Assembly: GCF_037126435.1 (NCBI RefSeq)
Contig: NZ_CP147020.1
Coordinates: forward strand, 4,229,001 to 4,293,000
DNA: 64,000 bases
DNA from: Bernardetia sp. ABR2-2B
GTDB taxonomy: Bacteria; Bacteroidota; Bacteroidia; Cytophagales; Bernardetiaceae
Reading direction: 5' to 3'
Part shown: positions 1 to 64,000 of the stretch, piece after piece
How positions within the stretch are numbered: position 1 is the first letter of the stretch
How the letters are laid out: every line of letters begins with the position of its first letter
Notes under the pieces: generated by a model
The model's database searches: none
What the model saw: the letters and a program-made list of their open reading frames with translations, nothing else
Told to the model about the DNA's origin: nothing
Position numbers and translations under genes: made by a program

Positions 1-1
1 C

Positions 2-1162
2 GTTTTGGGTTGCTTACTAGTGAGTTTTTCTTACTCAAATTTTAATACAGCTTCAGCTCAAATTGGTGTCGATTCTACTGGACGTAGAGTAATCACTACT
101 GCTATTCCTATTTTGTTAGTAGGTCCTGATTCTCGTGCTGCTGGTATGGGAGATTTGGGCGCAGCTACTTCTCCTGATGCAAATTCAGTACATTGGAACC
201 CTTCAAAATTAGCTTTTATCGAAAATGATTGGTCGTTTGGAGTATCTTATTCTCCTTGGTTACAAAGGTTAGTTAATGATATGTGGTTGGGTTATGTAAG
301 TGGTTCGAAACGTATTTCTAAAACACAAACTGTAGGTGTTACTTTCCGTTATTTTGATATGGGAAGTCTTCAATTCACAGATGCTAGAGGCGAACCTCTA
401 AGAGATTTTAATCCTCGTGAGGCTGCCATTGATGCAACGTTTGCCCAACAACTTTCCAAAAAGTTAAGTATTGCAGGTACATTTCGTTTTATTCATTCCA
501 ATTTAGCAGGAAATGTAACTAATAACGGTCCTGTTGAGAATGTCAAACCAGCTAACACAGGTGCAGTAGATGTATCGATGTTTTATAAGAGCAAACTCAA
601 TTTCAAAAGTTTTGAAGGAGATTGGGCATTGGGATTAAATATTTCAAATATTGGTGCGCCAGTAACTTATAATGATGCTGCACAACAAGATTATTTACCT
701 GCTAATTTGCGTCTAGGAACAGCTTTCAATGCAGAATTTGATGAGTTTAATAAACTGACTCTTGCTTTTGATGTTAGTAAATTACTTGTTCCTACTCCTG
801 AAAACACGGCTTCTAATGGTGCAAACGACCCAGTTTTGTCTTCTATCTTTAAGTCATTTGGAGATGCTCCTGATGGTTTTGGCGAAGAAATAAAAGAAAC
901 AATTTTTGCCGTAGGTGCAGAATATTGGTATGCCGATTTGATTGCGCTTCGTGGGGGGTATTTTCACGAAAATCAAGAAAAAGGAAATCGTCGTTATTTT
1001 ACATTAGGTTTGGGTTTGCGTTATCAAGTTTTTGGTTTTGATTTCGCTTATCTTATTCCAAATCAACAACAACATCCACTTGCTGATACTATTCGTTTTT
1101 CTCTTTTATTTAATATCAATAAAGGTGAAAAAATAGATGAGCCAGAGGAAGGAAATAACTAA
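2..1162 (+). CDS. porV: PorV-like T9SS outer-membrane protein, 5'-partial
   Basis: PorV/LptO-family outer-membrane barrel of the type IX secretion system. In this family PorV receives cargo from the translocon and delivers it to the PorU sortase complex. The frame is open to the left edge. The first usable start is a TTG at base 5, in the middle of a hydrophobic signal-like stretch ending near TASAQ, so the true start is probably upstream of the window. Near the mature N-terminus are the family hallmarks: the TTAIPILLVGPDSRAAGMGD block and an HWNPSKLAF motif, followed by alternating beta-barrel strands to the C-terminus. A paralogue follows 200 bp downstream in the same direction. The family call is secure; which of the two copies is the functional PorV is not decidable here. 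Confidence 0.85.
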   Translation, partial: VLGCLLVSFSYSNFNTASAQIGVDSTGRRVITTAIPILLVGPDSRAAGMGDLGAATSPDANSVHWNPSKLAFIENDWSFGVSYSPWLQRLVNDMWLGYVSGSKRISKTQTVGVTFRYFDMGSLQFTDARGEPLRDFNPREAAIDATFAQQLSKKLSIAGTFRFIHSNLAGNVTNNGPVENVKPANTGAVDVSMFYKSKLNFKSFEGDWALGLNISNIGAPVTYNDAAQQDYLPANLRLGTAFNAEFDEFNKLTLAFDVSKLLVPTPENTASNGANDPVLSSIFKSFGDAPDGFGEEIKETIFAVGAEYWYADLIALRGGYFHENQEKGNRRYFTLGLGLRYQVFGFDFAYLIPNQQQHPLADTIRFSLLFNINKGEKIDEPEEGNN

Positions 1163-1172
1163 TTGAGAGTAC

Positions 1173-1205
1173 AAACCTATAAGGTTTTTAAAACCTTATA
1201 GGTTT
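1173..1205. repeat. near-perfect palindrome after porV copy 1
   Basis: AAACCTATAAGGTTTT (1173-1188) is followed after one base by its inverse complement (1190-1205). It lies 10 bp past the stop of the first porV gene but lacks a clear following T-run. A related palindrome with the same half-site lies after hisG (34546-34578), so this looks like a dispersed palindrome family that may also act in 3'-end formation. Confidence 0.6.
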
Positions 1206-1364
1206 GAAATGAAAATAAATAAGCTTTTATTTAAAAAAAAAGAGATTGAATGACTAAAAATTTACTTGCCTTTCGTTAGAACAAACTTCCGAAATCACTT
1301 TGAATATTCTAAGTAAATCCCTTTCGTCTAATTATTTATATCTTTTATTTTTTTTTGAATAAAT

Positions 1365-2501
1365 ATGCAAATAGTAAAAAGCAGTTTGTCAATTCTTTTG
1401 ACGCTAATTTTAAGTAGTTTTTCTAATTTTTGTTTTGCTCAAGTAACAGCCAATGCTCAGTCTAGAGCAATTCGAACAGCCGTTCCTATCTTACGTTTTT
1501 CGCCTGATGCTCGTGGTAGTTCCATGGGAAATGCAGGAGTAGCACTTTCTCCAAATGTAAATGCTACATTTTGGAATCCTTCAAAACTATCTTTCCTCAA
1601 AAATGAATGGAATTTTGGAGCTTCTTATTCTCCTGTTTTCCATAGAGTGGCTGACAATATGTGGTTTGGCTATTTTTCAGCAGCTAAAAAGCTAAATGAA
1701 GAACAAGCAATAGCACTTTCTTCTCGGTATTTTGAAAAAGGAAAAGCTGGTAATATCACAATGCCAAACTCATCACAAGAATTAGATTTAGGTTACGATT
1801 TTACCCTAGATGCTAGTTTTGCCCAAAAGGTCTCTGAGAAGTTGAGCCTTGCAGCTACGTTTAGATATATTCGTTCGAATCAATTATTTATCAATTCTTC
1901 TAATACTTATTTTAACTCTGTTCAAAATGTAGGTGCGATGGATGTATCTCTGTTTTACAAAACAGACTTCGTAATTAATGAAAAACAAGTAGATTGGAAT
2001 GTAGGAGTAAATATTTCAAATATGGGGCAACCCTTTTCATATCTAGGCGCAAAAGAATACTTACCAGCAAATCTTGCTATCGGAACAACTCTGACTCATC
2101 ATTTGAATCAAGATAATTTATTTACCTTTGCTTTTGATGTAAATAAACTACTTGTTCCTACCCCAAACTCTTCAAATCAAATACCACAAAAAAATGTTGT
2201 ATCTTCTATTTTTAATTCTTTTTCTGATGCTCCAAATGGTTTTAGTGAAGAAATGCAAGAGCTTATTTTAGCTTTAGGTGCAGAGTATTCATATAAAAAT
2301 GCATTGAAATTAAGAAGTGGTTATTATCATGAAAATGAAAACAAGGGTAATAATCGTTATCTTACCTTTGGGTTGGGAGTAGAAAGAAAAGCCATTGCTT
2401 TGAATGTTTCTCTTCTAAAAGCCATTGTTGATTCGCCAAATGATGGAGCTTTTCAAGTTTCTCTAATTTGTGCTTTTGATTCCAAGAAAGAAAATTTATA
2501 A
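1365..2501 (+). CDS. PorV-family outer-membrane protein, second tandem copy
   Basis: 378-aa paralogue of the preceding PorV-like protein. An N-terminal signal peptide (hydrophobic residues about 7-24, cleavage near CFAQ) is followed by the same landmarks: RTAVPILRFSPDARGSSMG, a TFWNPSKLSF motif and a barrel of alternating strands. Many blocks match copy 1 at equivalent positions, for example DVNKLLVPTPNS here and DVSKLLVPTPEN in copy 1, so the pair arose by duplication. The ATG at 1365 places the signal peptide correctly. Family knowledge suggests an outer-membrane role in T9SS cargo handling. A specialised shuttle for a subset of cargo is inference. The gene ends before a bidirectional terminator shared with the convergent DUF4293 gene. 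Confidence 0.8.
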   Translation: MQIVKSSLSILLTLILSSFSNFCFAQVTANAQSRAIRTAVPILRFSPDARGSSMGNAGVALSPNVNATFWNPSKLSFLKNEWNFGASYSPVFHRVADNMWFGYFSAAKKLNEEQAIALSSRYFEKGKAGNITMPNSSQELDLGYDFTLDASFAQKVSEKLSLAATFRYIRSNQLFINSSNTYFNSVQNVGAMDVSLFYKTDFVINEKQVDWNVGVNISNMGQPFSYLGAKEYLPANLAIGTTLTHHLNQDNLFTFAFDVNKLLVPTPNSSNQIPQKNVVSSIFNSFSDAPNGFSEEMQELILALGAEYSYKNALKLRSGYYHENENKGNNRYLTFGLGVERKAIALNVSLLKAIVDSPNDGAFQVSLICAFDSKKENL

Positions 2502-2561
2502 TTTTTAGCCAAAAACTAAAGTTTACAGTACAGCTTCATTATGAAAAATAAGCTATACTAA

Positions 2562-2599
2562 AAAAAGCCATTTCTAACTAAATAGAAATGGCTTTTTTT
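2562..2599. terminator. bidirectional intrinsic terminator
   Basis: An A-run, then an AGCCATTTCTA stem with its inverted complement (TAGAAATGGCT) and a T-run of seven. It sits between the convergent second porV copy and the DUF4293 gene, so it can serve both strands. Confidence 0.85.
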
Positions 2600-2622
2600 G
2601 ATTTTTATTTTACAGGAAAAAC

Positions 2623-3090
2623 TTATCTCAAACGGTCTGCGCTACGCACCATATCTTCGTCTTTTTTGATGAAACGAACAGAAAGCCAATTAAATAAAAT
2701 AGCTGCCACAGGAAGGTAATATCCATAAGCCATAGTTCCTCCCATTTCAGGAGAAAAAATATCTTGTGCTTGATAGGTTAGAAAAGTAGAAACCCCAATA
2801 AAAACAGCAATAAGAAGAGTGCAGAAAAGAGCAATTTTCATTTGAAAACGACGATTTTTGAAGTTAAAAATATTCCAAAAAGCCAAAATAGCTGTCAGAC
2901 CTGCAATAATAGCAAGATAAATTGTTGTTTGTTCCATGACTGTTTCTCCTGCTAGAGTTTGTATCATTTCGATAGCATTTATCTGAATTTTGTTTGTTCC
3001 TACTTCTTTTCCCCAAATAGGAAGAAAAACAGTCAGTCCCATTAAGATAGAAACCATCAATAAAAAAATACTTTGAATACGCTGAATCAT
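2623..3090 (-). CDS. DUF4293 family membrane protein
   Basis: 155-aa integral membrane protein matching the Bacteroidota family DUF4293: an MIQRIQSIFLL start, four predicted membrane segments (about residues 6-25, 55-74, 83-104 and 120-140), and a short charged cytoplasmic tail. Function is unknown in this family. It is monocistronic and convergent to the porV pair. The region upstream of its start holds a repeat of ATTACGAATTACG type (3122-3150) and a TAATTTTG box on the minus strand (3260-3267) with no recognisable TTG partner at 19 bp. Confidence 0.8.
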   Translation of the reverse strand: MIQRIQSIFLLMVSILMGLTVFLPIWGKEVGTNKIQINAIEMIQTLAGETVMEQTTIYLAIIAGLTAILAFWNIFNFKNRRFQMKIALFCTLLIAVFIGVSTFLTYQAQDIFSPEMGGTMAYGYYLPVAAILFNWLSVRFIKKDEDMVRSADRLR

Positions 3091-3121
3091 AATTTTATGA
3101 ATTTTATGAATGAATCAAAGA

Positions 3122-3150
3122 CAATTACGAATTACGGAATACGAATTAAC
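3122..3150. repeat. short ATTACGAATT-type direct repeat
   Basis: Imperfect iterations of AATTACGAAT/ACGAATTA. Similar tracts lie at 3855-3875 and 16321-16355, all intergenic. Role unknown. Confidence 0.5.
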
Positions 3151-3358
3151 CTAAATAATCAATATATTTTTCTGTTAGATTAATAAGTCATTCAAAATTT
3201 GAAAGTATTTTTAGTAAAACGTTGTCCTTTGTAAATTAAATAAATTATTTTTGTGGCTGCAAAATTACAGAACTTAGCCTAAAAAGTGCTACTAGATTCT
3301 GAAATCTTTGTAATTTAATCCTTAAAACCTCTTTTTTATTTATTTTATCTCCTCTATT

Positions 3359-3829
3359 ATGAAGATTCAGCTTTTTGATTCGACGGCATCAGAAAAATTA
3401 GAACGTGCTTTTGCTATTCGTAGAATTGTTTTTATTGAAGGACAAGATGTTCCTGAAGAAGATGATTTTGATGGACTAGACGCAATAGCAACTCATATTT
3501 TGGCAATAGATGAAAGTAATAATGAAAAAGCAGTTGGAACAGCTCGTTTTAGAGTAACTGAAAAGCATAAAGATAACTCTCCCAAAAAAATAAAACTAGA
3601 GCGTTTTGCTGTTTTGGAAGAAGATAGAGGAAAAAAAGCAGGACAAAAAATGGTAGAGTTTGCGCTACAACAAATTCAGAAAAAGGAAGAGTTCAAGACC
3701 GTAGAAACAATTTATCTACACGCCCAACTTGCAGCCGTTTCATTATATGAGCGTTGTGGATTCAAAAAAGACGGAGATGTTTTTGAAGAAAGTGGAATTA
3801 TGCACTACAAAATGATTTATAAAGTTTAA
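3359..3829 (+). CDS. GNAT family N-acetyltransferase
   Basis: 156-aa GNAT-fold acetyltransferase resembling the ElaA/YjcF branch. The acetyl-CoA pyrophosphate-binding motif A is visible as LERFAVLEEDRGKKAGQKMV (about residues 81-100, R-G-x-x-A-G loop). It is followed by YLHAQLAAVSLYERCGF, the typical motif B with the beta-bulge and conserved Tyr. The N-terminal part (IRRIVFIEGQDVPEEDDFDG) matches ElaA-like proteins with an R-x-VF-x-EQ-type start. The acceptor substrate cannot be read from sequence. The gene is transcribed alone. Confidence 0.85.
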   Translation: MKIQLFDSTASEKLERAFAIRRIVFIEGQDVPEEDDFDGLDAIATHILAIDESNNEKAVGTARFRVTEKHKDNSPKKIKLERFAVLEEDRGKKAGQKMVEFALQQIQKKEEFKTVETIYLHAQLAAVSLYERCGFKKDGDVFEESGIMHYKMIYKV

Positions 3830-3854
3830 ATTACGACCTGCCAAAGCAGCGCAG

Positions 3855-3875
3855 CTAATTACGAATTACGAATTT
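3855..3875. repeat. ATTACGAATT-type direct repeat
   Basis: CTAATTACGAATTACGAATT lies between the GNAT gene and a lipoprotein gene. It is the same motif family as 3122-3150 and 16321-16355. Confidence 0.5.
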
Positions 3876-3898
3876 TTTCTGTTTATAAAATTTTGATT

Positions 3899-4606
3899 AT
3901 GATACGATTCAAAAAAATACTGAATTTTGCTTGTCTATTACTTGTCGTATTTTTTTTCTTCTCTTGTGATAATCAAGAACGTGAAGTTGATTTTGCTGCC
4001 ATTCATCAAAATTTAAAAAATAAACTAAGTAAAGAAGTAGCTAATCATAAATTTCAAGATGATAGTTTGCAGGTTTATGAAAAGTATATTTTTTATTCTC
4101 TAAAAGAGTATAAATCAGAAAAAAGTAAAATTGTCAATAGAGGATATTTTACACTATTTTACGTTCAGAATGTAGGAGATGATAAAAAAGTAAATACGAA
4201 AGATGATTACTTCAAGTTATTGAATACTGTTCGTACCGATGAAGTAATCGAAACAGATAGTAAAATGACTTTAAAGTTTGATGTTGGTACTTCAGAAACA
4301 TTCCAATACTACAATAGAGAATTTTTAACTCAAAACTTAACTATTCAATTTTCTATTACAGATAATGTTTCAGAAAAGAAAATGAAATATGATACAAATT
4401 ACAACTATAAAAGAATTACTAATTTGGGTAAAACACAATCAAGCTACTTAAGATACGAAGTTCATACTGGAATATCAGAAAGTAGTAAACTTTATCCACA
4501 ATGGAAAAGAGAAGATGAGTTATCAAAAGAAGGTTTAATTTATCGTACTGACAATAATGAACATTATTATACATTAGAGCTAGATGATTCTGAACTACTT
4601 AACTAA
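3899..4606 (+). CDS. hypothetical lipoprotein
   Basis: 235-aa protein of unknown function. An ATG at 3899 is preferred over an in-frame TTG six bases upstream because it starts a compact lipoprotein signal: basic MIRFKK, a hydrophobic core, and a lipobox ending FFFFSC. The lipidated Cys would be near residue 24. The mature part is rich in Lys, Asp and aromatic residues with beta-like alternation. It is followed 38 bp later by another lipoprotein gene of similar size, so the two may form a small operon. No recognised domain. Confidence 0.7.
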   Translation: MIRFKKILNFACLLLVVFFFFSCDNQEREVDFAAIHQNLKNKLSKEVANHKFQDDSLQVYEKYIFYSLKEYKSEKSKIVNRGYFTLFYVQNVGDDKKVNTKDDYFKLLNTVRTDEVIETDSKMTLKFDVGTSETFQYYNREFLTQNLTIQFSITDNVSEKKMKYDTNYNYKRITNLGKTQSSYLRYEVHTGISESSKLYPQWKREDELSKEGLIYRTDNNEHYYTLELDDSELLN

Positions 4607-4644
4607 TTTTATTTTCAATTAAATTCTACCTAAAACTGTATTTT

Positions 4645-5244
4645 ATGAAATCTATAAATCATTTGTCAAAAATAACTTTTTACCTTTTCTGTATCGCTTG
4701 TCTTTTTGGTTGTGCCTCTAAGAAAGAAGGACAAAGTAAATATTTAGTTTCTTTTGAAGAGAGCATAAAGACAAATCTACTGATTAATCGGTTTATTTAT
4801 TCAATAGAGCAAATTGAAATGGATTCTAGATTAGACTCAACTTCTAGTAGGAAAGATGTGGTTTCTTATTTCTTAGATGTTTCTAAAGATACTATTACTC
4901 AAAAATTGAAAGATAGAAAAGAAGTATTGTTAGTTATGGTGCAATATGAGTGCTTTGATAATTTTCCAAAAGTCAATTTATCTATAAAAGGAAACGAACG
5001 ATTCAATTTTTATGCAGAAGATGAGGAAGAAGAAAAAAGACAAAAAGAAGAATATGTAATGGTATTTGAAACTCAAGAGAATCGTTTTTTTAGCAACTAC
5101 CAAAGAGCAGGGGATTTAGAAATAGAAGGAATTATTTATCCACAAGTTAGCTTTTTTACAAGAAGAATGTACAGAGAAGAAGGAATAATAACAATCAAAA
5201 TCGCTGCTTATTTGACTTATGCAGAACAAAAAAAACTATTTTAA
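4645..5244 (+). CDS. hypothetical lipoprotein
   Basis: 199-aa putative lipoprotein. The N-terminal signal ends in the lipobox LFGC (Cys near residue 22) followed by ASKKEG. The mature region is charged, with a Glu/Lys-rich stretch (DEEEEKRQKEEY) about residues 130-141. No domain recognised. It probably forms a pair with the upstream lipoprotein and ends 13 bp before the stop of the convergent SiaB-like gene. Confidence 0.65.
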   Translation: MKSINHLSKITFYLFCIACLFGCASKKEGQSKYLVSFEESIKTNLLINRFIYSIEQIEMDSRLDSTSSRKDVVSYFLDVSKDTITQKLKDRKEVLLVMVQYECFDNFPKVNLSIKGNERFNFYAEDEEEEKRQKEEYVMVFETQENRFFSNYQRAGDLEIEGIIYPQVSFFTRRMYREEGIITIKIAAYLTYAEQKKLF

Positions 5245-5257
5245 GATAGAATAATAT

Positions 5258-5806
5258 CTAAAAAACCTCAATCCGATTCATTTTTACTTGAATAGAAAAG
5301 TACGCCATTTCTTCGTTTTTTTCAGAAATAGTAAATTCAGTTTCTAATGGATTATTCGATTTTCTTACCATTTCTATAAAGCCAATATTTCCTCCATAGT
5401 GTCCATCTTGGCGAGTAGCACGTCTTTGAGAGCGATAAAAAACACGCAAATCTTTAGGAGGGTTAAGCGAGTTTATATGTCCGCAATGACTTTTCATTTT
5501 TTTTATTTTACTTGTCTTTATTTTATTGGCAGCTGTAAAAATATAGTGGGTTTCGGTTTTTTGGACAACAAGCATTCCATAGCCTACTTCTCTTCTATCA
5601 GCCAAAGAAAATTCTCTTTTCTCAGAGTAATGATTAATATTCTGACCTAACTCTATGATAATACCAAAAAGACGTTTACTAACTAAATAATCTTCTTCAG
5701 CTTCACGCAGTCGTTTTGCCATTGTTGCCAAAATAGTTTGAGACATTGCACCTTGATACATCAAAACAACGTCTTTGTGTGCTAAAGAAGGGTATAAGTC
5801 AAGCAT
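5258..5806 (-). CDS. siaB-like: SiaB-family protein kinase (DUF6272)
   Basis: 182-aa protein of the SiaB/DUF6272 family, which has a GHKL/anti-sigma-factor-like ATPase fold. The N-box is visible as IIELGQNINHYSEKRE (about residues 49-64, with conserved Asn and His). A glycine-rich segment, YGGNIGFIEMVRKS (about residues 137-150), corresponds to the ATP lid/G-box. In the Pseudomonas SiaABCD pathway SiaB phosphorylates the small protein SiaC and the SpoIIE phosphatase SiaA reverses this. Here the gene lies 79 bp downstream of, and co-directional with, a giant SpoIIE-domain sensor, and a SiaC homologue is at 56353-56736. Kinase activity and pairing are inferred. Confidence 0.8.
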   Translation of the reverse strand: MLDLYPSLAHKDVVLMYQGAMSQTILATMAKRLREAEEDYLVSKRLFGIIIELGQNINHYSEKREFSLADRREVGYGMLVVQKTETHYIFTAANKIKTSKIKKMKSHCGHINSLNPPKDLRVFYRSQRRATRQDGHYGGNIGFIEMVRKSNNPLETEFTISEKNEEMAYFSIQVKMNRIEVF

Positions 5807-5885
5807 AAATACAAATTTAGAATTTAGATTTTATAATTCAGAGTTAAAATCAGTTTAGAATAGTCATCAATTCTAAAATCTAAAT

Positions 5886-8800
5886 TTATAGTCTGATTCC
5901 TATCAGAGTAATATCATCTCTTTGTTTTTGATTTCCTTGATGACGATCCAAATCTTCTTCTAAAATAGTTTTTTGTTCGTTCATATCAAAATCTGAATTC
6001 TGATTCAATAATTGATGCAAACGTTTCGAACCATATTTTGTGCCTGAAATATTGTTTTGGTCAGTTATTCCATCAGTAAATAAATAGAGTGCGTCTCCTT
6101 TTTTGGCTGTCATTTGTAGTTGAATGAATGGACGTTTTTTATTTTTTCTCCAGCCACCAATAGATTTTTTGTCGCCTTTCAAGATATGAGATTCTCCTCT
6201 ACTTACCCAAACAGCATGACGTTTTGCTCCTGCAAAAACAATTTCTCTTTCTAGCGTATCTTCTTCTAGAGCATCAATTCTACATAGAGAAACGTCCATT
6301 CCATCATCATTTCCAGATTCATCTTGTTTCAAAGCATTCTTTAAACGAACATGTAACTCATCCAAAATTTTGGCAGGTTCAAGAACATTTGCTTCATTAA
6401 TAATTTCATTGAGTAGTCTGCTTCCAATCATAGACATAAATGCCCCTGGAACTCCGTGTCCTGTACAATCGACAGAAGCAATAAAAGTACGTCCTTCTAT
6501 TTCTCTAAGCCAGTAAAAATCACCCGAAACGACATCTTTTGGTCTAAAAACCATAAAAGAATCATCAAAACTATTTTCAAGCATTTCATCTGTTGGTAGG
6601 ATGGCTTGTTGAATGGTTTGAGCATAACGCAGACTATCCATAATACGAATACTGCTTTCTTGAATTGTATTTTTTGCTTGACCAAGTTCCGAATAATTTT
6701 GAATATTATCTAGCGCAATCGAAACATAGGAAGCCAGACCTTTCAATAATGTTAAATGACGGTCAGAGTACGAATTTTTTTCTAAAGATTGTACTGTCAG
6801 CACACCCACAGGACGGTTTTTGATAGCTAAAGGCAAATAAATAAGAGATTTGGGAAGTATATTTCCTACCGAAACAACTTCACCTGCCACATATTTTGCA
6901 TATTCACTTTGAAGGTCTCCTATTTTTACTTCTTTTTGGTTGCGAATTGCCCAAGCAGAGAGTAGCGTTTTGTCTCTCGCTGCATTAAAGTCATAATTCA
7001 ATGGATTTCCTTCTACTGAATATCCTCTAAACTCAATTAAATTTGTTTTTTCATTCAAAACACCAATTCCAAACCCAGGGGCATTCATCAAGCTATTGAC
7101 GTGTTGATACAGAACAGCTACCATTTGGTCAAAATCTAAGGTTGCAGTTACTTGCTGTCCAATATCTGAAAGGACACGTACGTTTTGGTACGAATTTTCG
7201 ATTTCATTTCTTTGTTTGGAAAGGTCATCACGCTGTGCCATTACTTCGGCTTGTTTTTGTTTCAAAACAGCATTCATATCCAAAATCTGACGGCTTTGAT
7301 TTGATATTTCATTATAAGCAATCTGTAATTTTTCTTTTTCTTCTTCTAGTTCGTTCGTTCTTTGATGCACTTCCATAGAAAGACGACTTTTTTGTTTTTG
7401 CATTTCGCCATTTCTCCAAAACCAAAATGAAGCCCCAGCACCAATTAAAAGCATAGCTAATGCAATCTTGAACCAAATAGCTTCCCAATAAGGAGGTTTG
7501 ATATAAATACGTAACGTTGCACCACTTTCATTCCAATAACCGTCACTATTAGCAGCCTTTACTCTCAAAATATACTCTCTCCCTTCTGGTAGATTGGTAT
7601 AAGAAGCAGTGTGATTTCGGTAAGATGTATAATGCCAATCATCATCAAATCCCTCTAATTTATACATATATTCTGTTTTTTTAGGAAGACGATAATTTAA
7701 GGCTACAAAATCCACAGAAAAACTATTTTGTCCGTGAGAAAGCGTTATCATGTCAGTTTGTGCAATATTCCTACTTAAAATACCTGTTTCGTCATTTGCA
7801 CGAATATCTCTACCCAATATTTTTAGGTTAGTCAGATAAACAGGTGGAATATAACTATTGTCTTTAATACTATCAGGATGAAAAACAGTAATTCCATATA
7901 CAGTTCCAAATATAAGTTCACCGTCTTTTGTTTTTTCTACGGCATTGTGATTGAAGCGATTGCTTGGAAGTCCGTCATTCAAATCATAATTTCTAAATAC
8001 TTGTGTATCAATATTGAATCTTGATAAACCTCTATTTGTACTAATCCATAAATGACGACTGTTGTCTTGCTCAATGGCATAAATTACACCGTCTGGCAAT
8101 CCATCTTTTTCGGTATAATGTGTAAAGTTATCAGCTTCTTTATGGAAACGATTTAGTCCTCCTCCGTGTGTTCCTGCCCAAAGCACACCTGTTTCGTCTT
8201 CAAAGAGAGTAACAATATAACTGTTGCTAAGTCCACCAGAATCATCATTTGCTTGATTATAGGTAATAAAATCTTGACTTTGTTTTCTAAAACGGTTTAG
8301 TCCATTACTTGTACCTACCCACAAAATACCATAACGGTCTTGCAATAATGCCCAAACTGAATTATCACTCAATCCAGAGCCGTCTCTTTCTGTATATTTA
8401 TATACTTTTTCAGTTTTATCTTTTATAGCATACAATCCATTATTTGTTCCTATCCAAATATCATTGTAAGTATCTTGCATCATTGTCCAAATGCTATTAT
8501 CAGCAAACTGAGGAGAGTTTCCCCCTTTTTTATTGGCTAATTTGGTCAGGTCAAATGGAATAGCTTCAGAAGTGGAGTTTCCTGTCAAGCCTAACGATTT
8601 TAAATTATATTTATATAACCCATCTTGTAGCGTTCCTATCCAAAGATTTCCGTTTTTGTCTTCTAATAAGCTTAATATATGTTTGTTTCGAAGTCCAATT
8701 TTATCACTTATTTTGATAAGCTGCCATTCTGTTGATTCAGGTTTTGGCATATAGACATACAAACCATTTTCAGTTCCTAACCATGTATTTCCCAAATAAT

Positions 8801-10034
8801 CTTGTTCTAATGCCCAAATTTCAGTTTGGAGATGATGAGCCACGTATTGTAATGGAATTGGATAATTATAAAAAACTTCTTTTTCCTCATCATATTTATT
8901 AAGTCCATCATATGTTCCTATCCAAATAATTCCACTTCTGTCGTGATAAATACTTTGTACAATATCATCACTTAATGAATACTGTTCGGCATCATTCTGA
9001 CGAATAGTTATGATTTGCTCTGTCTTTTTTATGATTCGATTAATTCCACCTCCATATGTTCCTATCCAAATATCTCCTTTTTGGTCTTGTGCTATTGTCT
9101 TTATAATATCATTACTAAGTGTGTTTGGAAAGGTTGTAGAGGAATATTTTTTTACTTCTGTTCGGTTTCTATTTAATCTGAATGCACCTTCTTGTGTTCC
9201 TACCCAAAGGTTTTGTTTTTTGTCTTCGAAAAAAGTATAAACAGGAGCTTGTGTAAGCTGTGTATCATCTATAAAAACAGGAGTAAAAGCTCTGCGCTGT
9301 CTGTCTAATTTATAAAGACCGTTTTCTGTTCCTACCCAAAATGTACTGTCAGCATCTTCATATAATGCCAAAACAGGTACATCTAAAAGACCATTATATT
9401 CTTGTGAATATTCAATACTGTTATTGAGTTTGTCATAAATCTTGATTCCGTTTTCTGTTCCTACCCAAAGTGTTTCTTGACTATCTTGAAAAATACTTCT
9501 AACTGTACGCATGTTTAAGTTAGAAATTTTGTTTTCTTTTAGTCTGTATTGTACAAAACGATCTTGTGTGAAGTTATATTTATTAATACCGTTGGTAGTT
9601 CCTACCCAAAGTGTTCCATTTTGGTCTTGATGTAGAGCCGTTACCATACCAGATGAAAGTGAGGAAGAATCTTCTACTATGTGTGTGTAGTTTTTGAACT
9701 CATAACCATCATAACGGCTAAGTCCATCGCCTGTTCCTATCCATAAAAAACCACGAGTATCTTGTAAGATAGCTGTAACATTATCTTGAGCCAAACCATC
9801 ATCAGAATTAAATTTTTTGAAGCGCAGCCCCATTATAGCTTGTGCTTGTTGTATTTGCTCTGCTTGTATTTGTTTGGAAACTTCTTTTTGAGCAAATAGA
9901 GAATGATTGTTTCCCAAGAAAAATACTAATAAAAGAACGATATAACCAATAAGAGGTAATGTGAAAAATGGAAGTAAGAAAATACTTCTGAGTAGGTTAT
10001 ATAAACGATTATTTAAAGAAGATAGAGATTTCAT
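5886..10034 (-). CDS. Reg_prop/Y_Y_Y/GAF sensor with SpoIIE PP2C phosphatase
   Basis: 1382-aa transmembrane signalling protein. Order: N-terminal hydrophobic segment (about 18-48); about 14 two-component-regulator propeller repeats (about 75-730) with recurring L-W-x-G-T-x-x-G-L motifs, forming two 7-bladed propellers; a Y_Y_Y domain (about 785-848); one membrane helix (about 852-873); a coiled coil; a GAF domain (about 955-1100); and a C-terminal SpoIIE/PP2C phosphatase (about 1145-1382). The phosphatase shows VVSGDFYW, DCTGHGVPGAFMS, LFTDGITDQ and QRDDITLIG, so its metal-binding Asp residues are intact. Most Reg_prop sensors end in a histidine kinase; here a Ser/Thr phosphatase replaces it. 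A SiaB-like kinase follows on the same strand, suggesting a kinase/phosphatase pair acting on a SiaC-type protein. Confidence 0.9.
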   Translation of the reverse strand: MKSLSSLNNRLYNLLRSIFLLPFFTLPLIGYIVLLLVFFLGNNHSLFAQKEVSKQIQAEQIQQAQAIMGLRFKKFNSDDGLAQDNVTAILQDTRGFLWIGTGDGLSRYDGYEFKNYTHIVEDSSSLSSGMVTALHQDQNGTLWVGTTNGINKYNFTQDRFVQYRLKENKISNLNMRTVRSIFQDSQETLWVGTENGIKIYDKLNNSIEYSQEYNGLLDVPVLALYEDADSTFWVGTENGLYKLDRQRRAFTPVFIDDTQLTQAPVYTFFEDKKQNLWVGTQEGAFRLNRNRTEVKKYSSTTFPNTLSNDIIKTIAQDQKGDIWIGTYGGGINRIIKKTEQIITIRQNDAEQYSLSDDIVQSIYHDRSGIIWIGTYDGLNKYDEEKEVFYNYPIPLQYVAHHLQTEIWALEQDYLGNTWLGTENGLYVYMPKPESTEWQLIKISDKIGLRNKHILSLLEDKNGNLWIGTLQDGLYKYNLKSLGLTGNSTSEAIPFDLTKLANKKGGNSPQFADNSIWTMMQDTYNDIWIGTNNGLYAIKDKTEKVYKYTERDGSGLSDNSVWALLQDRYGILWVGTSNGLNRFRKQSQDFITYNQANDDSGGLSNSYIVTLFEDETGVLWAGTHGGGLNRFHKEADNFTHYTEKDGLPDGVIYAIEQDNSRHLWISTNRGLSRFNIDTQVFRNYDLNDGLPSNRFNHNAVEKTKDGELIFGTVYGITVFHPDSIKDNSYIPPVYLTNLKILGRDIRANDETGILSRNIAQTDMITLSHGQNSFSVDFVALNYRLPKKTEYMYKLEGFDDDWHYTSYRNHTASYTNLPEGREYILRVKAANSDGYWNESGATLRIYIKPPYWEAIWFKIALAMLLIGAGASFWFWRNGEMQKQKSRLSMEVHQRTNELEEEKEKLQIAYNEISNQSRQILDMNAVLKQKQAEVMAQRDDLSKQRNEIENSYQNVRVLSDIGQQVTATLDFDQMVAVLYQHVNSLMNAPGFGIGVLNEKTNLIEFRGYSVEGNPLNYDFNAARDKTLLSAWAIRNQKEVKIGDLQSEYAKYVAGEVVSVGNILPKSLIYLPLAIKNRPVGVLTVQSLEKNSYSDRHLTLLKGLASYVSIALDNIQNYSELGQAKNTIQESSIRIMDSLRYAQTIQQAILPTDEMLENSFDDSFMVFRPKDVVSGDFYWLREIEGRTFIASVDCTGHGVPGAFMSMIGSRLLNEIINEANVLEPAKILDELHVRLKNALKQDESGNDDGMDVSLCRIDALEEDTLEREIVFAGAKRHAVWVSRGESHILKGDKKSIGGWRKNKKRPFIQLQMTAKKGDALYLFTDGITDQNNISGTKYGSKRLHQLLNQNSDFDMNEQKTILEEDLDRHQGNQKQRDDITLIGIRL

Positions 10035-10099
10035 AACTCAAATGATTAATTACCTTAGGCGTATAGAGAATAGGATTTTTATTTTAATTCTATACTTTT

Positions 10100-10129
10100 C
10101 AAACTTATAGCCATAAAGAAGTTATACAA
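10100..10129 (-). promoter_or_regulatory. Bacteroidota consensus promoter of the sensor-phosphatase gene
   Basis: Read on the minus strand, TTG (10129-10127) and TAAGTTTG (10107-10100) are separated by exactly 19 bp. This matches the Bacteroidota -33/-7 consensus TTG-N19-TAnnTTTG. The predicted start site is about 60 bp upstream of the ATG at 10034. Confidence 0.75.
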
Positions 10130-10336
10130 TCAAAAGTCTCGGTAAGCAATCTAAAATACTCGACGAAAAAATGAAGCTATAGCTATATCACAGATTAGCA
10201 TCTTTATAAAGTAATATGAACCAAAAAGGCAAGTTATTTGCTCTACTTTATATGTATATACCATTTTACATAAAAATACGTTCTCTAAATAAATCTAGGT
10301 AAATTTAATAAGGCAACTTAATTATCAAAATTTTCG

Positions 10337-10344
10337 TAGTTTTG
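10337..10344 (+). promoter_or_regulatory. possible -7 element
   Basis: TAGTTTTG matches TAnnTTTG about 80 bp upstream of the small lipoprotein start at 10427, but no TTG lies at the proper spacing. The remaining divergent spacer 10130-10426 shows no gene. Confidence 0.4.
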
Positions 10345-10426
10345 TATCATTGCTTGTCTATCTCAATTATTTTTATCTTTATCCTAGTAATCCTAAAGAT
10401 ATTTTATACTCCAAAATTCTACTTCT

Positions 10427-10576
10427 ATGAAAAATATTTCAATCAAAAATATTCGCAGAGCATCAGCTATCATTGGTTGTCTTTTAGTAATCACAGCAAG
10501 TTCTTGTGCCTCTTACAAAACTTGTCCTACTTATGCAAAAACAACAAAAACAGTTCAAAACTCTGTAAACAGTTAG
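10427..10576 (+). CDS. small lipoprotein, 49 aa
   Basis: A short ORF of 49 codons. MKNISIKNIRR is followed by a hydrophobic stretch and a lipobox-like ITASSC, then ASYKTCPTYAK and a short polar tail. The arrangement of a type II signal, a C-x-x-Y-x-x-C-P-x-Y motif and a tiny mature peptide recurs in small Bacteroidota lipoproteins as I know them. A -7-like box lies upstream and an intrinsic terminator follows at 10607. A longer overlapping frame (10342-10623) reads as low-complexity sequence and is not believed. Confidence 0.65.
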   Translation: MKNISIKNIRRASAIIGCLLVITASSCASYKTCPTYAKTTKTVQNSVNS

Positions 10577-10606
10577 TCTATAATTTCTGCCAAAAAATAC
10601 TTAATT

Positions 10607-10641
10607 CCTACTTACTTCATTAGAAATAGGTAGGTTTTTTT
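10607..10641 (+). terminator. intrinsic terminator
   Basis: The stem CCTACTTA / TAGGTAGG (one G-T pair) is followed by a T-run, 30 bp after the small lipoprotein stop. Confidence 0.7.
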
Positions 10642-10672
10642 TGTTTAGGAATTTTAGTTTTTACCTGCCTAT

Positions 10673-10703
10673 TTGTTTAAGAGTGTTAAACATTGTATTT
10701 TTG
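10673..10703 (+). promoter_or_regulatory. promoter for heme oxygenase-phytochrome operon
   Basis: TTG (10673-10675), a 20-bp spacer and TATTTTTG (10696-10703) match the Bacteroidota promoter pattern with one extra spacer base. The ATG at 10754 lies about 45 bp beyond the expected start site. This argues against the upstream in-frame TTG at 10673 being the translation start. Confidence 0.6.
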
Positions 10704-10753
10704 TTTATATACCAATTAAAAGGTCATTTTTTAAACTAACTTATTTTTTCTTG

Positions 10754-11365
10754 ATGTCTATTCTCCAAACTGTCCGAACGACTACTCGCTCCAAGCACGA
10801 TTTAATGGAAAAACTCATCGGTTCAGACCGTTTAGATAAATTTTCTATTGATGATTATAAGTTATTGTTGAGTACAAATTATATTTTTCATTCACATTTA
10901 GAAGACAAGGCAAGAGACCTTCTATCTGACTACCAACAAAAAAATCCTATCCAAGCAACAAAACTCAATTTCAAAGAACGTGTAAAGGCTATTTCTTTAG
11001 AACATGAGTTGAAAAATATTCTTGCTGCTGAAAATTTTGAAGCATTAAAACGTATTCCAAATACAGTTTCTTTCCTAGATTATTATTCTCTTTTAGGTCG
11101 TTTGTATGTAGCAGAAGGTTCTATGCTGGGAGGAAAAATGATGCACAAAATCCTTCTTCAAAATCCTCAAATAAATAAATCAACAACTTTTGATTTTTTC
11201 AAAAATTACGAAAGCAAAACGCCTAGACTTTGGAAATCTTTTAAAGAACTGGTGGAAGAGGAATGCCAAACAGAAACTGAGAAAAAACAGTTTTTGGAAG
11301 GAGCTGAAAAATCATACTTATATTTTGAAAAATCCTTTCACAAAGCCAAAAACATTTTGGGATAA
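10754..11365 (+). CDS. bphO-like: biliverdin-producing heme oxygenase
   Basis: 203-aa heme oxygenase-like protein. It would cleave heme to biliverdin, the chromophore of the bacteriophytochrome encoded next. The start at 10754 (MSILQTVRTTTRSKHDLME) places His15 in the position of the proximal heme ligand. A GRLYVAEGSMLGGKMM segment (about residues 112-127) matches the distal-helix signature Y-V-x-E-G-S-x-L-G-G. Length fits BphO-type enzymes (about 200 aa). The gene is 75 bp upstream of the phytochrome in the same direction, the classical bphO-bphP arrangement. The longer frame back to 10673 overlaps the promoter and is rejected. Confidence 0.85.
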   Translation: MSILQTVRTTTRSKHDLMEKLIGSDRLDKFSIDDYKLLLSTNYIFHSHLEDKARDLLSDYQQKNPIQATKLNFKERVKAISLEHELKNILAAENFEALKRIPNTVSFLDYYSLLGRLYVAEGSMLGGKMMHKILLQNPQINKSTTFDFFKNYESKTPRLWKSFKELVEEECQTETEKKQFLEGAEKSYLYFEKSFHKAKNILG

Positions 11366-11440
11366 AAGTGATTATCAAGTAATAATAAGTAATAAATCGA
11401 CACCCAATAATATATAACTGCGTCCTCAATTTTTTGCATT

Positions 11441-13858
11441 ATGTCTAAAACTACATCTAAAAAAGAACTAGAAAAAGCCCTTGAAAACTGTGCAAAAGAG
11501 CCTATCCATCGTTTAGGTTTTGTGCAACCCCACGGCTTTTTGATTGTATTTTCAGAAGAAATGAAAATTATTGGTGTAAGTCAGAACCTGACAGAACAAA
11601 CCAAATATAGTTTTGATAAACTAATGAATCATGCGTTGAGTAACCTACTGGGAGAAAGACAGACCAGTTTTATTGAAAAAAAGATAGATGAGCTTCAAGC
11701 AGGAGAAGAATCAGCGTACTTTAAGGCAATCAATCCTTTGCGCTTTTTCTTAGAAATAGACGATGAAAAAAGACCTTTTGATGGAATCATACATAAAAGT
11801 AATCACGGTTTTATATTAGAGCTAGAGCCAGTAGATGTCGAACAGGTTGAGATGATAAGAGATAGTTTTTATCAAATCAATAAAAAATCTATTATTCGAT
11901 TTCAGAACACAAACAAATTAAAAGATTTATACAGAATAATTGTAGAGGAAATTAGAAATATTACAGGTTTTGATAGAGTAATGCTCTATAAGTTCAATAA
12001 AGATTATGATGGACAAATTATAGCTGAATTGAAACGAGAAGATATGAATCCGTTTTATGATTTATGGTTTCCTGCTTCTGATATTCCCAAACAGGCTAGA
12101 GAATTGTATCTCAAAAACTGGCTTCGTATCATCGTCAGGACAGATTATGAGCCTTCCCCTATTTTATTAGATGAGACAATAAAAGATAGGCCCTTAGATT
12201 TGACACATTCTACACTTCGTAGCGTGTCGCCTGTGCATATAGAATATCTAAATAATATGGGTGTAGGTGCTTCTATGTCTACTTCAATTATTATTAATGG
12301 AAAACTGTGGGGACTTGTTTCTTGTCATCATAATTCTACTAAAATGATTGACTATTCTACTCGTATGACAGCCGAGTTTTTTGGGCAGTTAGTTTCTTTA
12401 CAGATAGATAAGTTAGAGCAAGACAAAATTCAATATGACAAATTAGAGAAGCAAACCCTAACCGATGGAATAGTAGAATCATTAAACAGAGAAAGAGATG
12501 TCTATGAAGGCATCATCAAAAAAGGTAGTTCATTTTTGAAATTAATGAATGCTGACGGATTTGCTGTTGTGGTAGGTATGGGAAGCGAAAGAAAAACACT
12601 AAACGTAGGAACAACACCAACTCACGAGAAAATTTGGAAAATAAAAGATTGGCTAGAAGTAAATCATGCTAAAGAAGTTTTTAGTTCGCATTGCATTTCA
12701 GATGATATTCCAGACGTTGAAATAGACGTTACTATCTGCTCAGGTATTTTGAGTATTCTTATTTCTAAGGAAGATAATAGCCGAATAATTTGGTTTAGAA
12801 AAGAACTACAACAAAGCATCGGATGGGGAGGAAAACTTGAAAAAGTAGTATATAAGGAAGGAGATGAACTGATACTAAAGCCAAGAAATTCGTTTGCCAA
12901 ATGGAATCAGAATGTAGAATGTCAGTCGCAGGAATGGACAGAGTCAGAAATAGATACAGCTAAAAGTATTCAAGTAAAGGTTTTCTATGTCGTAACACAA
13001 AACATGAACGAATATAGATGGCTATTGCGAAGAGAAGAGCTAGAGCAACAAGTACAAATCCGAACCGAAGAACTGACTACTACCAATGAAAAATTAAATA
13101 ATGAAGTAAAAGTCAGAGAACAAATAGCGAGGCAACTTCAAGAAGGAATGCAACTTTTGGAGCTTACCAATAAAGAGTTAGAACACTTTGCCTATGTAGC
13201 TTCTCACGACTTACAAGAGCCTTTGAGAGCTATTTCTAGTTTTAGTCAGCTTTTAGCAAAACGTTATGAAGGAAAATTAGATGATAAAGCAAAAATGTAT
13301 ATCAAGTTCATTATTGAAGGCTCAAACCGAATGAAAAGCCTTATTATGGATTTGTTAGAATATTCAAGACTGCACAGAAACGAAACGCCACATACAAAAG
13401 TAAGCTTAAATGAAATATATAAAAATGCACTCAAAAACCTAACAATCCGAATAGAAGAAGCAAATGCTAAAATAGAATTACAAAATGACTTGTGTAATTT
13501 TCTTGTAAAGGGAAATCCAATAAAACTAACACAGCTTTTTCAAAACCTAATAGGAAATGCTATTAAGTATCGCTCTGAAAAAACACCAGAAATAACAATT
13601 TCTTGTATAGAAAACGAAACTCATTTTGAGTTTGCAATTTCAGATAATGGTATAGGAATTGACCCCAAGTTTGCAGATAGAATCTTTATTCTATTTCAAC
13701 GTCTTCACACTAAAGAAGAATATGAAGGGACAGGAATTGGACTGGCTCTCTGTCAGAAAATAGTAGAGCAACACAACGGAAAAATTTGGTTAGATAAAGA
13801 AAAAAGTAATTTTGGAGAAGGAACAACGATACATTTTACACTAAAAAAAACTGCATAA
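11441..13858 (+). CDS. bphP: bacteriophytochrome histidine kinase
   Basis: 805-aa red/far-red photoreceptor kinase. Order: PAS (about 15-125), GAF (about 140-320), PHY (about 330-520), coiled coil, HisKA (about 578-645) and HATPase (about 685-803). Cys17, in the motif NCAKEPIHRLGFVQPHG, is the expected biliverdin thioether attachment site. The GAF domain has PASDIPKQAR, the chromophore-pocket motif, and LWGLVSCHH. The PHY tongue has PRNSF. The phosphoacceptor is His589 (ASHDLQEPLR), and N-, G1- and G2-boxes are present (NLIGNAIKYR, DNGIGI, GTGIGLAL). Only one base differs from the usual PASDIPQQAR pattern by residue. It is flanked by heme oxygenase and an Rcp1-like regulator, a complete light-signalling cassette. 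Confidence 0.95.
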   Translation: MSKTTSKKELEKALENCAKEPIHRLGFVQPHGFLIVFSEEMKIIGVSQNLTEQTKYSFDKLMNHALSNLLGERQTSFIEKKIDELQAGEESAYFKAINPLRFFLEIDDEKRPFDGIIHKSNHGFILELEPVDVEQVEMIRDSFYQINKKSIIRFQNTNKLKDLYRIIVEEIRNITGFDRVMLYKFNKDYDGQIIAELKREDMNPFYDLWFPASDIPKQARELYLKNWLRIIVRTDYEPSPILLDETIKDRPLDLTHSTLRSVSPVHIEYLNNMGVGASMSTSIIINGKLWGLVSCHHNSTKMIDYSTRMTAEFFGQLVSLQIDKLEQDKIQYDKLEKQTLTDGIVESLNRERDVYEGIIKKGSSFLKLMNADGFAVVVGMGSERKTLNVGTTPTHEKIWKIKDWLEVNHAKEVFSSHCISDDIPDVEIDVTICSGILSILISKEDNSRIIWFRKELQQSIGWGGKLEKVVYKEGDELILKPRNSFAKWNQNVECQSQEWTESEIDTAKSIQVKVFYVVTQNMNEYRWLLRREELEQQVQIRTEELTTTNEKLNNEVKVREQIARQLQEGMQLLELTNKELEHFAYVASHDLQEPLRAISSFSQLLAKRYEGKLDDKAKMYIKFIIEGSNRMKSLIMDLLEYSRLHRNETPHTKVSLNEIYKNALKNLTIRIEEANAKIELQNDLCNFLVKGNPIKLTQLFQNLIGNAIKYRSEKTPEITISCIENETHFEFAISDNGIGIDPKFADRIFILFQRLHTKEEYEGTGIGLALCQKIVEQHNGKIWLDKEKSNFGEGTTIHFTLKKTA

Positions 13859-13989
13859 ATAAATATTTCGATAAAAAATATTCTATTAAAGTGTAGTAAA
13901 ACAGAACAAAGTGATTCATTTCTTGTTTAACAAATCATAGACAATTTACTTACTTCAAGACCTAAAAATAAAACAAGCATAAAGCACAA

Positions 13990-14418
13990 ATGAAACCTAT
14001 TCAAATACTTCTAGTAGAGGATAATCTAGCTGATACTGTTCTGATTCAAGAAAGTTTGCTAGATAGTAAACTAAACTTAAATATTGATACTGTCATTGAT
14101 GGAGAAAAAGCAACTGACTATCTCTATGAAAAACTAGAGAACAAAGAAGAGAAATTACCAGACTTGATTATCTTAGATTTGAATATGCCTCGTAAAGACG
14201 GTAGAGAAGTATTGAAAGAAATTAAAGCGCATGAGGAGCTTTGCCTTATTCCTGTTTTGGTTATGACTACCTCTGAAAACGATGAAGATGTGAAGTTTGC
14301 TTACAGACATCACGCAAATAGCTATATCAGCAAACCTGTCGATATAGAAGAGTTTACGAAAATTGTTGCCTCTATAAATGATTTTTGGCTTACAATAGTA
14401 AAGCTTCCTAGTAAATAA
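13990..14418 (+). CDS. Rcp1-like response regulator
   Basis: 142-aa single-domain receiver. It has the acidic pair ED (residues 10-11), the phosphoacceptor Asp63 in LIILDLNMPRKDGREVL, the conserved Thr in MTTSEN and the Lys in ISKPVD. The LDLNMPRKDG block and the family-typical extended length match phytochrome-associated Rcp1 regulators. It lies 131 bp downstream of the phytochrome gene and probably receives phosphate from it. There is no output domain, so the downstream target is unknown. Confidence 0.9.
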   Translation: MKPIQILLVEDNLADTVLIQESLLDSKLNLNIDTVIDGEKATDYLYEKLENKEEKLPDLIILDLNMPRKDGREVLKEIKAHEELCLIPVLVMTTSENDEDVKFAYRHHANSYISKPVDIEEFTKIVASINDFWLTIVKLPSK

Positions 14419-14489
14419 ACACAATCTAACAAAGAAAGAAATTAAGAAAAACAACAACTGACTCTTATTTGAAGAAAATATACTTTCTT

Positions 14490-15626
14490 ATGAATCCAAC
14501 GCTTAACACAATACATATTTTATTGATAGAAGATAGTATAGCAGACCAGTTTTTGATGCAAGAAATATTAGAGAAAACGTCATTTCCTGTCAAAAATCTA
14601 ATTATTGCATCTAGTCTTGCTAATGGATTGAAGGAGCTAAACACAAAAAATATAGACTTAATATTTTTAGATTTATCACTACCTGATAGTCATGGGTTAG
14701 AGACTTGTAAAACAATTATTGATAATTATTATGGGATGCCCGTTATTGTTCTTACAGGCTTGAATGATGTTCATGTTGGTTTGGAAGCTATTTCATTAGG
14801 AGCTGCTGATTATATTGTGAAAGGAACACTTGATGAATATGGCATGGAACGTGCAATTTTGTATGCTTTGCAACGTAACGAAACTCAAAAACAGATGAGT
14901 AAGACAATGGACATGCTTAGAGGTTACAATCAAAAGCTAGAACAATTTGCACACATTATTTCTCACGACCTTATGTCTCCCATCGTTTCAATAAAGGCTT
15001 CTATTCAGCTGTACGAATTAGAAAAAAAGCATAATGATTTGACACAAACTGCCGAAGAGGTAATGAAAGAGGTTAATGAAGGAGTAGATAAATTACATAC
15101 AAAGCTTAAATCGCTTGTCAAAACACTTGTAGAGCAGCAAACATCAGGTTCTAAGTTTGATACTATTGAATTGTCTTCTTTTACTGAAAAGGTAATAAAG
15201 GACATGAAAGAAATTTATAATCAACCTGAAATTGATATTCAAGTTGATATGACAAACGAACAAACTATTTCTTTTGTTCCTGATTTGATGTACAGTATTA
15301 TGCAAAATCTGCTTTCAAATGCTATAAAATACCGTTCTCCAAAACGTACTCCAAAAATAAAAATTTGGGCAGAGCCAAATGAAGAATACTATTGCTTAAA
15401 TATAGAAGATAATGGAATAGGAATAGATATGGAAGCAAATGAAAGTCGTCTTTTTGGAATGTTTCAACGCCTTCATGAAGACAATACAGAGATAGAAGGA
15501 CGAGGAATAGGGTTACATTTAGTAAGGAACATTGTATATAGCAATGGTGGAAAAATCGATGTAGAAAGTGAGATAGACAAGGGAACAAAGTTTATAATCT
15601 GTCTGCCAAGAGAACCAAAATTCTAA
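14490..15626 (+). CDS. receiver-histidine kinase (REC-HisKA-HATPase)
   Basis: 378-aa soluble kinase with an N-terminal receiver domain (about 10-130; Asp in IFLDLSLPDSHG) fused to HisKA (phospho-His in AHIISHDLMSPIVS) and HATPase (NLLSNAIKYR, DNGIGI, GRGIGLHL). ATG 14490 is preferred over an in-frame TTG at 14469 because the receiver fold starts directly after it. REC-first kinases like this act as phosphorelay intermediates. The gene is the fourth of a co-directional light-signalling set, 71 bp after the Rcp1-like regulator, and could accept phosphate from the phytochrome. That connection is an inference. Confidence 0.85.
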   Translation: MNPTLNTIHILLIEDSIADQFLMQEILEKTSFPVKNLIIASSLANGLKELNTKNIDLIFLDLSLPDSHGLETCKTIIDNYYGMPVIVLTGLNDVHVGLEAISLGAADYIVKGTLDEYGMERAILYALQRNETQKQMSKTMDMLRGYNQKLEQFAHIISHDLMSPIVSIKASIQLYELEKKHNDLTQTAEEVMKEVNEGVDKLHTKLKSLVKTLVEQQTSGSKFDTIELSSFTEKVIKDMKEIYNQPEIDIQVDMTNEQTISFVPDLMYSIMQNLLSNAIKYRSPKRTPKIKIWAEPNEEYYCLNIEDNGIGIDMEANESRLFGMFQRLHEDNTEIEGRGIGLHLVRNIVYSNGGKIDVESEIDKGTKFIICLPREPKF

Positions 15627-15657
15627 CTGATACTATTTCAAAACTGATATTTTTATC

Positions 15658-15688
15658 CGTGTTCTGTGCTACACAGAACACGTTTTTT
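15658..15688. terminator. intrinsic terminator, bidirectional
   Basis: Perfect 11-bp stem CGTGTTCTGTG / CACAGAACACG with a 3-base loop and a T-run. It closes the phytochrome gene set. An A-run farther along allows use by the convergent SRPBCC gene. Confidence 0.85.
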
Positions 15689-15718
15689 ATTTTCAAATCT
15701 ACCAAAAAAAAAATACCT

Positions 15719-16165
15719 CTACTCTTCTTCAAAAAAGCTTTTATAGACAGGGCTTCTATATGCAAACTGCGCCCACATACCAGGATAGATAATAGCATCT
15801 AATGCTTTTGAAGAGGTATAATAATCTATATCATCGATGATAATACAGTTATTCTCATCCACTTTTTTTATTCTGTGTCTGTGTGTCCATTTTTTGAGAG
15901 GAAAAGGCAAATCTTCTTCTGCAGTATCTATAAAATAAACTTCGCTTTCTGTTTCTGCTTGTTCAATGATATAAGAAGTCCATTTTGAACTATAAATTCC
16001 AAAATCTAACTCTAAATGCACTTCATCGCCTACCTTACAGCCATCAAAACGGTTGAGTTTTAATTTTGGAAACGGAGGACTTAATTTTAAAAATAATTTT
16101 TCTGTAAAACCATTCCATACTTCTTGAGCAGAACGGTTGATTGGAGTTTCGACGGTTAATTTCAT
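15719..16165 (-). CDS. SRPBCC (START-like) domain protein
   Basis: 148-aa single-domain protein with the SRPBCC/polyketide-cyclase-like fold. It begins with the typical strand MKLTVETPINRSAQEVWNGF, continues with alternating beta strands (YIIEQAETESEVYFIDTA) and ends in an amphipathic helix containing WAQFAYRSPVYKSFF. Its ligand is unknown. It is convergent to the light-signalling genes and shares their terminator. Confidence 0.7.
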   Translation of the reverse strand: MKLTVETPINRSAQEVWNGFTEKLFLKLSPPFPKLKLNRFDGCKVGDEVHLELDFGIYSSKWTSYIIEQAETESEVYFIDTAEEDLPFPLKKWTHRHRIKKVDENNCIIIDDIDYYTSSKALDAIIYPGMWAQFAYRSPVYKSFFEEE

Positions 16166-16320
16166 AGCTTATAAAAGCAAAAACTAAAGGAAAATGTTTT
16201 GTTATCTTTGTTGTAGTTTTAAATTGCTATATATTATTACTGTTAAGGATTTACAGGATTGGTAGGATTTAAAATACAGATTAATACAAATGATTTTTGT
16301 ATTCATTAATCACTTAGGAA

Positions 16321-16355
16321 CAATTACGAATTAAAGATTACGAATTGCGAATTAA
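16321..16355. repeat. ATTACGAATT-type direct repeat
   Basis: Three imperfect iterations of ATTACGAATT in the 278-bp spacer before holB. The rest of the spacer (16166-16443) holds a TATCTTTG box at 16203-16210 but no complete promoter. Confidence 0.5.
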
Positions 16356-16443
16356 ACTTCTGACTACTAGTTAATTATATAATTAAAAGTGTCAATTTAT
16401 TTAATTTCTATTTCTTATCACTAATAATTAATCACTAAAATAA

Positions 16444-17550
16444 ATGCTTTTCTCCGATATTTTAGGCTTAGAGGAACTAAAGAAAACACTTACTTCGGCT
16501 GTTCACAATAACCATGTGGCACACGCACAACTTTTTTTAGGTTATCAAGGAAGCGCAGGACTTTCTCTGGCGTGGGCGTATGCAACTTTTCTGAACTGTG
16601 AAAACAAACAAGAAAATGATGCGTGTGGAAAGTGTAGTTCTTGTATTCGTTACAAAAAACTAATTCATCCAGATTTGCATTTTGTTTTTCCGACAGCTAA
16701 GGCAAAAGGTTACAAAGAGCGAGAAGAATTTATGAAAGGTTGGAGGGAGTTTTTACCAAAACATAAATACCCAGTTTTGCAAGATTGGTCAGATTATTTG
16801 GAGACAGAAGGAAAGCAGTTTAGCATTTCGGTAGCAGAAAGCCGTTATATTTCCAAAATTTTATCACTAAAAGCCTATGAAGGAGGTTACAAAATTCTGA
16901 TTTTGTGGCTGCCCGAATATATGAATGCAAGTGCAGCCAATGCACTTTTGAAAGGATTGGAAGAACCACCAAAAAAGACAATTTTCCTTTTGGTAACCGA
17001 AAAAACAGATAAGATGTTAGCCACTATTCTTTCTCGTTGTCAGCTTATTCAGATTCCTCGTTATTCGGATAAGGAAGTAAAAGAATATTTGATAAGCCAG
17101 AATATAAAAGAAGAAGAAGCTGGAGAAATTGCGCCTTTAGTAGATGGAAATTTGAATGAAGCCATGAAATTGAGCCAACATACTCAAAATAAAAATCAAG
17201 AATGGTTTAGAGATTGGATGCGACTTTGTTTTAAGCACGATTATGCAGGTTTTGTTGGTCAAGCTGATTTATTCCACAGCTTGGGAAAAGAAGGTCAAAA
17301 AACGCTTTTACAATATGCTTTGACTATTTTGAGAGAATCTTTAATTTCTAATTTTGGAACAGAACAGCTTATTCGTACCGAATCCGAAACGCTAAAGTTT
17401 GTACAGAATTTTGCTAAAGTAATAGATGAGAGAAATGTTTTTTCGTTAGTAGAAAAGATTGATGAAGCCTATTTTCATTTAGAAAGAAATGCCAACTCTA
17501 AAATCGTTTTTATGGATTTATCGGTTCAGATTGCTAGGTTATTGAGATAA
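16444..17550 (+). CDS. holB: DNA polymerase III subunit delta prime
   Basis: 368-aa clamp-loader AAA+ protein. Near the N-terminus LEELKKTLTSAV and HNNHVAHAQLFLGYQGSAG match the delta-prime signature, in which the Walker A position lacks the GKT triad (here GYQGSAGLS). A zinc-binding cluster follows (C-x8-C-x2-C-x2-C, about residues 56-70: NDACGKCSSCIRYK). LLKGLEEPPKKTIFLL and a modified sensor 1/SRC motif (LSRCQLI) are present. Length is normal. The subunit opens the beta clamp with gamma/tau and delta. It lies alone, co-directional with the hypothetical genes that follow. Confidence 0.9.
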   Translation: MLFSDILGLEELKKTLTSAVHNNHVAHAQLFLGYQGSAGLSLAWAYATFLNCENKQENDACGKCSSCIRYKKLIHPDLHFVFPTAKAKGYKEREEFMKGWREFLPKHKYPVLQDWSDYLETEGKQFSISVAESRYISKILSLKAYEGGYKILILWLPEYMNASAANALLKGLEEPPKKTIFLLVTEKTDKMLATILSRCQLIQIPRYSDKEVKEYLISQNIKEEEAGEIAPLVDGNLNEAMKLSQHTQNKNQEWFRDWMRLCFKHDYAGFVGQADLFHSLGKEGQKTLLQYALTILRESLISNFGTEQLIRTESETLKFVQNFAKVIDERNVFSLVEKIDEAYFHLERNANSKIVFMDLSVQIARLLR

Positions 17551-17644
17551 AAAAAACTTTTAATTTTTCATATAGGTCAGCCTCGTAGAGCAGACCGTTT
17601 ATAGCTTATTCAAATAATAATTCAGTCTTTTTCGTTCTCTATCT

Positions 17645-18595
17645 ATGAAATATCTACAAAATCCTTATTTGCCTACAGCTATTTTGTTGTTGCTACTCGC
17701 TTTTTTTGGGTACAAGACTTTTTTTAATGAACGTTATACTCAAACTGAAAAAGAAATTTTTGGCTATAATTATCATCAAAATATAGGTTTGAAGGAAGAA
17801 TATGAATATTTAGCATCTAATGCTTTAGGAAGTGCAAAAAAAAGCATTGAAGAACACAGAGTTGAGAAAAGTGATTACATAAAAAAGATAGATACTCGTT
17901 TCAAAAAACAAAGAGATGAGCTACAAAAAATTTATCAAGAAACACATAACAACTACTTTGAAGAACCAAGATTTAAACTGGTTGAAGAAAAAGTAAAATC
18001 AAATCCCAAATATACAGAAGAGCGTACCGTTGTCGAATTTCCTAATCTGAAAGTCGTTACAGCTTTCAATGAATATGTCCAAAAAGTATCAGCTTTAGAT
18101 TCCTCGCTTTCGAAGCGTTATCAAGATTTTGTATTTGAAGAAGGAATGACCAACGAAGAATTAGATGATTTTTATTTTGATACAGACGACTATTTGAGAG
18201 CCTTTCATTATTCTCGTTTTGAGGCGCAACTTGCCACTATGTATTATGAAGATGCAAAACTACTTTCAAGAAAATATTTTCTTTTTCCTCTTGCTTTGAA
18301 ATCAGAAGATATAAAAGTTGTGCCTTATGTGCATTACAAAAAGGGAAAAGACAAACCGTATTATGTTACTACAATGAGTGTTGTTCCTTTTGATAAAGAG
18401 AATACTCGTCTCGTTTACCCAGAAAATGTAGAAACTAAGTTTGATGAGAATGGATTTATTATCGTTCCAAAAGAATTTAGAAAAGGAGTGCAAAAATTTC
18501 AAGTACAAATTCCAACGCTTCTTCAAAGTGATACTTCTTTTGTTATCGTACAAGACTTTGACTATCTAAATACCTATTATAAAGATGAAGAATAA
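17645..18595 (+). CDS. hypothetical membrane-anchored protein
   Basis: 316-aa protein of unknown function. One N-terminal membrane helix (about residues 8-26, LPTAILLLLLAFFGYKTFF) would leave the rest outside the cytoplasmic face. The following region is charged and helical (KKSIEEHRVEKSDYIKK, RFKKQRDELQKIY), then mixed alpha/beta. The gene overlaps the next by 11 bp and heads a three-gene co-directional run of single-pass proteins (17645-19939). No domain recognised. Confidence 0.65.
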   Translation: MKYLQNPYLPTAILLLLLAFFGYKTFFNERYTQTEKEIFGYNYHQNIGLKEEYEYLASNALGSAKKSIEEHRVEKSDYIKKIDTRFKKQRDELQKIYQETHNNYFEEPRFKLVEEKVKSNPKYTEERTVVEFPNLKVVTAFNEYVQKVSALDSSLSKRYQDFVFEEGMTNEELDDFYFDTDDYLRAFHYSRFEAQLATMYYEDAKLLSRKYFLFPLALKSEDIKVVPYVHYKKGKDKPYYVTTMSVVPFDKENTRLVYPENVETKFDENGFIIVPKEFRKGVQKFQVQIPTLLQSDTSFVIVQDFDYLNTYYKDEE

Positions 18596-19169
18596 AACTA
18601 TACTTTCTGTTTCGCTTTGGGTGTTGATTGCTTTTTTAGGGATTTATTATTTTGTTTCTCAAAATTCTAAGAAAGAAAATGAAATTCTTACAGTAGAAAA
18701 AAGTAGTCAAGTCTTGAAAAAATCAATACAACAGGCTCACAAAGACAGATACTTGACACTTTCGTATCATGTAGGTCACAGCATTTCTAACAGTAAAAGA
18801 GAACAATATATGTTTCAAAACATAGAAAATGCTCACAAACTGGCAGAAATTAGATACGAAAAAGGTGCTATTTCGCTAGATGAAATGGGAAAATATCCTC
18901 TAACTAAAAATGAGTTTTCTAATAAAATTATTTCTCAAAATAATTCTAATTATTGCTTATCTAAGGAGAATAAATTTGTAGAGAAAATACACAAACTTTA
19001 TTTATACAAAGACTTAATGAATTTTGTAGATGATGAAACCTACCCAAACATATCTTATTGGGGAGTCGGATATAGAAGGTTCGATATTGAAATTATAGAA
19101 AACGATAAAATAGCTATCAGACTGACAGATATTTTCCATCCAGAACCTATTGAATACTATTTAAAATGA
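18585..19169 (+). CDS. hypothetical membrane-anchored protein
   Basis: 194-aa protein with an N-terminal signal anchor (ILSVSLWVLIAFLGIYYFV). Its first codons are nearly the same at DNA level as those of the next gene (KTIxSVSLWxLI), showing the two starts are duplicated. The rest is polar with no recognised motif. It overlaps the preceding gene by 11 bp and the next by 4 bp (ATGA type), so translational coupling is likely. Confidence 0.6.
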   Translation: MKNKTILSVSLWVLIAFLGIYYFVSQNSKKENEILTVEKSSQVLKKSIQQAHKDRYLTLSYHVGHSISNSKREQYMFQNIENAHKLAEIRYEKGAISLDEMGKYPLTKNEFSNKIISQNNSNYCLSKENKFVEKIHKLYLYKDLMNFVDDETYPNISYWGVGYRRFDIEIIENDKIAIRLTDIFHPEPIEYYLK

Positions 19170-19939
19170 AAGCTAAAACTATATTTTCTGTTTCGCTTTG
19201 GGGATTGATAGGAGTTTTTTGTTGTTCGTACTTTTTCTTGAAAGAGAAGGAAGAGGAGAGAAAAGGAAAAGATGAAGTTGCACTAGATAAAAGTGAACGT
19301 TTTTTGGTAGAGAAAATCAAATTCAAAAAACATGTTATTTTAAAAACAGAATATTTTGAAATAGAAAAGTATGGTTCTCATCCAAGAGATGTAGCTATTT
19401 ATGATTCTCTCAAACGAAATACAGATTTTTCGGAATCTCTTTATACAACTACTAATTATAATTGGGACACTTTAAAAAACTATTTAATAAGTGATTTTTA
19501 TAAATATGCACACATAGATAATCAAAAAGACAAGCTACTTTTGAATTATCAAAACGAAAATTCCAAACAACTTACAAAGCTGCATAAATTATTATTGTAC
19601 AGAGTTCATAGCAGGTATAACTTGACAAGACTTCATTATGTTGGCTGCCGTCTTGAAATGCGTTTTGATCCTCTTTATTTAGAAATTTTACCGTTCAATT
19701 CTGCGATTGTACTAAATTACAAATTTTATGATTTTGACGCAAAACCATTTTCTTCTCAACTCTATCAAAACAAACAACCCATAGAAAATCTATATTTTGA
19801 TGTAAAAAAAGATACGACACTTCATTTTCAAATCCAAACAGATTATTACACAAATGACACGTTCGGAAATTCTAAAAACTACAAACTCAATATAAAAGCT
19901 GGGCAACGAAATGATTTTGAAATTGAGGAACTACTTTGA
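19166..19939 (+). CDS. hypothetical membrane-anchored protein
   Basis: 257-aa protein with a signal anchor (IFSVSLWGLIGVFCCSYFF) paralogous in its N-terminus to the upstream protein, then a Glu/Lys-rich linker (KEKEEERKGKDE) and a mostly beta C-terminal region. Last of the three overlapping genes. Function unknown. Confidence 0.6.
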   Translation: MKAKTIFSVSLWGLIGVFCCSYFFLKEKEEERKGKDEVALDKSERFLVEKIKFKKHVILKTEYFEIEKYGSHPRDVAIYDSLKRNTDFSESLYTTTNYNWDTLKNYLISDFYKYAHIDNQKDKLLLNYQNENSKQLTKLHKLLLYRVHSRYNLTRLHYVGCRLEMRFDPLYLEILPFNSAIVLNYKFYDFDAKPFSSQLYQNKQPIENLYFDVKKDTTLHFQIQTDYYTNDTFGNSKNYKLNIKAGQRNDFEIEELL

Positions 19940-20062
19940 TTGAGTATATCACTAGTAAATCATTATCAATCGATACAAAGTTAGCTTTGGTCTAAAATAG
20001 AGTAGTATAATAAGTAATTTTATTCTATTTTTGATTTTAAGGCAAAACTATTGTAGCTAGTT

Positions 20063-20096
20063 AAACCCTAAGAGTCTCCAAAAAAACTTAGGGTTT
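20063..20096. repeat. palindrome, AAACCCTAAG type
   Basis: AAACCCTAAG / CTTAGGGTTT with a 14-base A-rich loop. The same arms recur at 24185-24217. It lies 120 bp after the three-gene run and 40 bp before the hybrid kinase; no strong T-run follows. Confidence 0.55.
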
Positions 20097-20136
20097 CGGC
20101 ATAAATACACGAGCTAAAAATTCATATTTCTATTCT

Positions 20137-22134
20137 ATGTTCAAATTTCTCAATCATGTTTCTATAAAGACAAAGGTAGTCGGTTCGATTATGATAGCGA
20201 CTATTATTGCCTTAATAACAGCTTTTACGGCTTTTATTATTTATGATTTGATTGATTACAGAACCGAATTAGAAACAGGTTTGCGTGATAGAGCGCAAAT
20301 TATTTCTAGAGATGCTTATATTTCAGTTAGTTTTGCAGACCCTTCTGCTACTGAAAATCAGCTAAAAGATTTGTTTGCATCTGACCCTAATATTTTGGCT
20401 GCACAGGTTTATGATACGCTCGGCAGACCTTTTGCAAAATATGAACGTTTGGGAATGTCGACAAATCCTAAATACGAAGAACCTCCTCACTTAGAATTTG
20501 ATTTATTGAAAAATCAAATGTCAGTTCATCATCGAAGAGAAGTAGAATTAGCCAGTTTTGATAGTAATAATACAACAGGACTTTCGATAGATAATCGCCC
20601 TCCTATTTATCCTACGGTTTATCTTTTGTCCAACCTTGACCGTTTTTATGACCGTCTTCAACGCTATGCACTCATTACAGGTCTTATTTTACTGACTGTT
20701 TCTCTACTGACTTATTTTATTGCTGTTCGTTTACAAAAATTAGTTTCGAAGCCTATTTTGGAACTGACAGCCCAAACAAAGCAAATTGCACAAGAAAAAG
20801 TCTATTCTACACGAATTAGTAGAGGAGATAGAAGGGACGAAATCGGAACGCTGACAGAGAGTTTTGATGATATGCTTGCACAAATTGAACAGCAAAATTT
20901 AGCTTTAGTTTTGGCAAAAGAACAAGCCGAACAGTCTGCAAAGGCAAAAGAACAGTTTTTGGCAAATATGAGCCACGAAATTAGAACGCCTATGAATGGT
21001 GTTTATGGAATGTCAGAACTTCTATTAGACACTTCGCTCAATAATGTGCAATTGAAGTACGTAAATGCCATCAAATCTTCTGCTGACCACCTTTTAGTTA
21101 TCATTAATGATATTTTGGATTTATCAAAAATTGAATCTGGAAAAATTTCTTTTGAAGAAAGTCCTATTGATTTTTATCCAATGGTAGAGGGTATGATAAG
21201 TAGCATAAAAGTAAAAGCTGATACAAAAAAAGTTACTCTAAAGAGCAATATCAGCCGAGATATTCCTGCCCGTTTTGTGGGAGATGAAGTACGTCTGAGA
21301 CAAGTTTTGCTTAATCTTTTGGGAAATGCTGTAAAATTTACTCATAAAGGCGAAATCGTAATTGGAGCTAACTTAGTAGATGAAGACAAAAATTTTGTAA
21401 CGCTTCATTTTTATGTAAGTGATACAGGAATAGGAATTTCAGAGGAAAAAATAGATGATATTTTTACGATGTTTACACAAGCAAGTAGTGATACCACACG
21501 AAAATATGGTGGTACAGGCTTAGGTCTTGCCATTTGTAAACAGCTAGTAGAGCTTCAAGGAGGAGAGATTTATGCAAAAAGTAAGGTAGGGCAAGGTTCT
21601 ACATTTGCTTTTCAGCTTCGATACAAAAAATATATAGAAGTAAGTCAGCCAGTTGTGGCAAGAGATAGAACTAATCAAATTCCTGATTTTCTTCGTAATG
21701 CAATCAATACTGAAAACATTACCCAAAAAGATACTATAGACAGTACAAGTATTGCAGTTCCAGAACCCACTACAAACAAAATATTATTGGCAGAAGACAA
21801 TGAGATAAACCAACTCTTAGTAGTTACGATGCTCAAAAACTGGGGGTATGATATTCATGTGGCTTTTAATGGAAAAGAAGCTGTCGAAAAGCTACAAAAA
21901 GAAGAGTTTAATCTAGTTTTAATGGATGTTCATATGCCTGAAATGGATGGTTATCAAGCCACAAAAATAATAAGAGAGACCATTTCGAAAGACCTAACAA
22001 TCATTGCCATGACAGCCTCTGCACTAAAAGGAGAAGCCGAAAAATGTATTGCAGCAGGAATGAATGATTATATCGCCAAGCCGTTTAATAAAGAAGCCTT
22101 CAAACAAAAACTGGCAGGTTATCTCAGAAAATAA
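20137..22134 (+). CDS. hybrid histidine kinase with CHASE8-like sensor
   Basis: 665-aa membrane sensor kinase. Two membrane helices (about 12-35 and 178-200) enclose a periplasmic CHASE8-like domain ([20 protein letters not shown], typical of that family). A HAMP domain (about 200-255), HisKA (phospho-His280, [12 protein letters not shown]), HATPase ([24 protein letters not shown]) and a C-terminal receiver (Asp597 in [13 protein letters not shown]) follow. All catalytic motifs are intact. The regulator receiving the phosphate is not adjacent. A TAGCTTTG box lies at 19982-19989 but has no TTG at the right distance. Confidence 0.9.
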
Positions 22135-22226
22135 GCAAAAGAATAAGATAAAAAAAACTTAAATAGCTTTATTGACACTTATTATTTAGTGCAAATAAGT
22201 ATAATTTTTGTATAATTATAAAAAAT

Positions 22227-22322
22227 CCTCAACGACGGCAAAGCCTCGTTGACGGTTAAAAAAAAGTTAAAACTTAACAAGTACAACCGTCGTTGAGGCT
22301 CAAATGAAGCCGTCAAACGAGG
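22227..22322. repeat. nested palindromic repeat
   Basis: CCTCAACGACGG (22227-22238) pairs with CCGTCGTTGAGG (22287-22298). CCTCGTTGACGG (22243-22254) pairs with a near copy of its complement at 22310-22322. A partial copy (TCCTCAACGATGG) recurs at 24427-24439. The element can fold into alternative hairpins. It lies just before the start of the secreted AsnB-like gene. Confidence 0.65.
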
Positions 22323-22345
22323 TTTGATACAACAAAAATCCAATT

Positions 22346-23614
22346 ATGAAAAAAAATCTTATTCTATTTCTATTATTCTTTCTTTGTGTTTCAAATTTCA
22401 CAAAAGCCAATCAAATAATGATTGCAATGGACGAAACACAAAAAAATCATTTAAAAGCTTACGGAATTGCATTTGCTGTTTTGGAGCAAGACATGACTGT
22501 CGAATGGCTTCTAAACTATCGTGGTGGTAGTTTTATGTTTGATTACTCACGAGTTTTTGAAGAAGAAATGCGCCTTCGTGGAGTGAGTTTTGAAATTATT
22601 TCGGAAGCACAAGCCACACAAGTCCGTAGTCAGATTGCAAAAGCTGATGTCAATCAAGACATTGTAAAACTGGAAGTTGCACCCAAAATTGCCGTTTATT
22701 CTCCAAAATCAAAGCAGCCTTGGGACGATGCCGTAACGCTTGTTCTGACGTATGCCGAAATACCGTATGATGTTGTTTTTGATGAGGATGTAATGGAAGA
22801 TAAATTGCCAGAGTATGATTGGTTACACTTGCACCACGAAGATTTTACAGGACAATATGGAAAATTTTATGCTAGTTATTCAGGGCAAAAATGGTATCAA
22901 GACCAACAAAGAGAATATGAAGCTGTTGCTAAAAAATATGGTTTTGCAAAAGTTTCACAACTAAAACTTGCTGTTGTAAAGAAAATGCAAGCCTACTGCT
23001 TGGGTGGTGGGTTTATGTTTGCAATGTGTTCGGCAACCGATACGTATGATATTGCACTTGCAGCTGAAGGAATTGATATTTGTGATAGAGTTTATGATGG
23101 AGACCCTGCTGACCCAGCAGCGAATAAGAAACTAAAATTTGAAAATACTTTTGCTTTCGAAGATTTCAAATTAGTTTTGAATCCTTTTGAATATGAATAT
23201 TCTAACATTGATAACAGCTATCGTCAGCGTACAGGAATTACCGAAAAGAATGATTATTTTGAGCTTTTCCAATTTTCTGCCAAATGGGACCCTATTCCTA
23301 CTATGCTTACTCAAAACCACGTTACGAAAGTAAAAGGATTTATGGGACAAACGACTGCTTTTAGAAAGGATTTAGTAAAGTCTGATGTAGTTGTTTTAGG
23401 AGAGTTTAAGACGGTAAATGAGGTTCGTTATATTCACGGAACGATGGGAAAAGGAACTTGGACATTTTATGGAGGACACGACCCAGAAGATTATCAACAT
23501 TACGTAGGGGAAGCTCCAACAGACCTAAATCTACATCCACAATCTCCCGGTTATCGCTTGATTTTGAATAACATTCTGTTTCCTGCTGCCAAGAAAAAGA
23601 AAAGAAAAACATAA
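22346..23614 (+). CDS. secreted conserved Bacteroidota protein, 'asparagine synthetase B' family by name
   Basis: 422-aa protein with a cleavable signal peptide (MKKNLILFLLFFLCVSNFTKA). Its sequence blocks (KNHLKAYGIAFAVL, LLNYRGGSF, QPWDDAVTLVLTYAEIPYD, DWLHLHHEDFTGQYG, GGGFMFAMCSATD, GGHDPEDYQHYVG, HPQSPGYRLILNNILFPAA) match a Bacteroidota family that databases often label asparagine synthetase B. It has no N-terminal Cys2 glutaminase or AsnB ATP-pyrophosphatase motif and is exported, so that label is doubtful. The fold looks closer to a class I amidotransferase-like or secreted hydrolase protein (a GG-G-F-x-x-x-C elbow around Cys227). Function is not established. Confidence 0.7.
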   Translation: MKKNLILFLLFFLCVSNFTKANQIMIAMDETQKNHLKAYGIAFAVLEQDMTVEWLLNYRGGSFMFDYSRVFEEEMRLRGVSFEIISEAQATQVRSQIAKADVNQDIVKLEVAPKIAVYSPKSKQPWDDAVTLVLTYAEIPYDVVFDEDVMEDKLPEYDWLHLHHEDFTGQYGKFYASYSGQKWYQDQQREYEAVAKKYGFAKVSQLKLAVVKKMQAYCLGGGFMFAMCSATDTYDIALAAEGIDICDRVYDGDPADPAANKKLKFENTFAFEDFKLVLNPFEYEYSNIDNSYRQRTGITEKNDYFELFQFSAKWDPIPTMLTQNHVTKVKGFMGQTTAFRKDLVKSDVVVLGEFKTVNEVRYIHGTMGKGTWTFYGGHDPEDYQHYVGEAPTDLNLHPQSPGYRLILNNILFPAAKKKKRKT

Positions 23615-23727
23615 ACTAATTTAGAATGTAGATTTTAGAAGTAATTTCTATAAATCTAAATTTGTAAATTTTATCTAATGGCTTTAAATTCTGACTTCTA
23701 ATTTCTAAAATCTAAATTTGTTTCTCT

Positions 23728-24180
23728 ATGCTTTTCGAAAAACAACTCACTGAACTTGAATCTTATATTCCACAATTAGAGAAACAAAACTCTAAAATTA
23801 CACATTCAAATGTCGGTTGGCAGATTGACCATTCGTTACGTGTCATGCGTGGAATTTGTTGGCAATTGGAAGAATCAAATCCTAACAATTTCAATAGTAA
23901 GTTTAATTTACAAAAAACTTTTATTCTTCTTAGTGGATATATTCCTAGAGGGAAAGCTAAAGCCCCTAAGAGTGTTCAGAATGAGAAAGAGATTACTACA
24001 GAATCTATCAAAGAGTTTACAGAAAAAACGAAGGAACAAATTTCTAAAGTAGAAAAATTAGATAAAAACAGTCATTTTCCACATCCTTACTTTGGAAATT
24101 TGAATAAAAAAGAAGCAATTCGCTTTATTGAAATTCATACTGAACATCATTTGAAGATTATTCGTGATATGCTTCGTTAG
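23728..24180 (+). CDS. DinB-like / DUF1569 family protein
   Basis: 150-aa helical protein of the DinB/YfiT-like four-helix-bundle superfamily, closest to DUF1569. A metal-site pattern is visible: His in VGWQIDHSLRV (about residue 35) and the C-terminal IHTEHHLKIIRDML. PHPYFGNLNKKEAIRFIEIH is the family signature. DinB_2 proteins are often thiol-dependent transferases, but the activity here is unknown. It is followed by an intrinsic terminator. Confidence 0.7.
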   Translation: MLFEKQLTELESYIPQLEKQNSKITHSNVGWQIDHSLRVMRGICWQLEESNPNNFNSKFNLQKTFILLSGYIPRGKAKAPKSVQNEKEITTESIKEFTEKTKEQISKVEKLDKNSHFPHPYFGNLNKKEAIRFIEIHTEHHLKIIRDMLR

Positions 24181-24184
24181 TTTT

Positions 24185-24219
24185 AAAACCCTAAGTATCT
24201 AAGGACCTTAGGGTTTTTT
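24185..24219 (+). terminator. intrinsic terminator with AAACCCTAAG arms
   Basis: AAAACCCTAAG / CTTAGGGTTTT stem of 11 bp, then a T-run, five bases past the DinB-like stop. The arms equal those of the palindrome at 20063-20096. Confidence 0.75.
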
Positions 24220-24268
24220 GGTGGAAAAAATTGAAAAAGTCCTTATTTTTTTGCAATTTTACTTATTA

Positions 24269-24406
24269 AAGTTGTTTAAAAATATAAATTTTCTTTAGAG
24301 TTAGGGTTTGCAAATCCAATTCTAAGAAAAATAACTCTGCCTTTGTTGGTGTTTTAGCGCAGCGACACCAACAAATACACGTACAGAATCTATTCTTAAA
24401 CAACTT
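24269..24406 (+). mobile_element. MITE-like element, copy 1
   Basis: About 138 bp bounded by AAGTTGTTTAAAAATA and its near-perfect inverse (TATTCTTAAACAACTT). Inside are a hairpin around TTTGCAAATCCAATTCTAAG and a second hairpin TTTGTTGGTGT/ACACCAACAAA. No coding capacity. Related copies are at 37844, 44597, 57094 and 59579, with a fragment at 62386. Confidence 0.75.
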
Positions 24407-24475
24407 CATTAATTTAAAAAATAAAGTCCTCAACGATGGTTTTATGCCTTTTTGAGAGTTGAAGAGAATAAAATT

Positions 24476-26833
24476 ATGCTAAAAAAATCCTTATTTATAA
24501 AAGCAATAAAAATCACTTGGGCAGTCTTTGGATTAGGACTATTTTTTATTGCCATGTGGGTAATGGCAATTCAAGAAGATTTTGGAGGATATTTTGGTGG
24601 AATGCCAGACCTAAGAGAACTAGAAAACCCTAATAGTAATGTTGCTTCTGAAATTTATTCAGCAGATGGAACATTGATGGGGAAATATTATAGAGAAAAC
24701 AGAACACCTGTTCCTCTTGATCAAATATCTGAAAATGTAACCAATGCGTTGGTAGCAACAGAAGATATTCGCTTTAGAGAACATTCAGGAATAGACTTTA
24801 TTAGCACGATGCGTGTAATAAAAGGAGTTCTGACTTTTAACCTTGATGGTGGTGGAAGTACAATATCTCAACAACTTGCACGAAACTTATTCAACACTAG
24901 GTCAGAAAAAAATGAAGTTAATAGATATGAAGGCAAATGGATTACAAGAGATAATCCTAAAGTGTTGAGAATGTCTATTATTAAACTAAAAGAATGGATG
25001 CTTTCTATTAAGTTAGAGCGTTCTTACACAAAAGATGAAATAATGTATTGGTATCTCAATACGGTTGATTTTGGTAGAAATGCTTTCGGAATAAAAGTGG
25101 CAGCAAAAACATATTTCGATAAAGAACCTATTGATTTGACAATTCCTGAAGCAGCTACACTTATCGGAATGCTTAAAGCACCTACTTCTTATAATGCCAT
25201 TAGCAATCCAGAAAGATCCAAATTTCGTAGAAATGTAGTGTTTAAGCAAATGGAAAAATATAACTACATTACCCCAGAAGAAAGAATTAGTTTAAAAGAA
25301 GAGCCTCTAGTAACAAATGAAAATTATAGTGCAGTAGATGCGCATCACAACGGAGCAGCACCTTATTTCAGAACTATTGTAAGAAATGAGGTAATGAAGT
25401 GGTGTAAAGAAAATGGATATGATTTGTTTGCTGATGGTCTTCGAATCTATACTACTATTGACTCAAGAATGCAACAACATGCAGAAGGAGCAGTAAAAGA
25501 GCATATGAAAGAATTGCAAGGTAACTTTTTTAAACAATGGAAAGGTAAGAATCCTTGGAGAGATGAGTATGGAAAAGAAATTGAAAATTTCTTAGAAAGA
25601 GCAACAAAAAGAACTGAACGCTATCGTCTAACAAGAATAAAACACGATGGAGATTCTGCCCTAATAGCACAAGATATGGCAGAACAAATGAATGAGCCTA
25701 TCAAGATGAAAGTTTTTGACTGGAATAGTGAAGGCTTTGAAAAGGATTCTGTCATGACACCATTAGATTCTATTAGATATTACAAACACTTCATGCATGT
25801 CGGAATGATGGCAATGGACCCACATACAGGACAAATAAAAGCGTGGGTAGGTGGAATCAATCACAAACATTTTCAATATGACCATGTAAAGTCAGGAAGA
25901 AGGCAGCCAGGTTCTACTTTTAAGCCTATCGTTTATGCGACAGCTATTTCTGAGAAAAAATTTCATCCTTGTTTTCAAGTAACAGATGTTCCAAAAACAT
26001 TTAATTTAGAATCTGGAGGAACATGGACAGCAAAAAACAGTGGAGGTTACACAGGACAAACCATGACGCTTCGACAAGGACTTGCACGTTCTGTAAATAC
26101 GATTGCAGCCTATTTGATTGGAGAGTTAGATTCTAAAAATGGCGCACAAAAAGTAATTGAATATGCTCGTAGAATGGGAATAAAAGCACCATTAGACCCT
26201 GTTCCTGCACTGGCTTTAGGAGTAAGTGATGTTTCTGTGTATGAAATGGTAGGAGCATATGGAACTTTCAATAATGATGGGAATTGGACAGAACCTATTT
26301 TCATTACTCGTATAGAGGACAAAAATGGTCGTGTAATTCGTGATTTTTCTCCCAAAACTCGTCCTGCACTCTCAAAAGAAGATGCAAATACAATGCTCTA
26401 CATGCTTATGGGAGCTGGGGAAGAGCGAGGAGGAACAGCCTTAGGACTTTGGAAATATAAATTCAGAAAAGCAGGGGTGCAGATAGCAGGAAAAACAGGA
26501 ACAACTCAAAACTACTCTGATGGTTGGTTTATGGGAATGACCAAGAATCTAGTCGTCGGAACGTGGGTTGGTGGAGATGACAGAAGTATTCACTTCAATA
26601 ATTTTGCTTACGGACAAGGTTCAAGAATGGCAATGCCAGCCTTTGGAATGTTTATGGACTCCTTATACATGGATTCTACAATTACAGATTATGTACTACC
26701 TAGAGAAGCTTTAGTGAAAAAATCAGAACTTTCTATTGAGACAGATTGCAGTAAGTATAATCGTTCTGGAGCTGACTCATCATTTCGTGATTTGATGCCA
26801 GTTAGAGGTTCTTTAGAAGATGATATTATGTAA
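24476..26833 (+). CDS. mrcA-like: penicillin-binding protein 1A
   Basis: 785-aa bifunctional class A PBP. One N-terminal membrane anchor (about 10-35) is followed by a GT51 glycosyltransferase domain (about 60-240; ATEDIRFREHSGID with the catalytic Glu, GGSTISQQLARN, AATLIGMLKAPTSYN) and a transpeptidase domain. Its SxxK is Ser480-Lys483 (GSTFKP), with SVNTIA as SxN and KTGT present. ATG 24476 is preferred over the in-frame TTG at 24452 because a basic MLKKS stretch directly precedes the anchor. The enzyme polymerises and cross-links peptidoglycan in the periplasm. The length is in the normal range for the family. Confidence 0.93.
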   Translation: MLKKSLFIKAIKITWAVFGLGLFFIAMWVMAIQEDFGGYFGGMPDLRELENPNSNVASEIYSADGTLMGKYYRENRTPVPLDQISENVTNALVATEDIRFREHSGIDFISTMRVIKGVLTFNLDGGGSTISQQLARNLFNTRSEKNEVNRYEGKWITRDNPKVLRMSIIKLKEWMLSIKLERSYTKDEIMYWYLNTVDFGRNAFGIKVAAKTYFDKEPIDLTIPEAATLIGMLKAPTSYNAISNPERSKFRRNVVFKQMEKYNYITPEERISLKEEPLVTNENYSAVDAHHNGAAPYFRTIVRNEVMKWCKENGYDLFADGLRIYTTIDSRMQQHAEGAVKEHMKELQGNFFKQWKGKNPWRDEYGKEIENFLERATKRTERYRLTRIKHDGDSALIAQDMAEQMNEPIKMKVFDWNSEGFEKDSVMTPLDSIRYYKHFMHVGMMAMDPHTGQIKAWVGGINHKHFQYDHVKSGRRQPGSTFKPIVYATAISEKKFHPCFQVTDVPKTFNLESGGTWTAKNSGGYTGQTMTLRQGLARSVNTIAAYLIGELDSKNGAQKVIEYARRMGIKAPLDPVPALALGVSDVSVYEMVGAYGTFNNDGNWTEPIFITRIEDKNGRVIRDFSPKTRPALSKEDANTMLYMLMGAGEERGGTALGLWKYKFRKAGVQIAGKTGTTQNYSDGWFMGMTKNLVVGTWVGGDDRSIHFNNFAYGQGSRMAMPAFGMFMDSLYMDSTITDYVLPREALVKKSELSIETDCSKYNRSGADSSFRDLMPVRGSLEDDIM

Positions 26834-27207
26834 AGAGTAAAAAAATGAATTAATTATTTTTATCATCTATCAAAAGTATTAATAATTCAAAGTATACCAC
26901 TAGACATTTTCAATGCAGGTTAGTTTCGTATAGCGAATCGTTCGTAGTTATTTTTACCTTCAATAGATGCTCTGTTTGGAGGCTGAACTATTCATTTGAA
27001 AAACATCTAGTAGTATAAATATTCAATTCTAATTACTTATAAAACAAGTAGATTATAGTAAGAAACTAGTTTTTTTTGTAAAACAAATTCAAAATAATTT
27101 TATGAAATTTCATTAAAATATTTTAAATTTACAAACTAGCTGCTTATTATCAATACTAGATTTACACAAATCTTACAATTTTACTTTTATTTATTTTATA
27201 GCTAATT

Positions 27208-30200
27208 ATGAAATACAGATATTCATCCTTCTTTTCAAGAGGCTCAATTATTTCTTATCAAAAACTTGTTTTATTACTTGTTTTAGGAGTAGGAATTATG
27301 AGTTCTCAAATGCAATCAGCGATTGCACAAAACACCTCTCCTTCTTTACGTCTCAAATCTTCTACTGAAAAGTATGCTTCAAATACTCAGCAGTTTAAGG
27401 AAGATAAGAGCAGTTTTGAAGATGTGCTCTTCGGAAGTTATTATTTTATGGTAGTACAATTTTCTACTCTTCCATCACATAAAGAGCGTCAAGAATTAAA
27501 ACGTAAAGGTATTGAACTGATTCAGTATTTACCAGACTTATCTTATACAGCAAAAATTAATTCTAATCTTTCTAATAATAAATTAGAATCTCTTATTTCT
27601 GATTTTAAAATTCACGCTTTTGTAAAACTCTCTGTCGAGCAAAAGACACAAGCAAGATTAGTACAAGGAGATATTCCAGAATGGGCTGTTTCTGCTCCTA
27701 ATCAGGTAGAACTGAATATTATTCCTTTTGATGCTCTTAATCCTATGCTTACTTCTATGGCAATGATAAACATGGGAGGAAAATTAATCAATGAAAGCGA
27801 AGTTTCAGGAATTTTGACAGTAAGCGTTCCTCAAACGGCGATTATGCAAGTAGCTAATTTACCTTGGGTACTTTGGATAGAATCTCTCCCAGAGCCACCA
27901 AAGGAAGAAAATTATTATGGAAAGTCAGCTCACCGTTCGGCTATCTTAAACTATGGTGCTAGAGGTTTGGATGGAACAGGAGTAAACATGGGAATTTGGG
28001 ACGGAGGAAACGTTGCAGACCATTTAGATTTTAGTGGAAGAGTTACACTTGTGGAAAACACATCAGATAGCGACCACGGAACACACGTAGCAGGAACAAT
28101 GGCAGGGGCAGGTTTATTAAATCCTAGAAATACAGGAATGGCTCCTAATGCTCAAATTTATTCTCATAATTTTAATGGAGATATTGCTACTGAAATGCAA
28201 AATGCTATTACTAATTTTGGCATTGTAATTACTCAAAACTCTTATGGAACAGGACCTAGTTGTGCTACTGGTGACCCTTATGGTAGTAATAACGTAGGAC
28301 AGGATTTATTAGTAAATAATAACCCTCAACTTGTCCATGTATTTTCGTCAGGTAACTCTCAAGGTTCATGTGCTGGTGGCTTTGGTTCTACTACAGGAAA
28401 AGCTGCCAAGAATACAATTACAGTAGGAGCTTTAAGAAATGATGATGTTATTACTACTTTTAGTAGCTTTGGCCCTCTTGAAGATGGACGTATCAAACCA
28501 GAAGTAAGTGCATTTGGTCAAGGTGTCGTTTCTACAGAACCTAATAATACATATGCTGCAAATAGTGGTACTTCAATGGCTGCACCAGGTGTTTCAGGTA
28601 CGATAGCTCAACTTTACCAACGTTACCGTCAGTTGAATGCAAATGCAGACCCTATTTCTTCACTTATGAAAGCTGTGCTATCAAACAATGCTGATGATTT
28701 AGGAAATGCAGGACCTGATTATAAATACGGTTTTGGCAGAATTAATGGTTTAAAAGCTGTCAAAGCATTAGAAGGAAATAATTACGAAGTAAATACAGCA
28801 ACAACAGGAGACCAAAATGATGTTACTATTGCTGTTCCTGCTGGTACGCATGAGTTGAAGGTAATGCTATGTTGGTCTGACCCAGCAGCAGCAGCAAATG
28901 CAAATCCTGCCTTGATAAATAATTTGGATTTAGAAGTATTAGATCCAACTACAAATACGTGGCTTCCTTGGACATTAGATGGAGACAACCCAAATGATGT
29001 AGCTGTTAGGGCTGTAAACAATGTAGATATTATCGAACAAGTAACTATTCCTACTCCAGCAACAGGAACATATACATTAAGAGTAAAAGGAACAGCTGTT
29101 CCATCTGGAGCAAATCAACAATATTCATTGACTTGGACAGTTACAGAGCCTTATATTGAGGTTACTTATCCATCAGCTGGAATGTCTTTAACTCCTTCTG
29201 CTACTGAACTTATTCAATGGGATATGGAAGGTGTTTCAGGGACTACATCTGTTGAATACTCTTTAGATAATGGAACTACTTGGACGGTTATTAATGGTGC
29301 TGTGGCAGCAAACACTCGTCGTTTAAGTTGGACAGTTCCAAACGTAATGACTAATGAAGCAAGGATTCGTGTTAGCTCTACAACTCCTTCTCTAAGTAAC
29401 ATAAGTGAAGCATTTTCAATTATTGGTGTTCCTACTGGTATTACAGGACAGCCTTGTAGTGGTTCAGCTATCTTACAATGGAGTGCAGTAACTGATGCTG
29501 ATGAGTATATTATATATCAATTGAATACAACTACTGGCGTATATACTCAAATAGGAACAAGCCCAACTACTACCTTTACTGCAACAGGACTTTCAGGTCT
29601 TTCTTGGTTTAGCATTCGTGCAAGAAATACAACTTCGGGCGCAACAAGCCAACGTTCAGTAGCTTTTTCTATTACTCCTGCTGCTGGTTCGGGGGCAGAT
29701 TTAGAACTATCAACAATCGTTTCTCCAGTACAAGGTTGTGATTTGAGAACAGCGACAGAAGCAATTACCATTCGTATCAAGAACTTAGATTGCTCTGCTA
29801 TAACAAGTGGAACAACAATTCCAGTCTCTTATACCGTAAATGGAGGAACAGCAGTAACTGAAAACTTAGTTTTAGCTAGTGATTTGAACGGTGCAGCCAG
29901 TATAGATTATACATTTACTACTACGGTAGATATGTCTGCATCAGGTAGTTATGTTCTTACAGCATCTGTTGATTTAGCTGCAGATACCAATGGAGCAAAT
30001 AATACTGTATCAAACTATAATGTTCAGAATAACCCTTCTATTAGTTCTCTACCTTATACAGAAGATTTTGAGAATCCAAACCCTGCAGAATGTTGGGATA
30101 TAGTAGATGATGGAGTAGGAACTGGAACGTGGCAGTACGGAACTAACCTAGGAAGTTCTTTCTTTGGTATTCCAGATATTCCTGCTGGTAATCAATACGC

Positions 30201-33200
30201 AGCAACAAATGATGATGCTTGTCCTAACCCAGGTTGTGGTGATCCTTACCAATCTTGGTTGATAAGTCCAAAATTTGATTTTTCATCATATTCTCAAATT
30301 GAACTAGATTTTAGAGCTGTACTTGAAAATGACAGAGGACAGGTTCGTGTGAGTACAGATAGAATTAGCTGGACAACTATTCATACAATGGCAGATATAG
30401 CAGATGTTTGGCAAGATGTTACGTTAGATTTGAGTGCATATGCTAATGAGCCTCAAGTATGGATTGCTTTTTATTATGATGATTTGGGTGCTTGGGGATA
30501 TGGCTTTGCAGTAGATGATGTAGTTGTAAGAGAAAAAGCTATTGAACTAGTTAGCTTTTTACCTGCAAACAATGCGACTAATGTAGCTACAAATACATCA
30601 CTTGCTCTTACTTTCAATCGTGTTCCTACTATTGGTACTGGTTCTATTACACTTACAGGAGGAGCTACTCCGATTGTAGTGCCTGTTTCTGCTGCCAATA
30701 CAACTATTACAGGAAATACAGCAACAGTAACCTTGCCTTCTTCACTAGAAGATGCTACAACTTATTCAGTAGATGTACCTAGTAGTACGTTTTCAGCCAA
30801 TGGTGTAGATTTTGGAGGAATTTTACCTGCAAACTGGCAGTTCACAACTATATCAGCAGATACAGATTCACGAATTGTTGCACCTACTACTATGCCTATT
30901 TCTACTTCGATATCTTCATTAGCTACCACATCAGCTAGTGCAGTAGAAGTATTCTTTTTCAAAGTAGAAGATTTAGCAACAACAGATGCTTTGCCTACCG
31001 ATGTAACTCGTGTAGATATTAGACAAGGAGCTGCAAATACAGTAACGGACTGGACAACACAATTACAAGGAGCAGAACTTTGGGCTGGTGGAAGTCAGAT
31101 TACTGCAACAGCAACTATTACTGCAGACAGGATTCGCTTTACTATTCCTGCTGGAAATGCAAGTACAGCAAGTGGAGCAAATACAGATTATACCGTGAAA
31201 GTATTTTTGAATACAACAGGAATTTTAGACCAAGAAGTATTACAATTCCAAATTCCTAGTACGGGACACGAAGCACAAACTTCAGGTAACTCTTCTACTT
31301 TTGCAGCTACTTTTCCTGCTAATGTTGTATCAAATATATTTACTTTAGATGTTGTTGCGACACGTTTAGGTTTCTCAAGTGTACCAAACACAGCGATTGT
31401 TAGTTCAAACTTTGCAGTAGAAGTACAAGCTCTTGATGCAAATGGAAATATAGACCGAGCAGCAAGAACAATTTCATTATTGAGAGATGGAGGAACTGGA
31501 ACTGGAACTCTTAGTGCTACTTCTGGATTAGGAAGCCGTGCTATGACAAATGGTGTATTTACTTGGACTGATTTGCAGTTTGATGCAACTGGAGAATATA
31601 GTGTAAGAGTAAATGATGATGGAAGTGCCTTTACTGATTTAAGTAGTCTTATAAATGTAGTAAATCCAGTAAACCCTATACCATCAGTAGGTTCACCAAC
31701 ACAGTTTGAAGCTATTGGAATAGATACTGCTCGTGTTAATCTTACTTGGGGAGCTGCTGCAAATGCGACAGGCTATAATTTATATAGACTAAATCGTTTG
31801 GTTGCTACCTTACCTGCTACTGCGCTTTCTTACAATGATAGCTTATTGACTGAAGATACTTTTTATGGATATAGACTTGAAGCATTCAATTCAGTATCGA
31901 AAAAAGAAGTAGCTACAAACGCTGTTACTTATCCTAAAGTACCAACTTTAGTGAGTAAAACAGATGCTTGTATAGGTGGAAAAGGACAAATTGTAGTAAG
32001 TAGTACGCATACAACAAGAAGTATTCTTTGGTATGATTCTGAAACAGCTACTGAGCCAATTCAAGATGATTCTTATACCTTCGAAACTGAAAACCTTACT
32101 GCTGCAAAGACATATTATGTTTCAGCAATGGGAATTCGTTATGAAAGCAAAACTAGATTAGCTGTTACTATTGATGTGAAAGAACTTCCAGTAGCAACTA
32201 TTTTGGGAGATTTAGTACGCTCAACGTGTGAAAATTCATTGACACTAGAAGCTAACACAGAAAATGCTTCTTCTGATGCAATTTATACGTGGTATCTAAA
32301 TGGTACAGCAATACAAAATAGCAATGCACCAACTTATCAAGCTATTAGAAGTGGAAGGTATTCATTAATAATAACACAAAATGAATGTGTTTCAGTTGTA
32401 TCTTCAACAGTTCAAGTAGAAGTAGGGCAAATTGCTCCTGCTCAAATAGAGCAAGGTAGTCAAGTTTCGTTTTGTGAAACAGGTCAATTATCTGCTTTAG
32501 AAGTAGAGGGTGCAACTTACAAATGGTTACTTGATGGCAACGAAGTAGGAACAAGTTCTTCTCTTACAGTTTCTACATCAGGAAACTATACTTTGCAAGT
32601 AAGTAGAGAAACTTGTACTCAAGAAGCTCAAATTAATGTAAGTGTAGTTTCGTTTCCAACAGACATTAGTATCTCTGCTGATAAAACACAATTCTGTCAA
32701 GGAGAACAAGGTGCTATAATTTCTGTTTCAGAAGTAGAAAACGCAACTTATACTTTATTCAGAAATGGAAATAGATTAGGCGTAGCTTCTCAAAACAGAA
32801 ATTTTACAGCAACTAATTCAGGAGAGTATCACGTTGAAATTTCTTTAGGAACTTGTTCATTTACTACTGATTCTGTTAGTATCGAAAGAATAAATGTTCC
32901 AGCAGCACGTATTAATTTGACAGAAGAAAGCGTTGCAACAGTAACATCTACTGGAATAATTACAGAAGTAGAGTGGAGCAAAGATGGAGAAGTGATTAGC
33001 ACTTCTAGCTCTCTTTCACTTACTCTTAATGAAACAGGTAGTTATAGAGCCAAAGTTACCTATGAGACAGGTTGTCAGACTACTACTTCAAATAGTGTCT
33101 TTTATCGCAAACCAGAACCTATTACAGGAGTTGATGATGAAGAAGGAAATTGTTGTACAGTAGTTTATCCAAACCCTACAAGTTCTGAGGTTCGTTTAAA

Positions 33201-33402
33201 ACTTGCTGCCAATCTAAAAGATGAGTTCACTCTTACATTAACTGATGGTATTGGTAGAACTCTTATTACTAAATCTATTTCAAAAGAAGAAGCTCAACAA
33301 GAAGTCCGTTTAGATTTGAGTAAATATTCTTCTGGAATATATTTTATTAATGTTGTTACGCCAAGCGAAACACTTACTTTCAAAGTAACTAAAGAGGACT
33401 AA
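27208..33402 (+). CDS. T9SS-exported subtilase (S8) with multidomain stalk
   Basis: 2064-aa secreted serine protease. After a signal peptide (about 14-40) come a propeptide-like region and an S8 catalytic domain with triad Asp265 (GIWDGGN), His290 (DHGTHVAGT) and Ser456 (SGTSMAAPG). Following are a P-domain-like region (GTHELKVMLCWSDP), an FN3-like part, a MAM/jelly-roll-like segment (YTEDFENPNPAECWD), an SbsA-type Ig-like domain (LPANNATNVATNTSLALTFN), several Ig/PKD-like modules, and a C-terminal T9SS type A sorting domain (VVYPNPTSSEV ... GIYFINVVT). It is probably cleaved and anchored or released at the cell surface through PorV and PorU. Spacer 26834-27207 upstream shows no clear promoter. 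Confidence 0.9.
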   Translation: MKYRYSSFFSRGSIISYQKLVLLLVLGVGIMSSQMQSAIAQNTSPSLRLKSSTEKYASNTQQFKEDKSSFEDVLFGSYYFMVVQFSTLPSHKERQELKRKGIELIQYLPDLSYTAKINSNLSNNKLESLISDFKIHAFVKLSVEQKTQARLVQGDIPEWAVSAPNQVELNIIPFDALNPMLTSMAMINMGGKLINESEVSGILTVSVPQTAIMQVANLPWVLWIESLPEPPKEENYYGKSAHRSAILNYGARGLDGTGVNMGIWDGGNVADHLDFSGRVTLVENTSDSDHGTHVAGTMAGAGLLNPRNTGMAPNAQIYSHNFNGDIATEMQNAITNFGIVITQNSYGTGPSCATGDPYGSNNVGQDLLVNNNPQLVHVFSSGNSQGSCAGGFGSTTGKAAKNTITVGALRNDDVITTFSSFGPLEDGRIKPEVSAFGQGVVSTEPNNTYAANSGTSMAAPGVSGTIAQLYQRYRQLNANADPISSLMKAVLSNNADDLGNAGPDYKYGFGRINGLKAVKALEGNNYEVNTATTGDQNDVTIAVPAGTHELKVMLCWSDPAAAANANPALINNLDLEVLDPTTNTWLPWTLDGDNPNDVAVRAVNNVDIIEQVTIPTPATGTYTLRVKGTAVPSGANQQYSLTWTVTEPYIEVTYPSAGMSLTPSATELIQWDMEGVSGTTSVEYSLDNGTTWTVINGAVAANTRRLSWTVPNVMTNEARIRVSSTTPSLSNISEAFSIIGVPTGITGQPCSGSAILQWSAVTDADEYIIYQLNTTTGVYTQIGTSPTTTFTATGLSGLSWFSIRARNTTSGATSQRSVAFSITPAAGSGADLELSTIVSPVQGCDLRTATEAITIRIKNLDCSAITSGTTIPVSYTVNGGTAVTENLVLASDLNGAASIDYTFTTTVDMSASGSYVLTASVDLAADTNGANNTVSNYNVQNNPSISSLPYTEDFENPNPAECWDIVDDGVGTGTWQYGTNLGSSFFGIPDIPAGNQYAATNDDACPNPGCGDPYQSWLISPKFDFSSYSQIELDFRAVLENDRGQVRVSTDRISWTTIHTMADIADVWQDVTLDLSAYANEPQVWIAFYYDDLGAWGYGFAVDDVVVREKAIELVSFLPANNATNVATNTSLALTFNRVPTIGTGSITLTGGATPIVVPVSAANTTITGNTATVTLPSSLEDATTYSVDVPSSTFSANGVDFGGILPANWQFTTISADTDSRIVAPTTMPISTSISSLATTSASAVEVFFFKVEDLATTDALPTDVTRVDIRQGAANTVTDWTTQLQGAELWAGGSQITATATITADRIRFTIPAGNASTASGANTDYTVKVFLNTTGILDQEVLQFQIPSTGHEAQTSGNSSTFAATFPANVVSNIFTLDVVATRLGFSSVPNTAIVSSNFAVEVQALDANGNIDRAARTISLLRDGGTGTGTLSATSGLGSRAMTNGVFTWTDLQFDATGEYSVRVNDDGSAFTDLSSLINVVNPVNPIPSVGSPTQFEAIGIDTARVNLTWGAAANATGYNLYRLNRLVATLPATALSYNDSLLTEDTFYGYRLEAFNSVSKKEVATNAVTYPKVPTLVSKTDACIGGKGQIVVSSTHTTRSILWYDSETATEPIQDDSYTFETENLTAAKTYYVSAMGIRYESKTRLAVTIDVKELPVATILGDLVRSTCENSLTLEANTENASSDAIYTWYLNGTAIQNSNAPTYQAIRSGRYSLIITQNECVSVVSSTVQVEVGQIAPAQIEQGSQVSFCETGQLSALEVEGATYKWLLDGNEVGTSSSLTVSTSGNYTLQVSRETCTQEAQINVSVVSFPTDISISADKTQFCQGEQGAIISVSEVENATYTLFRNGNRLGVASQNRNFTATNSGEYHVEISLGTCSFTTDSVSIERINVPAARINLTEESVATVTSTGIITEVEWSKDGEVISTSSSLSLTLNETGSYRAKVTYETGCQTTTSNSVFYRKPEPITGVDDEEGNCCTVVYPNPTSSEVRLKLAANLKDEFTLTLTDGIGRTLITKSISKEEAQQEVRLDLSKYSSGIYFINVVTPSETLTFKVTKED

Positions 33403-33430
33403 TCTTTTTAGTAAAAAAGTAATATAAAAA

Positions 33431-33466
33431 AGGGCAAATTCTTAATTTAAGAATTTGCCCTTTTTC
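33431..33466 (+). terminator. intrinsic terminator after subtilase gene
   Basis: 14-bp perfect stem AGGGCAAATTCTTA / TAAGAATTTGCCCT with a 3-base loop and a T-run. Confidence 0.9.
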
Positions 33467-33544
33467 TATAAAAAATAATCTATTCAAACTTATCATTAAT
33501 CTTTTTTAAAAAGCTATTATTTTACTTCTGACTTTATTTTTTCG

Positions 33545-33552
33545 TAAGTTTG
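33545..33552 (+). promoter_or_regulatory. -7 element for hisG
   Basis: TAAGTTTG matches TAnnTTTG about 100 bp before the hisG ATG. A TTTA rather than TTG lies near the -33 position, so it is a weak promoter call. Confidence 0.4.
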
Positions 33553-33653
33553 CTTTTTTTAGATTCAAAAACATCAAGGACGAACAAAGAGTAAAACCCA
33601 TTACTTAAAACAAAATTACTAGGAATTACTAACTAAAACGCATAAAAAAATCT

Positions 33654-34535
33654 ATGTCATCTAATAATACAGAAAGCTCAAATCGCTTGAAAATAGCAAT
33701 ACAAAAATCAGGACGTTTGAGTGAAAAATCACTTGCCTTACTCAAAGAATGTGGAATTCAAATCACTACAAGCCCAAATGCACTTCGTGCAGAAGCCTCT
33801 AATTTCCCTTTAGAAATTCTTTTTCTTAGAGATGATGATATTCCTGAATACGTACAAGATGGCGTTGCTGATGTCGGAATCATTGGTGAAAATGTAATGC
33901 TTGAAAAAGGAAAAAAATTAGAACTTGTCGATAGATTAGGTTTTGCAAAATGTCGTCTCTCTTTAGCTGTTCCTAGAGGAACTACTTACGATGATGTTTC
34001 TTTCTTTGATGGAAAAAGAATTGCTACTTCTTATCCAAAAATTTTGGCAGATTATTTCAAAGAAAAGAATGTGAATGCCGATATTCATATGATTAGTGGT
34101 TCGGTCGAAATTGCACCTAGCATTGGTCTTTCAGAAGGAGTTTGTGATATTGTAAGCTCTGGAAGTACACTTTTGAGTAACGGATTAAAAGAGGTAGAAA
34201 CGGTTTTAAAGTCAGAAGCTGTTTTAGTAGCCAATCCAGACTTTAATGGCGAAAAACGCAAAAACTTTGAGAAACTTTTGTTCAGAATGCAGTCAGTAAG
34301 GCGTTCACACAAAAATAAATATATTCTTCTCAATGCTCCTAAGTCAAAATTAGATGATGTTATTTCAGTTTTACCAGGTCTGAAAAGCCCAACTATTATG
34401 CCTTTGGCTGATGATAACTGGGTTTCGATTCATACGGTAATCAATGAAGATGATTTTTGGGAGAAAATAGATGCACTACAAGAAGCTGGAGCAGAGGGAA
34501 TTTTAGTTATTCCAATTGAAAAAATGATTGTATAG
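33654..34535 (+). CDS. hisG: ATP phosphoribosyltransferase, long form
   Basis: 293-aa HisG of the long, self-regulated type. The catalytic periplasmic-binding-like domain starts with RLKIAIQKSGRLSEKS. The phosphate-binding loop is SGSVEIAPSIGLSEGVCDIVSSGSTL (seen as GLSEGVCDIV and SSGSTL), and a C-terminal ACT-like regulatory domain occupies about residues 220-293 (VLPGLKSPTIMPLADDNWVSIHTV), the usual histidine-feedback site. It catalyses the first step of histidine synthesis. No other his gene is adjacent, so it is separated from the typical his operon, at least downstream. Confidence 0.95.
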   Translation: MSSNNTESSNRLKIAIQKSGRLSEKSLALLKECGIQITTSPNALRAEASNFPLEILFLRDDDIPEYVQDGVADVGIIGENVMLEKGKKLELVDRLGFAKCRLSLAVPRGTTYDDVSFFDGKRIATSYPKILADYFKEKNVNADIHMISGSVEIAPSIGLSEGVCDIVSSGSTLLSNGLKEVETVLKSEAVLVANPDFNGEKRKNFEKLLFRMQSVRRSHKNKYILLNAPKSKLDDVISVLPGLKSPTIMPLADDNWVSIHTVINEDDFWEKIDALQEAGAEGILVIPIEKMIV

Positions 34536-34545
34536 TTTCCTTTTT

Positions 34546-34578
34546 AAACCTATGAGGTTTTCAAAGCCTTATAGGTTT
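34546..34578. repeat. palindrome of AAACCTATAAGG type after hisG
   Basis: AAACCTATGAGGTTTT and the complementary half (AAAGCCTTATAGGTTT) form a stem with two mismatched or wobble pairs. It shares half-sites with the palindrome after porV copy 1. It lies between hisG and the convergent phosphatase gene and may terminate both. Confidence 0.6.
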
Positions 34579-34585
34579 ATTTTAA

Positions 34586-36145
34586 TTACTCTTCCTCTTG
34601 TTTTGATTCTTCTAATATTTCTCTAAATAGCCTTTCTGATTCAGTTTCTCTTATTGTATGTAGCTCTTCAGCTATATCCGTATCTACTTTTATTCCTACA
34701 ATAGTAACATCATCTATCTGTTTAGCAAAATCACACCATTCCATAAATGTCATTTTCAAACGTGTTCTCTGTTTAGACATTGGTTTTTTATGAATTTTGA
34801 AGAACAGATTTCTCAAATTTTTACTATAGAATTTTCTATTTTCATTTCCTCCAAATTGGTCTTGATAGCCATCTGTATAAAGATAAAAGGTTGTTGGAAT
34901 AGAAATATCTATTTGATGAGGTGTAAATTTACTAGATGACTTAGGTTTAATCTTTGAATTACCAATACTCATTTTATCGCCTTGAATAGTTTCCATATTT
35001 CCATTCTGAATATAGGTTATTGGGTTTCTAGCTCCTGCAAAATGTAATTTTTTGGTTTCATAATTTATTTTTGCAATACTAATATCCATTCCGTCTTGGA
35101 TATTCTGATTACTGGCAAAAAGAGTAGAAAAATAAACCTGCAAAGCATCCAAAATTAAGGCTGGTTCTGTTATTCCTTTTTCTAAGACAATATTATTTAA
35201 TAAACTTTCTCCTATCATCGTCAGCATTGCCCCTGGAACTCCGTGACCTGTGCAATCAGCAACAACAATAATTTTTTCACCTTCTTTTTCTCTACACCAA
35301 TAAAAATCTCCAGAAACAATATCTTTTGGACTAAAAAAAACCATTGCATTTTTCTCCCCAAATAAATTATCCAAGTCTAGAGGAGAAGGCAAAACGGCCT
35401 CTTGAATCCGAAGGGCGTACCTTATACTATCTGTTGTATGTTTATTAGATTGTTCTAATTGTTCTGATTGAATTTGTAGCTCTTCTGTCTGTTGTGCAAG
35501 TTCATTATTAAAAGAAATCACTTTTTCGCTCTGACTTTTTAGCTTGTCGTTTAGTTGCACTAGTTTTTTAGAAGATTCATTCGAAACATAACTGTAATAC
35601 ATTGTAACAATAATTACAATAACTGATACACTTACTATATTTAAAATTTCGAAAGTTAAAACTCCTGTTTCAGAAAGAGCCGATATAGGAACAGCATAAT
35701 TAGTATAGATAGCCAGTCCAAGATAAAAAAGTACACAAACTCCATTGATGAGATAAGACGATACTATATTTGATTTAGAAGTAATCAATGAAGCTAAAAT
35801 CGGAACAAAAAAGTAAATGTGAAAATTAGTTTCCCAACCTAATAACAATAAAGCAAAAGTAGCGTGAACAAGAATTTCCAAACTAGCAATAGTGAGTAAG
35901 AGCGTAGAATTTCTTGACGGTGCTCTATTAAAATAAAAAATACAGGCAAAAGTAAAAAGACTACCAATATTGAGATACATCATAAAATGAGCATCAAACA
36001 AAAAGAAGAGAATAAAAAATACCACATGAGCAAGAAAACCAAGAACGCCAGCTGTAGAGACGACAGCGAAATCTTTATGTTCTTCCACAGGTAAATCTAA
36101 TTGATTGGGGATATCAAATAAAATAGAAAGAGGATTAAATGACAT
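34586..36145 (-). CDS. membrane SpoIIE/PP2C-type phosphatase
   Basis: 519-aa protein. The N-terminal half has about six membrane helices (about residues 28-200). A coiled coil (about 200-250, SNESSKKLVQLNDKLKSQSEKV and following) leads to a SpoIIE phosphatase domain (about 258-485) with VSGDFYWCREKEG, DCTGHGVPGAMLT, MDISIAKI, YLYTDGYQDQ and DDVTIVGIKV, so its metal-binding Asp residues are present. It resembles SiaA-like or RsbU-type regulators acting on phosphorylated STAS or SiaC proteins. No partner is adjacent. The same phosphatase type is found in the 1382-aa sensor at 5886-10034. Confidence 0.87.
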   Translation of the reverse strand: MSFNPLSILFDIPNQLDLPVEEHKDFAVVSTAGVLGFLAHVVFFILFFLFDAHFMMYLNIGSLFTFACIFYFNRAPSRNSTLLLTIASLEILVHATFALLLLGWETNFHIYFFVPILASLITSKSNIVSSYLINGVCVLFYLGLAIYTNYAVPISALSETGVLTFEILNIVSVSVIVIIVTMYYSYVSNESSKKLVQLNDKLKSQSEKVISFNNELAQQTEELQIQSEQLEQSNKHTTDSIRYALRIQEAVLPSPLDLDNLFGEKNAMVFFSPKDIVSGDFYWCREKEGEKIIVVADCTGHGVPGAMLTMIGESLLNNIVLEKGITEPALILDALQVYFSTLFASNQNIQDGMDISIAKINYETKKLHFAGARNPITYIQNGNMETIQGDKMSIGNSKIKPKSSSKFTPHQIDISIPTTFYLYTDGYQDQFGGNENRKFYSKNLRNLFFKIHKKPMSKQRTRLKMTFMEWCDFAKQIDDVTIVGIKVDTDIAEELHTIRETESERLFREILEESKQEEE

Positions 36146-36344
36146 AAATTAAAGAAAAATAAGAAAAGCAGTCAAGAGTAAGGGAAATTGACTTTTTCTC
36201 TCAAGGGAAAAATTTTAATCTAAAAGTTTAGATAAAAGAGTTTAATTACAATATAGCGAAATTAATTATCAAATTAAAGACCAATTTTTATAATTTTATT
36301 TTGGGTAAAAATAAGTAAAGTCCTTATTCTTAGATTTGTACCAT

Positions 36345-36377
36345 AAAAAAAGAGCTTGAATAATTCAAACTCTTTTT
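36345..36377. terminator. intrinsic terminator, bidirectional
   Basis: AAAAAGAG-C-TTGAA / TTCAA-A-CTCTTTTT stem with a short loop and a flanking A/T-run. It serves the minus-strand barrel gene ending at 36401. Confidence 0.75.
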
Positions 36378-36400
36378 CACTTTTGTAAAAGTATTTCTTC

Positions 36401-37078
36401 TTAAAAGAAGAAACCAATATCTAATGAAAAGTAATCTAGTAAAGCTCTAGTATTCAAAGCATCATCTTTCTTATTAAAACGAGTAAGACCGTTGTGATAG
36501 CTAAGTCCAAAGTCTAAAGTTCCTACATTATCAATATCATATTCTACACCTGCACCTACCAAAAAATCTATACTTAAAGGCTGATAATAATCGCTTGTTT
36601 TACGATCTTCACTAGAAATACCTCCTATTTCTGTTGTTGTTTTTGAAGAAACATTCAGACCTAACTGACCTCCGAAAAGACCACGAATACGAAGCCCATC
36701 AGCAATATCTCCAGAGCGCATTTTTAGAGCTACTGGAACTTCTACAGCAGTAACTTTTGATACCGTATTATAAACCACTCCTTCATTATCATCTAATAAT
36801 ATAACACTCTCTGTTTCATACCCTTTTGATACAATCAGTAAGCCTGTATGAAAAGCTGCACGTTCAGAAAAATTGAAATCTGCCATCAATCCACCCGAAA
36901 ATCCTAGTTTTGAACTGTTATCAAGTCCATCAATAGATTTTTTGTCTTCATCAGTTACTCGTGCATACGAAATAATTGGATTGAATTTAAGCCCTAATCG
37001 TACAGGAGATTGAGCGAGAGCTTTGGAAGAAAAGCCCATAAAAATAAAAAATACGGCTAGAAAAGTTAGTTTTCTCAT
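36401..37078 (-). CDS. outer-membrane beta-barrel protein (PorT-like)
   Basis: 225-aa protein with a signal peptide (MRKLTFLAVFFIFMGFSSKALAQ) and a barrel typical of OMP_b-brl_2/PorT-family proteins: RLGLKFNPIISYA at the start, alternating GFSGGLMADFNFSER, AAFHTGLLIVSKGYE, VEVPVALKMRSG, and a C-terminal aromatic terminus ending LDIGFFF. Many Bacteroidota have dozens of these. A specific role, including the T9SS function of true PorT, cannot be assigned. Confidence 0.8.
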   Translation of the reverse strand: MRKLTFLAVFFIFMGFSSKALAQSPVRLGLKFNPIISYARVTDEDKKSIDGLDNSSKLGFSGGLMADFNFSERAAFHTGLLIVSKGYETESVILLDDNEGVVYNTVSKVTAVEVPVALKMRSGDIADGLRIRGLFGGQLGLNVSSKTTTEIGGISSEDRKTSDYYQPLSIDFLVGAGVEYDIDNVGTLDFGLSYHNGLTRFNKKDDALNTRALLDYFSLDIGFFF

Positions 37079-37123
37079 AAAAATAAAAAAGTGAAAGTGA
37101 TAAAATTGGTTACAAAACTCAAA

Positions 37124-37777
37124 TTACATAAAAAAACGTTTTACATCTTGTTTGACTAATTCGAAAGTAGAAAGTGTCTGTTCAGAAAGCGTTGCAAGTT
37201 CAGATGAAGAAACAGATGGCAAAGATAGAGAAGGCAAAGAAGAGGTAGTGTCCAAAATCCTATCTTTTTGCTTTTCTATACGATGACGAATATCAATAAG
37301 TTGCTCATTGAGTGTCTCCAAAAGAAGCTCCGTTTGTATTAATGTTTGTTTTTGTTTTTCTTCAAAAGCATCTTTTAGAGCTTTTGTTTCAAATTTTTGC
37401 GACGTTTTGGCTACCTGTTTACGTACTTTATTACGTAACGACGATACAGAAAGTGTTTTGAATAAAGCAAATTGAGTTTCTAGTTTTTGGACAAAATCTT
37501 CTACAAAAATCAGAAAGTCTTCTATAAAAAATGGATTTTCTTCTATAATTGGAAGCATTAAGTCATCTAAAAAACTAGCAATTTCTAGAATTAAGGTTTG
37601 TAATTGTTGTTTTTGAGCTTCAAATTTGTCTAATGTAATTTCTTTTTTATCTTGTAATTCGGATTGAAAAGATTGGAGTGTATGCAATTTTGATTGTAGA
37701 GAGTTTTGAACACTCTTCAACATAGATTTAGAAATAGAGGTAGCAAATGAAGAATTATTTGTTTGAGAAGAATACAT
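37124..37777 (-). CDS. hypothetical coiled-coil protein
   Basis: 217-aa protein taken from the ATG at 37777 (MYSSQTNNSS). An upstream extension to 37891 would run into the MITE-like element and a low-complexity stretch and is rejected. The protein is strongly helical with long charged coiled-coil stretches (SMLKSVQNSLQSKLHTLQS, EKKQTLIQTELLLETLNEQ) and a Ser-rich C-terminal part (TTSSLPSLSLPSVSSSELA). No domain recognised. It lies 45 bp upstream of the barrel gene on the same strand and may be co-transcribed with it. Confidence 0.6.
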   Translation of the reverse strand: MYSSQTNNSSFATSISKSMLKSVQNSLQSKLHTLQSFQSELQDKKEITLDKFEAQKQQLQTLILEIASFLDDLMLPIIEENPFFIEDFLIFVEDFVQKLETQFALFKTLSVSSLRNKVRKQVAKTSQKFETKALKDAFEEKQKQTLIQTELLLETLNEQLIDIRHRIEKQKDRILDTTSSLPSLSLPSVSSSELATLSEQTLSTFELVKQDVKRFFM

Positions 37778-37843
37778 AAACAGAGTATTTTTGAATAAAT
37801 AAATTTCGTTTTTGAGTGTCTGTGTTCTTTTTAGAGCTTGAAA

Positions 37844-37976
37844 TTGTTTAAGAATGTGAATTTTTCCATAGAATTGGGTTTGCAAATCCAATTCTACGGA
37901 AAAATAACCCAGCCTTTGTTGGTGTTTTAGCGTAGCGACACCAATAAATAAACGTACAAAACCTATTCTTAAACAA
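37844..37976 (+). mobile_element. MITE-like element, copy 2
   Basis: About 133 bp bounded by TTGTTTAAGAAT (left) and ATTCTTAAACAA (right). It contains GGGTTTGCAAATCCAATTCT and TTTGTTGGTGTTTTAGCG with its mirrored part. It lies directly upstream of the coiled-coil gene's start codon, on its 5' side. Confidence 0.75.
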
Positions 37977-38136
37977 GCTCTTAATACTGATATTTACTGC
38001 AAATTTAATGACCTTTTCACAACTTTGAAGTATTTTAAGCTCTCTTGACTTATCAAATAAGCAGAAAATAGTTACCAAAATCAAAATAAAGAATAAATAA
38101 ATTGTGCTACTTTTCTGTTTTAGAACTATAAAACTG

Positions 38137-38144
38137 TAATTTTG
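38137..38144 (+). promoter_or_regulatory. -7 element upstream of the adhesin gene
   Basis: TAATTTTG matches TAnnTTTG. A CTG rather than TTG sits 19 bp upstream (38115-38117). The ATG is 168 bp downstream, a long leader, so confidence is low. Confidence 0.35.
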
Positions 38145-38312
38145 TAGCTACAACTTCCGTTATACACACAAAGAACTAGTTTTATGCAAAGCAGTAATTT
38201 TGATTAAGATAGAAGTATCTTATTTAATCCAAACTTTAATTTTGCTTTTCAATTTTAGAAATTCTACGAAAAAATAACGTTTTTTTTTAATAAAACGTTT
38301 CTATCATACATT

Positions 38313-41300
38313 ATGACTTCAATACAAATACTAAAACAATTTTTCACTAAAAATTTATTACTTAAAAAAAAGTTTCCTAATCTGAATACAGTTTGGCAAA
38401 TCTTATTTTTAAGTCTTTTTATAGCAGCAATAACAGCTTTTACGTCTCCTTTCGTAAACAAAACATTCAAATCCTTTTCTTTTTCTTCAAAAACAGAAAA
38501 TTCTTTTTCTCAAAACAAAGCTGTTCAAAACTATTTTCCTGCTTCGTTTTCAAACCCTTTTCTCAACCCACCTTCTAAAGCAGAAATATATCGTTTGATG
38601 TGTCTGCCTGATGATTCTTTGGCGTTAGTTGAGCTTTATAATGCTACTGATGGAGCAAACTGGACAAATCCGTGGACGCTTACAGACCCTTGGACGACTT
38701 GGGCTGGTGTAGTTTTGAATGCAAATGATAGTTGTGTCTTAGAACTCAATTTGAGTAACAGAAATTTGACAGGAACAATACCTACTTCAATGTTTGGAGG
38801 AGAAAAACTTAATCAAATTCAAGCTTTCAATTTGGCTGATAATAATCTAACAGGAGAAATACCAGCAGAGTTTAATACTTTACTTACTTTAGAAGAGTTA
38901 AATCTTAGTAACAATAATCTAACAGGAGAAATACCTGCTTCTCTAGCTGACTTGCTTTCTTTGAGGGCTTTGCAAATAGGTTTTAACTCATTAACAGGTA
39001 ATTTTCCAATAGAATTGACAGATATTGCAACTCTTTCTAATCTTGAAGTAATTACCATTGATTCTAATTTTATTGAAAATGTACCTACCTTTTCAGTTAA
39101 TCGCCCTATTTTGATAAACATTGCTAATAATAGGCTTAAACTAAATAGTATTGTACCAAACAATAAATCTCAATATACATTTGATTATTCACCACAAGAT
39201 AGCATAGGAGATTTTAAAATAATTAATGTTCCACAAGGAGGAACTTTTAGAGATACAGTTTCAGTAAATCAAATAAACGGAACAACTACTTATCGTTGGT
39301 TTCGTGCAGCAGACTTAGTAAATGAACAAACTGATGATAGTGTTTTGGTAGTTGATAATGCAACTATTGCAGACCACGAAGGTATTTATACAGCCGAAAT
39401 CACACATACAGGTGCGCCTGATATAACCTTGAATAGAAAACGTTTTTTTGTAAATGTAATTGAATGTCCGTCTAATAATTTGATTACTACACCTGACACG
39501 ACTATTTGTGAGGGGCAGAACTTGCCTACACTTGTAGGTTCGGAGGCTATTTTGGGAGAGGTTTCGTTCTTTTCTTATCAATGGCAACAGACTTTAAATG
39601 GAGATACTACAAGCTGGACAGATGCCAGTAATGGAAATGTACCTAATTATGCTCTAAATAATTTTGGTCTGACACTTTCAGATACAGCCTATTTTAGAAG
39701 AATTGTAATTCCTGCGCCAAATCAAGGATGTAGCAATGATACAAGTCTGAAAGTAATGGTTGTTACGTTGCCTAATGTTACTCAAAATACGCTTTTTCCT
39801 TCGATTCAAAATGTTTGTTTAGGAGTTGTCCCAACGGATATTTATGGCTCTACTTCCGATTCTTCGGCTACAAGTTTATTGCGTTATCGTTATCAAGTAT
39901 CTTTAGATTCTGGAATGACTTGGATTGATAGCCTTCAAACTCAAAATTTTGCTTTTACAGATACACTTGCTACGGCTGATACCGTTCAGTTTAGAAGAAT
40001 TGTTACAGGAGCTTGTGCGCCTGATACTAGTAACGTAATTACGATTAATTCAATTCCTAGAGTTGTGGCAGATTCTATTTTTGAAAGCCAGACAATTTGT
40101 ATAAATACACAACCAGATACAATTAGAGGAGATATGCCAATAGGAGGAGATAGAGTTTATAAATATATATGGCAAATAGCGACACGATTAGATACAGCAG
40201 ATTGGTTGAGTGTAGATTCGACACTAAATCGTTTTGTACCACCAGTCGCAAATGATACCTTTTATGTTCGAAGAGTTGTAGAAAGTGCTTGTTTTGCAGA
40301 TACAAGTAATATTGTAGATATTTTTATTTCTCCTGATTTGGGAAATGATACTTCTGCAATTACAGCTACACGAACACGTATTTGTGTAGGTGATCCAATT
40401 GCTGCAATAAATGGCACTGCTCCAGTAGCCCCAACAGGTTTTCGATATTTGTGGGAGGTTTCGTTAGATTCTTCTGTTTGGACAAGTGTAGATTCAGCTC
40501 AAAATTATATACCAAGAGATTCTCTTCTTTTTGATACTATTTTTATGCAAGTACCTGATAGCTTTTTAGTTAGGCGTTCGGTAATTGATAGTTGTAGGGC
40601 TTACCCAAGCAATGTTGTAAAACTGTTTATGATAAAGCCAATTGATAGTGCAACCAATTTAATTTCTTATGACAGCACAGGTTTTTGTGCAACAGACACT
40701 ACTTTTAATTGGACAATTGATGTAACAGAGCCAACAGGAGGAACAGGAAATTATACCTATCAATGGCAAATTTCTTTCGATAGTACAAGGTGGGCAGATA
40801 GAGATGATTCCGTCCGTATTTCTGCTTTTGATTTAACAGAATCCACTTATTTTAGGCGTTTGGTCATCGATAGTTGTAGTACAGATACGAGTAATGTTGC
40901 TTTTATTCCTGTCATTAATTCTTTTGGCTTAAATGAAATTAGTGTTCCTTTTACAGATATTTGTACGACAGATTCTGCTACGATTACAATTTCAGGTACA
41001 AATCCAGAAAGTACAGGCGAATACAGTTATTTTTATCAACAATCAAGAGATACGATAGCGTGGTTTAGTAGTTCTACTTTTACGTTCAGTACAGGTACAT
41101 TTACGCAATCTCAAACTTTCGTGCCTGATACACTTTTTGGAGGTTCAAATTATTTTAGGAGAGTTGTTTTGGGAGGTTGTAAAACAGATACTAGTAACCG
41201 AGTTTTTGTAAATGTAGTTTCTGCAATTAGAGATAATTCTATTTCTGAAAATTTTGCTGGACAATCACTTTGTGAAGGAGATACTGCTTGGACAATTGAT

Positions 41301-43151
41301 GCCACCCAACCAACAGGAGGAACTTCTAGGTATAGCTATCAATGGCAAATCTCTTTCGATAGTTTGGCATGGGCAAATAGAGATGACTCTCTCAATATTT
41401 CGAATTTTGCTCTCACAGAACCCACTTATTTTAGGCGTTTGGTTATCGATAGTTGTAATACAGATACGAGTAATGTCGTCTTTATTCCTGTCGCAAAACC
41501 ATTTGGAGTCAATCAAATAAATGCGCCTTTTACAGAAATTTGTATAGGCGATTCCACAACAATTACCCTCACAGGAACAGAACAAGAAAATACAGGAGAA
41601 TACAAATATTTTTATGAGCAATCAAGAGATACGATTTCGTGGTTTAGCAGCTCCACTTTTACATTCAGTACAGGTAATTTTACTCAAACCCAAACTTTTG
41701 TTCCTGATACTTTATTTGGAGGTTCAAATTATTTTAGAAGAGTTATTTTAGGAGGTTGTCAGCCAGATACTAGTAACAGACTTTTAGTTAATGTAGTCTT
41801 GAATGCAAGAAATAATTTTCTTTTTGGAGGACAAACTATCTGTCAAGGAGATACAGCTTCGACAATAACAGCTACACAAGCAGTTGCAGGACAAGCAGGA
41901 AATATCATTACGCAATGGGAGGTTTCTTTTGATAGTTTAATTTGGGTTCCTACCGAAACAGATACTGTAATAGCTTATGAACCTGTTACACCTCAACGGA
42001 CAACATACGTTCGAAGGAGTGTCAAGTCTGGAAACTGTCCCCCTGATTATAGTAATGTCATTAAAATAGAAGTCATTCGATTTATAGAAAATAATGAAAT
42101 ATCCACTCCTCAAACAACCGTTTGTGAAGGTTTTGCAGCCGATACGTTGCGAGGTACTTTTCCAACACAAGGAGGAAATGACAGTACAGCATACAGATTT
42201 ATTTGGCAATCAAGAAAGCTAAATGATTCGACAGCTAACTGGCGAACTGTTGGTGGAGACCAAGATTATTTTACAGGAGCAGTCAATTTTGATACAGAAT
42301 ATCGTCGTCTCGTACGTGTTTCTTGTTTTAATGATACTTCAAATGTTGTTTCTATTAGAATTAACCCTACAATAAAAAATAATATCATTGATGAAGGGTT
42401 TGTAGATTGTAGCTTAGATACTTTGAGCAGATTGACTGGAACAGTTCTTTTAGATACACTTAATGACATTGGACAGTTCCGTTATCAATGGCAAAACTCA
42501 AGAAATCAAAGAAATTGGACAGATATTGCCAATACAAATACGGCTAGTTATCTTCCTACGCCAATTGATACAACTACATTTTATCGTAGGTTAGTCATCA
42601 ATGATTGTTTTACAGATAGTAGTAATATTGCTGAAATTACGATTCGTCCTGCTCCAATTTTGGAAATTACGCCAGATACTACGATTAATATCGGATATGA
42701 AGTTCAATTATTTGTCAATGGCGCAATAAACTATCTTTGGACACCAGACCCAACACTGACAGGAGATTCTACTTCTACGCCAACAGTAAAACCAACTATT
42801 AGCACTATGTACACCGTACGAGCTGAGAATATTTATGGGTGTTTTACTTATGATAGTGTTTTTGTAACTGTAATAGGAACACCGAAAGTAAGAACAGTTG
42901 ATGTAATTACGCCAGATGGAAACGGACTTAATGACCAACTTTATATCGAAGAGATTGAACGTTATCCAGATAATGAATTAGTAATTATCAATCGTTGGGG
43001 GCAAGAAGTATATCGTAAGAAAGGCTACAATAATGATTGGGAAGGAGCAAATGAAACAGGTGGAATCCTTCCAGCAGGAACTTATTTTTATATTATAAAA
43101 TTTGAGTCTGTCAAAACCATATTGAAAGGTTCTTTTGAAATAATACGATAA
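38313..43151 (+). CDS. large LRR/Ig-like adhesin with T9SS type B sorting domain
   Basis: 1612-aa surface protein. An N-terminal hydrophobic segment (about residues 33-52) is followed by plant-type leucine-rich repeats (about 100-265; NLSNNNLTGEIPASL). A long series of PKD/Ig-like modules with repeating YQWQISFDS and FRRLVIDSC motifs fills most of the protein. The C-terminus is a gliding-motility-associated/CHU_C type B T9SS sorting domain (about 1520-1612; DVITPDGNGLNDQLYIE, IINRWGQEVY, LPAGTYFYIIKF). Two modules of 193 aa are recent duplicates (see 40711-41868). A PorP/SprF gene follows 71 bp later, the usual partner of type B cargo. Confidence 0.9.
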   Translation: MTSIQILKQFFTKNLLLKKKFPNLNTVWQILFLSLFIAAITAFTSPFVNKTFKSFSFSSKTENSFSQNKAVQNYFPASFSNPFLNPPSKAEIYRLMCLPDDSLALVELYNATDGANWTNPWTLTDPWTTWAGVVLNANDSCVLELNLSNRNLTGTIPTSMFGGEKLNQIQAFNLADNNLTGEIPAEFNTLLTLEELNLSNNNLTGEIPASLADLLSLRALQIGFNSLTGNFPIELTDIATLSNLEVITIDSNFIENVPTFSVNRPILINIANNRLKLNSIVPNNKSQYTFDYSPQDSIGDFKIINVPQGGTFRDTVSVNQINGTTTYRWFRAADLVNEQTDDSVLVVDNATIADHEGIYTAEITHTGAPDITLNRKRFFVNVIECPSNNLITTPDTTICEGQNLPTLVGSEAILGEVSFFSYQWQQTLNGDTTSWTDASNGNVPNYALNNFGLTLSDTAYFRRIVIPAPNQGCSNDTSLKVMVVTLPNVTQNTLFPSIQNVCLGVVPTDIYGSTSDSSATSLLRYRYQVSLDSGMTWIDSLQTQNFAFTDTLATADTVQFRRIVTGACAPDTSNVITINSIPRVVADSIFESQTICINTQPDTIRGDMPIGGDRVYKYIWQIATRLDTADWLSVDSTLNRFVPPVANDTFYVRRVVESACFADTSNIVDIFISPDLGNDTSAITATRTRICVGDPIAAINGTAPVAPTGFRYLWEVSLDSSVWTSVDSAQNYIPRDSLLFDTIFMQVPDSFLVRRSVIDSCRAYPSNVVKLFMIKPIDSATNLISYDSTGFCATDTTFNWTIDVTEPTGGTGNYTYQWQISFDSTRWADRDDSVRISAFDLTESTYFRRLVIDSCSTDTSNVAFIPVINSFGLNEISVPFTDICTTDSATITISGTNPESTGEYSYFYQQSRDTIAWFSSSTFTFSTGTFTQSQTFVPDTLFGGSNYFRRVVLGGCKTDTSNRVFVNVVSAIRDNSISENFAGQSLCEGDTAWTIDATQPTGGTSRYSYQWQISFDSLAWANRDDSLNISNFALTEPTYFRRLVIDSCNTDTSNVVFIPVAKPFGVNQINAPFTEICIGDSTTITLTGTEQENTGEYKYFYEQSRDTISWFSSSTFTFSTGNFTQTQTFVPDTLFGGSNYFRRVILGGCQPDTSNRLLVNVVLNARNNFLFGGQTICQGDTASTITATQAVAGQAGNIITQWEVSFDSLIWVPTETDTVIAYEPVTPQRTTYVRRSVKSGNCPPDYSNVIKIEVIRFIENNEISTPQTTVCEGFAADTLRGTFPTQGGNDSTAYRFIWQSRKLNDSTANWRTVGGDQDYFTGAVNFDTEYRRLVRVSCFNDTSNVVSIRINPTIKNNIIDEGFVDCSLDTLSRLTGTVLLDTLNDIGQFRYQWQNSRNQRNWTDIANTNTASYLPTPIDTTTFYRRLVINDCFTDSSNIAEITIRPAPILEITPDTTINIGYEVQLFVNGAINYLWTPDPTLTGDSTSTPTVKPTISTMYTVRAENIYGCFTYDSVFVTVIGTPKVRTVDVITPDGNGLNDQLYIEEIERYPDNELVIINRWGQEVYRKKGYNNDWEGANETGGILPAGTYFYIIKFESVKTILKGSFEIIR
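40711..41868 (+). repeat. in-frame tandem duplication inside the adhesin
   Basis: Two successive segments of 579 bp (193 codons), starting near 40711 and 41290, encode almost parallel sequences. Examples are SSSTFTFSTGTFTQSQTF and SSSTFTFSTGNFTQTQTF, and both contain VPDTLFGGSNYFRRV. The high nucleotide identity indicates a recent internal duplication, whereas the other modules are far more diverged. Confidence 0.85.
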
Positions 43152-43222
43152 GTCAGTTATCAGTAAATAGTAATCAGTTACCAGTTAAATTCCATTCTGA
43201 ATGGATATTAGATAATCATTTT

Positions 43223-44335
43223 ATGAAACAGTTAGTACATATAAATTTAAAACCTACTTTATTTTTTGTTTTAAACTTCTTTCTGATTTGCTCAATAGGT
43301 AGTTTAATTCTAGGAATAAGTAGTTTTTATAATACATCTTTGGCACAGCAAGTTCCCGTTTATAGCCAGTATTTTTCGCACCCTTTTGTACAGAATCCTG
43401 CTTGGACAGGGCGTTCTGATTATAGCTCCGTTTTTATGACCTATCGCTCTCAATGGGCAGGCTTTGAAGATGCTCCCAAAACGGTTCTTCTAACAGTAGA
43501 TTTACCTTTTTATGAGTATCGTTCTGGTTTAGGTTTTTTTGTTCAACAAGATGAAATAAAAAGCACAAGTCGTACGAAAGCAATGGTTTCGTATGGTTAT
43601 CATGTTTTAGGGCAATATGAAAACAGCTCAAAATTATCTTTTGGGTTAATGGGAGGGCTTGTATATAATCAAATCAATTTTGATGATTGGTATATCAGAC
43701 ATCCGACAGACCCTGTTTTACTCAACAATACGGGAAACTATGTGGGTTTTGAGGTGGGATTTGGCGCAAGTTATACCTTTAAAAAATACTTAGAAATAGG
43801 TCTTTCTGTTCCTCAATTATTAAATCCTGCATTTAGTCCTGAAGATGAAACAGACGATAATATTCGCCTTCAGAATCACTTTATGCTTTCTGTTCGTGGA
43901 ATGATTCCTGCTGGTATGGGAGAGATTCGTCCAATGGCAGTCGTTAGGCAAGTACCAAATGTTCCTATTCAATACGAGGGTGGTTTGCAATATATGTATG
44001 ATAATACTTTTTGGGTAAGTGGTGCATATCGTAGTAATTTTGCTGTGAATGTAGGTGCAGGTGTAAATTATGGACGTTTTAGCTTTGGATATATTAGAGA
44101 TTTTCCGATTGGAGATATCGTAGGAGCATTTGGTAGCACCAACGAACTTATGTTAGGATATAAGTTTAATGAGATTCCAACAGCAGATTATGAAGGAAAA
44201 AGAGGCTATGGACGTGGACTTATTCGTAAGAAAAAATATCACCCTTCTCGCCCAGGTCCTCTTATGAAAAAATACCCAAAACGACCTAAGAAAAAGAAAA
44301 AACCAAAAGCAAAAGGAAAATATCGTAGATTTTAA
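43223..44335 (+). CDS. sprF-like: PorP/SprF family T9SS membrane protein
   Basis: 370-aa outer-membrane protein. A signal or anchor segment is followed by the family start AQQVPVYSQYFSHPFVQNPAWTG, then YRSQWAGFEDAPKTVLLTVD and barrel strands to about residue 325. In this family SprF/PorP proteins assist secretion of type B (CHU_C) cargo encoded next to them. This gene lies directly downstream of the 1612-aa type B protein. The last 45 residues form an extremely basic tail rich in Lys, Arg and Pro (RPKKKKKPKAKGK), which I do not recall as a family feature. Confidence 0.9.
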   Translation: MKQLVHINLKPTLFFVLNFFLICSIGSLILGISSFYNTSLAQQVPVYSQYFSHPFVQNPAWTGRSDYSSVFMTYRSQWAGFEDAPKTVLLTVDLPFYEYRSGLGFFVQQDEIKSTSRTKAMVSYGYHVLGQYENSSKLSFGLMGGLVYNQINFDDWYIRHPTDPVLLNNTGNYVGFEVGFGASYTFKKYLEIGLSVPQLLNPAFSPEDETDDNIRLQNHFMLSVRGMIPAGMGEIRPMAVVRQVPNVPIQYEGGLQYMYDNTFWVSGAYRSNFAVNVGAGVNYGRFSFGYIRDFPIGDIVGAFGSTNELMLGYKFNEIPTADYEGKRGYGRGLIRKKKYHPSRPGPLMKKYPKRPKKKKKPKAKGKYRRF

Positions 44336-44363
44336 CGATAAAAACGAATTAGACAAAAGAAGT

Positions 44364-44415
44364 AAAAGCTTCATCAATGAGAATAGAATCTTACTCTCAT
44401 TGATGAAGCTTTTTT
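44364..44415 (+). terminator. intrinsic terminator after the porP/sprF gene
   Basis: A perfect 19-bp stem (AAAAGCTTCATCAATGAGA and complement) with a 12-base loop and trailing T residues. Confidence 0.9.
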
Positions 44416-44596
44416 CTGAAATAGAGTATTTTATCAAAACAATAAATCTATTTTTGATTTTCTACTAAAAATACTTTGTATTACCAAAATGAAAGTGTAA
44501 ATTAGGTTAGGTTTTCGACGAAAGATAAAATTTAAGGATATAAAAACTTAATTTTATGTTTGTTGTTAGCTTTAAAGTTATTCTACAAAGTCATTT

Positions 44597-44755
44597 AAGA
44601 ACTATAACTGGGTAAAATTACTACTAACTTTTTCTTAGTTAGGTTTATAAATCTAGTTCTAAAAGGAAAAATAACACAGCTTTTATTGATGTTTTAGTAA
44701 AATAACATCAAGTAAGCTTACGTCTGTTAATTCTATTCTTAAATTATTTATACAA
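44597..44755 (+). mobile_element. MITE-like element, diverged copy 3
   Basis: About 159 bp from TTTAAGAAC to ATTCTTAAATT. It keeps GGTTTATAAATCTAGTTCTAA, GGAAAAATAACACAG and a mutated TGATGTTTTAGTAAAATAACATCA hairpin. Older and more decayed than the other copies. It occupies part of the spacer 44416-44909, in which no gene is visible. Confidence 0.6.
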
Positions 44756-44909
44756 AAAAATAAATTATCGAAACAATTCTATCCTATCCGTATAAATCTA
44801 GTATTTTTATTCGTTATCTCTTTGAAATAACATTGATGTAAGTTGATAAAAAATCTACACAAACTAAGAAATAAATAGTATAAGGTTTATATAAAATATA
44901 TATGTATTT

Positions 44910-45929
44910 ATGGAGTCTTCGACACTCAAAGAAAAAAAAGTTATCCAAACAAAATCACCAGTAATTAAAGTAAAAAAGAAAAATTCAAGTAGATTTTCTA
45001 GAGGAAGACGATTTGCTCAAAGTAAATGGCGTATGCGTCTTGACCGTCTTTTCTTTAAGTCAAATACTACCGAAGGAAAAGTATTTGATACTGCTTTGTT
45101 GTCTCTTATTGTACTTAGTTTGGTTGTTGTGATGATGCAAAGTGTATCTGAAATAGACCAACAATATGGAACTTATCTTTTAGCTATCGAAATGAGTGTT
45201 ACGCTGCTTTTTGCTATTGAATATGTTCTCAGAGTCGCTACCTCGCACCGTCCAATGCGTTATATTCTAAGTTTTTATGGAATTATTGATTTACTTGCCT
45301 TTGTTCCAGCTATTTTTTCTTGGACGTTTGCAGGAAGTAATTTTTTCCTTCTTCTTCGTGTAACTCGTATCATCAGTATTTTTAAGGTATTGGATATGAA
45401 CCAATACACAGGAGAAGCACAGATTTTGAGTCAGGCATTACGTGCTAGTCGTCATAAAATAACTGTTTTTGTAATTTTTGTAGCTACAAATGTAGTCTTA
45501 CTTGGGTTTATCATGTTTTTGGTAGAAGGAAGAGAAAATCCAGGGTTTTCAAGTATTCCAAAAAGTATTTATTGGGCAATCGTAACGCTTACAACAGTAG
45601 GTTATGGAGATATTGCTCCTCAAAGTGCATTAGGAAGAGCTATTGCAGCCGTCGTTATGGTACTTGGTTATGGCGTTCTTGCTGTTCCGACAGGAATTGT
45701 ATCAGCCGAAATTGCAACACAAGTAACCCACAAATCAGATGAAGATGAGTTTGAAGAAGAAGAAAAAGAGCTAAAAGAAGAGTTAGAAAAGCAAAAGATA
45801 CACCTAGCAAAACAAGAAAATAATAAAAAAGAAGCAGAGAGCATAGTTGAAGAGTGTTCGCATTGTGGGGCAGAGCATCATACGGAGTTGGCTAGTTTCT
45901 GTTATAAATGTGGAAACGAATTAATTTGA
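44910..45929 (+). CDS. voltage-gated-type potassium channel with C-terminal zinc ribbon
   Basis: 339-aa ion channel of the Ion_trans/Kv type. A basic cytoplasmic N-terminus is followed by helices S1-S6 (about residues 60-275). An S4-like arginine series (LLRVTRIISIFKVLDM) and the K+ selectivity filter TTVGYGD (about residue 230) are visible. A coiled coil follows S6 (EFEEEEKELKEELEKQK), and the C-terminus has a CSHCGAEHHTELASFCYKCG zinc-ribbon pattern (C-x2-C ... C-x2-C). The coiled coil probably supports tetramerisation; the ribbon's role is unknown. It ends at an intrinsic terminator. Confidence 0.9.
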   Translation: MESSTLKEKKVIQTKSPVIKVKKKNSSRFSRGRRFAQSKWRMRLDRLFFKSNTTEGKVFDTALLSLIVLSLVVVMMQSVSEIDQQYGTYLLAIEMSVTLLFAIEYVLRVATSHRPMRYILSFYGIIDLLAFVPAIFSWTFAGSNFFLLLRVTRIISIFKVLDMNQYTGEAQILSQALRASRHKITVFVIFVATNVVLLGFIMFLVEGRENPGFSSIPKSIYWAIVTLTTVGYGDIAPQSALGRAIAAVVMVLGYGVLAVPTGIVSAEIATQVTHKSDEDEFEEEEKELKEELEKQKIHLAKQENNKKEAESIVEECSHCGAEHHTELASFCYKCGNELI

Positions 45930-45952
45930 TTTTTTTATGCTAAAAAATATAG

Positions 45953-45983
45953 AGCATTTTTCTGTTTTGAAAAATGCTTTTTT
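45953..45983 (+). terminator. intrinsic terminator after the K+ channel
   Basis: AGCATTTTTC / GAAAAATGCT stem followed by a T-run. Confidence 0.8.
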
Positions 45984-46193
45984 GTTCGAAATAGTGATAA
46001 CTTAGATATGCATTTTTCCTGTTTTTTTAGTAAATTGTAGATAGACTTTGATAGATTCTAAAAAGATTTAATTCAAGATCAAACTGTAATAATAATGATA
46101 TAGTGTCTTTTGAAATATCAAAATCAAAAATAGATGGATAGTTTTTATAAAAGTAACGATTTGAAGAAGTTTATAGAGTTGTAAAAAAATCCG

Positions 46194-46201
46194 TATTTTT
46201 G
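46194..46201 (+). promoter_or_regulatory. -7 element for the Phe/Tyr catabolism genes
   Basis: TATTTTTG matches TAnnTTTG 62 bp upstream of the hydroxylase ATG. No TTG is found 19-20 bp further upstream. The rest of the 332-bp spacer holds only the channel terminator. Confidence 0.4.
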
Positions 46202-46262
46202 AAGATATAACCAAATGCATATAATATAATAAAATACATAAACCTATTTAACTACCCAACCA

Positions 46263-47018
46263 ATGACACAACAAGAACGACGAGACGAACAACTTTCTCA
46301 CCAGCATTATGACAAATACACGCAAGAGAATCATGATGTTTGGAAAATTTTATATAAGCGACAAATAGAAGTGCTACCAAATCGTGCTGATGAGGCATAT
46401 TGTGAGGGGATTGAAGCAACAGGTTTTACACCAAATCAAATACCTAGCTTTGAGGAAGTAAATGAAAAATTGAAAAAAATTACTGGATGGAGCTTAGTAG
46501 TAGTTCCTGGGCTTATTGATAATCAACCATTTTTCAATTACCTAAAAAATAAGCAATTTCCTGCTACTACGTGGCTTCGTACAATGGAAGAGTTGGATTA
46601 TTTGGAAGAGCCAGATATGTTTCATGACGTTTTTGCACATGTTCCTCTTCTTACAAACAAGAACTTCTGTCGTTTCTTAGAAGAACTTAGTCGGATTGCA
46701 CTAAAGCACATAGGAAATGAAGATTCTATTGAGTTTATTTCTCGTATCTATTGGTACACTGTGGAGTTTGGTCTTATCAATAATAATGGAGATTTAAGAA
46801 TTTATGGAGCAGGTATTCTTTCTTCAGCAGGTGAATCTGTTTATTCATTAGAGAGTGATATTCCTAAGCGAGTTGCCTATGATGTAAAAGAAATTTTACA
46901 TACTCCTTATATAAAAGACCGTTTTCAAGAGAAGTATTTTATTATCAATTCTTATAAAGAACTCTTTGATTCTATTCCAGAGATTGAAGAAACATTAGAC
47001 AGTATGTTAGTCTCATAA
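46263..47018 (+). CDS. phhA: phenylalanine 4-monooxygenase
   Basis: 251-aa pterin-dependent aromatic amino acid hydroxylase that converts Phe to Tyr with tetrahydrobiopterin and O2. The non-haem iron ligands are visible: His121 and His126 in MFHDVFAHVPLL, and Glu168 in YWYTVEFGLI. The family block GWSLVVVPGLI-x5-F-F-x2-L also fits. As in most bacterial enzymes there is no N-terminal ACT regulatory domain. It lies 80 bp upstream of HPPD, consistent with a Phe/Tyr catabolic operon. Confidence 0.95.
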   Translation: MTQQERRDEQLSHQHYDKYTQENHDVWKILYKRQIEVLPNRADEAYCEGIEATGFTPNQIPSFEEVNEKLKKITGWSLVVVPGLIDNQPFFNYLKNKQFPATTWLRTMEELDYLEEPDMFHDVFAHVPLLTNKNFCRFLEELSRIALKHIGNEDSIEFISRIYWYTVEFGLINNNGDLRIYGAGILSSAGESVYSLESDIPKRVAYDVKEILHTPYIKDRFQEKYFIINSYKELFDSIPEIEETLDSMLVS

Positions 47019-47098
47019 GTATAAACCAAACCTATAAAGCTACTAGCTATAGTTTGTATATTCATTAATCACTAAATAACACTAAAAACGAATTAACC

Positions 47099-48190
47099 AT
47101 GGAAGATATTCTGCCATTAAAAGGCACAGACCATATAGAATTTTATGTAGGAAATGCAAAACAAGCAGCCTATTATTATCAAGCAGCTTTTGGCTTTGAA
47201 GTAGTTGCGTATGCAGGACAAGAAACAGGTGTAAGAGACCGTTCTTCTTATGTTTTGCAGCAAGGAAAAATACGTTTCGTACTTACTTCGCCAATGACTA
47301 GCGACTCTCCAATAGCTGAACATATCAAAAAACATGGAGACGGAGTAAAAGTATTAGCTCTTTGGGTAGATGATGCCGAAAAATCTTATTATGATACAAT
47401 GAGTAGAGGTGCAAAATCTGCTTTAGAACCTACTCGTTTGTCAGACGAACACGGAGAAGTGGTTGTTTCAGGAATCCATACCTATGGAGAAACAATTCAT
47501 AAATTTATAGAAAGAAGAAATTATAAAGGCGCATTTATGCCAGGGTATAAGCCTAAAGAATCATTCTTTAAAGTAAAATCAACAGGTTTGAAGTTTATAG
47601 ACCATTGTGTCGGAAATGTAGAGCTTGGTAAAATGAATGAATGGGTAGAGTTTTATGAAAAAGTAATGGGCTTCAATTTGCTCGTAACTTTTGATGATAA
47701 AGATATTTCTACTGAATATACAGCCTTGATGTCAAAGGTTGTTTCGAATGGAAACGGTTATGTTAAGTTTCCAATCAATGAACCTGCAGATGGACGTAAG
47801 AAATCACAAATTGAAGAATATATTGAATTCTATGAAGGTGCAGGTGTTCAGCATATTGCCATTGCAACAGATGATATTTTAGAGACCATCGAAGAGCTAC
47901 GTCACCGTGGTGTAGATTTTCTTTATGTTCCAGACAACTATTACGAAGACCTTTTGGATAGAGTTGGAGACATTAAAGAAGATTTAGAAGACCTCAAAAA
48001 ACTAAATATCTTAGTGGATAGAGATGATGAAGGATACTTACTTCAAATCTTTACCAAACCAACGGGCGACCGTCCGACTGTTTTCTTTGAGATTATCCAA
48101 CGCCAAGGTGCAAAATCGTTTGGAAAAGGAAACTTTAAAGCCCTTTTTGAAGCTATCGAAAGAGAACAAGAATTGAGAGGTAATTTGTAA
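47099..48190 (+). CDS. hppD: 4-hydroxyphenylpyruvate dioxygenase
   Basis: 363-aa Fe(II) dioxygenase that makes homogentisate from 4-hydroxyphenylpyruvate. It has two glyoxalase/VOC-fold halves. Iron ligands in the C-terminal half: His169 (KFIDHCVGNV), His252 (GVQHIAIAT) and Glu331 (TVFFEIIQRQG). The C-terminal GFGKGNFKALFEAIE-type signature is present (GAKSFGKGNFKALFEAIE), which closes the active site. It follows phhA and forms the next-but-one step of tyrosine degradation; the aminotransferase and homogentisate dioxygenase are not in the window. Confidence 0.96.
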   Translation: MEDILPLKGTDHIEFYVGNAKQAAYYYQAAFGFEVVAYAGQETGVRDRSSYVLQQGKIRFVLTSPMTSDSPIAEHIKKHGDGVKVLALWVDDAEKSYYDTMSRGAKSALEPTRLSDEHGEVVVSGIHTYGETIHKFIERRNYKGAFMPGYKPKESFFKVKSTGLKFIDHCVGNVELGKMNEWVEFYEKVMGFNLLVTFDDKDISTEYTALMSKVVSNGNGYVKFPINEPADGRKKSQIEEYIEFYEGAGVQHIAIATDDILETIEELRHRGVDFLYVPDNYYEDLLDRVGDIKEDLEDLKKLNILVDRDDEGYLLQIFTKPTGDRPTVFFEIIQRQGAKSFGKGNFKALFEAIEREQELRGNL

Positions 48191-48217
48191 TTATACAATG
48201 ACTTTAACACTTTAACT

Positions 48218-48250
48218 AAAAAGCTCATAATTTATATTATGGGCTTTTTT
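48218..48250 (+). terminator. intrinsic terminator after hppD
   Basis: AAAAGCTCATAAT / ATTATGGGCTTTT (one G-T pair) with a T-run. It insulates the lanthipeptide promoter from upstream transcription. Confidence 0.8.
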
Positions 48251-48336
48251 TGTACCATTGAAGTGGGTTTTGTTACAGTATTTAATTTTACATGTTAGTA
48301 CAGTGTACTATTTTGTGAAAATATATACAAAAAAAT

Positions 48337-48366
48337 TTGTGTCATAGAAAAAATCTACTATATTTG
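48337..48366 (+). promoter_or_regulatory. consensus Bacteroidota promoter of the lanthipeptide locus
   Basis: TTG (48337-48339), exactly 19 bp, then TATATTTG (48359-48366) is a perfect match to TTG-N19-TAnnTTTG. Transcription would start around 48373, about 100 bp upstream of the first precursor ATG. The 5' leader (from about 48404) is partially duplicated ahead of the second precursor. Confidence 0.8.
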
Positions 48367-48470
48367 TGCATTCATTGTATGGTACAATACTAATACAAAA
48401 AATAAAGGAGTATTCCGAAAATCCTTTTTAATAGAGTAGGAAAAACATATCAATTTTACTTTTCATAATT

Positions 48471-48659
48471 ATGAAAACGAACAAAAAATTAAAACTTAAC
48501 ACTAAGAAAGTAGTTATTCTTTCTGACGAGCAGCAAGATTCTGTACAAGGTGGTACATTTAATACTCGTAATGCTGACTGTGTTCCTTATACCACATTAT
48601 GTCCATCAAACTTAGGAGCATGTCATACACAACCTGTGGCTCCTTGGTCATGTATATAA
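48471..48659 (+). CDS. class I lanthipeptide precursor 1
   Basis: 62-aa precursor peptide. The leader MKTNKKLKLNTKKVVILSDE plus the following residues ends in a double-Gly (VQGG, residues 25-28). The pattern K-L-x-L-N-x-K-x-x-x-x-LSDEQ resembles Bacteroidota class I lanthipeptide leaders, in which the LxLN-like region would be recognised by LanB. The 34-residue core (29-62) has Cys37, Cys44, Cys51 and Cys61 plus Thr29, Thr32, Thr41, Thr42, Ser46, Thr53 and Ser60, so four lanthionine rings are possible. The ATG at 48471 is reinforced by the 5' and coding conservation with precursor 2. LanC and LanB genes follow. Ring topology is unknown. Confidence 0.85.
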   Translation: MKTNKKLKLNTKKVVILSDEQQDSVQGGTFNTRNADCVPYTTLCPSNLGACHTQPVAPWSCI

Positions 48660-48822
48660 TATAATTTAATCAAGATTTCCTACAGTAACTAAAAATAGTA
48701 TTAAATATTTTATTTTTTTAGATAAAAACTATTAAAGTTACAATTAGGTGCATTTAGGAGAACTCTAAAAATCCTTTTAAAAAGAGTAGGAAAATTATCA
48801 ATCTTATAATTTCATATTAATA

Positions 48823-48996
48823 ATGAAAACGAACAAAAAATTAAAACTTAACACTAAAAAAGTAGTCATCTTATCTGATGAGCAGCAAAGTAACTTAGAA
48901 GGAGGGCGCATGAAAGTATATACTGAAAAGCGTATCTATTCTTGTAGGCTTTGTAGTGAAAGAAATCAATGTCCTTTTACTGAACTACCTTGTTAA
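48823..48996 (+). CDS. class I lanthipeptide precursor 2
   Basis: 57-aa precursor peptide too short for typical ORF calling. Its first 22 residues are the same as those of precursor 1 at protein level, and the leader ends NLEGG (residues 24-28). The core (29-57) is different: Cys41, Cys44, Cys50 and Cys57, with Thr34, Ser40, Ser45 and Thr53, and several Arg/Lys. The C-x2-C-x5-C-x6-C pattern has few dehydratable residues, so at most four rings could form. The duplicated leader region (about 135 bp including 5' leader) shows it arose from precursor 1 or vice versa. Sharing one LanB/LanC set is inferred. Confidence 0.8.
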   Translation: MKTNKKLKLNTKKVVILSDEQQSNLEGGRMKVYTEKRIYSCRLCSERNQCPFTELPC

Positions 48997-49060
48997 GTTA
49001 GCTATCTTACTTAACATAGTATTATTTTTTGAAAAATAGTAACTTTGCCTAATAAATAAT

Positions 49061-49140
49061 AAAGTAATTTAGAAGGGCATATGAGAATAATTAATAAAAA
49101 GTGTGTTTATTTTTTTTAGTAAAAGAAATAAATACCTTTT
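49061..49140 (+). pseudogene. decayed copy of precursor 2
   Basis: A non-coding stretch after precursor 2 aligns with part of its coding sequence: AAAGTAATTTAGAAG against AAAGTAACTTAGAAG, then GGC-ATGA, AAAAGTGTGTTTAT, and TAGTAAAAGAAATAAAT-x-CCTTTT against TAGTGAAAGAAATCAATGTCCTTTT. It has several deletions and no intact reading frame, and the leader start is missing. This reads as a relic of a third precursor gene. Confidence 0.6.
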
Positions 49141-49176
49141 TGAAGTTTAATTTGAACGCTCAACTTATCTTTCTTA

Positions 49177-49213
49177 AAACGGAATTTCTAAGCTGAAATT
49201 CCGTTTGTTTTTT
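49177..49213 (+). terminator. strong hairpin between precursor genes and lanC
   Basis: A perfect 11-bp stem AAACGGAATTT / AAATTCCGTTT with an 8-base loop and a following T-run, only 19 bp before the lanC start. As in other lantibiotic operons it probably acts as an attenuator, giving more precursor than enzyme mRNA, with read-through into lanC. No separate promoter for lanC was found. Confidence 0.8.
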
Positions 49214-49232
49214 CAATAAAAAAAACTCAAAA

Positions 49233-50351
49233 TTGAAAACTGTATTCAATAATTTACCAAATGTTTTTTTCTCTAATTTTGGCTACTTGGGAAACCTAGG
49301 TAGTCTAAGTTTAATAGCAAACTTTGATTCAGAAAAAGCTGAACAAATGCTAACTAAATTTTACGAAAAGATAGAAGAAGCTCCTTATGTCCAACCCGAT
49401 ATATATGGTTTATCCAGTTTGGGTATCTTACTTAATTACTTATCTAAAGTAGATAAAAATCGCTTTGAAGAATATAATGAAGAATTTATAAATGATTTTT
49501 CAAGTGTTATTTTGGAAGCTAGTCAGGCAATGGCAGAAAGACTAGAATACGATACTTTTACAGGATTGGTATGTACACTAAATTATTTTGTTCTTACTGA
49601 GCAAATAGAAAACACACTAAAAGTAGTTGACTTACTACAAAAAGTTACTCAGCAACTTTATCAAAAAAAAGAGCTTAATAATTTAGGTCTTGCACACGGA
49701 GTTTGTGGAATCATTGCTGTTTTGGCTAAGACGATTCTTTTTTTAGAAAAGACAGAAACTACAAACGACATTTTAGTAAAATATAAAGATACATTAGAAC
49801 TTATTACAAATCATGTAATGAATCAAAAAGGAGAAATTGGTAATTTCTGTTTTCCTTATACTGTGGGAGGAAAAACTAGCCGTTTAGCTTGGTGTTATGG
49901 TGATTTTTCTATTTGTATTGCCCTCACTTGGGCTGCATTAGTTTTACCTAATAAAAAGAAAATAGATAAGGTAGTACAAGCTACAATAAATAATGCTATC
50001 AATCTAAAGGATACAGACAGACTTTTTATCACAAATAAAGACACAAAAGAATATGACTTAGCACTTTGTCATGGAGTATCTGGAGTATATTTAGTTTTTA
50101 AGAGATTATATGATTTTTATCCTAGTCAAGAGTTAGCAGAAGAGATAAAAAGACTAAAAGAAGAATTACATAAAGAAGTGCAGAAAGGCATAGAAAACAT
50201 TAAATTTCCTGTATCAATACAACAAGAACCATTAATTTTTGAATGGCAAACAGATTTATCATTCTTGAATGGTCTATCAGGCTTCTTGGCAGCTTATCAT
50301 GATGATGAACTAGTAAAAGGTTGGGATGCTCCTCTTCTAACCGATTTTTAA
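49233..50351 (+). CDS. lanC: lanthipeptide cyclase
   Basis: 372-aa LanC-family cyclase with an alpha/alpha-toroid fold. Zinc ligands Cys221 (LAWCYGDFS), Cys279 and His280 (ALCHGVSG) are present. GLAHGVCGIIAVL (His155) matches the catalytic region in which NisC has its active His. It adds Cys thiols to dehydroalanine or dehydrobutyrine residues of the precursor cores. The start codon is TTG; the next in-frame Met is residue 39, which would remove the first helix, and a stop lies in frame at 49194, so TTG is favoured. Followed after 26 bp by lanB. Confidence 0.9.
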   Translation: MKTVFNNLPNVFFSNFGYLGNLGSLSLIANFDSEKAEQMLTKFYEKIEEAPYVQPDIYGLSSLGILLNYLSKVDKNRFEEYNEEFINDFSSVILEASQAMAERLEYDTFTGLVCTLNYFVLTEQIENTLKVVDLLQKVTQQLYQKKELNNLGLAHGVCGIIAVLAKTILFLEKTETTNDILVKYKDTLELITNHVMNQKGEIGNFCFPYTVGGKTSRLAWCYGDFSICIALTWAALVLPNKKKIDKVVQATINNAINLKDTDRLFITNKDTKEYDLALCHGVSGVYLVFKRLYDFYPSQELAEEIKRLKEELHKEVQKGIENIKFPVSIQQEPLIFEWQTDLSFLNGLSGFLAAYHDDELVKGWDAPLLTDF

Positions 50352-50377
50352 AAATAGACTTTAAATTATACTTATAA

Positions 50378-53300
50378 ATGAATTATTTTTTCTTACGCAG
50401 TCCTTTATCTCCACTTTTTTCAGAGAAACCAGCAGATGAATTGGCTATTTTTTTATCTTCTCCTAATTTTCAAAATACGGTCAAAGAATACGAAGAAGGA
50501 AAGCTAAAGGATAAAAAAGTAGAAAAATTTTCACTTTCTAAAGCAAAATATGATTTACGCTCTCGTTTTAGATGTACTCCTTTTGGGACATTTGCAGGTA
50601 TTTCGGCAGGAAAACTAGCTTCAAAAAATGAAGGCTTTGTTCATCAAGGAATAAAAAAATATCATCTTTCTTTAGATATGTCTGTTTTGGGTGCGTGGAT
50701 AGATAAACTTCATCAAATACAAGAGTTTTTAGAAGTGCTTACTTTTTATCCAAATAATACACTTTATCAATTTGGAGAAGACAAACGTTATATAGAATCT
50801 TATTTTGAGGGAGAAAAAGCTAGAAAATACGCTATCTCTAATATAGAATGGAATGAGTATTTAGAGCAAATTATAGAATTTGCAAAAAAAGGTAAAAAAG
50901 TAACAGAAATAGCAGAACAGTTAGTAGATGAGGATATTTCATTAGAAGAAGCAAAAGAATTTGTTTTAGAAATTATAGAAGCTCAAATTCTTGTTTCAGA
51001 TATAGCTTTAAAAATTACAGGAGAACCTTTTGAAGATATTTTAAGAGATAAAATAGGGTTTTATTTAGAAAATAACCCTCAATTGCAACATATAGAAAAG
51101 TATAGTTTTATAAAAGAATCATTTTCTCTCCTTTCTGAACTAAAAGAGTATTATCAGAAAAATCAACCCAAAAGCACAGAGTTACTAGCTTTTTCTCAAA
51201 AAATAAAAAACTTAGGGATTCCCTTCAAATTAAGTTCTTTGTTCCAAATGGATACCGTCTTACAACTCGAAAATCCATCTCTTCATTATTCTATCAAAGA
51301 AGAACTAGAAAAAGCAATTGATTTACTAAAACATGTTCATTCATATAAAGAAATTTCTACTCTAACATCTTTCAAAGAAGCATTTTCTGCTCGTTATGAG
51401 TCGGCAGAAGTTCCTCTTATGCAAGTGCTTGACCCAGAAATTGGTCTTGGTTTTCCTCTAAGAAGTCAGTCAAATAATGATAATGCACCCTTACTAAAAG
51501 GAATGCCTCTTAATGGTGGCAGAAACATCCAACAACCTTCTCCTCAACAAACAAGATGGACACAATTTTTGCAGAAAAAATATATAGAAGCTCTTCAAAA
51601 TAAATCTTCTTTAATTGAGCTTACCAACAAAGAATTAAAAAAAGAACTAGGTTTTATTCCTAAAAAGTATAGAAATTCTAAGCAGAATAAAAATAATAAC
51701 CCAACAAAAGAAGAAAGTAAAAATTTACCACTTTCATATTCTTCCATGATTACTCTTCTAACTCCCTCCTCTGAGGCAATTGAGGAAGGAAATTATAAAA
51801 TAGTTCATAAGGGAACAAATGGTTCTTCTGCTGTTACTCTACTAGGACGTTTTTGTCATGCAGATGCTCAAACAAATGAGTATGCTTTGGAGTGTATCAA
51901 GCAAGAAGAAGAACTATCAGATAAAATTTTTGCAGAAATTGTACATCTTCCTGAAGCTAGAGTAGGTAATGTGATTGCTCGTCCACAACTTAGAAAGTAT
52001 GAAATTCCGATTGGAGTACGAACAGCCGAAAATGCAAATTCTATTACCTTAGATGATATTAGAGTTTCAGTTAGCAATGGAGAAATAAAATTACGTTCTA
52101 TTAAGTATAACAAAGAAATTATTCCTAGAATGAGTAATGCTCATAATTATAGTATGACAGAAATTCCTGCTTATCACTTTTTGTGTACATTACAAAATCA
52201 AGATGTAATTGGTAGTTTAATGTTTAGTTGGAATCAGTTAGCAAATGAATCTTATTTGCCTAGAGTGGAATATGAGAAAGTTATTTTAAGTCCTCAAAAA
52301 TGGATTATTTCTCTCAAAGAGACTAAAATAGATAAAAATGTCAGTACAGAAAAAGCTTTAGAAAAACTGAGAGTTTATTTTCAAGACAGAAGCATTCCTA
52401 ATCGTCTTACTTTTGGGCAAGGAGACAATATCTTGCCTTTATTCGTTGATAATGATATTAATTTAATTCTTTTTTGGCAACAGTTAAAGAAAATGCAGCA
52501 AGTATCTATTAGTGAAATGCTCTATAATGAAGATAATTTATTTATAAAAGATGAGGAAGGAAATGGTTATACCAATGAATTTATTATTCCTCACTTATTA
52601 CCTTCAACAAAGTCTGAAAGTAACTCCATATTTAATACTACTACAAATTTAGAAGCTACATTACAAAGAGAATATACTATTGGCTCTGAATGGATTTATT
52701 TCAAAATTTATTGTGGAGTAAGTACAGCAGATGAATTGTTATTACAAAGATTGTTTCCTTTAGCTGCACAATTAAAACAAGCAAATATAATTACAGAGTG
52801 GTTTTTTATTCGTTATGGCGATCCAGATCATCATTTACGTATTCGTTTTAAAGGAAAAAATGATTTTTACAAAACAGTAATTGAGAGTTTATATAAAAAC
52901 CTAAATGAGTTAGTAGAAAATAAATCAGTTTGGAATATTCAAATAGATACTTACAAAAGAGAAATTGAAAGATATGGCTCTAAAAACATGATAAATAGTG
53001 AGTCTTTATTTCATAAAGAAAGCGAACTAATTTGTAGTATTTTACAAAACATAAATGAAGATGATGATTTGAGATGGAAATTAGCCTTTTTAGGTGTGGA
53101 TAATTTACTTACTAATTTTGAATTAGAAATTGACCACAAAAAACGTTTGATGGAAGTTTTATCAGAAAGTTTTCACAAAGAATTTGGTTTAGAAAATGTG
53201 CATGACACAAAGATTTTATCTAAAAGTTATAGAGAAAAAAGACAAACGATTGAAGAAATTATAGAAAATCCTGCTATTTATCCAGCATACAAAGAATTAT

Positions 53301-53533
53301 TTACTCGTCATTCATTATCTATAAAAGAAAGTGTAGATAAAGTTATTGCACTAGCTAAAAATGATGAATTAGAAATGAGCTTATCTAATTTGATAGCCAG
53401 TTATATACATATGTTTTTGAATAGATATTTTAGAGCCAACCAAAGAAAACACGAATGTATAATTTATTATATGCTGTTTCAATACTATCGATCTGCCGAA
53501 GCAAAAAATAAAGTAGCTCTTTTAGTTGATTAA
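50378..53533 (+). CDS. lanB: lanthipeptide dehydratase, full-length LanB
   Basis: 1051-aa class I dehydratase. N-terminal glutamylation domain (about 1-700): the family start FFLRSPLSPLF, SKAKYDLRSRFRCTPFGTFAG (about 53-72), and VIARPQLRKYEI with DDIRVSVSNGEIKLRS. C-terminal elimination domain (about 765-1045, the thiopeptide-type/SpaB_C region) with SEWIYFKIYCG and EWFFIRYGDPDHHLRIRFKG. It uses glutamyl-tRNA(Glu) to activate Ser/Thr in the precursor and eliminates glutamate to give dehydroamino acids. Unlike split LanB systems known from Bacteroidota (pinensin type), both halves are fused here. It ends the visible operon. Confidence 0.92.
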   Translation: MNYFFLRSPLSPLFSEKPADELAIFLSSPNFQNTVKEYEEGKLKDKKVEKFSLSKAKYDLRSRFRCTPFGTFAGISAGKLASKNEGFVHQGIKKYHLSLDMSVLGAWIDKLHQIQEFLEVLTFYPNNTLYQFGEDKRYIESYFEGEKARKYAISNIEWNEYLEQIIEFAKKGKKVTEIAEQLVDEDISLEEAKEFVLEIIEAQILVSDIALKITGEPFEDILRDKIGFYLENNPQLQHIEKYSFIKESFSLLSELKEYYQKNQPKSTELLAFSQKIKNLGIPFKLSSLFQMDTVLQLENPSLHYSIKEELEKAIDLLKHVHSYKEISTLTSFKEAFSARYESAEVPLMQVLDPEIGLGFPLRSQSNNDNAPLLKGMPLNGGRNIQQPSPQQTRWTQFLQKKYIEALQNKSSLIELTNKELKKELGFIPKKYRNSKQNKNNNPTKEESKNLPLSYSSMITLLTPSSEAIEEGNYKIVHKGTNGSSAVTLLGRFCHADAQTNEYALECIKQEEELSDKIFAEIVHLPEARVGNVIARPQLRKYEIPIGVRTAENANSITLDDIRVSVSNGEIKLRSIKYNKEIIPRMSNAHNYSMTEIPAYHFLCTLQNQDVIGSLMFSWNQLANESYLPRVEYEKVILSPQKWIISLKETKIDKNVSTEKALEKLRVYFQDRSIPNRLTFGQGDNILPLFVDNDINLILFWQQLKKMQQVSISEMLYNEDNLFIKDEEGNGYTNEFIIPHLLPSTKSESNSIFNTTTNLEATLQREYTIGSEWIYFKIYCGVSTADELLLQRLFPLAAQLKQANIITEWFFIRYGDPDHHLRIRFKGKNDFYKTVIESLYKNLNELVENKSVWNIQIDTYKREIERYGSKNMINSESLFHKESELICSILQNINEDDDLRWKLAFLGVDNLLTNFELEIDHKKRLMEVLSESFHKEFGLENVHDTKILSKSYREKRQTIEEIIENPAIYPAYKELFTRHSLSIKESVDKVIALAKNDELEMSLSNLIASYIHMFLNRYFRANQRKHECIIYYMLFQYYRSAEAKNKVALLVD

Positions 53534-53695
53534 AAATGGGTTAAAATGAATCAAAGAAAGAAAAATTAGCTTAGTTTTACGCATAGAATTAAACAAATCT
53601 AATTCATTAGCTGTTTTTTAGGTAACTTTTTATTTGTACTATAAAATAAATAGTTTAAAAAACGCTCATTCATTTTCATTTAATCAATACAAAAA

Positions 53696-54469
53696 GTGAT
53701 TACAGTAAAAAATATAGAAAAAGCTTTTAACGGAAAAGAAATCTTGAAAGGAATTAGTGCCGAATTCAAACAAGGCGTTACTAATCTAATCATTGGCTCA
53801 AGTGGAACAGGAAAAAGTGTTCTTTTAAAGTGTACAGTCGGACTGATAAAACCAGATAAAGGTTCTATTTTTTATGATGGAAAGGATTTGTATGAATCAG
53901 ATAGAGAACAACAAAGAGCCATAAGAGAAGAAATAGGAATGCTTTTTCAAGGAAGTGCGCTCTTTGATTCGATGACGGTAGAACAAAACGTACGTTTCCC
54001 TTTAGATATGCGTAGTAGAGGAATGAGCGATGCTGACAAATTAGAACGTGTTAATTTTTGCTTAAAAAGAGTAGGGTTAGAAGGTTCAAACGATAAAAAA
54101 CCTGCTGAAATTAGTGGTGGAATGATGAAACGTGTAGGTATTGCTAGAGCGATTGTTATGAATCCAAAATATCTTTTTTGTGATGAACCCAACTCTGGAC
54201 TTGATCCACAGACGTCCATTATGATTGATAATTTGATTTTAGAAATTACAGAAGAGTATAACATGACAACTATCGTAGTAACTCATGATATGAATTCGGT
54301 AATGGAAATTGGTAAAAATATCGTCTTTTTAAGTAAAGGTCATAAAGAATGGGAAGGAACAAAAGAACAAATCGTACATTCAGATGTAGAATCTTTGAAT
54401 GATTTTGTATTCTCCAACTCACTAATGGTAGCCTACAAAAAAAGTGAAGAAGAAAGAGCAAACCGATAA
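53696..54469 (+). CDS. mlaF-like: MlaF-like ABC transporter ATP-binding protein
   Basis: 257-aa ATPase with Walker A GSSGTGKSVLLKC, Q-loop (MLFQGSALFDSMTV), signature SGGMMKRVGIARAI, Walker B YLFCDEPNSGLDP and H-switch VVTHDM. The GSALFDSMTV and SGGMMKRVGIA stretches identify the MlaF/Mkl family, which works with an MlaE permease and MCE protein in phospholipid transport. A GTG start at 53696 is needed to reach the first beta strand. No permease is adjacent. The gap to lanB is 162 bp and the family does not export peptides, so it is probably not part of the lanthipeptide operon. Confidence 0.85.
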   Translation: MITVKNIEKAFNGKEILKGISAEFKQGVTNLIIGSSGTGKSVLLKCTVGLIKPDKGSIFYDGKDLYESDREQQRAIREEIGMLFQGSALFDSMTVEQNVRFPLDMRSRGMSDADKLERVNFCLKRVGLEGSNDKKPAEISGGMMKRVGIARAIVMNPKYLFCDEPNSGLDPQTSIMIDNLILEITEEYNMTTIVVTHDMNSVMEIGKNIVFLSKGHKEWEGTKEQIVHSDVESLNDFVFSNSLMVAYKKSEEERANR

Positions 54470-54547
54470 TTTATTTCTATCTTAGAGTATTCTCAAGATA
54501 ATCTCAATAGACGATAAAGACTCTCAACATAATATTTTTCTAATGCT

Positions 54548-55351
54548 ATGAAAAATTATACTTTCCTTTCTATCTCAATTTTGTTATTTGTAGTATTACT
54601 TTCTGCTTGTAATTCTTCTTCCAAATCAATTAGTCAGAATAAAGAGGATTCTACCAAAGTCATTGTGACTGATGCTCTTGAAAAAGATATAGAAAATAAA
54701 GTAGAACAAATAGAAAAAATAAAACTGCCTTTTATTGAAGATAATTTTTCTGAAATTGCTTTTCCTTTACAAATTGATACAGTCATTTTTGAAGGAAGAA
54801 AGAAATTACCAACTGATTTTTTATTAAAATTAGAAAAAATGGTAACAAAAAATGAACAGAGGTATGCACTTCAGTTTCCTTCTTTTGTCAAATTAAATAA
54901 ACTCAAAACAGGACAAGACCCAGTAACAAGTGGTAAATTTGATATTGGAGAATCTATACAAGTGACTTATTATGATATGGGATATACTTTTATAGAACAA
55001 AAAAATAGTTGGTTGGCTTTTGTTGGTGTAGAATATGAACCTTATCCTGCTTGTCCGTGGGGAAGTGGTAGAGAAATTGTACTTTCTACATTTGATACAG
55101 AAGGAAATCTAATTGACTTATTTACCATTGCCGAAAATTCTGAAGGAGGCGATCCACCTGCTTGGGGCAAAAGCCAAAAAAAGGTCTTTTCAGAAAACGG
55201 TCAAGAATATACTCTTGATATAAAAAATATATACGGAGAAAATGATGACAATGGAGATGTTGATTTTCAAGAAGTAAATAAAGAAACTCAAAAAATAAGT
55301 ATTCAAGAGGATGGTAAATTAAAAATAGATAAATCTCAAAAAAAGGAATAA
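54548..55351 (+). CDS. hypothetical lipoprotein
   Basis: 267-aa lipoprotein (lipobox LLSAC, Cys about residue 21). The mature part is Lys/Glu-rich at first, then beta-structured with FVGVEYEPYPACPWGSGREIVLST and SEGGDPPAWGKSQKKVFSENGQ. No family recognised. It follows the ABC ATPase in the same direction, 78 bp away. Confidence 0.65.
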   Translation: MKNYTFLSISILLFVVLLSACNSSSKSISQNKEDSTKVIVTDALEKDIENKVEQIEKIKLPFIEDNFSEIAFPLQIDTVIFEGRKKLPTDFLLKLEKMVTKNEQRYALQFPSFVKLNKLKTGQDPVTSGKFDIGESIQVTYYDMGYTFIEQKNSWLAFVGVEYEPYPACPWGSGREIVLSTFDTEGNLIDLFTIAENSEGGDPPAWGKSQKKVFSENGQEYTLDIKNIYGENDDNGDVDFQEVNKETQKISIQEDGKLKIDKSQKKE

Positions 55352-55547
55352 AAAGAGAGGTTGAGAGAAAAATTTATAAAATAAAATAATAAACTACTTT
55401 AAAATCAGTTCTTTACTCAAACTTTTCAAAACTTTTAGCTCAAATTTTGTATTTTAGAAGTAGGAAAGAATAAGCTCTCTAAAATTTGAGAGTATAACAG
55501 AAGAAATACCAAAAAAAATTACAGTTATTAATTAAAGCGACAGAAAT

Positions 55548-56135
55548 ATGTTAATGAAAATCTTACTCATCTGGGCAGTAATTACTGGAGCAACTTACCT
55601 TGTGAGTGCGATTGCTTCAGAAGTAAAACAATGGGCTACTCGTCGTGCATTACGTCATGTGAGTCCGAAAGAAATTGCCCAACTCATCAAAGATAACGAA
55701 GGAAAAATTACAGCACAAGAGTTGCACCAACGCACGGCAATTCCATATTGGGTAGCACAGCTTGTCTTGACGGAGCTTACAGAACAAAAACTTTTGGAAG
55801 AAAAGTACGAAAAAAATAGATTTGGAAGGCGTGTAAAGCAGTTTGAGTTATCTGTGTTTCCAACCGAGCAAAACCTTCGTTTTCAGTTGCAAGGAATTGC
55901 CTCAACAACACCATTAAAAGCAAAAGAGGAGTTATTAGATGCTGATGTGATTCGTCATGCCGTAGATGCACACGGAAGTATTACAGCCACACGTCTTTGT
56001 CTAAAGACAAACGTAACAATAGAAGAAGCTGCAAAAAAACTAGACCAGTTACATACAAAAGGTGTTTTTGATATACAAACAAGTGATGAAGGAGGGTTAT
56101 TTTATGCTCTCAATGATAAAAGTTTATTGAGTTAG
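55548..56135 (+). CDS. hypothetical protein with membrane helix and two HTH-like repeats
   Basis: 195-aa protein. Residues about 4-23 form a hydrophobic helix. Two similar segments follow, SPKEIAQLIKDNEGKITAQELHQRTAIP with VAQLVLTELTEQKLL (about 43-88), and DADVIRHAVDAHGSITATRLCLKTNVTIEEAAKKLDQLHTKG (about 127-170), each with a winged-helix-like pattern: helix, GxITA-x-x-L turn, helix, then a small wing. A membrane-anchored DNA- or protein-binding factor is plausible but inferred. No named family. Confidence 0.6.
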   Translation: MLMKILLIWAVITGATYLVSAIASEVKQWATRRALRHVSPKEIAQLIKDNEGKITAQELHQRTAIPYWVAQLVLTELTEQKLLEEKYEKNRFGRRVKQFELSVFPTEQNLRFQLQGIASTTPLKAKEELLDADVIRHAVDAHGSITATRLCLKTNVTIEEAAKKLDQLHTKGVFDIQTSDEGGLFYALNDKSLLS

Positions 56136-56352
56136 GTAATCTATGAAGAGTAGAAATAAATAGGAAATTAATCAGTTTGATTTTAACTGTTTTTTTTATA
56201 AATTTAAGACTACCTTTGACAAGAACAGTTTTGAACCATTGTTCACTTAGATAATTATTTTTTGTAAATTAGTTGTATAGTTTGTTTTTTTATTAACTAT
56301 TGTCATAAAATAATGGCTACTTTACTACACTTGCTAACTTATCATAAAGTAC

Positions 56353-56736
56353 ATGAATCCACCTATTTTTTATATAGAAGGAAAAAAATACATTCCAGAA
56401 GTTCGCTTTGATTCTACAAAAGGGCTTTTAGAGTTTTCTGGGCAATGTTATCACGAATATACAGAAGAGTTTTTTGCTCCTATTTACAAATGGGTAACAG
56501 AGTATTTAGAAGAACCTGCTCGTACAATTATACTAGAGTTCAAAATGAATTATTATAATACTGTATGTTCTCGTTGTTTTTTAGAGTTTTTGGAAATGTT
56601 TGAAGATTATGCTCTTAACCAAGGTGGGCAAGTTACAGTAAATTGGTATTATAAATCAAATGACTATGACATGATGGAAAGTGGAGAAGACTATCAAGAT
56701 GATTTAGAGCTAGATATTAATCTTATTTCTCACTAA
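56353..56736 (+). CDS. siaC-like: SiaC-family regulatory phosphoprotein (DUF1987)
   Basis: 127-aa protein matching the DUF1987/SiaC family: the start NPPIFYIEGKKYIPEVRFD, ISGxSYxENT-like GLLEFSGQCYHEYTEEFFAPIYKW, and LEFKMNYYNTVCSRCFLEFLE. Thr70 in YYNTVCSR occupies the position of the threonine phosphorylated by SiaB in the Pseudomonas system. In SiaABCD, SiaC activates the diguanylate cyclase SiaD, and its activity is set by SiaB and the SiaA phosphatase. No cyclase is nearby here. The usual Ser after the NT pair is shifted, so phosphorylation should be tested. Confidence 0.8.
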   Translation: MNPPIFYIEGKKYIPEVRFDSTKGLLEFSGQCYHEYTEEFFAPIYKWVTEYLEEPARTIILEFKMNYYNTVCSRCFLEFLEMFEDYALNQGGQVTVNWYYKSNDYDMMESGEDYQDDLELDINLISH

Positions 56737-56794
56737 TCTTATTTCAAGTCAGTATATATATTATTTTTTAATCTTTATTTTTTAATTTATTCTT

Positions 56795-57010
56795 ATGAAA
56801 AAATCAATCGGAATTGCAGTCTTAGTCATTGGTGTTTTATTAGCTGCTTTTGGTTTCTATCAAAATGAAGCCTCTTCAAAAACTTTAATACAAATCGGTA
56901 AAACAGAAATTAATACACAAAAAAATGATCCAATGACAAATCCTCTTATTATTGGGGGTGGTGTTGTTGCCATAATTGGTTTGGTTGTCGTTGTGGTAGC
57001 CAAAAAATAA
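56795..57010 (+). CDS. small two-helix membrane protein
   Basis: 71-aa protein. Helix 1 (about residues 4-22, IGIAVLVIGVLLAAFGFY) and helix 2 (about 50-68, PLIIGGGVVAIIGLVVVVVA) flank a polar loop with KTEINTQKNDP. Similar in layout to DUF3185-type small proteins, though the match is not certain. An intrinsic terminator follows 20 bp downstream. Confidence 0.6.
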   Translation: MKKSIGIAVLVIGVLLAAFGFYQNEASSKTLIQIGKTEINTQKNDPMTNPLIIGGGVVAIIGLVVVVVAKK

Positions 57011-57030
57011 ATTAGTTTTTGTAAAAAATA

Positions 57031-57067
57031 AAAAGTCTGATTTTTTAATAAAAGTCAGACTTTTCTT
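57031..57067 (+). terminator. intrinsic terminator
   Basis: AAAAGTCTGA / TCAGACTTTT stem with a T/A-rich loop and trailing T's after the small membrane protein. Confidence 0.8.
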
Positions 57068-57093
57068 TGTTTTAATTATACTGATTTTTATAA

Positions 57094-57232
57094 AAGCTAT
57101 TTAAGAATGCAGATTTTTCCTTAGAATGGAGTCTGCAAACCCAGTTCTAAGGAAAAATAACCTAGCCTTTGTTGGTGTTTTAGCGAAGCGACACCAACAA
57201 ATACACGTATAAAATCTATTCTTAAACAGCTT
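57094..57232 (+). mobile_element. MITE-like element, copy 4
   Basis: About 139 bp bounded by AAGCTATTTAAGAAT and ATTCTTAAACAGCTT (14 of 15 complementary). It contains a hairpin TTCCTTAGAATGG ... CCAGTTCTAAGGAA and the pair TTTGTTGGTGT / ACACCAACAA. The most regular copy together with 59579-59716. Confidence 0.8.
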
Positions 57233-57345
57233 CATAGTTAAAATTTTGAGCAAGTGAAATGAATAGGTGTAATTTTTGTAAATTTACAAGTAGAATAAAA
57301 AAATAGATACTTTTAAGTGTCATAAATAAAACAGATAAAAAAAAT

Positions 57346-58263
57346 ATGAAGTTCAATATAATTTATTTCATTTTTATAGGAATAACTCTTTTTGTATCAG
57401 AATCTTTTGCCCAAACAGATTCTCTTTCTGATAATCTTCCAAATCAATTGACAACAGATACAAAACCTATCATTTTACTTAATGGAGATAAGAAAAATAA
57501 AGATGCAGCTAACCAGTCAAGTTCGGATGGACAAGCAATGCTATTTTTAGATTTGAAAAAAAATGGTTCTTCTTCCAGAAAAAGAAAAAAGAAAAATAAA
57601 GAACCTAAAGGCTATTACTATGGACTAGAAACCAAACGTATTTTCAGAAAGTATGAACAAGGGCGTAAGACAATTGTAGAAACCTTTTATTATCTGAAAG
57701 ATTTTAAAAATCCTGACCCTTTGGTTGATATTTATTATGTTTTTGATATAAAATCTGAAAAAATTAAAACGCTGCCTCGTATAAATGCTGAAAATCATTT
57801 AGTTCTTCACGGACCTTATGAGAGAAAAGAAAATGGAAAAGTAGTCGAAAGTGGAATTTATTATGTAGGTACAAAGCACGGACGCTGGGAAAATTATCAT
57901 TCTAGTGGAGTCTTGACAAACAAAGATATTTATTATAGAGGTTTTCCAAAAAACACAAAGTTTGTTTATTATGACAAGCAAAAGACAAAAATAAAAGAAA
58001 TAATTCCGATGGAAAGTAACTATGTTCATGGACATTATATTACTTTCTTTGAAAGTGGGGCAATCAAAGAAGAAGGAAATTATCAATATGGAAGGCGTGT
58101 AAAACGTTGGATGAGTTATTATGATGGAAAAGCAAAAAATGCAAAAGGACAACGCCACATAGAAACACAATACACAGAAGACCCTTTTGATAAAACGACA
58201 AAACCCTATACACGTAGAGAATGGGACAAGAAAGGAAAGTACATAAAAGATAATAGAAATTAA
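57346..58263 (+). CDS. secreted MORN-repeat (YwqK-like) protein
   Basis: 305-aa protein with a signal peptide (cleavage after ESFAQ). After a basic low-complexity linker (RKRKKKNKEPKG) come several MORN-like repeats of the YwqK type (about 150-265): HGPYERKENGKVVESGIYYVG, KHGRWENYHSSGVL, YVHGHYITFFESGAIKEEGNY. Databases call such proteins 'toxin-antitoxin system YwqK family antitoxin', which is a family name and not evidence of a toxin pair. The stop overlaps the next ATG by one base (TAATG), implying translational coupling to the barrel protein. Confidence 0.75.
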   Translation: MKFNIIYFIFIGITLFVSESFAQTDSLSDNLPNQLTTDTKPIILLNGDKKNKDAANQSSSDGQAMLFLDLKKNGSSSRKRKKKNKEPKGYYYGLETKRIFRKYEQGRKTIVETFYYLKDFKNPDPLVDIYYVFDIKSEKIKTLPRINAENHLVLHGPYERKENGKVVESGIYYVGTKHGRWENYHSSGVLTNKDIYYRGFPKNTKFVYYDKQKTKIKEIIPMESNYVHGHYITFFESGAIKEEGNYQYGRRVKRWMSYYDGKAKNAKGQRHIETQYTEDPFDKTTKPYTRREWDKKGKYIKDNRN

Positions 58264-59489
58264 TGAAAACTATCTATTCTAAACTATTTTTGAGTAGTTT
58301 ATTAATATTAACTTGGCTTCCTTTTCTTGGTTTTGCACAATTAGATAATAGTTCTTTTTACCCTAAAAAAGAGCTATTGTCTTTTTATGATTCTACCTTA
58401 AAAGTAAATCAAAGTTCAAATCAAAGACAGCTAAATCTTGAAATAGACTATTTTGGATTTTTTCGTAATAGAGAGTTTTTTGGAACTATTGCAGATGGTT
58501 ATACACTTTTTGGCTCACAGTTTTTGAGTAAATTTTCGTATTCTGCTGATACAACACTCAAAATTTCGGCAGGAATATTTCTACGAAAAGACTTTGGAAG
58601 TGAAGCTAATAATAGCAGTTTTAACCAAATACAGCCTTATTTTCAATTCCTATATATAAAAAATAAGCATCAATTTATCTTTGGAAATTTAGAAGGGAAC
58701 TTACAACATAATTTGATAGAGCCTTTATTTAATTTCGAAAATATAATAAATAGACGACTTGAAAATGGAGTACAATATAAATATCTATCAAAAAACACTA
58801 CGTTAGATACTTGGGTAGATTGGATAACAATGATTTATCCTTATTCAGATTTTGATGAAGAATTACATTTTGGATTGAATATAGAACGCAATTTGATTAC
58901 TTCTAAAAATAAAAAAAAGTGGAAAAGTACAATTCCAATTCAACTTACAGCCATTCATAAAGGAGGACAAATAAATACTACTGATACTCCTTTAGTTACC
59001 ATTTTTAATGCTGCCATAGGTAACAAAACAACCTATTATTTTCAAGACAATGAAGGAAATAATACTTCTTATTTAAACTACATTCGTACGCATATTTACG
59101 GATTATTTTTCACAGATAATTCTTCAACACCTAGTTTTGATTTTGAAAATGGAATGGGATTTTATGCAAATTTAGAACTGGCGACCAAAAAACATCAACT
59201 GATGTTTTCATATTGGAGAGGGCAAGATTTTGTAGCTCCTTTGGGTGGAGATATTTATAGTTCAGCTAGTCGTATTTTTGATCCAAATAGAGAAAATGAG
59301 CCATTGAGAAATTTACTGATTTTACGTCTTTTGACTAATTTTACTATTCCAAATATTGCAAAAGATGATGCAAAAATTGTATTTCGTGCAACTCCTTTTT
59401 ATAACTTAGAAAGCCAAGAGTTTAATTTTAGTACAGGCTTGTATGCTATTTTTAATGCTAACTTTCTACTCAAGAAATTTGAAAAATAA
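58263..59489 (+). CDS. hypothetical outer-membrane protein
   Basis: 408-aa protein with a signal peptide (cleavage near FLGFAQ) and many alternating aromatic/hydrophobic strands (YFQFLYIKNKHQFIFGN, TLDTWVDWITMIYPY, FYANLELATKKHQLMFSYW), consistent with a beta-barrel ending in FNANFLLKKFEK. No named family. It is coupled to the MORN-repeat gene by a one-base overlap. Confidence 0.65.
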   Translation: MKTIYSKLFLSSLLILTWLPFLGFAQLDNSSFYPKKELLSFYDSTLKVNQSSNQRQLNLEIDYFGFFRNREFFGTIADGYTLFGSQFLSKFSYSADTTLKISAGIFLRKDFGSEANNSSFNQIQPYFQFLYIKNKHQFIFGNLEGNLQHNLIEPLFNFENIINRRLENGVQYKYLSKNTTLDTWVDWITMIYPYSDFDEELHFGLNIERNLITSKNKKKWKSTIPIQLTAIHKGGQINTTDTPLVTIFNAAIGNKTTYYFQDNEGNNTSYLNYIRTHIYGLFFTDNSSTPSFDFENGMGFYANLELATKKHQLMFSYWRGQDFVAPLGGDIYSSASRIFDPNRENEPLRNLLILRLLTNFTIPNIAKDDAKIVFRATPFYNLESQEFNFSTGLYAIFNANFLLKKFEK

Positions 59490-59578
59490 TGTAGTTCAAT
59501 ATATCTGACAATATCAATGTTTAATAAAACGTCCAATTTTTTGCTAATCTGTTTGTTACTGTTCGTCGTAAAAGCAAG

Positions 59579-59716
59579 AAGTTGTTTAAGAATGGGTTTT
59601 ATAGGTATGTTTGTTGGTGTCGCTTCGCTAAAACATCAACAAAGGCAGTGTTATTTTTCCTTAGAACTGGGTTTGCAATCCAATTCTAAGGAAAAATGAG
59701 TATTCTTAAACAGCTT
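59579..59716 (-). mobile_element. MITE-like element, copy 5, inverted orientation
   Basis: 138 bp bounded by AAGTTGTTTAAGAAT and ATTCTTAAACAGCTT. The GTTGGTGTCGCTTCGCTAAAACATCAAC and CCTTAGAACTGGGTTTGC ... AATTCTAAGG parts appear in opposite order to the other copies. A 60-codon frame over it (59517-59699) is an artefact of the element. Confidence 0.8.
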
Positions 59717-59822
59717 CGCAAGTTAAAACTAAAGACCAACAAGGGGGCGAAATGAATATCTTTTGCCTAGTAATATATTAAGACAAATAAACCTTGAATG
59801 TTTTATGTAATGTTCAAAAACT

Positions 59823-60317
59823 CTAATTGAGAGTAAGGATTTCTTTCAACTTCTCTTTTGAATTACTGACCTCTTGATTAAATTTTACCATTGAGATTAC
59901 ATAAAAAACTACTAATGCTACCAAAATAAAAATTCTAGAGGTATTGTCTAAACGAGTATTAATGAAAGAGTTTGGAAGAATTATAATTATCATCCAAGAC
60001 AACCATATTAATAAATAAGCAAGTACAAAATTGCTTATTCGCATTGTAATATGAATTTTGGTTTTATTTCCAAGTTCTTCGTTTTGAAGGTTACCTTCTA
60101 TTAATGGTAAGAAACCCATTTTATGATGCATAATACGATTGATTTTGAAGGAGTTTATATCAACCCTACCCTCAAAGGTTGCATGATTGCTACTTGCAAA
60201 GATTCCTTTCCAGCGAAATATTTTCTTTGGTTCAGTTATTTGATTTAGTCTTTTCGCTATTTGCTCTTGAGAAAGGTGTGTTGTATAACTGACCTTTTCA
60301 TAAGGTAGATATTTCAT
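59823..60317 (-). CDS. hypothetical protein with C-terminal membrane helices
   Basis: 164-aa protein. The N-terminal half (KYLPYEKVSYTTHLSQEQIAKRLNQITEPKK) is a small soluble alpha/beta region; two membrane helices follow (about residues 97-112 and 124-142), ending with a charged helix (NSKEKLKEIL). No family recognised. A truncated relative of its first 27 residues lies immediately upstream at 60349-60432 on the same strand, pointing to local duplication. Confidence 0.6.
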   Translation of the reverse strand: MKYLPYEKVSYTTHLSQEQIAKRLNQITEPKKIFRWKGIFASSNHATFEGRVDINSFKINRIMHHKMGFLPLIEGNLQNEELGNKTKIHITMRISNFVLAYLLIWLSWMIIIILPNSFINTRLDNTSRIFILVALVVFYVISMVKFNQEVSNSKEKLKEILTLN

Positions 60318-60348
60318 ATTTTGTTATTGTTCTGTTTTAAAAAGTTCT

Positions 60349-60432
60349 TTAAGATTTAGTTAATTGTTTCAGTATTTCTTCTTTAGATAAATGAGTTTTG
60401 TAAGTCAAGTTTTCGTAAGGGGAAAATTTCAT
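60349..60432 (-). pseudogene. truncated paralogue of the 59823-60317 gene
   Basis: On the minus strand MKFSPYENLTYKTHLSKEEI... (27 codons, then TAA) aligns with the start of the neighbour (MKYLPYEKVSYTTHLSQEQI). The frame stops early and no continuation is found before the intact gene, so it is best read as a gene remnant, though expression of a 27-aa peptide is not excluded. Confidence 0.6.
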
Positions 60433-60573
60433 AGCGTCTGTGTTTATCGATATTAATCAAAGTTTTATTTTAAAATAAATCGTTTTTTGACAAGGAACAA
60501 AAATTACTCATTATTTTTATATCTTTAAAATCAGAACCATATAAATTAACTTTATATCAAGAAAACCAAACAC

Positions 60574-62259
60574 ATGAAACAACTTATAGAATGCGTTCCT
60601 AACTTTTCAGAAGGGCGCAATATGGATATTATCAATCAAATTACGAAAGAAATTGAAAGTGTAGAAGGCGTTTCACTTTTAGATGTCGATCCAGGGAAAG
60701 CAACCAACAGAACAGTAGTAACTTTTGTAGGCGAACCCGAACCTGTTTTAGAAGCTGCTTTCTTAGCTATGAAAAAAGCCAAAGAACTTATAGATATGTC
60801 CAAACACACAGGCGAACACCCTCGTTTTGGAGCGACAGATGTTTGTCCTCTTATTCCAATTGCTAATATTTCGATGGAAGAAACAGCAAAACTAGCGCAT
60901 AAATTGGCTAAGCGAGTAGGCACAGAGTTAGATTATCCTGTCTATTTGTATGAAGCTGCTGCCACAAAACCAGCTCGTAAGAACTTAGCTTTTGTAAGAC
61001 AAGGAGAATATGAAGGACTAAAAGAACGCATCAAAACAGAAAAACCAGACTTTGGAAAAGCTGAATTTAGACCAAAAACAGGCGCAACAGCAATAAGCGC
61101 AAGAGACTTTTTAATTGCTGTTAATTTTAATCTAAATACAACTTCGTCAAGACGTGCAAATTCTGTTGCCTTTGATGTGCGTGAAGCAGGAAGAGTTTTG
61201 AGAGAAGGAAATCCGATTACAGGAAAGATAAAAAAAGACAAGAACGGCGAACCTCTACGTCAAGAAGGAACGTGTAAAGGAACAAAAGGAATTGGCTGGT
61301 TTATCGAAGAGTACGGAATTGCACAAGTTTCGATGAACATAACTGATGTTAGAGCAACCCCTTTACATACTGCTTTTGAAGAGACACGAAAAAGTGCAGC
61401 TTCTCGTGGAATGCGTGTAACAGGAACAGAAATAGTAGGATTAGTTCCTTTAGAAATGATGACTTCGGCAGGTAGATATTTTTTAGAACAGCAAAATCGT
61501 TCGACAGGAGTTTCAGAGGAAGAACTTATCAAAATTGCTATTAAATCAATGGGTTTAGATGATTTGAAACCTTTTGATCCAAAAGAGAAAATTATTGAAT
61601 ACAAAATTGCTGATGCTACAAAAACGCCTTTACTTCAAAAAAACTTAACTGAATTTGCAGAAGAAACAGCTTCTGAATCTCCAGCACCGGGGGGAGGTTC
61701 TATTTCTGCTTATGTTGGAAGTTTAGGAGCTGCTTTGGGAACTATGGTAGCTAATCTTTCTTCACACAAGAGAGGTTGGGACAGCCGTTGGAAAGAATTT
61801 TCAGACTTAGCAGAAGAAGGACAAATGTATAAAAATCAATTGTTGGCTTTAGTTGATGAAGATACTCATGCTTTTAATGGAATTATGAATGCTTTTGGTT
61901 TACCAAAAGAAACTGAAACGGATATTACTGCAAGAAAAAAAGCTATTTCTGATGCAACAAAAAATGCGATTGAAGTTCCGTTGAGAATGATGGAAATTTG
62001 TGCTTCAATGTTTGATTGGTTGGAAAAATTAGCTAGAACAGGAAATCCAAATTCGGCTTCTGATACAGGCGTAGGTGCAATTTGTGTACGTGCTGCTTTG
62101 CGTGGAGCTTACTTGAATGTAAAGATTAATGCTGCTTCTTTTGATGATATGACTTTTATTGAAGAAAGTTTAGAAAAAGCAAAAGCCTACCACAAAACAG
62201 CAAAAAAAGGAGAAAAAAAGGTCTTGAAAATTGTCAAAAAAGCTATTGAGGAAATGTAA
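60574..62259 (+). CDS. ftcD: bifunctional formiminotransferase-cyclodeaminase
   Basis: 561-aa FTCD with both activities. The N-terminal formiminotransferase domain (about 1-330) has ECVPNFSEGRN, HTGEHPRFGATDVCPLIP (His82 is the catalytic His known from the mammalian enzyme), and NFNLNTTSSRRANSVAFDVREAGR. The C-terminal cyclodeaminase domain (about 350-555) has SPAPGGGSISAYVGSLGAALGTMVA and NPNSASDTGVGAICVRAALRGAY. It transfers the formimino group of formiminoglutamate to THF and deaminates the product, a step of histidine degradation. No other hut gene is nearby. MetF, also a folate enzyme, lies convergent to it. Confidence 0.95.
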   Translation: MKQLIECVPNFSEGRNMDIINQITKEIESVEGVSLLDVDPGKATNRTVVTFVGEPEPVLEAAFLAMKKAKELIDMSKHTGEHPRFGATDVCPLIPIANISMEETAKLAHKLAKRVGTELDYPVYLYEAAATKPARKNLAFVRQGEYEGLKERIKTEKPDFGKAEFRPKTGATAISARDFLIAVNFNLNTTSSRRANSVAFDVREAGRVLREGNPITGKIKKDKNGEPLRQEGTCKGTKGIGWFIEEYGIAQVSMNITDVRATPLHTAFEETRKSAASRGMRVTGTEIVGLVPLEMMTSAGRYFLEQQNRSTGVSEEELIKIAIKSMGLDDLKPFDPKEKIIEYKIADATKTPLLQKNLTEFAEETASESPAPGGGSISAYVGSLGAALGTMVANLSSHKRGWDSRWKEFSDLAEEGQMYKNQLLALVDEDTHAFNGIMNAFGLPKETETDITARKKAISDATKNAIEVPLRMMEICASMFDWLEKLARTGNPNSASDTGVGAICVRAALRGAYLNVKINAASFDDMTFIEESLEKAKAYHKTAKKGEKKVLKIVKKAIEEM

Positions 62260-62300
62260 AGGTTATAGTAATATTTACAGGTTATTTTACAAATAAATCA

Positions 62301-62338
62301 AAAGACCATTTCAAGTTTACCTTTGAAGTGGTCTTTTG
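62301..62338. terminator. intrinsic terminator between ftcD and metF
   Basis: AAAGACCATTTCAA / TTGAAGTGGTCTTT stem with an 8-base loop and T-run after ftcD; the flanking A residues can serve the opposite strand. Confidence 0.8.
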
Positions 62339-62385
62339 TAATTTTACTCTTACGTTTTAGTGTGAGAAAATGTATACCCGATGCC

Positions 62386-62419
62386 GTTGTTGGTGTTTTA
62401 GCGAAGCGACACCAACAAC
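62386..62419 (+). repeat. fragment of the MITE-like element
   Basis: GTTGTTGGTGTTTTAGCGAA... ACACCAACAAC, the inner hairpin of the larger elements, without the terminal repeats. It lies 14 bp downstream of the metF stop in convergent orientation. Confidence 0.65.
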
Positions 62420-62432
62420 CACTCAAATCAAT

Positions 62433-63389
62433 TTAAAATAATTGAGCTGCAATTTTTTCAGTAGCTCCCGAACGTCCCATTGTATAATAATGAAGACAGG
62501 GCGCACCTTTCTCAATCAGTTCTTTTGATTGCTGCACAGCCCATTCTATTCCTATTTCCACAACAGCTTTATTATCTTTACAAGCAGAAACTGCAGTTAC
62601 CAAATCATCGGGAATATCAATATGAAAAATACGTGGCAAAACACTTAGTTGCTTTTTTGTTGTAAAAGGTTTTAAACCAGGAATAATTGGAACATTGATT
62701 CCGACTTCTCTACATTTTTCTACAAACTCAAAATATTTTGCATTATTGAAAAACATTTGAGTAACAATATATTCTGCACCTGCATCTACTTTTGCTTTTA
62801 AGTAAGCCAAATCACTATTCAGATTGGGAGATTCGAAGTGTTTTTCAGGATAACCAGCCACACCAATACAAAAATTTGTTGGAATTGGGTGATGCAAATC
62901 ATCATCGATATAATTCCCTTCATTCATATTTACAATTTGTCCAATTAAATCAACGGCATAATTATGTCCATCTTTTTCTGGAATAAAAGAACCCTCTGAT
63001 TTGACAGCATCTCCACGAAGAGCAAGGACGTTTTCAATACCTAAAAAAGACAAATCTATAAGAGCATTTTCAGTTTCTTCTTTTGAAAAGCCTCCACAAA
63101 TGATATGAGGAACAGCATCTACTTGATAACGATTCATAATAGCTGCACAAATACCAACTGTACCAGGGCGTTTGCGAGTTACCTTTTTCTCTAAAAGTCC
63201 TTCTCCACGTGTTTTATACACATACTCTTCTCTGTGATAAGTAACATCAACAAAAGGAGGATTAAATTCCATCAATGGGTTCATTGCATCAAAAATGGAC
63301 TGAATACTTTCACCTTTGAGTGGGGGAATAAGTTCAAATGAAAAGAGAGTTTTTCCTTTGTTTTCGTTTAAATGTTCAATTACTTTCAA
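62433..63389 (-). CDS. metF: methylenetetrahydrofolate reductase
   Basis: 318-aa FAD-dependent MTHFR that makes 5-methyl-THF for methionine synthesis. The TIM-barrel start KTLFSFELIPPLKGES carries the conserved Glu, followed by PFVDVTYHREEY, IENVLALRGDAVK (FAD/folate region), IGVAGYPEKHFESPN and EYIVTQMFFNN. The length equals the short bacterial type without a C-terminal regulatory domain. A TATATTTG box lies on the minus strand at 63501-63494 but has no matching TTG. Confidence 0.95.
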   Translation of the reverse strand: MKVIEHLNENKGKTLFSFELIPPLKGESIQSIFDAMNPLMEFNPPFVDVTYHREEYVYKTRGEGLLEKKVTRKRPGTVGICAAIMNRYQVDAVPHIICGGFSKEETENALIDLSFLGIENVLALRGDAVKSEGSFIPEKDGHNYAVDLIGQIVNMNEGNYIDDDLHHPIPTNFCIGVAGYPEKHFESPNLNSDLAYLKAKVDAGAEYIVTQMFFNNAKYFEFVEKCREVGINVPIIPGLKPFTTKKQLSVLPRIFHIDIPDDLVTAVSACKDNKAVVEIGIEWAVQQSKELIEKGAPCLHYYTMGRSGATEKIAAQLF

Positions 63390-63625
63390 TGCTGTTCTGT
63401 TTTAGAGTAAGATAGATGATAAAGAAGATGAAAAAAATATTATTTTAGTCTTAGAATATTGTGTGAGATATGTTTGTTTGATTTAGTAGGCTACAAATAT
63501 ACAACTTACAACTTATTTAATTAAATTTGTTTTACAGAAAAAAAGTGCCAAAGCAGAATTTTTATTTAAAAAAGACTGGTTTTTACTTTTTTGTCTATCT
63601 TCTAAAATCTAATTTCTAAATTTTT

Positions 63626-64000
63626 ATGAACCCTTGTGTAATTTGGTTTATTGGTCTTTCAGGTGCTGGTAAAACAACGCTTTCAGACGCTCTTTTTGAA
63701 GAATTAAAGAACAAATATACTTCTGTTCTGCTCAAAAAATTAGATGGTGATTTGCTTCGAAATGGTCTTAACAATAATCTTGGATTTTCTTTAACAGACC
63801 GAAATGAAAATATTCGTCGTTCGGCAGAGGTAGCCAAACTTTTTTATGAAACTGGTTTTGTTGTTTTGGCTTCTTTTATTACTCCTACTCATCAAAATCA
63901 AAAAACTATTGATGAGATTTTTCAACAAAAGGAAAATTCTGAAATAAAAAACTTATTCAGAATTTTTATCGATTGTCCTTTAGAAACATGTGAACAAAGA
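63626..64000 (+). CDS. cysC: adenylyl-sulfate kinase, 3'-partial
   Basis: The first 125 residues of APS kinase, running off the right edge. The P-loop GLSGAGKTTL (residues 10-19) is followed by LKKLDGDLLRNGLNNNLGFS (substrate-binding DGD-x-x-R), DRNENIRRSAEVAKLF, and IDCPLETCEQR. It phosphorylates adenylyl-sulfate to PAPS, in sulfate activation. The start is ATG 63626. A divergent orientation to metF and the partial end prevent any statement on the operon. Confidence 0.93.
   Translation, partial: MNPCVIWFIGLSGAGKTTLSDALFEELKNKYTSVLLKKLDGDLLRNGLNNNLGFSLTDRNENIRRSAEVAKLFYETGFVVLASFITPTHQNQKTIDEIFQQKENSEIKNLFRIFIDCPLETCEQR

What the first reader, a model, noticed from the sequence alone, without database searches (positions are those of the whole stretch)
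48337..53533. Compact class I lanthipeptide locus in a Bacteroidota genome
In one co-directional block: a perfect Bacteroidota promoter, two precursor genes with the same leader but unrelated Cys-rich cores, an intrinsic hairpin, LanC with Cys221/Cys279/His280, and a full-length 1051-aa LanB. Known families: NisB/NisC-type enzymes; pinensins are the best-known Bacteroidota class I products and use split LanB. Neither core sequence resembles a lantibiotic that I recognise.
Basis: partly seen in the sequence, partly recalled or inferred. Interest (0 to 1): 0.85.

Follow-up and report, generated by a model that had tools for sequence, protein, structure and literature searches.

The report
Swappable lanthipeptide cassettes in Bernardetia
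A Bernardetia bacterium carries a small gene set that should make ring-stitched peptides; close relatives keep the same enzymes and peptide 'handle' but have swapped the active peptide parts, and each of these peptide genes is preceded by a small folded RNA of unknown function.

Summary
In detail: two precursor genes, a hairpin, LanC and a full-length LanB form a class I lanthipeptide locus (48191-53667) in a Bernardetia genome. The kind is known, and LanB of full length is common in the phylum (24 of 42 places). (1) The locus evolves by cassettes: promoter, 5' UTR, leader, core, terminator and LanC are duplicated in tandem, with a copied HPPD tail and a deleted-LanC scar as footprints. Two relatives about 97% identical on both sides have unrelated cores and LanC about 80% identical in between. 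34 of 36 core pairs are at shuffle level; at a second lanthipeptide locus 6 of 6 are conserved. Four congeners have an empty site. (2) The conserved UTR is the Rfam RNA DUF805b (function unknown). It precedes 9 of 9 precursors of this locus in three genomes and precursors in four genomes outside the genus; elsewhere small secreted or Gly-Gly peptides. A covarying pseudoknot in it holds in 53 of 56 elements (shuffles at most 34). It is absent from 15 of 18 other LanB loci. No product, export or activity is shown.

The parts
48336..48366 (+). Bacteroidota-type promoter TTTG-N19-TATATTTG of the first cassette
   Evidence: pattern match; boxes and 19-base spacing kept in 7 of 7 cassette promoters of 3 genomes, last G in 6 of 7; the motif itself is recalled
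48405..48442 (+). DUF805b RNA (RF02914) in the 5' UTR of LanA1, ending 28 nt before its ATG; stem 48406-48409/48422-48425, proposed pseudoknot 48414-48416/48439-48441
   Evidence: 47.2 bits, gathering 35.6; pseudoknot covariation over 56 elements; distance
48471..48659 (+). LanA1 precursor, 62 aa: 28-aa leader ending GG, 34-aa core with 4 Cys and 7 Ser/Thr
48755..48792 (+). second DUF805b RNA, between LanA1 and LanA2, 30 nt before the LanA2 ATG; no promoter motif seen before it
   Evidence: 32.8 bits, below gathering 35.6; aligned with the others; only promoter pattern match nearby is at 48336
48823..48996 (+). LanA2 precursor, 57 aa: same leader (24 of 28 aa), 29-aa core with 4 Cys and 4 Ser/Thr
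49178..49222 (+). terminator-like hairpin with U run between LanA2 and LanC
   Evidence: -13.7 kcal/mol, z -4.9; like hairpins in 5 of 5 other cassettes folded
49233..50351 (+). LanC cyclase, 372 aa, zinc ligands C221, C279, H280
   Evidence: PF05147 3.3e-26; residues; PDB 8byk 5.7e-9
50378..53533 (+). LanB, full-length dehydratase, 1051 aa
   Evidence: PF04738 and PF14028; PDB 9g04 5.8e-39 and NisB 4wd9 3.2e-32

Best explanation
A working class I lanthipeptide locus built for turnover of its products. The promoter makes an mRNA for LanA1 and LanA2; each precursor has a DUF805b RNA ending 28-30 nt before its start codon. A hairpin lets only part of transcription continue into LanC and LanB, so substrate exceeds enzyme (inferred). 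LanB recognises the constant leader and dehydrates Ser/Thr of whatever core is attached; LanC closes thioether rings on Cys (from family knowledge); a C39-type peptidase-transporter encoded elsewhere would cut after GG and export (inferred). Over evolution the unit 'promoter - DUF805b - leader - core - terminator - LanC' is tandemly duplicated, loses LanC copies and exchanges cores, while leader, UTR and LanB stay (shown by comparison). Most likely role: competition peptides under diversifying selection (inferred). Since the RNA is kept in front of second precursors that show no promoter of their own, it probably acts on translation or stability of each cistron and not on transcription start (inferred).
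For: Domains and residues. Cassettes: G006 order A1-A2-LanC-A3-LanC-A4-LanB and G002 order A1-A2-LanC-A3-LanB; LanC scar and HPPD-tail copy at the last cassette of both. G006-G002 identity 96-99% in HPPD, 91% at the first promoter, 75-84% in LanC, cores unalignable, 94-100% from the last precursor on. Core pairs: 34 of 36 at shuffle level (z at most 2.2), while leaders share 66-83 of 78-84 bases; locus II control 6 of 6 pairs z 5.9-12.5. Empty site in G001, G003, G004, G005. DUF805b before 9 of 9 locus I precursors, 6 of them above the gathering score; before the first locus II precursor in 3 of 3 genomes; before precursors in L022, L028, L233 (G050) and L234 (G131). Pseudoknot 53 of 56.
Against: No transporter, protease, regulator or immunity gene that is specific to the locus; the ABC ATPase gene after it is also present at the empty sites, and C39 proteins are in 7 of 7 congeners, with or without LanB. 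No expression or product data. One core pair is conserved (G002 A3/G006 A4, 37 of 39 aa) and one is marginal (window A1/G006 A2, z 3.1), so turnover is not uniform. DUF805b at the gathering score is absent from 15 of 18 other LanB loci (8 of 8, 6 of 7, 1 of 3), and no match was found at the second locus II precursor of G003. Enrichment near LanB in 29 genomes is modest and depends on distance: 1 seen, 0.28 expected within 3 kb (p 0.24); 3 and 0.44 within 5 kb (p 0.01); 4 and 0.84 within 10 kb (p 0.01), and one of the 3 precedes another kind of peptide. Only three genomes of the genus carry locus I, and G006 is an 84% complete MAG.
Confidence: 0.72

Rival explanations
1. Two-component lantibiotic: LanA1 and LanA2 are alpha and beta partners that act together, and differ because they have different jobs.
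For: Two adjacent precursors, one set of enzymes; roseocin, a two-peptide lantibiotic, is described with conserved leaders and diverse cores (PMC10027976, start of abstract in a listing).
Against: Relatives have 3 and 4 precursors with no alpha/beta pair kept; the window's cores have no clear counterpart there (34 of 36 pairs at shuffle level; window A1/G006 A2 marginal).
Confidence: 0.15
2. A substrate-tolerant LanB makes a library, as ProcM does for prochlorosins, and the peptides have no fixed target.
For: One LanB with 2-4 precursors of constant leader and cores of 19-51 aa with 1-7 Cys.
Against: Few precursors, with exact leader matches only in the locus and 3-mismatch matches at the level of the reversed control; LanC is duplicated along with precursors, unlike a single promiscuous enzyme.
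Confidence: 0.2
3. Decaying locus: precursors are pseudogenes drifting freely, so cores look unrelated.
For: LanC remnants, unequal copy number, a one-Cys precursor G002 A1.
Against: LanB frames intact at 86% and LanC frames at 79-86% identity to the window's in G002 and G006; leaders, UTR and promoter strongly kept; 8 of 9 cores have 2-7 Cys and 9 of 9 have at least as many Ser/Thr as Cys.
Confidence: 0.07
4. The 5' UTR similarity is only recent duplication; the DUF805b label has no functional meaning here.
For: Locus I copies are paralogues; most other LanB loci lack the RNA (15 of 18).
Against: The RNA also precedes LanA in locus II, Pedobacter cryoconitis, a Bacteroidales MAG, and genomes G050 and G131, with covarying, not copied, bases (33 of 34 outside Bernardetia).
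Confidence: 0.12

Closest known systems
Bacteroidota class I lanthipeptides with LxLxKx5L, Gly-Gly leaders (Walker et al. 2020, PMC7268733, passages; Pedobacter lusitanus PedA15.2, named in PMC12328550 passages)
   Same: LanB plus LanC, small precursor, GG leader, leucine-lysine leader motif; best NCBIfam match is leader family NF038153
   Different: Leader here reads LxLxxKx4L (one-residue shift) and falls just under the NCBIfam cut-off; no C39 protein in the locus; tandem A-C cassettes; DUF805b in the UTR
Pinensins (Chitinophaga; recalled, and cited in PMC7268733 and PMC12328550 passages)
   Same: Bacteroidota class I product. PMC7268733 places pinensin-family LanCs near the cyclase domains of class II LanM; the window's LanC also has LanM (TIGR03897, 1.9e-12, under its cut-off) as best NCBIfam match, so kinship is possible but untested
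NisB/NisC
   Same: LanB aligns with both parts of NisB, with counterparts of R83, R87, T89, D121, R464, R784, R786, R826, H961 (residue roles recalled); LanC zinc ligands present
   Different: 20.6-24.6% identity to LanBs of Bacillota and Actinomycetota in the 14 such rows shown of 103 plasmid records; leader has no FNLD box; no nisin-type P, R, K, F, E, G, I genes recognised beside it
Prochlorosin/ProcM libraries (recalled; PMC10783134 abstract start)
   Same: Constant leader, hypervariable cores
   Different: Class II enzyme, many precursors; here class I with few tandem cassettes that carry LanC
DUF805b RNA, Rfam RF02914
   Same: Sequence and stem; cis position before small ORFs
   Different: The structure line printed for Rfam's model shows no pair at the pseudoknot positions; a link to lanthipeptide precursors was not found in the library

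Membership tests
Class I lanthipeptide locus | LanB with glutamylation and elimination domains | tested here: met
   PF04738 22-695 and PF14028 772-1037; aligned residues R61, R65, T67, D100, R491, R821, R823, R865, H1011 (NisB roles recalled); counterpart of NisB D299 is an inference (D292; phmmer aligned a Glu)
Class I lanthipeptide locus | separate LanC with Cys, Cys-His zinc ligands | tested here: met
   C221, C279, H280
Class I lanthipeptide locus | precursor with leader and Ser/Thr plus Cys core | tested here: met
   LanA1 4 Cys, 7 Ser/Thr; LanA2 4 Cys, 4 Ser/Thr
Class I lanthipeptide locus | thioether-containing product | not testable with these tools
   needs mass spectrometry
Bacteroidota LxLxKx5L GG-leader precursors | LxLxKx5L motif | tested here: inconclusive
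   locus I has LxLxxKx4L; locus II precursors fit LxLxKx5L (read by eye)
Bacteroidota LxLxKx5L GG-leader precursors | NCBIfam NF038153 at cut-off | tested here: not met
   20.7 and 20.1 bits, cut-off 22
Bacteroidota LxLxKx5L GG-leader precursors | C39 peptidase in the cluster (often, not always) | tested here: not met
   the two C39 matches of the genome lie about 2 Mb away
DUF805b RNA | gathering score 35.6 | tested here: met
   LanA1 element 47.2; the LanA2 element, 32.8, does not meet it
Prochlorosin-type library | class II LanM and many precursors | tested here: not met
   separate LanB and LanC, 2-4 precursors

The most novel reading that the evidence does not exclude
DUF805b is a pseudoknotted translation-control RNA, set about 20-30 nt before the start codon, that marks exported small peptides across Bacteroidota, and this locus couples it to a lanthipeptide arsenal whose core-plus-LanC cassettes are swapped between close relatives, a class I counterpart of hypervariable bacteriocin loci.
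Probability: 0.35. Interest if true: 0.75.

Novelty: new variant of a known kind. Interest (0 to 1): 0.55.

Why it matters
It gives a close-up, in near-identical genomes, of how lanthipeptide products turn over while the dehydratase stays, with the duplication footprints still readable. It also gives an orphan Rfam RNA a testable role: its presence before lanthipeptide and other Gly-Gly peptides could help to find peptide precursors in Bacteroidota, and its covarying pseudoknot is a direct target for experiment.

Tried and rejected
Diversity-generating retroelement as source of core variation: set aside because cores differ in length (19-51 aa); no search for a reverse transcriptase was made.

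Leader elsewhere in the genomes: a pattern with up to 3 mismatches gave 0-mismatch hits only in the locus (2 in G000, 3 in G002, 4 in G006); the 3-mismatch hits are at the level of the reversed control.

Secondary structure of the UTR by RNAalifold on the nine copies alone was uninformative (7 pairs, 0 with changes on both sides); the Rfam match and wider sampling gave the answer.

Near-exact UTR patterns as a search for a regulon gave mostly background beyond the LanA copies, with one lipoprotein-like gene in G002.

Transporter link: C39 proteins are genus-wide and, in the window genome, lie beside other GG peptides, so no locus-specific exporter was found.

Literature: Weinberg et al. 2017, where I recall such RNAs being described, is not held, so the pseudoknot may already be drawn there.

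LanB tree: a first version kept only 14 rows because my motif filter was too strict (9 of 23 chosen sources gave none); it was repeated with all 23. Deep forks are weak and the Streptomyces row falls among Bacteroidota.

Pseudoknot script: a first parse gave 51 of 54 (shuffle mean 22.1, max 36); after changing the parsing rule and adding two elements, 53 of 56. Two matches (L189, L190) could not be parsed either time.
Full report
What is there. The window lies in a Bernardetia genome: a relative with 86% identical LanB is the record 'Bernardetia sp. isolate MAG-102' (L020; its contig has the same length as G006:C59, so I take L020 and G006 for one record). Between the HPPD gene (47099-48190) and an ABC ATPase gene (53696) sit LanA1, LanA2, LanC and LanB, all on the + strand. 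LanB has both dehydratase domains and aligns with NisB and with PDB 9g04. The NisB residues that I recall as catalytic have counterparts: R61, R65, T67, D100, R491, R821, R823, R865 and H1011 (read, positions). NisB D299 is aligned by phmmer to a glutamate; I read D292 in 'FQMD' as the true counterpart (inference). LanC has its three zinc ligands. The hairpin is strong. The promoter's support comes from its conservation, not from the single match.

What is ordinary. Walker et al. 2020 (PMC7268733, passages) describe Bacteroidetes class I precursors with an LxLxKx5L leader, many ending in Gly-Gly, and say nearly a quarter of class I LanCs were in Bacteroidetes. In 296 Bacteroidota genomes drawn evenly, 29 have a Lant_dehydr_C match at E 0.001 and 17 a LanC match. 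Of the 42 Lant_dehydr_C places, 24 are in open frames of 894-1103 aa, 16 in frames of 280-319 aa and 2 are degraded (I did not check each long frame for the N-terminal domain). In the LanB tree (23 rows) the window's LanB groups with the G002 and G006 orthologues, then with the LanB of a second Bernardetia locus ('locus II', support 100/100), then with a LanB of the same order (100/99).

Cassette turnover. Of 7 genus genomes, 3 have locus I (G000, G002, G006) and 3 have locus II (G002, G006, G003). In the other 4 the locus I site is empty: the blocks that match the window up to 48190-48192 and again from 53667-53670 are 86-134 bp apart instead of about 5.5 kb. Locus I differs in make-up: window A-A-C-B, G002 A-A-C-A-B, G006 A-A-C-A-C-A-B. 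The last cassette of G002 and G006 is followed by a stretch that matches only the start and the end of LanC (L020 self-matches 5731-5838 and 5852-5885 with offset 2100), and preceded by a copy of the end of HPPD (L020 7262-7694 and L038 5251-5683 match the window from 48110, inside HPPD). I read this as a tandem duplication reaching into HPPD, then loss of most of one LanC. Along the G006-G002 alignment the HPPD side is 96-99% identical, the first promoter stretch 91%, the LanC part 75-84%, cores unalignable, the stretch before the last precursor 86-92%, and from there on 94-100%. Of 36 pairs among nine cores, 34 are no more alike than codon-shuffled ones (z at most 2.2, 100 shuffles each); one is conserved (37 of 39 aa) and one marginal (z 3.1). 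The same test on locus II gives 6 of 6 clearly conserved. So the variation is a property of locus I, not of precursors in this genus.

The RNA. The UTR is strongly conserved among cassettes. cmscan identifies it as DUF805b, RF02914, at 47.2 bits before LanA1 and 32.8 before LanA2 (gathering 35.6). In the genus there are 26 matches in 5 of 7 genomes (only 150 candidates per genome were scored, so counts are lower bounds). 12 of the 26 precede precursors: 9 of 9 of locus I (6 above the gathering score) and the first precursor of locus II in 3 of 3 genomes. The second locus II precursor of G003 has no match. Outside the genus, of 18 LanB loci scanned (8, 7, 3) 3 hold DUF805b at the gathering score; in 2 (Pedobacter cryoconitis L022, Bacteroidales MAG L028) it directly precedes a LanA, in the third (L030) it precedes a 91-aa secreted-looking ORF on the other strand. 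In 29 LanB-bearing genomes there are 127 matches. Near one of 42 LanB places lie 1 within 3 kb (0.28 expected, p 0.24), 3 within 5 kb (0.44, p 0.01) and 4 within 10 kb (0.84, p 0.01). Of the 3, 2 directly precede a LanA (G050 and G131, which are of one genus), the third an 83-aa secreted-looking ORF. The locus in G050 runs DUF805b, LanA, luciferase-like monooxygenase, LanC, LanB, the order of Bernardetia locus II apart from one extra esterase-like ORF in the latter (the two extra gene names are by eye).

Elsewhere, in the 30 of 127 loci that were fetched, the RNA precedes three short peptides with a clear Gly-Gly leader (L199, L213, L225), four that look similar (L201, L207, L208, L227), and a range of other ORFs, many secreted- or lipoprotein-like (by eye; no family search was run on them). 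The gap from the RNA to the first ATG is 17-27 nt in 27 of these 30, 21-22 nt for the LanA of L022, L028, G050 and G131, and 27-31 nt for the 12 Bernardetia precursors. The three bases before the GAAAA of the loop and three bases of the 3' tail (GAGTA-NNN) can pair in 53 of 56 distinct elements (from 26 of 26 genus matches, 30 of 127 others, and 5 chosen at LanB loci; 2 more unparsed). Dealing the tails out anew gives 21.8 on average and at most 34 in 5000 trials; sliding the tail by 1-2 bases gives 0-3. Outside Bernardetia it is 33 of 34. The pairs TCC/GGA, GCC/GGC, ACC/GGT, CCC/GGG, CTC/GAG, TCT/AGA and GCT/AGC all occur. One of the three misses (LanA2 of the window) is read one base off by my script and would pair as TCT/GGA. 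The structure line of the Rfam model shows no pair at these positions, so the match procedure did not favour pairing. Related sequences inflate such shuffles, which is why the non-Bernardetia count matters.

Mechanism. LanA2 of the window and A2 of G002 show no promoter of their own yet keep the RNA, so I infer action on translation or mRNA stability of each cistron. The hairpin after the precursors (6 of 6 folded, z -4.4 to -5.8) would hold enzyme expression below precursor expression. Export and leader removal must be in trans, or by genes I did not recognise. Antimicrobial use is the likeliest role given turnover of the product part, but nothing here shows it.

Novelty. The lanthipeptide class is known; the cassette turnover with LanC inside the exchanged unit, and the DUF805b link, I did not find in print. 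Searches: for lanthipeptides (Bernardetia with lanthipeptide: 0 papers), for the RNA (DUF805b: 0 papers). The library holds only open-licence papers and I read listings and passages, no whole text, so absence there is weak.

Noticed in passing
L039 6740-13866, L040 3199-10337, L041 7620-14557: Second Bernardetia lanthipeptide locus: conserved precursor(s), an esterase-like ORF, a luciferase-like monooxygenase ORF overlapping LanC, LanC and LanB (two names by eye); no second LanB in the window genome. Same order without the esterase-like ORF in G050 (L233).
   Followed up: partly
L110 3972-17699: Window genome: a C39-containing 738-aa protein and a second C39-like 544-aa ORF flank three ORFs of 611-615 aa and two GG peptides with a shared leader (KKKFGxFAVS...KGG): a separate double-glycine peptide system.
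   Followed up: partly
54548-55351: Lipoprotein-like ORF after the ABC ATPase gene has no match at this site in G002, G006, G001 and G005; G003 matches part of it at 73%: another presence/absence difference beside the lan locus.
   Followed up: no
L192, L195, L180: DUF805b before a 36-aa Lys/Pro-rich peptide in three Bernardetia genomes (G002, G006, G003).
   Followed up: no
L039 3007-3734, L040 13318-13693: Rfam tRNA matches (42-58 bits in L039) are 108-129 nt long, with 46-67 nt in the anticodon arm where the model has 2-11; ARAGORN reports no tRNA in either locus. Intron-like inserts or pseudo-tRNAs.
   Followed up: partly
27208-33402 and 38313-43151: A 2064-aa subtilase-like secreted ORF and a 1612-aa ORF with leucine-rich repeats, both by eye from the translation.
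   Followed up: no
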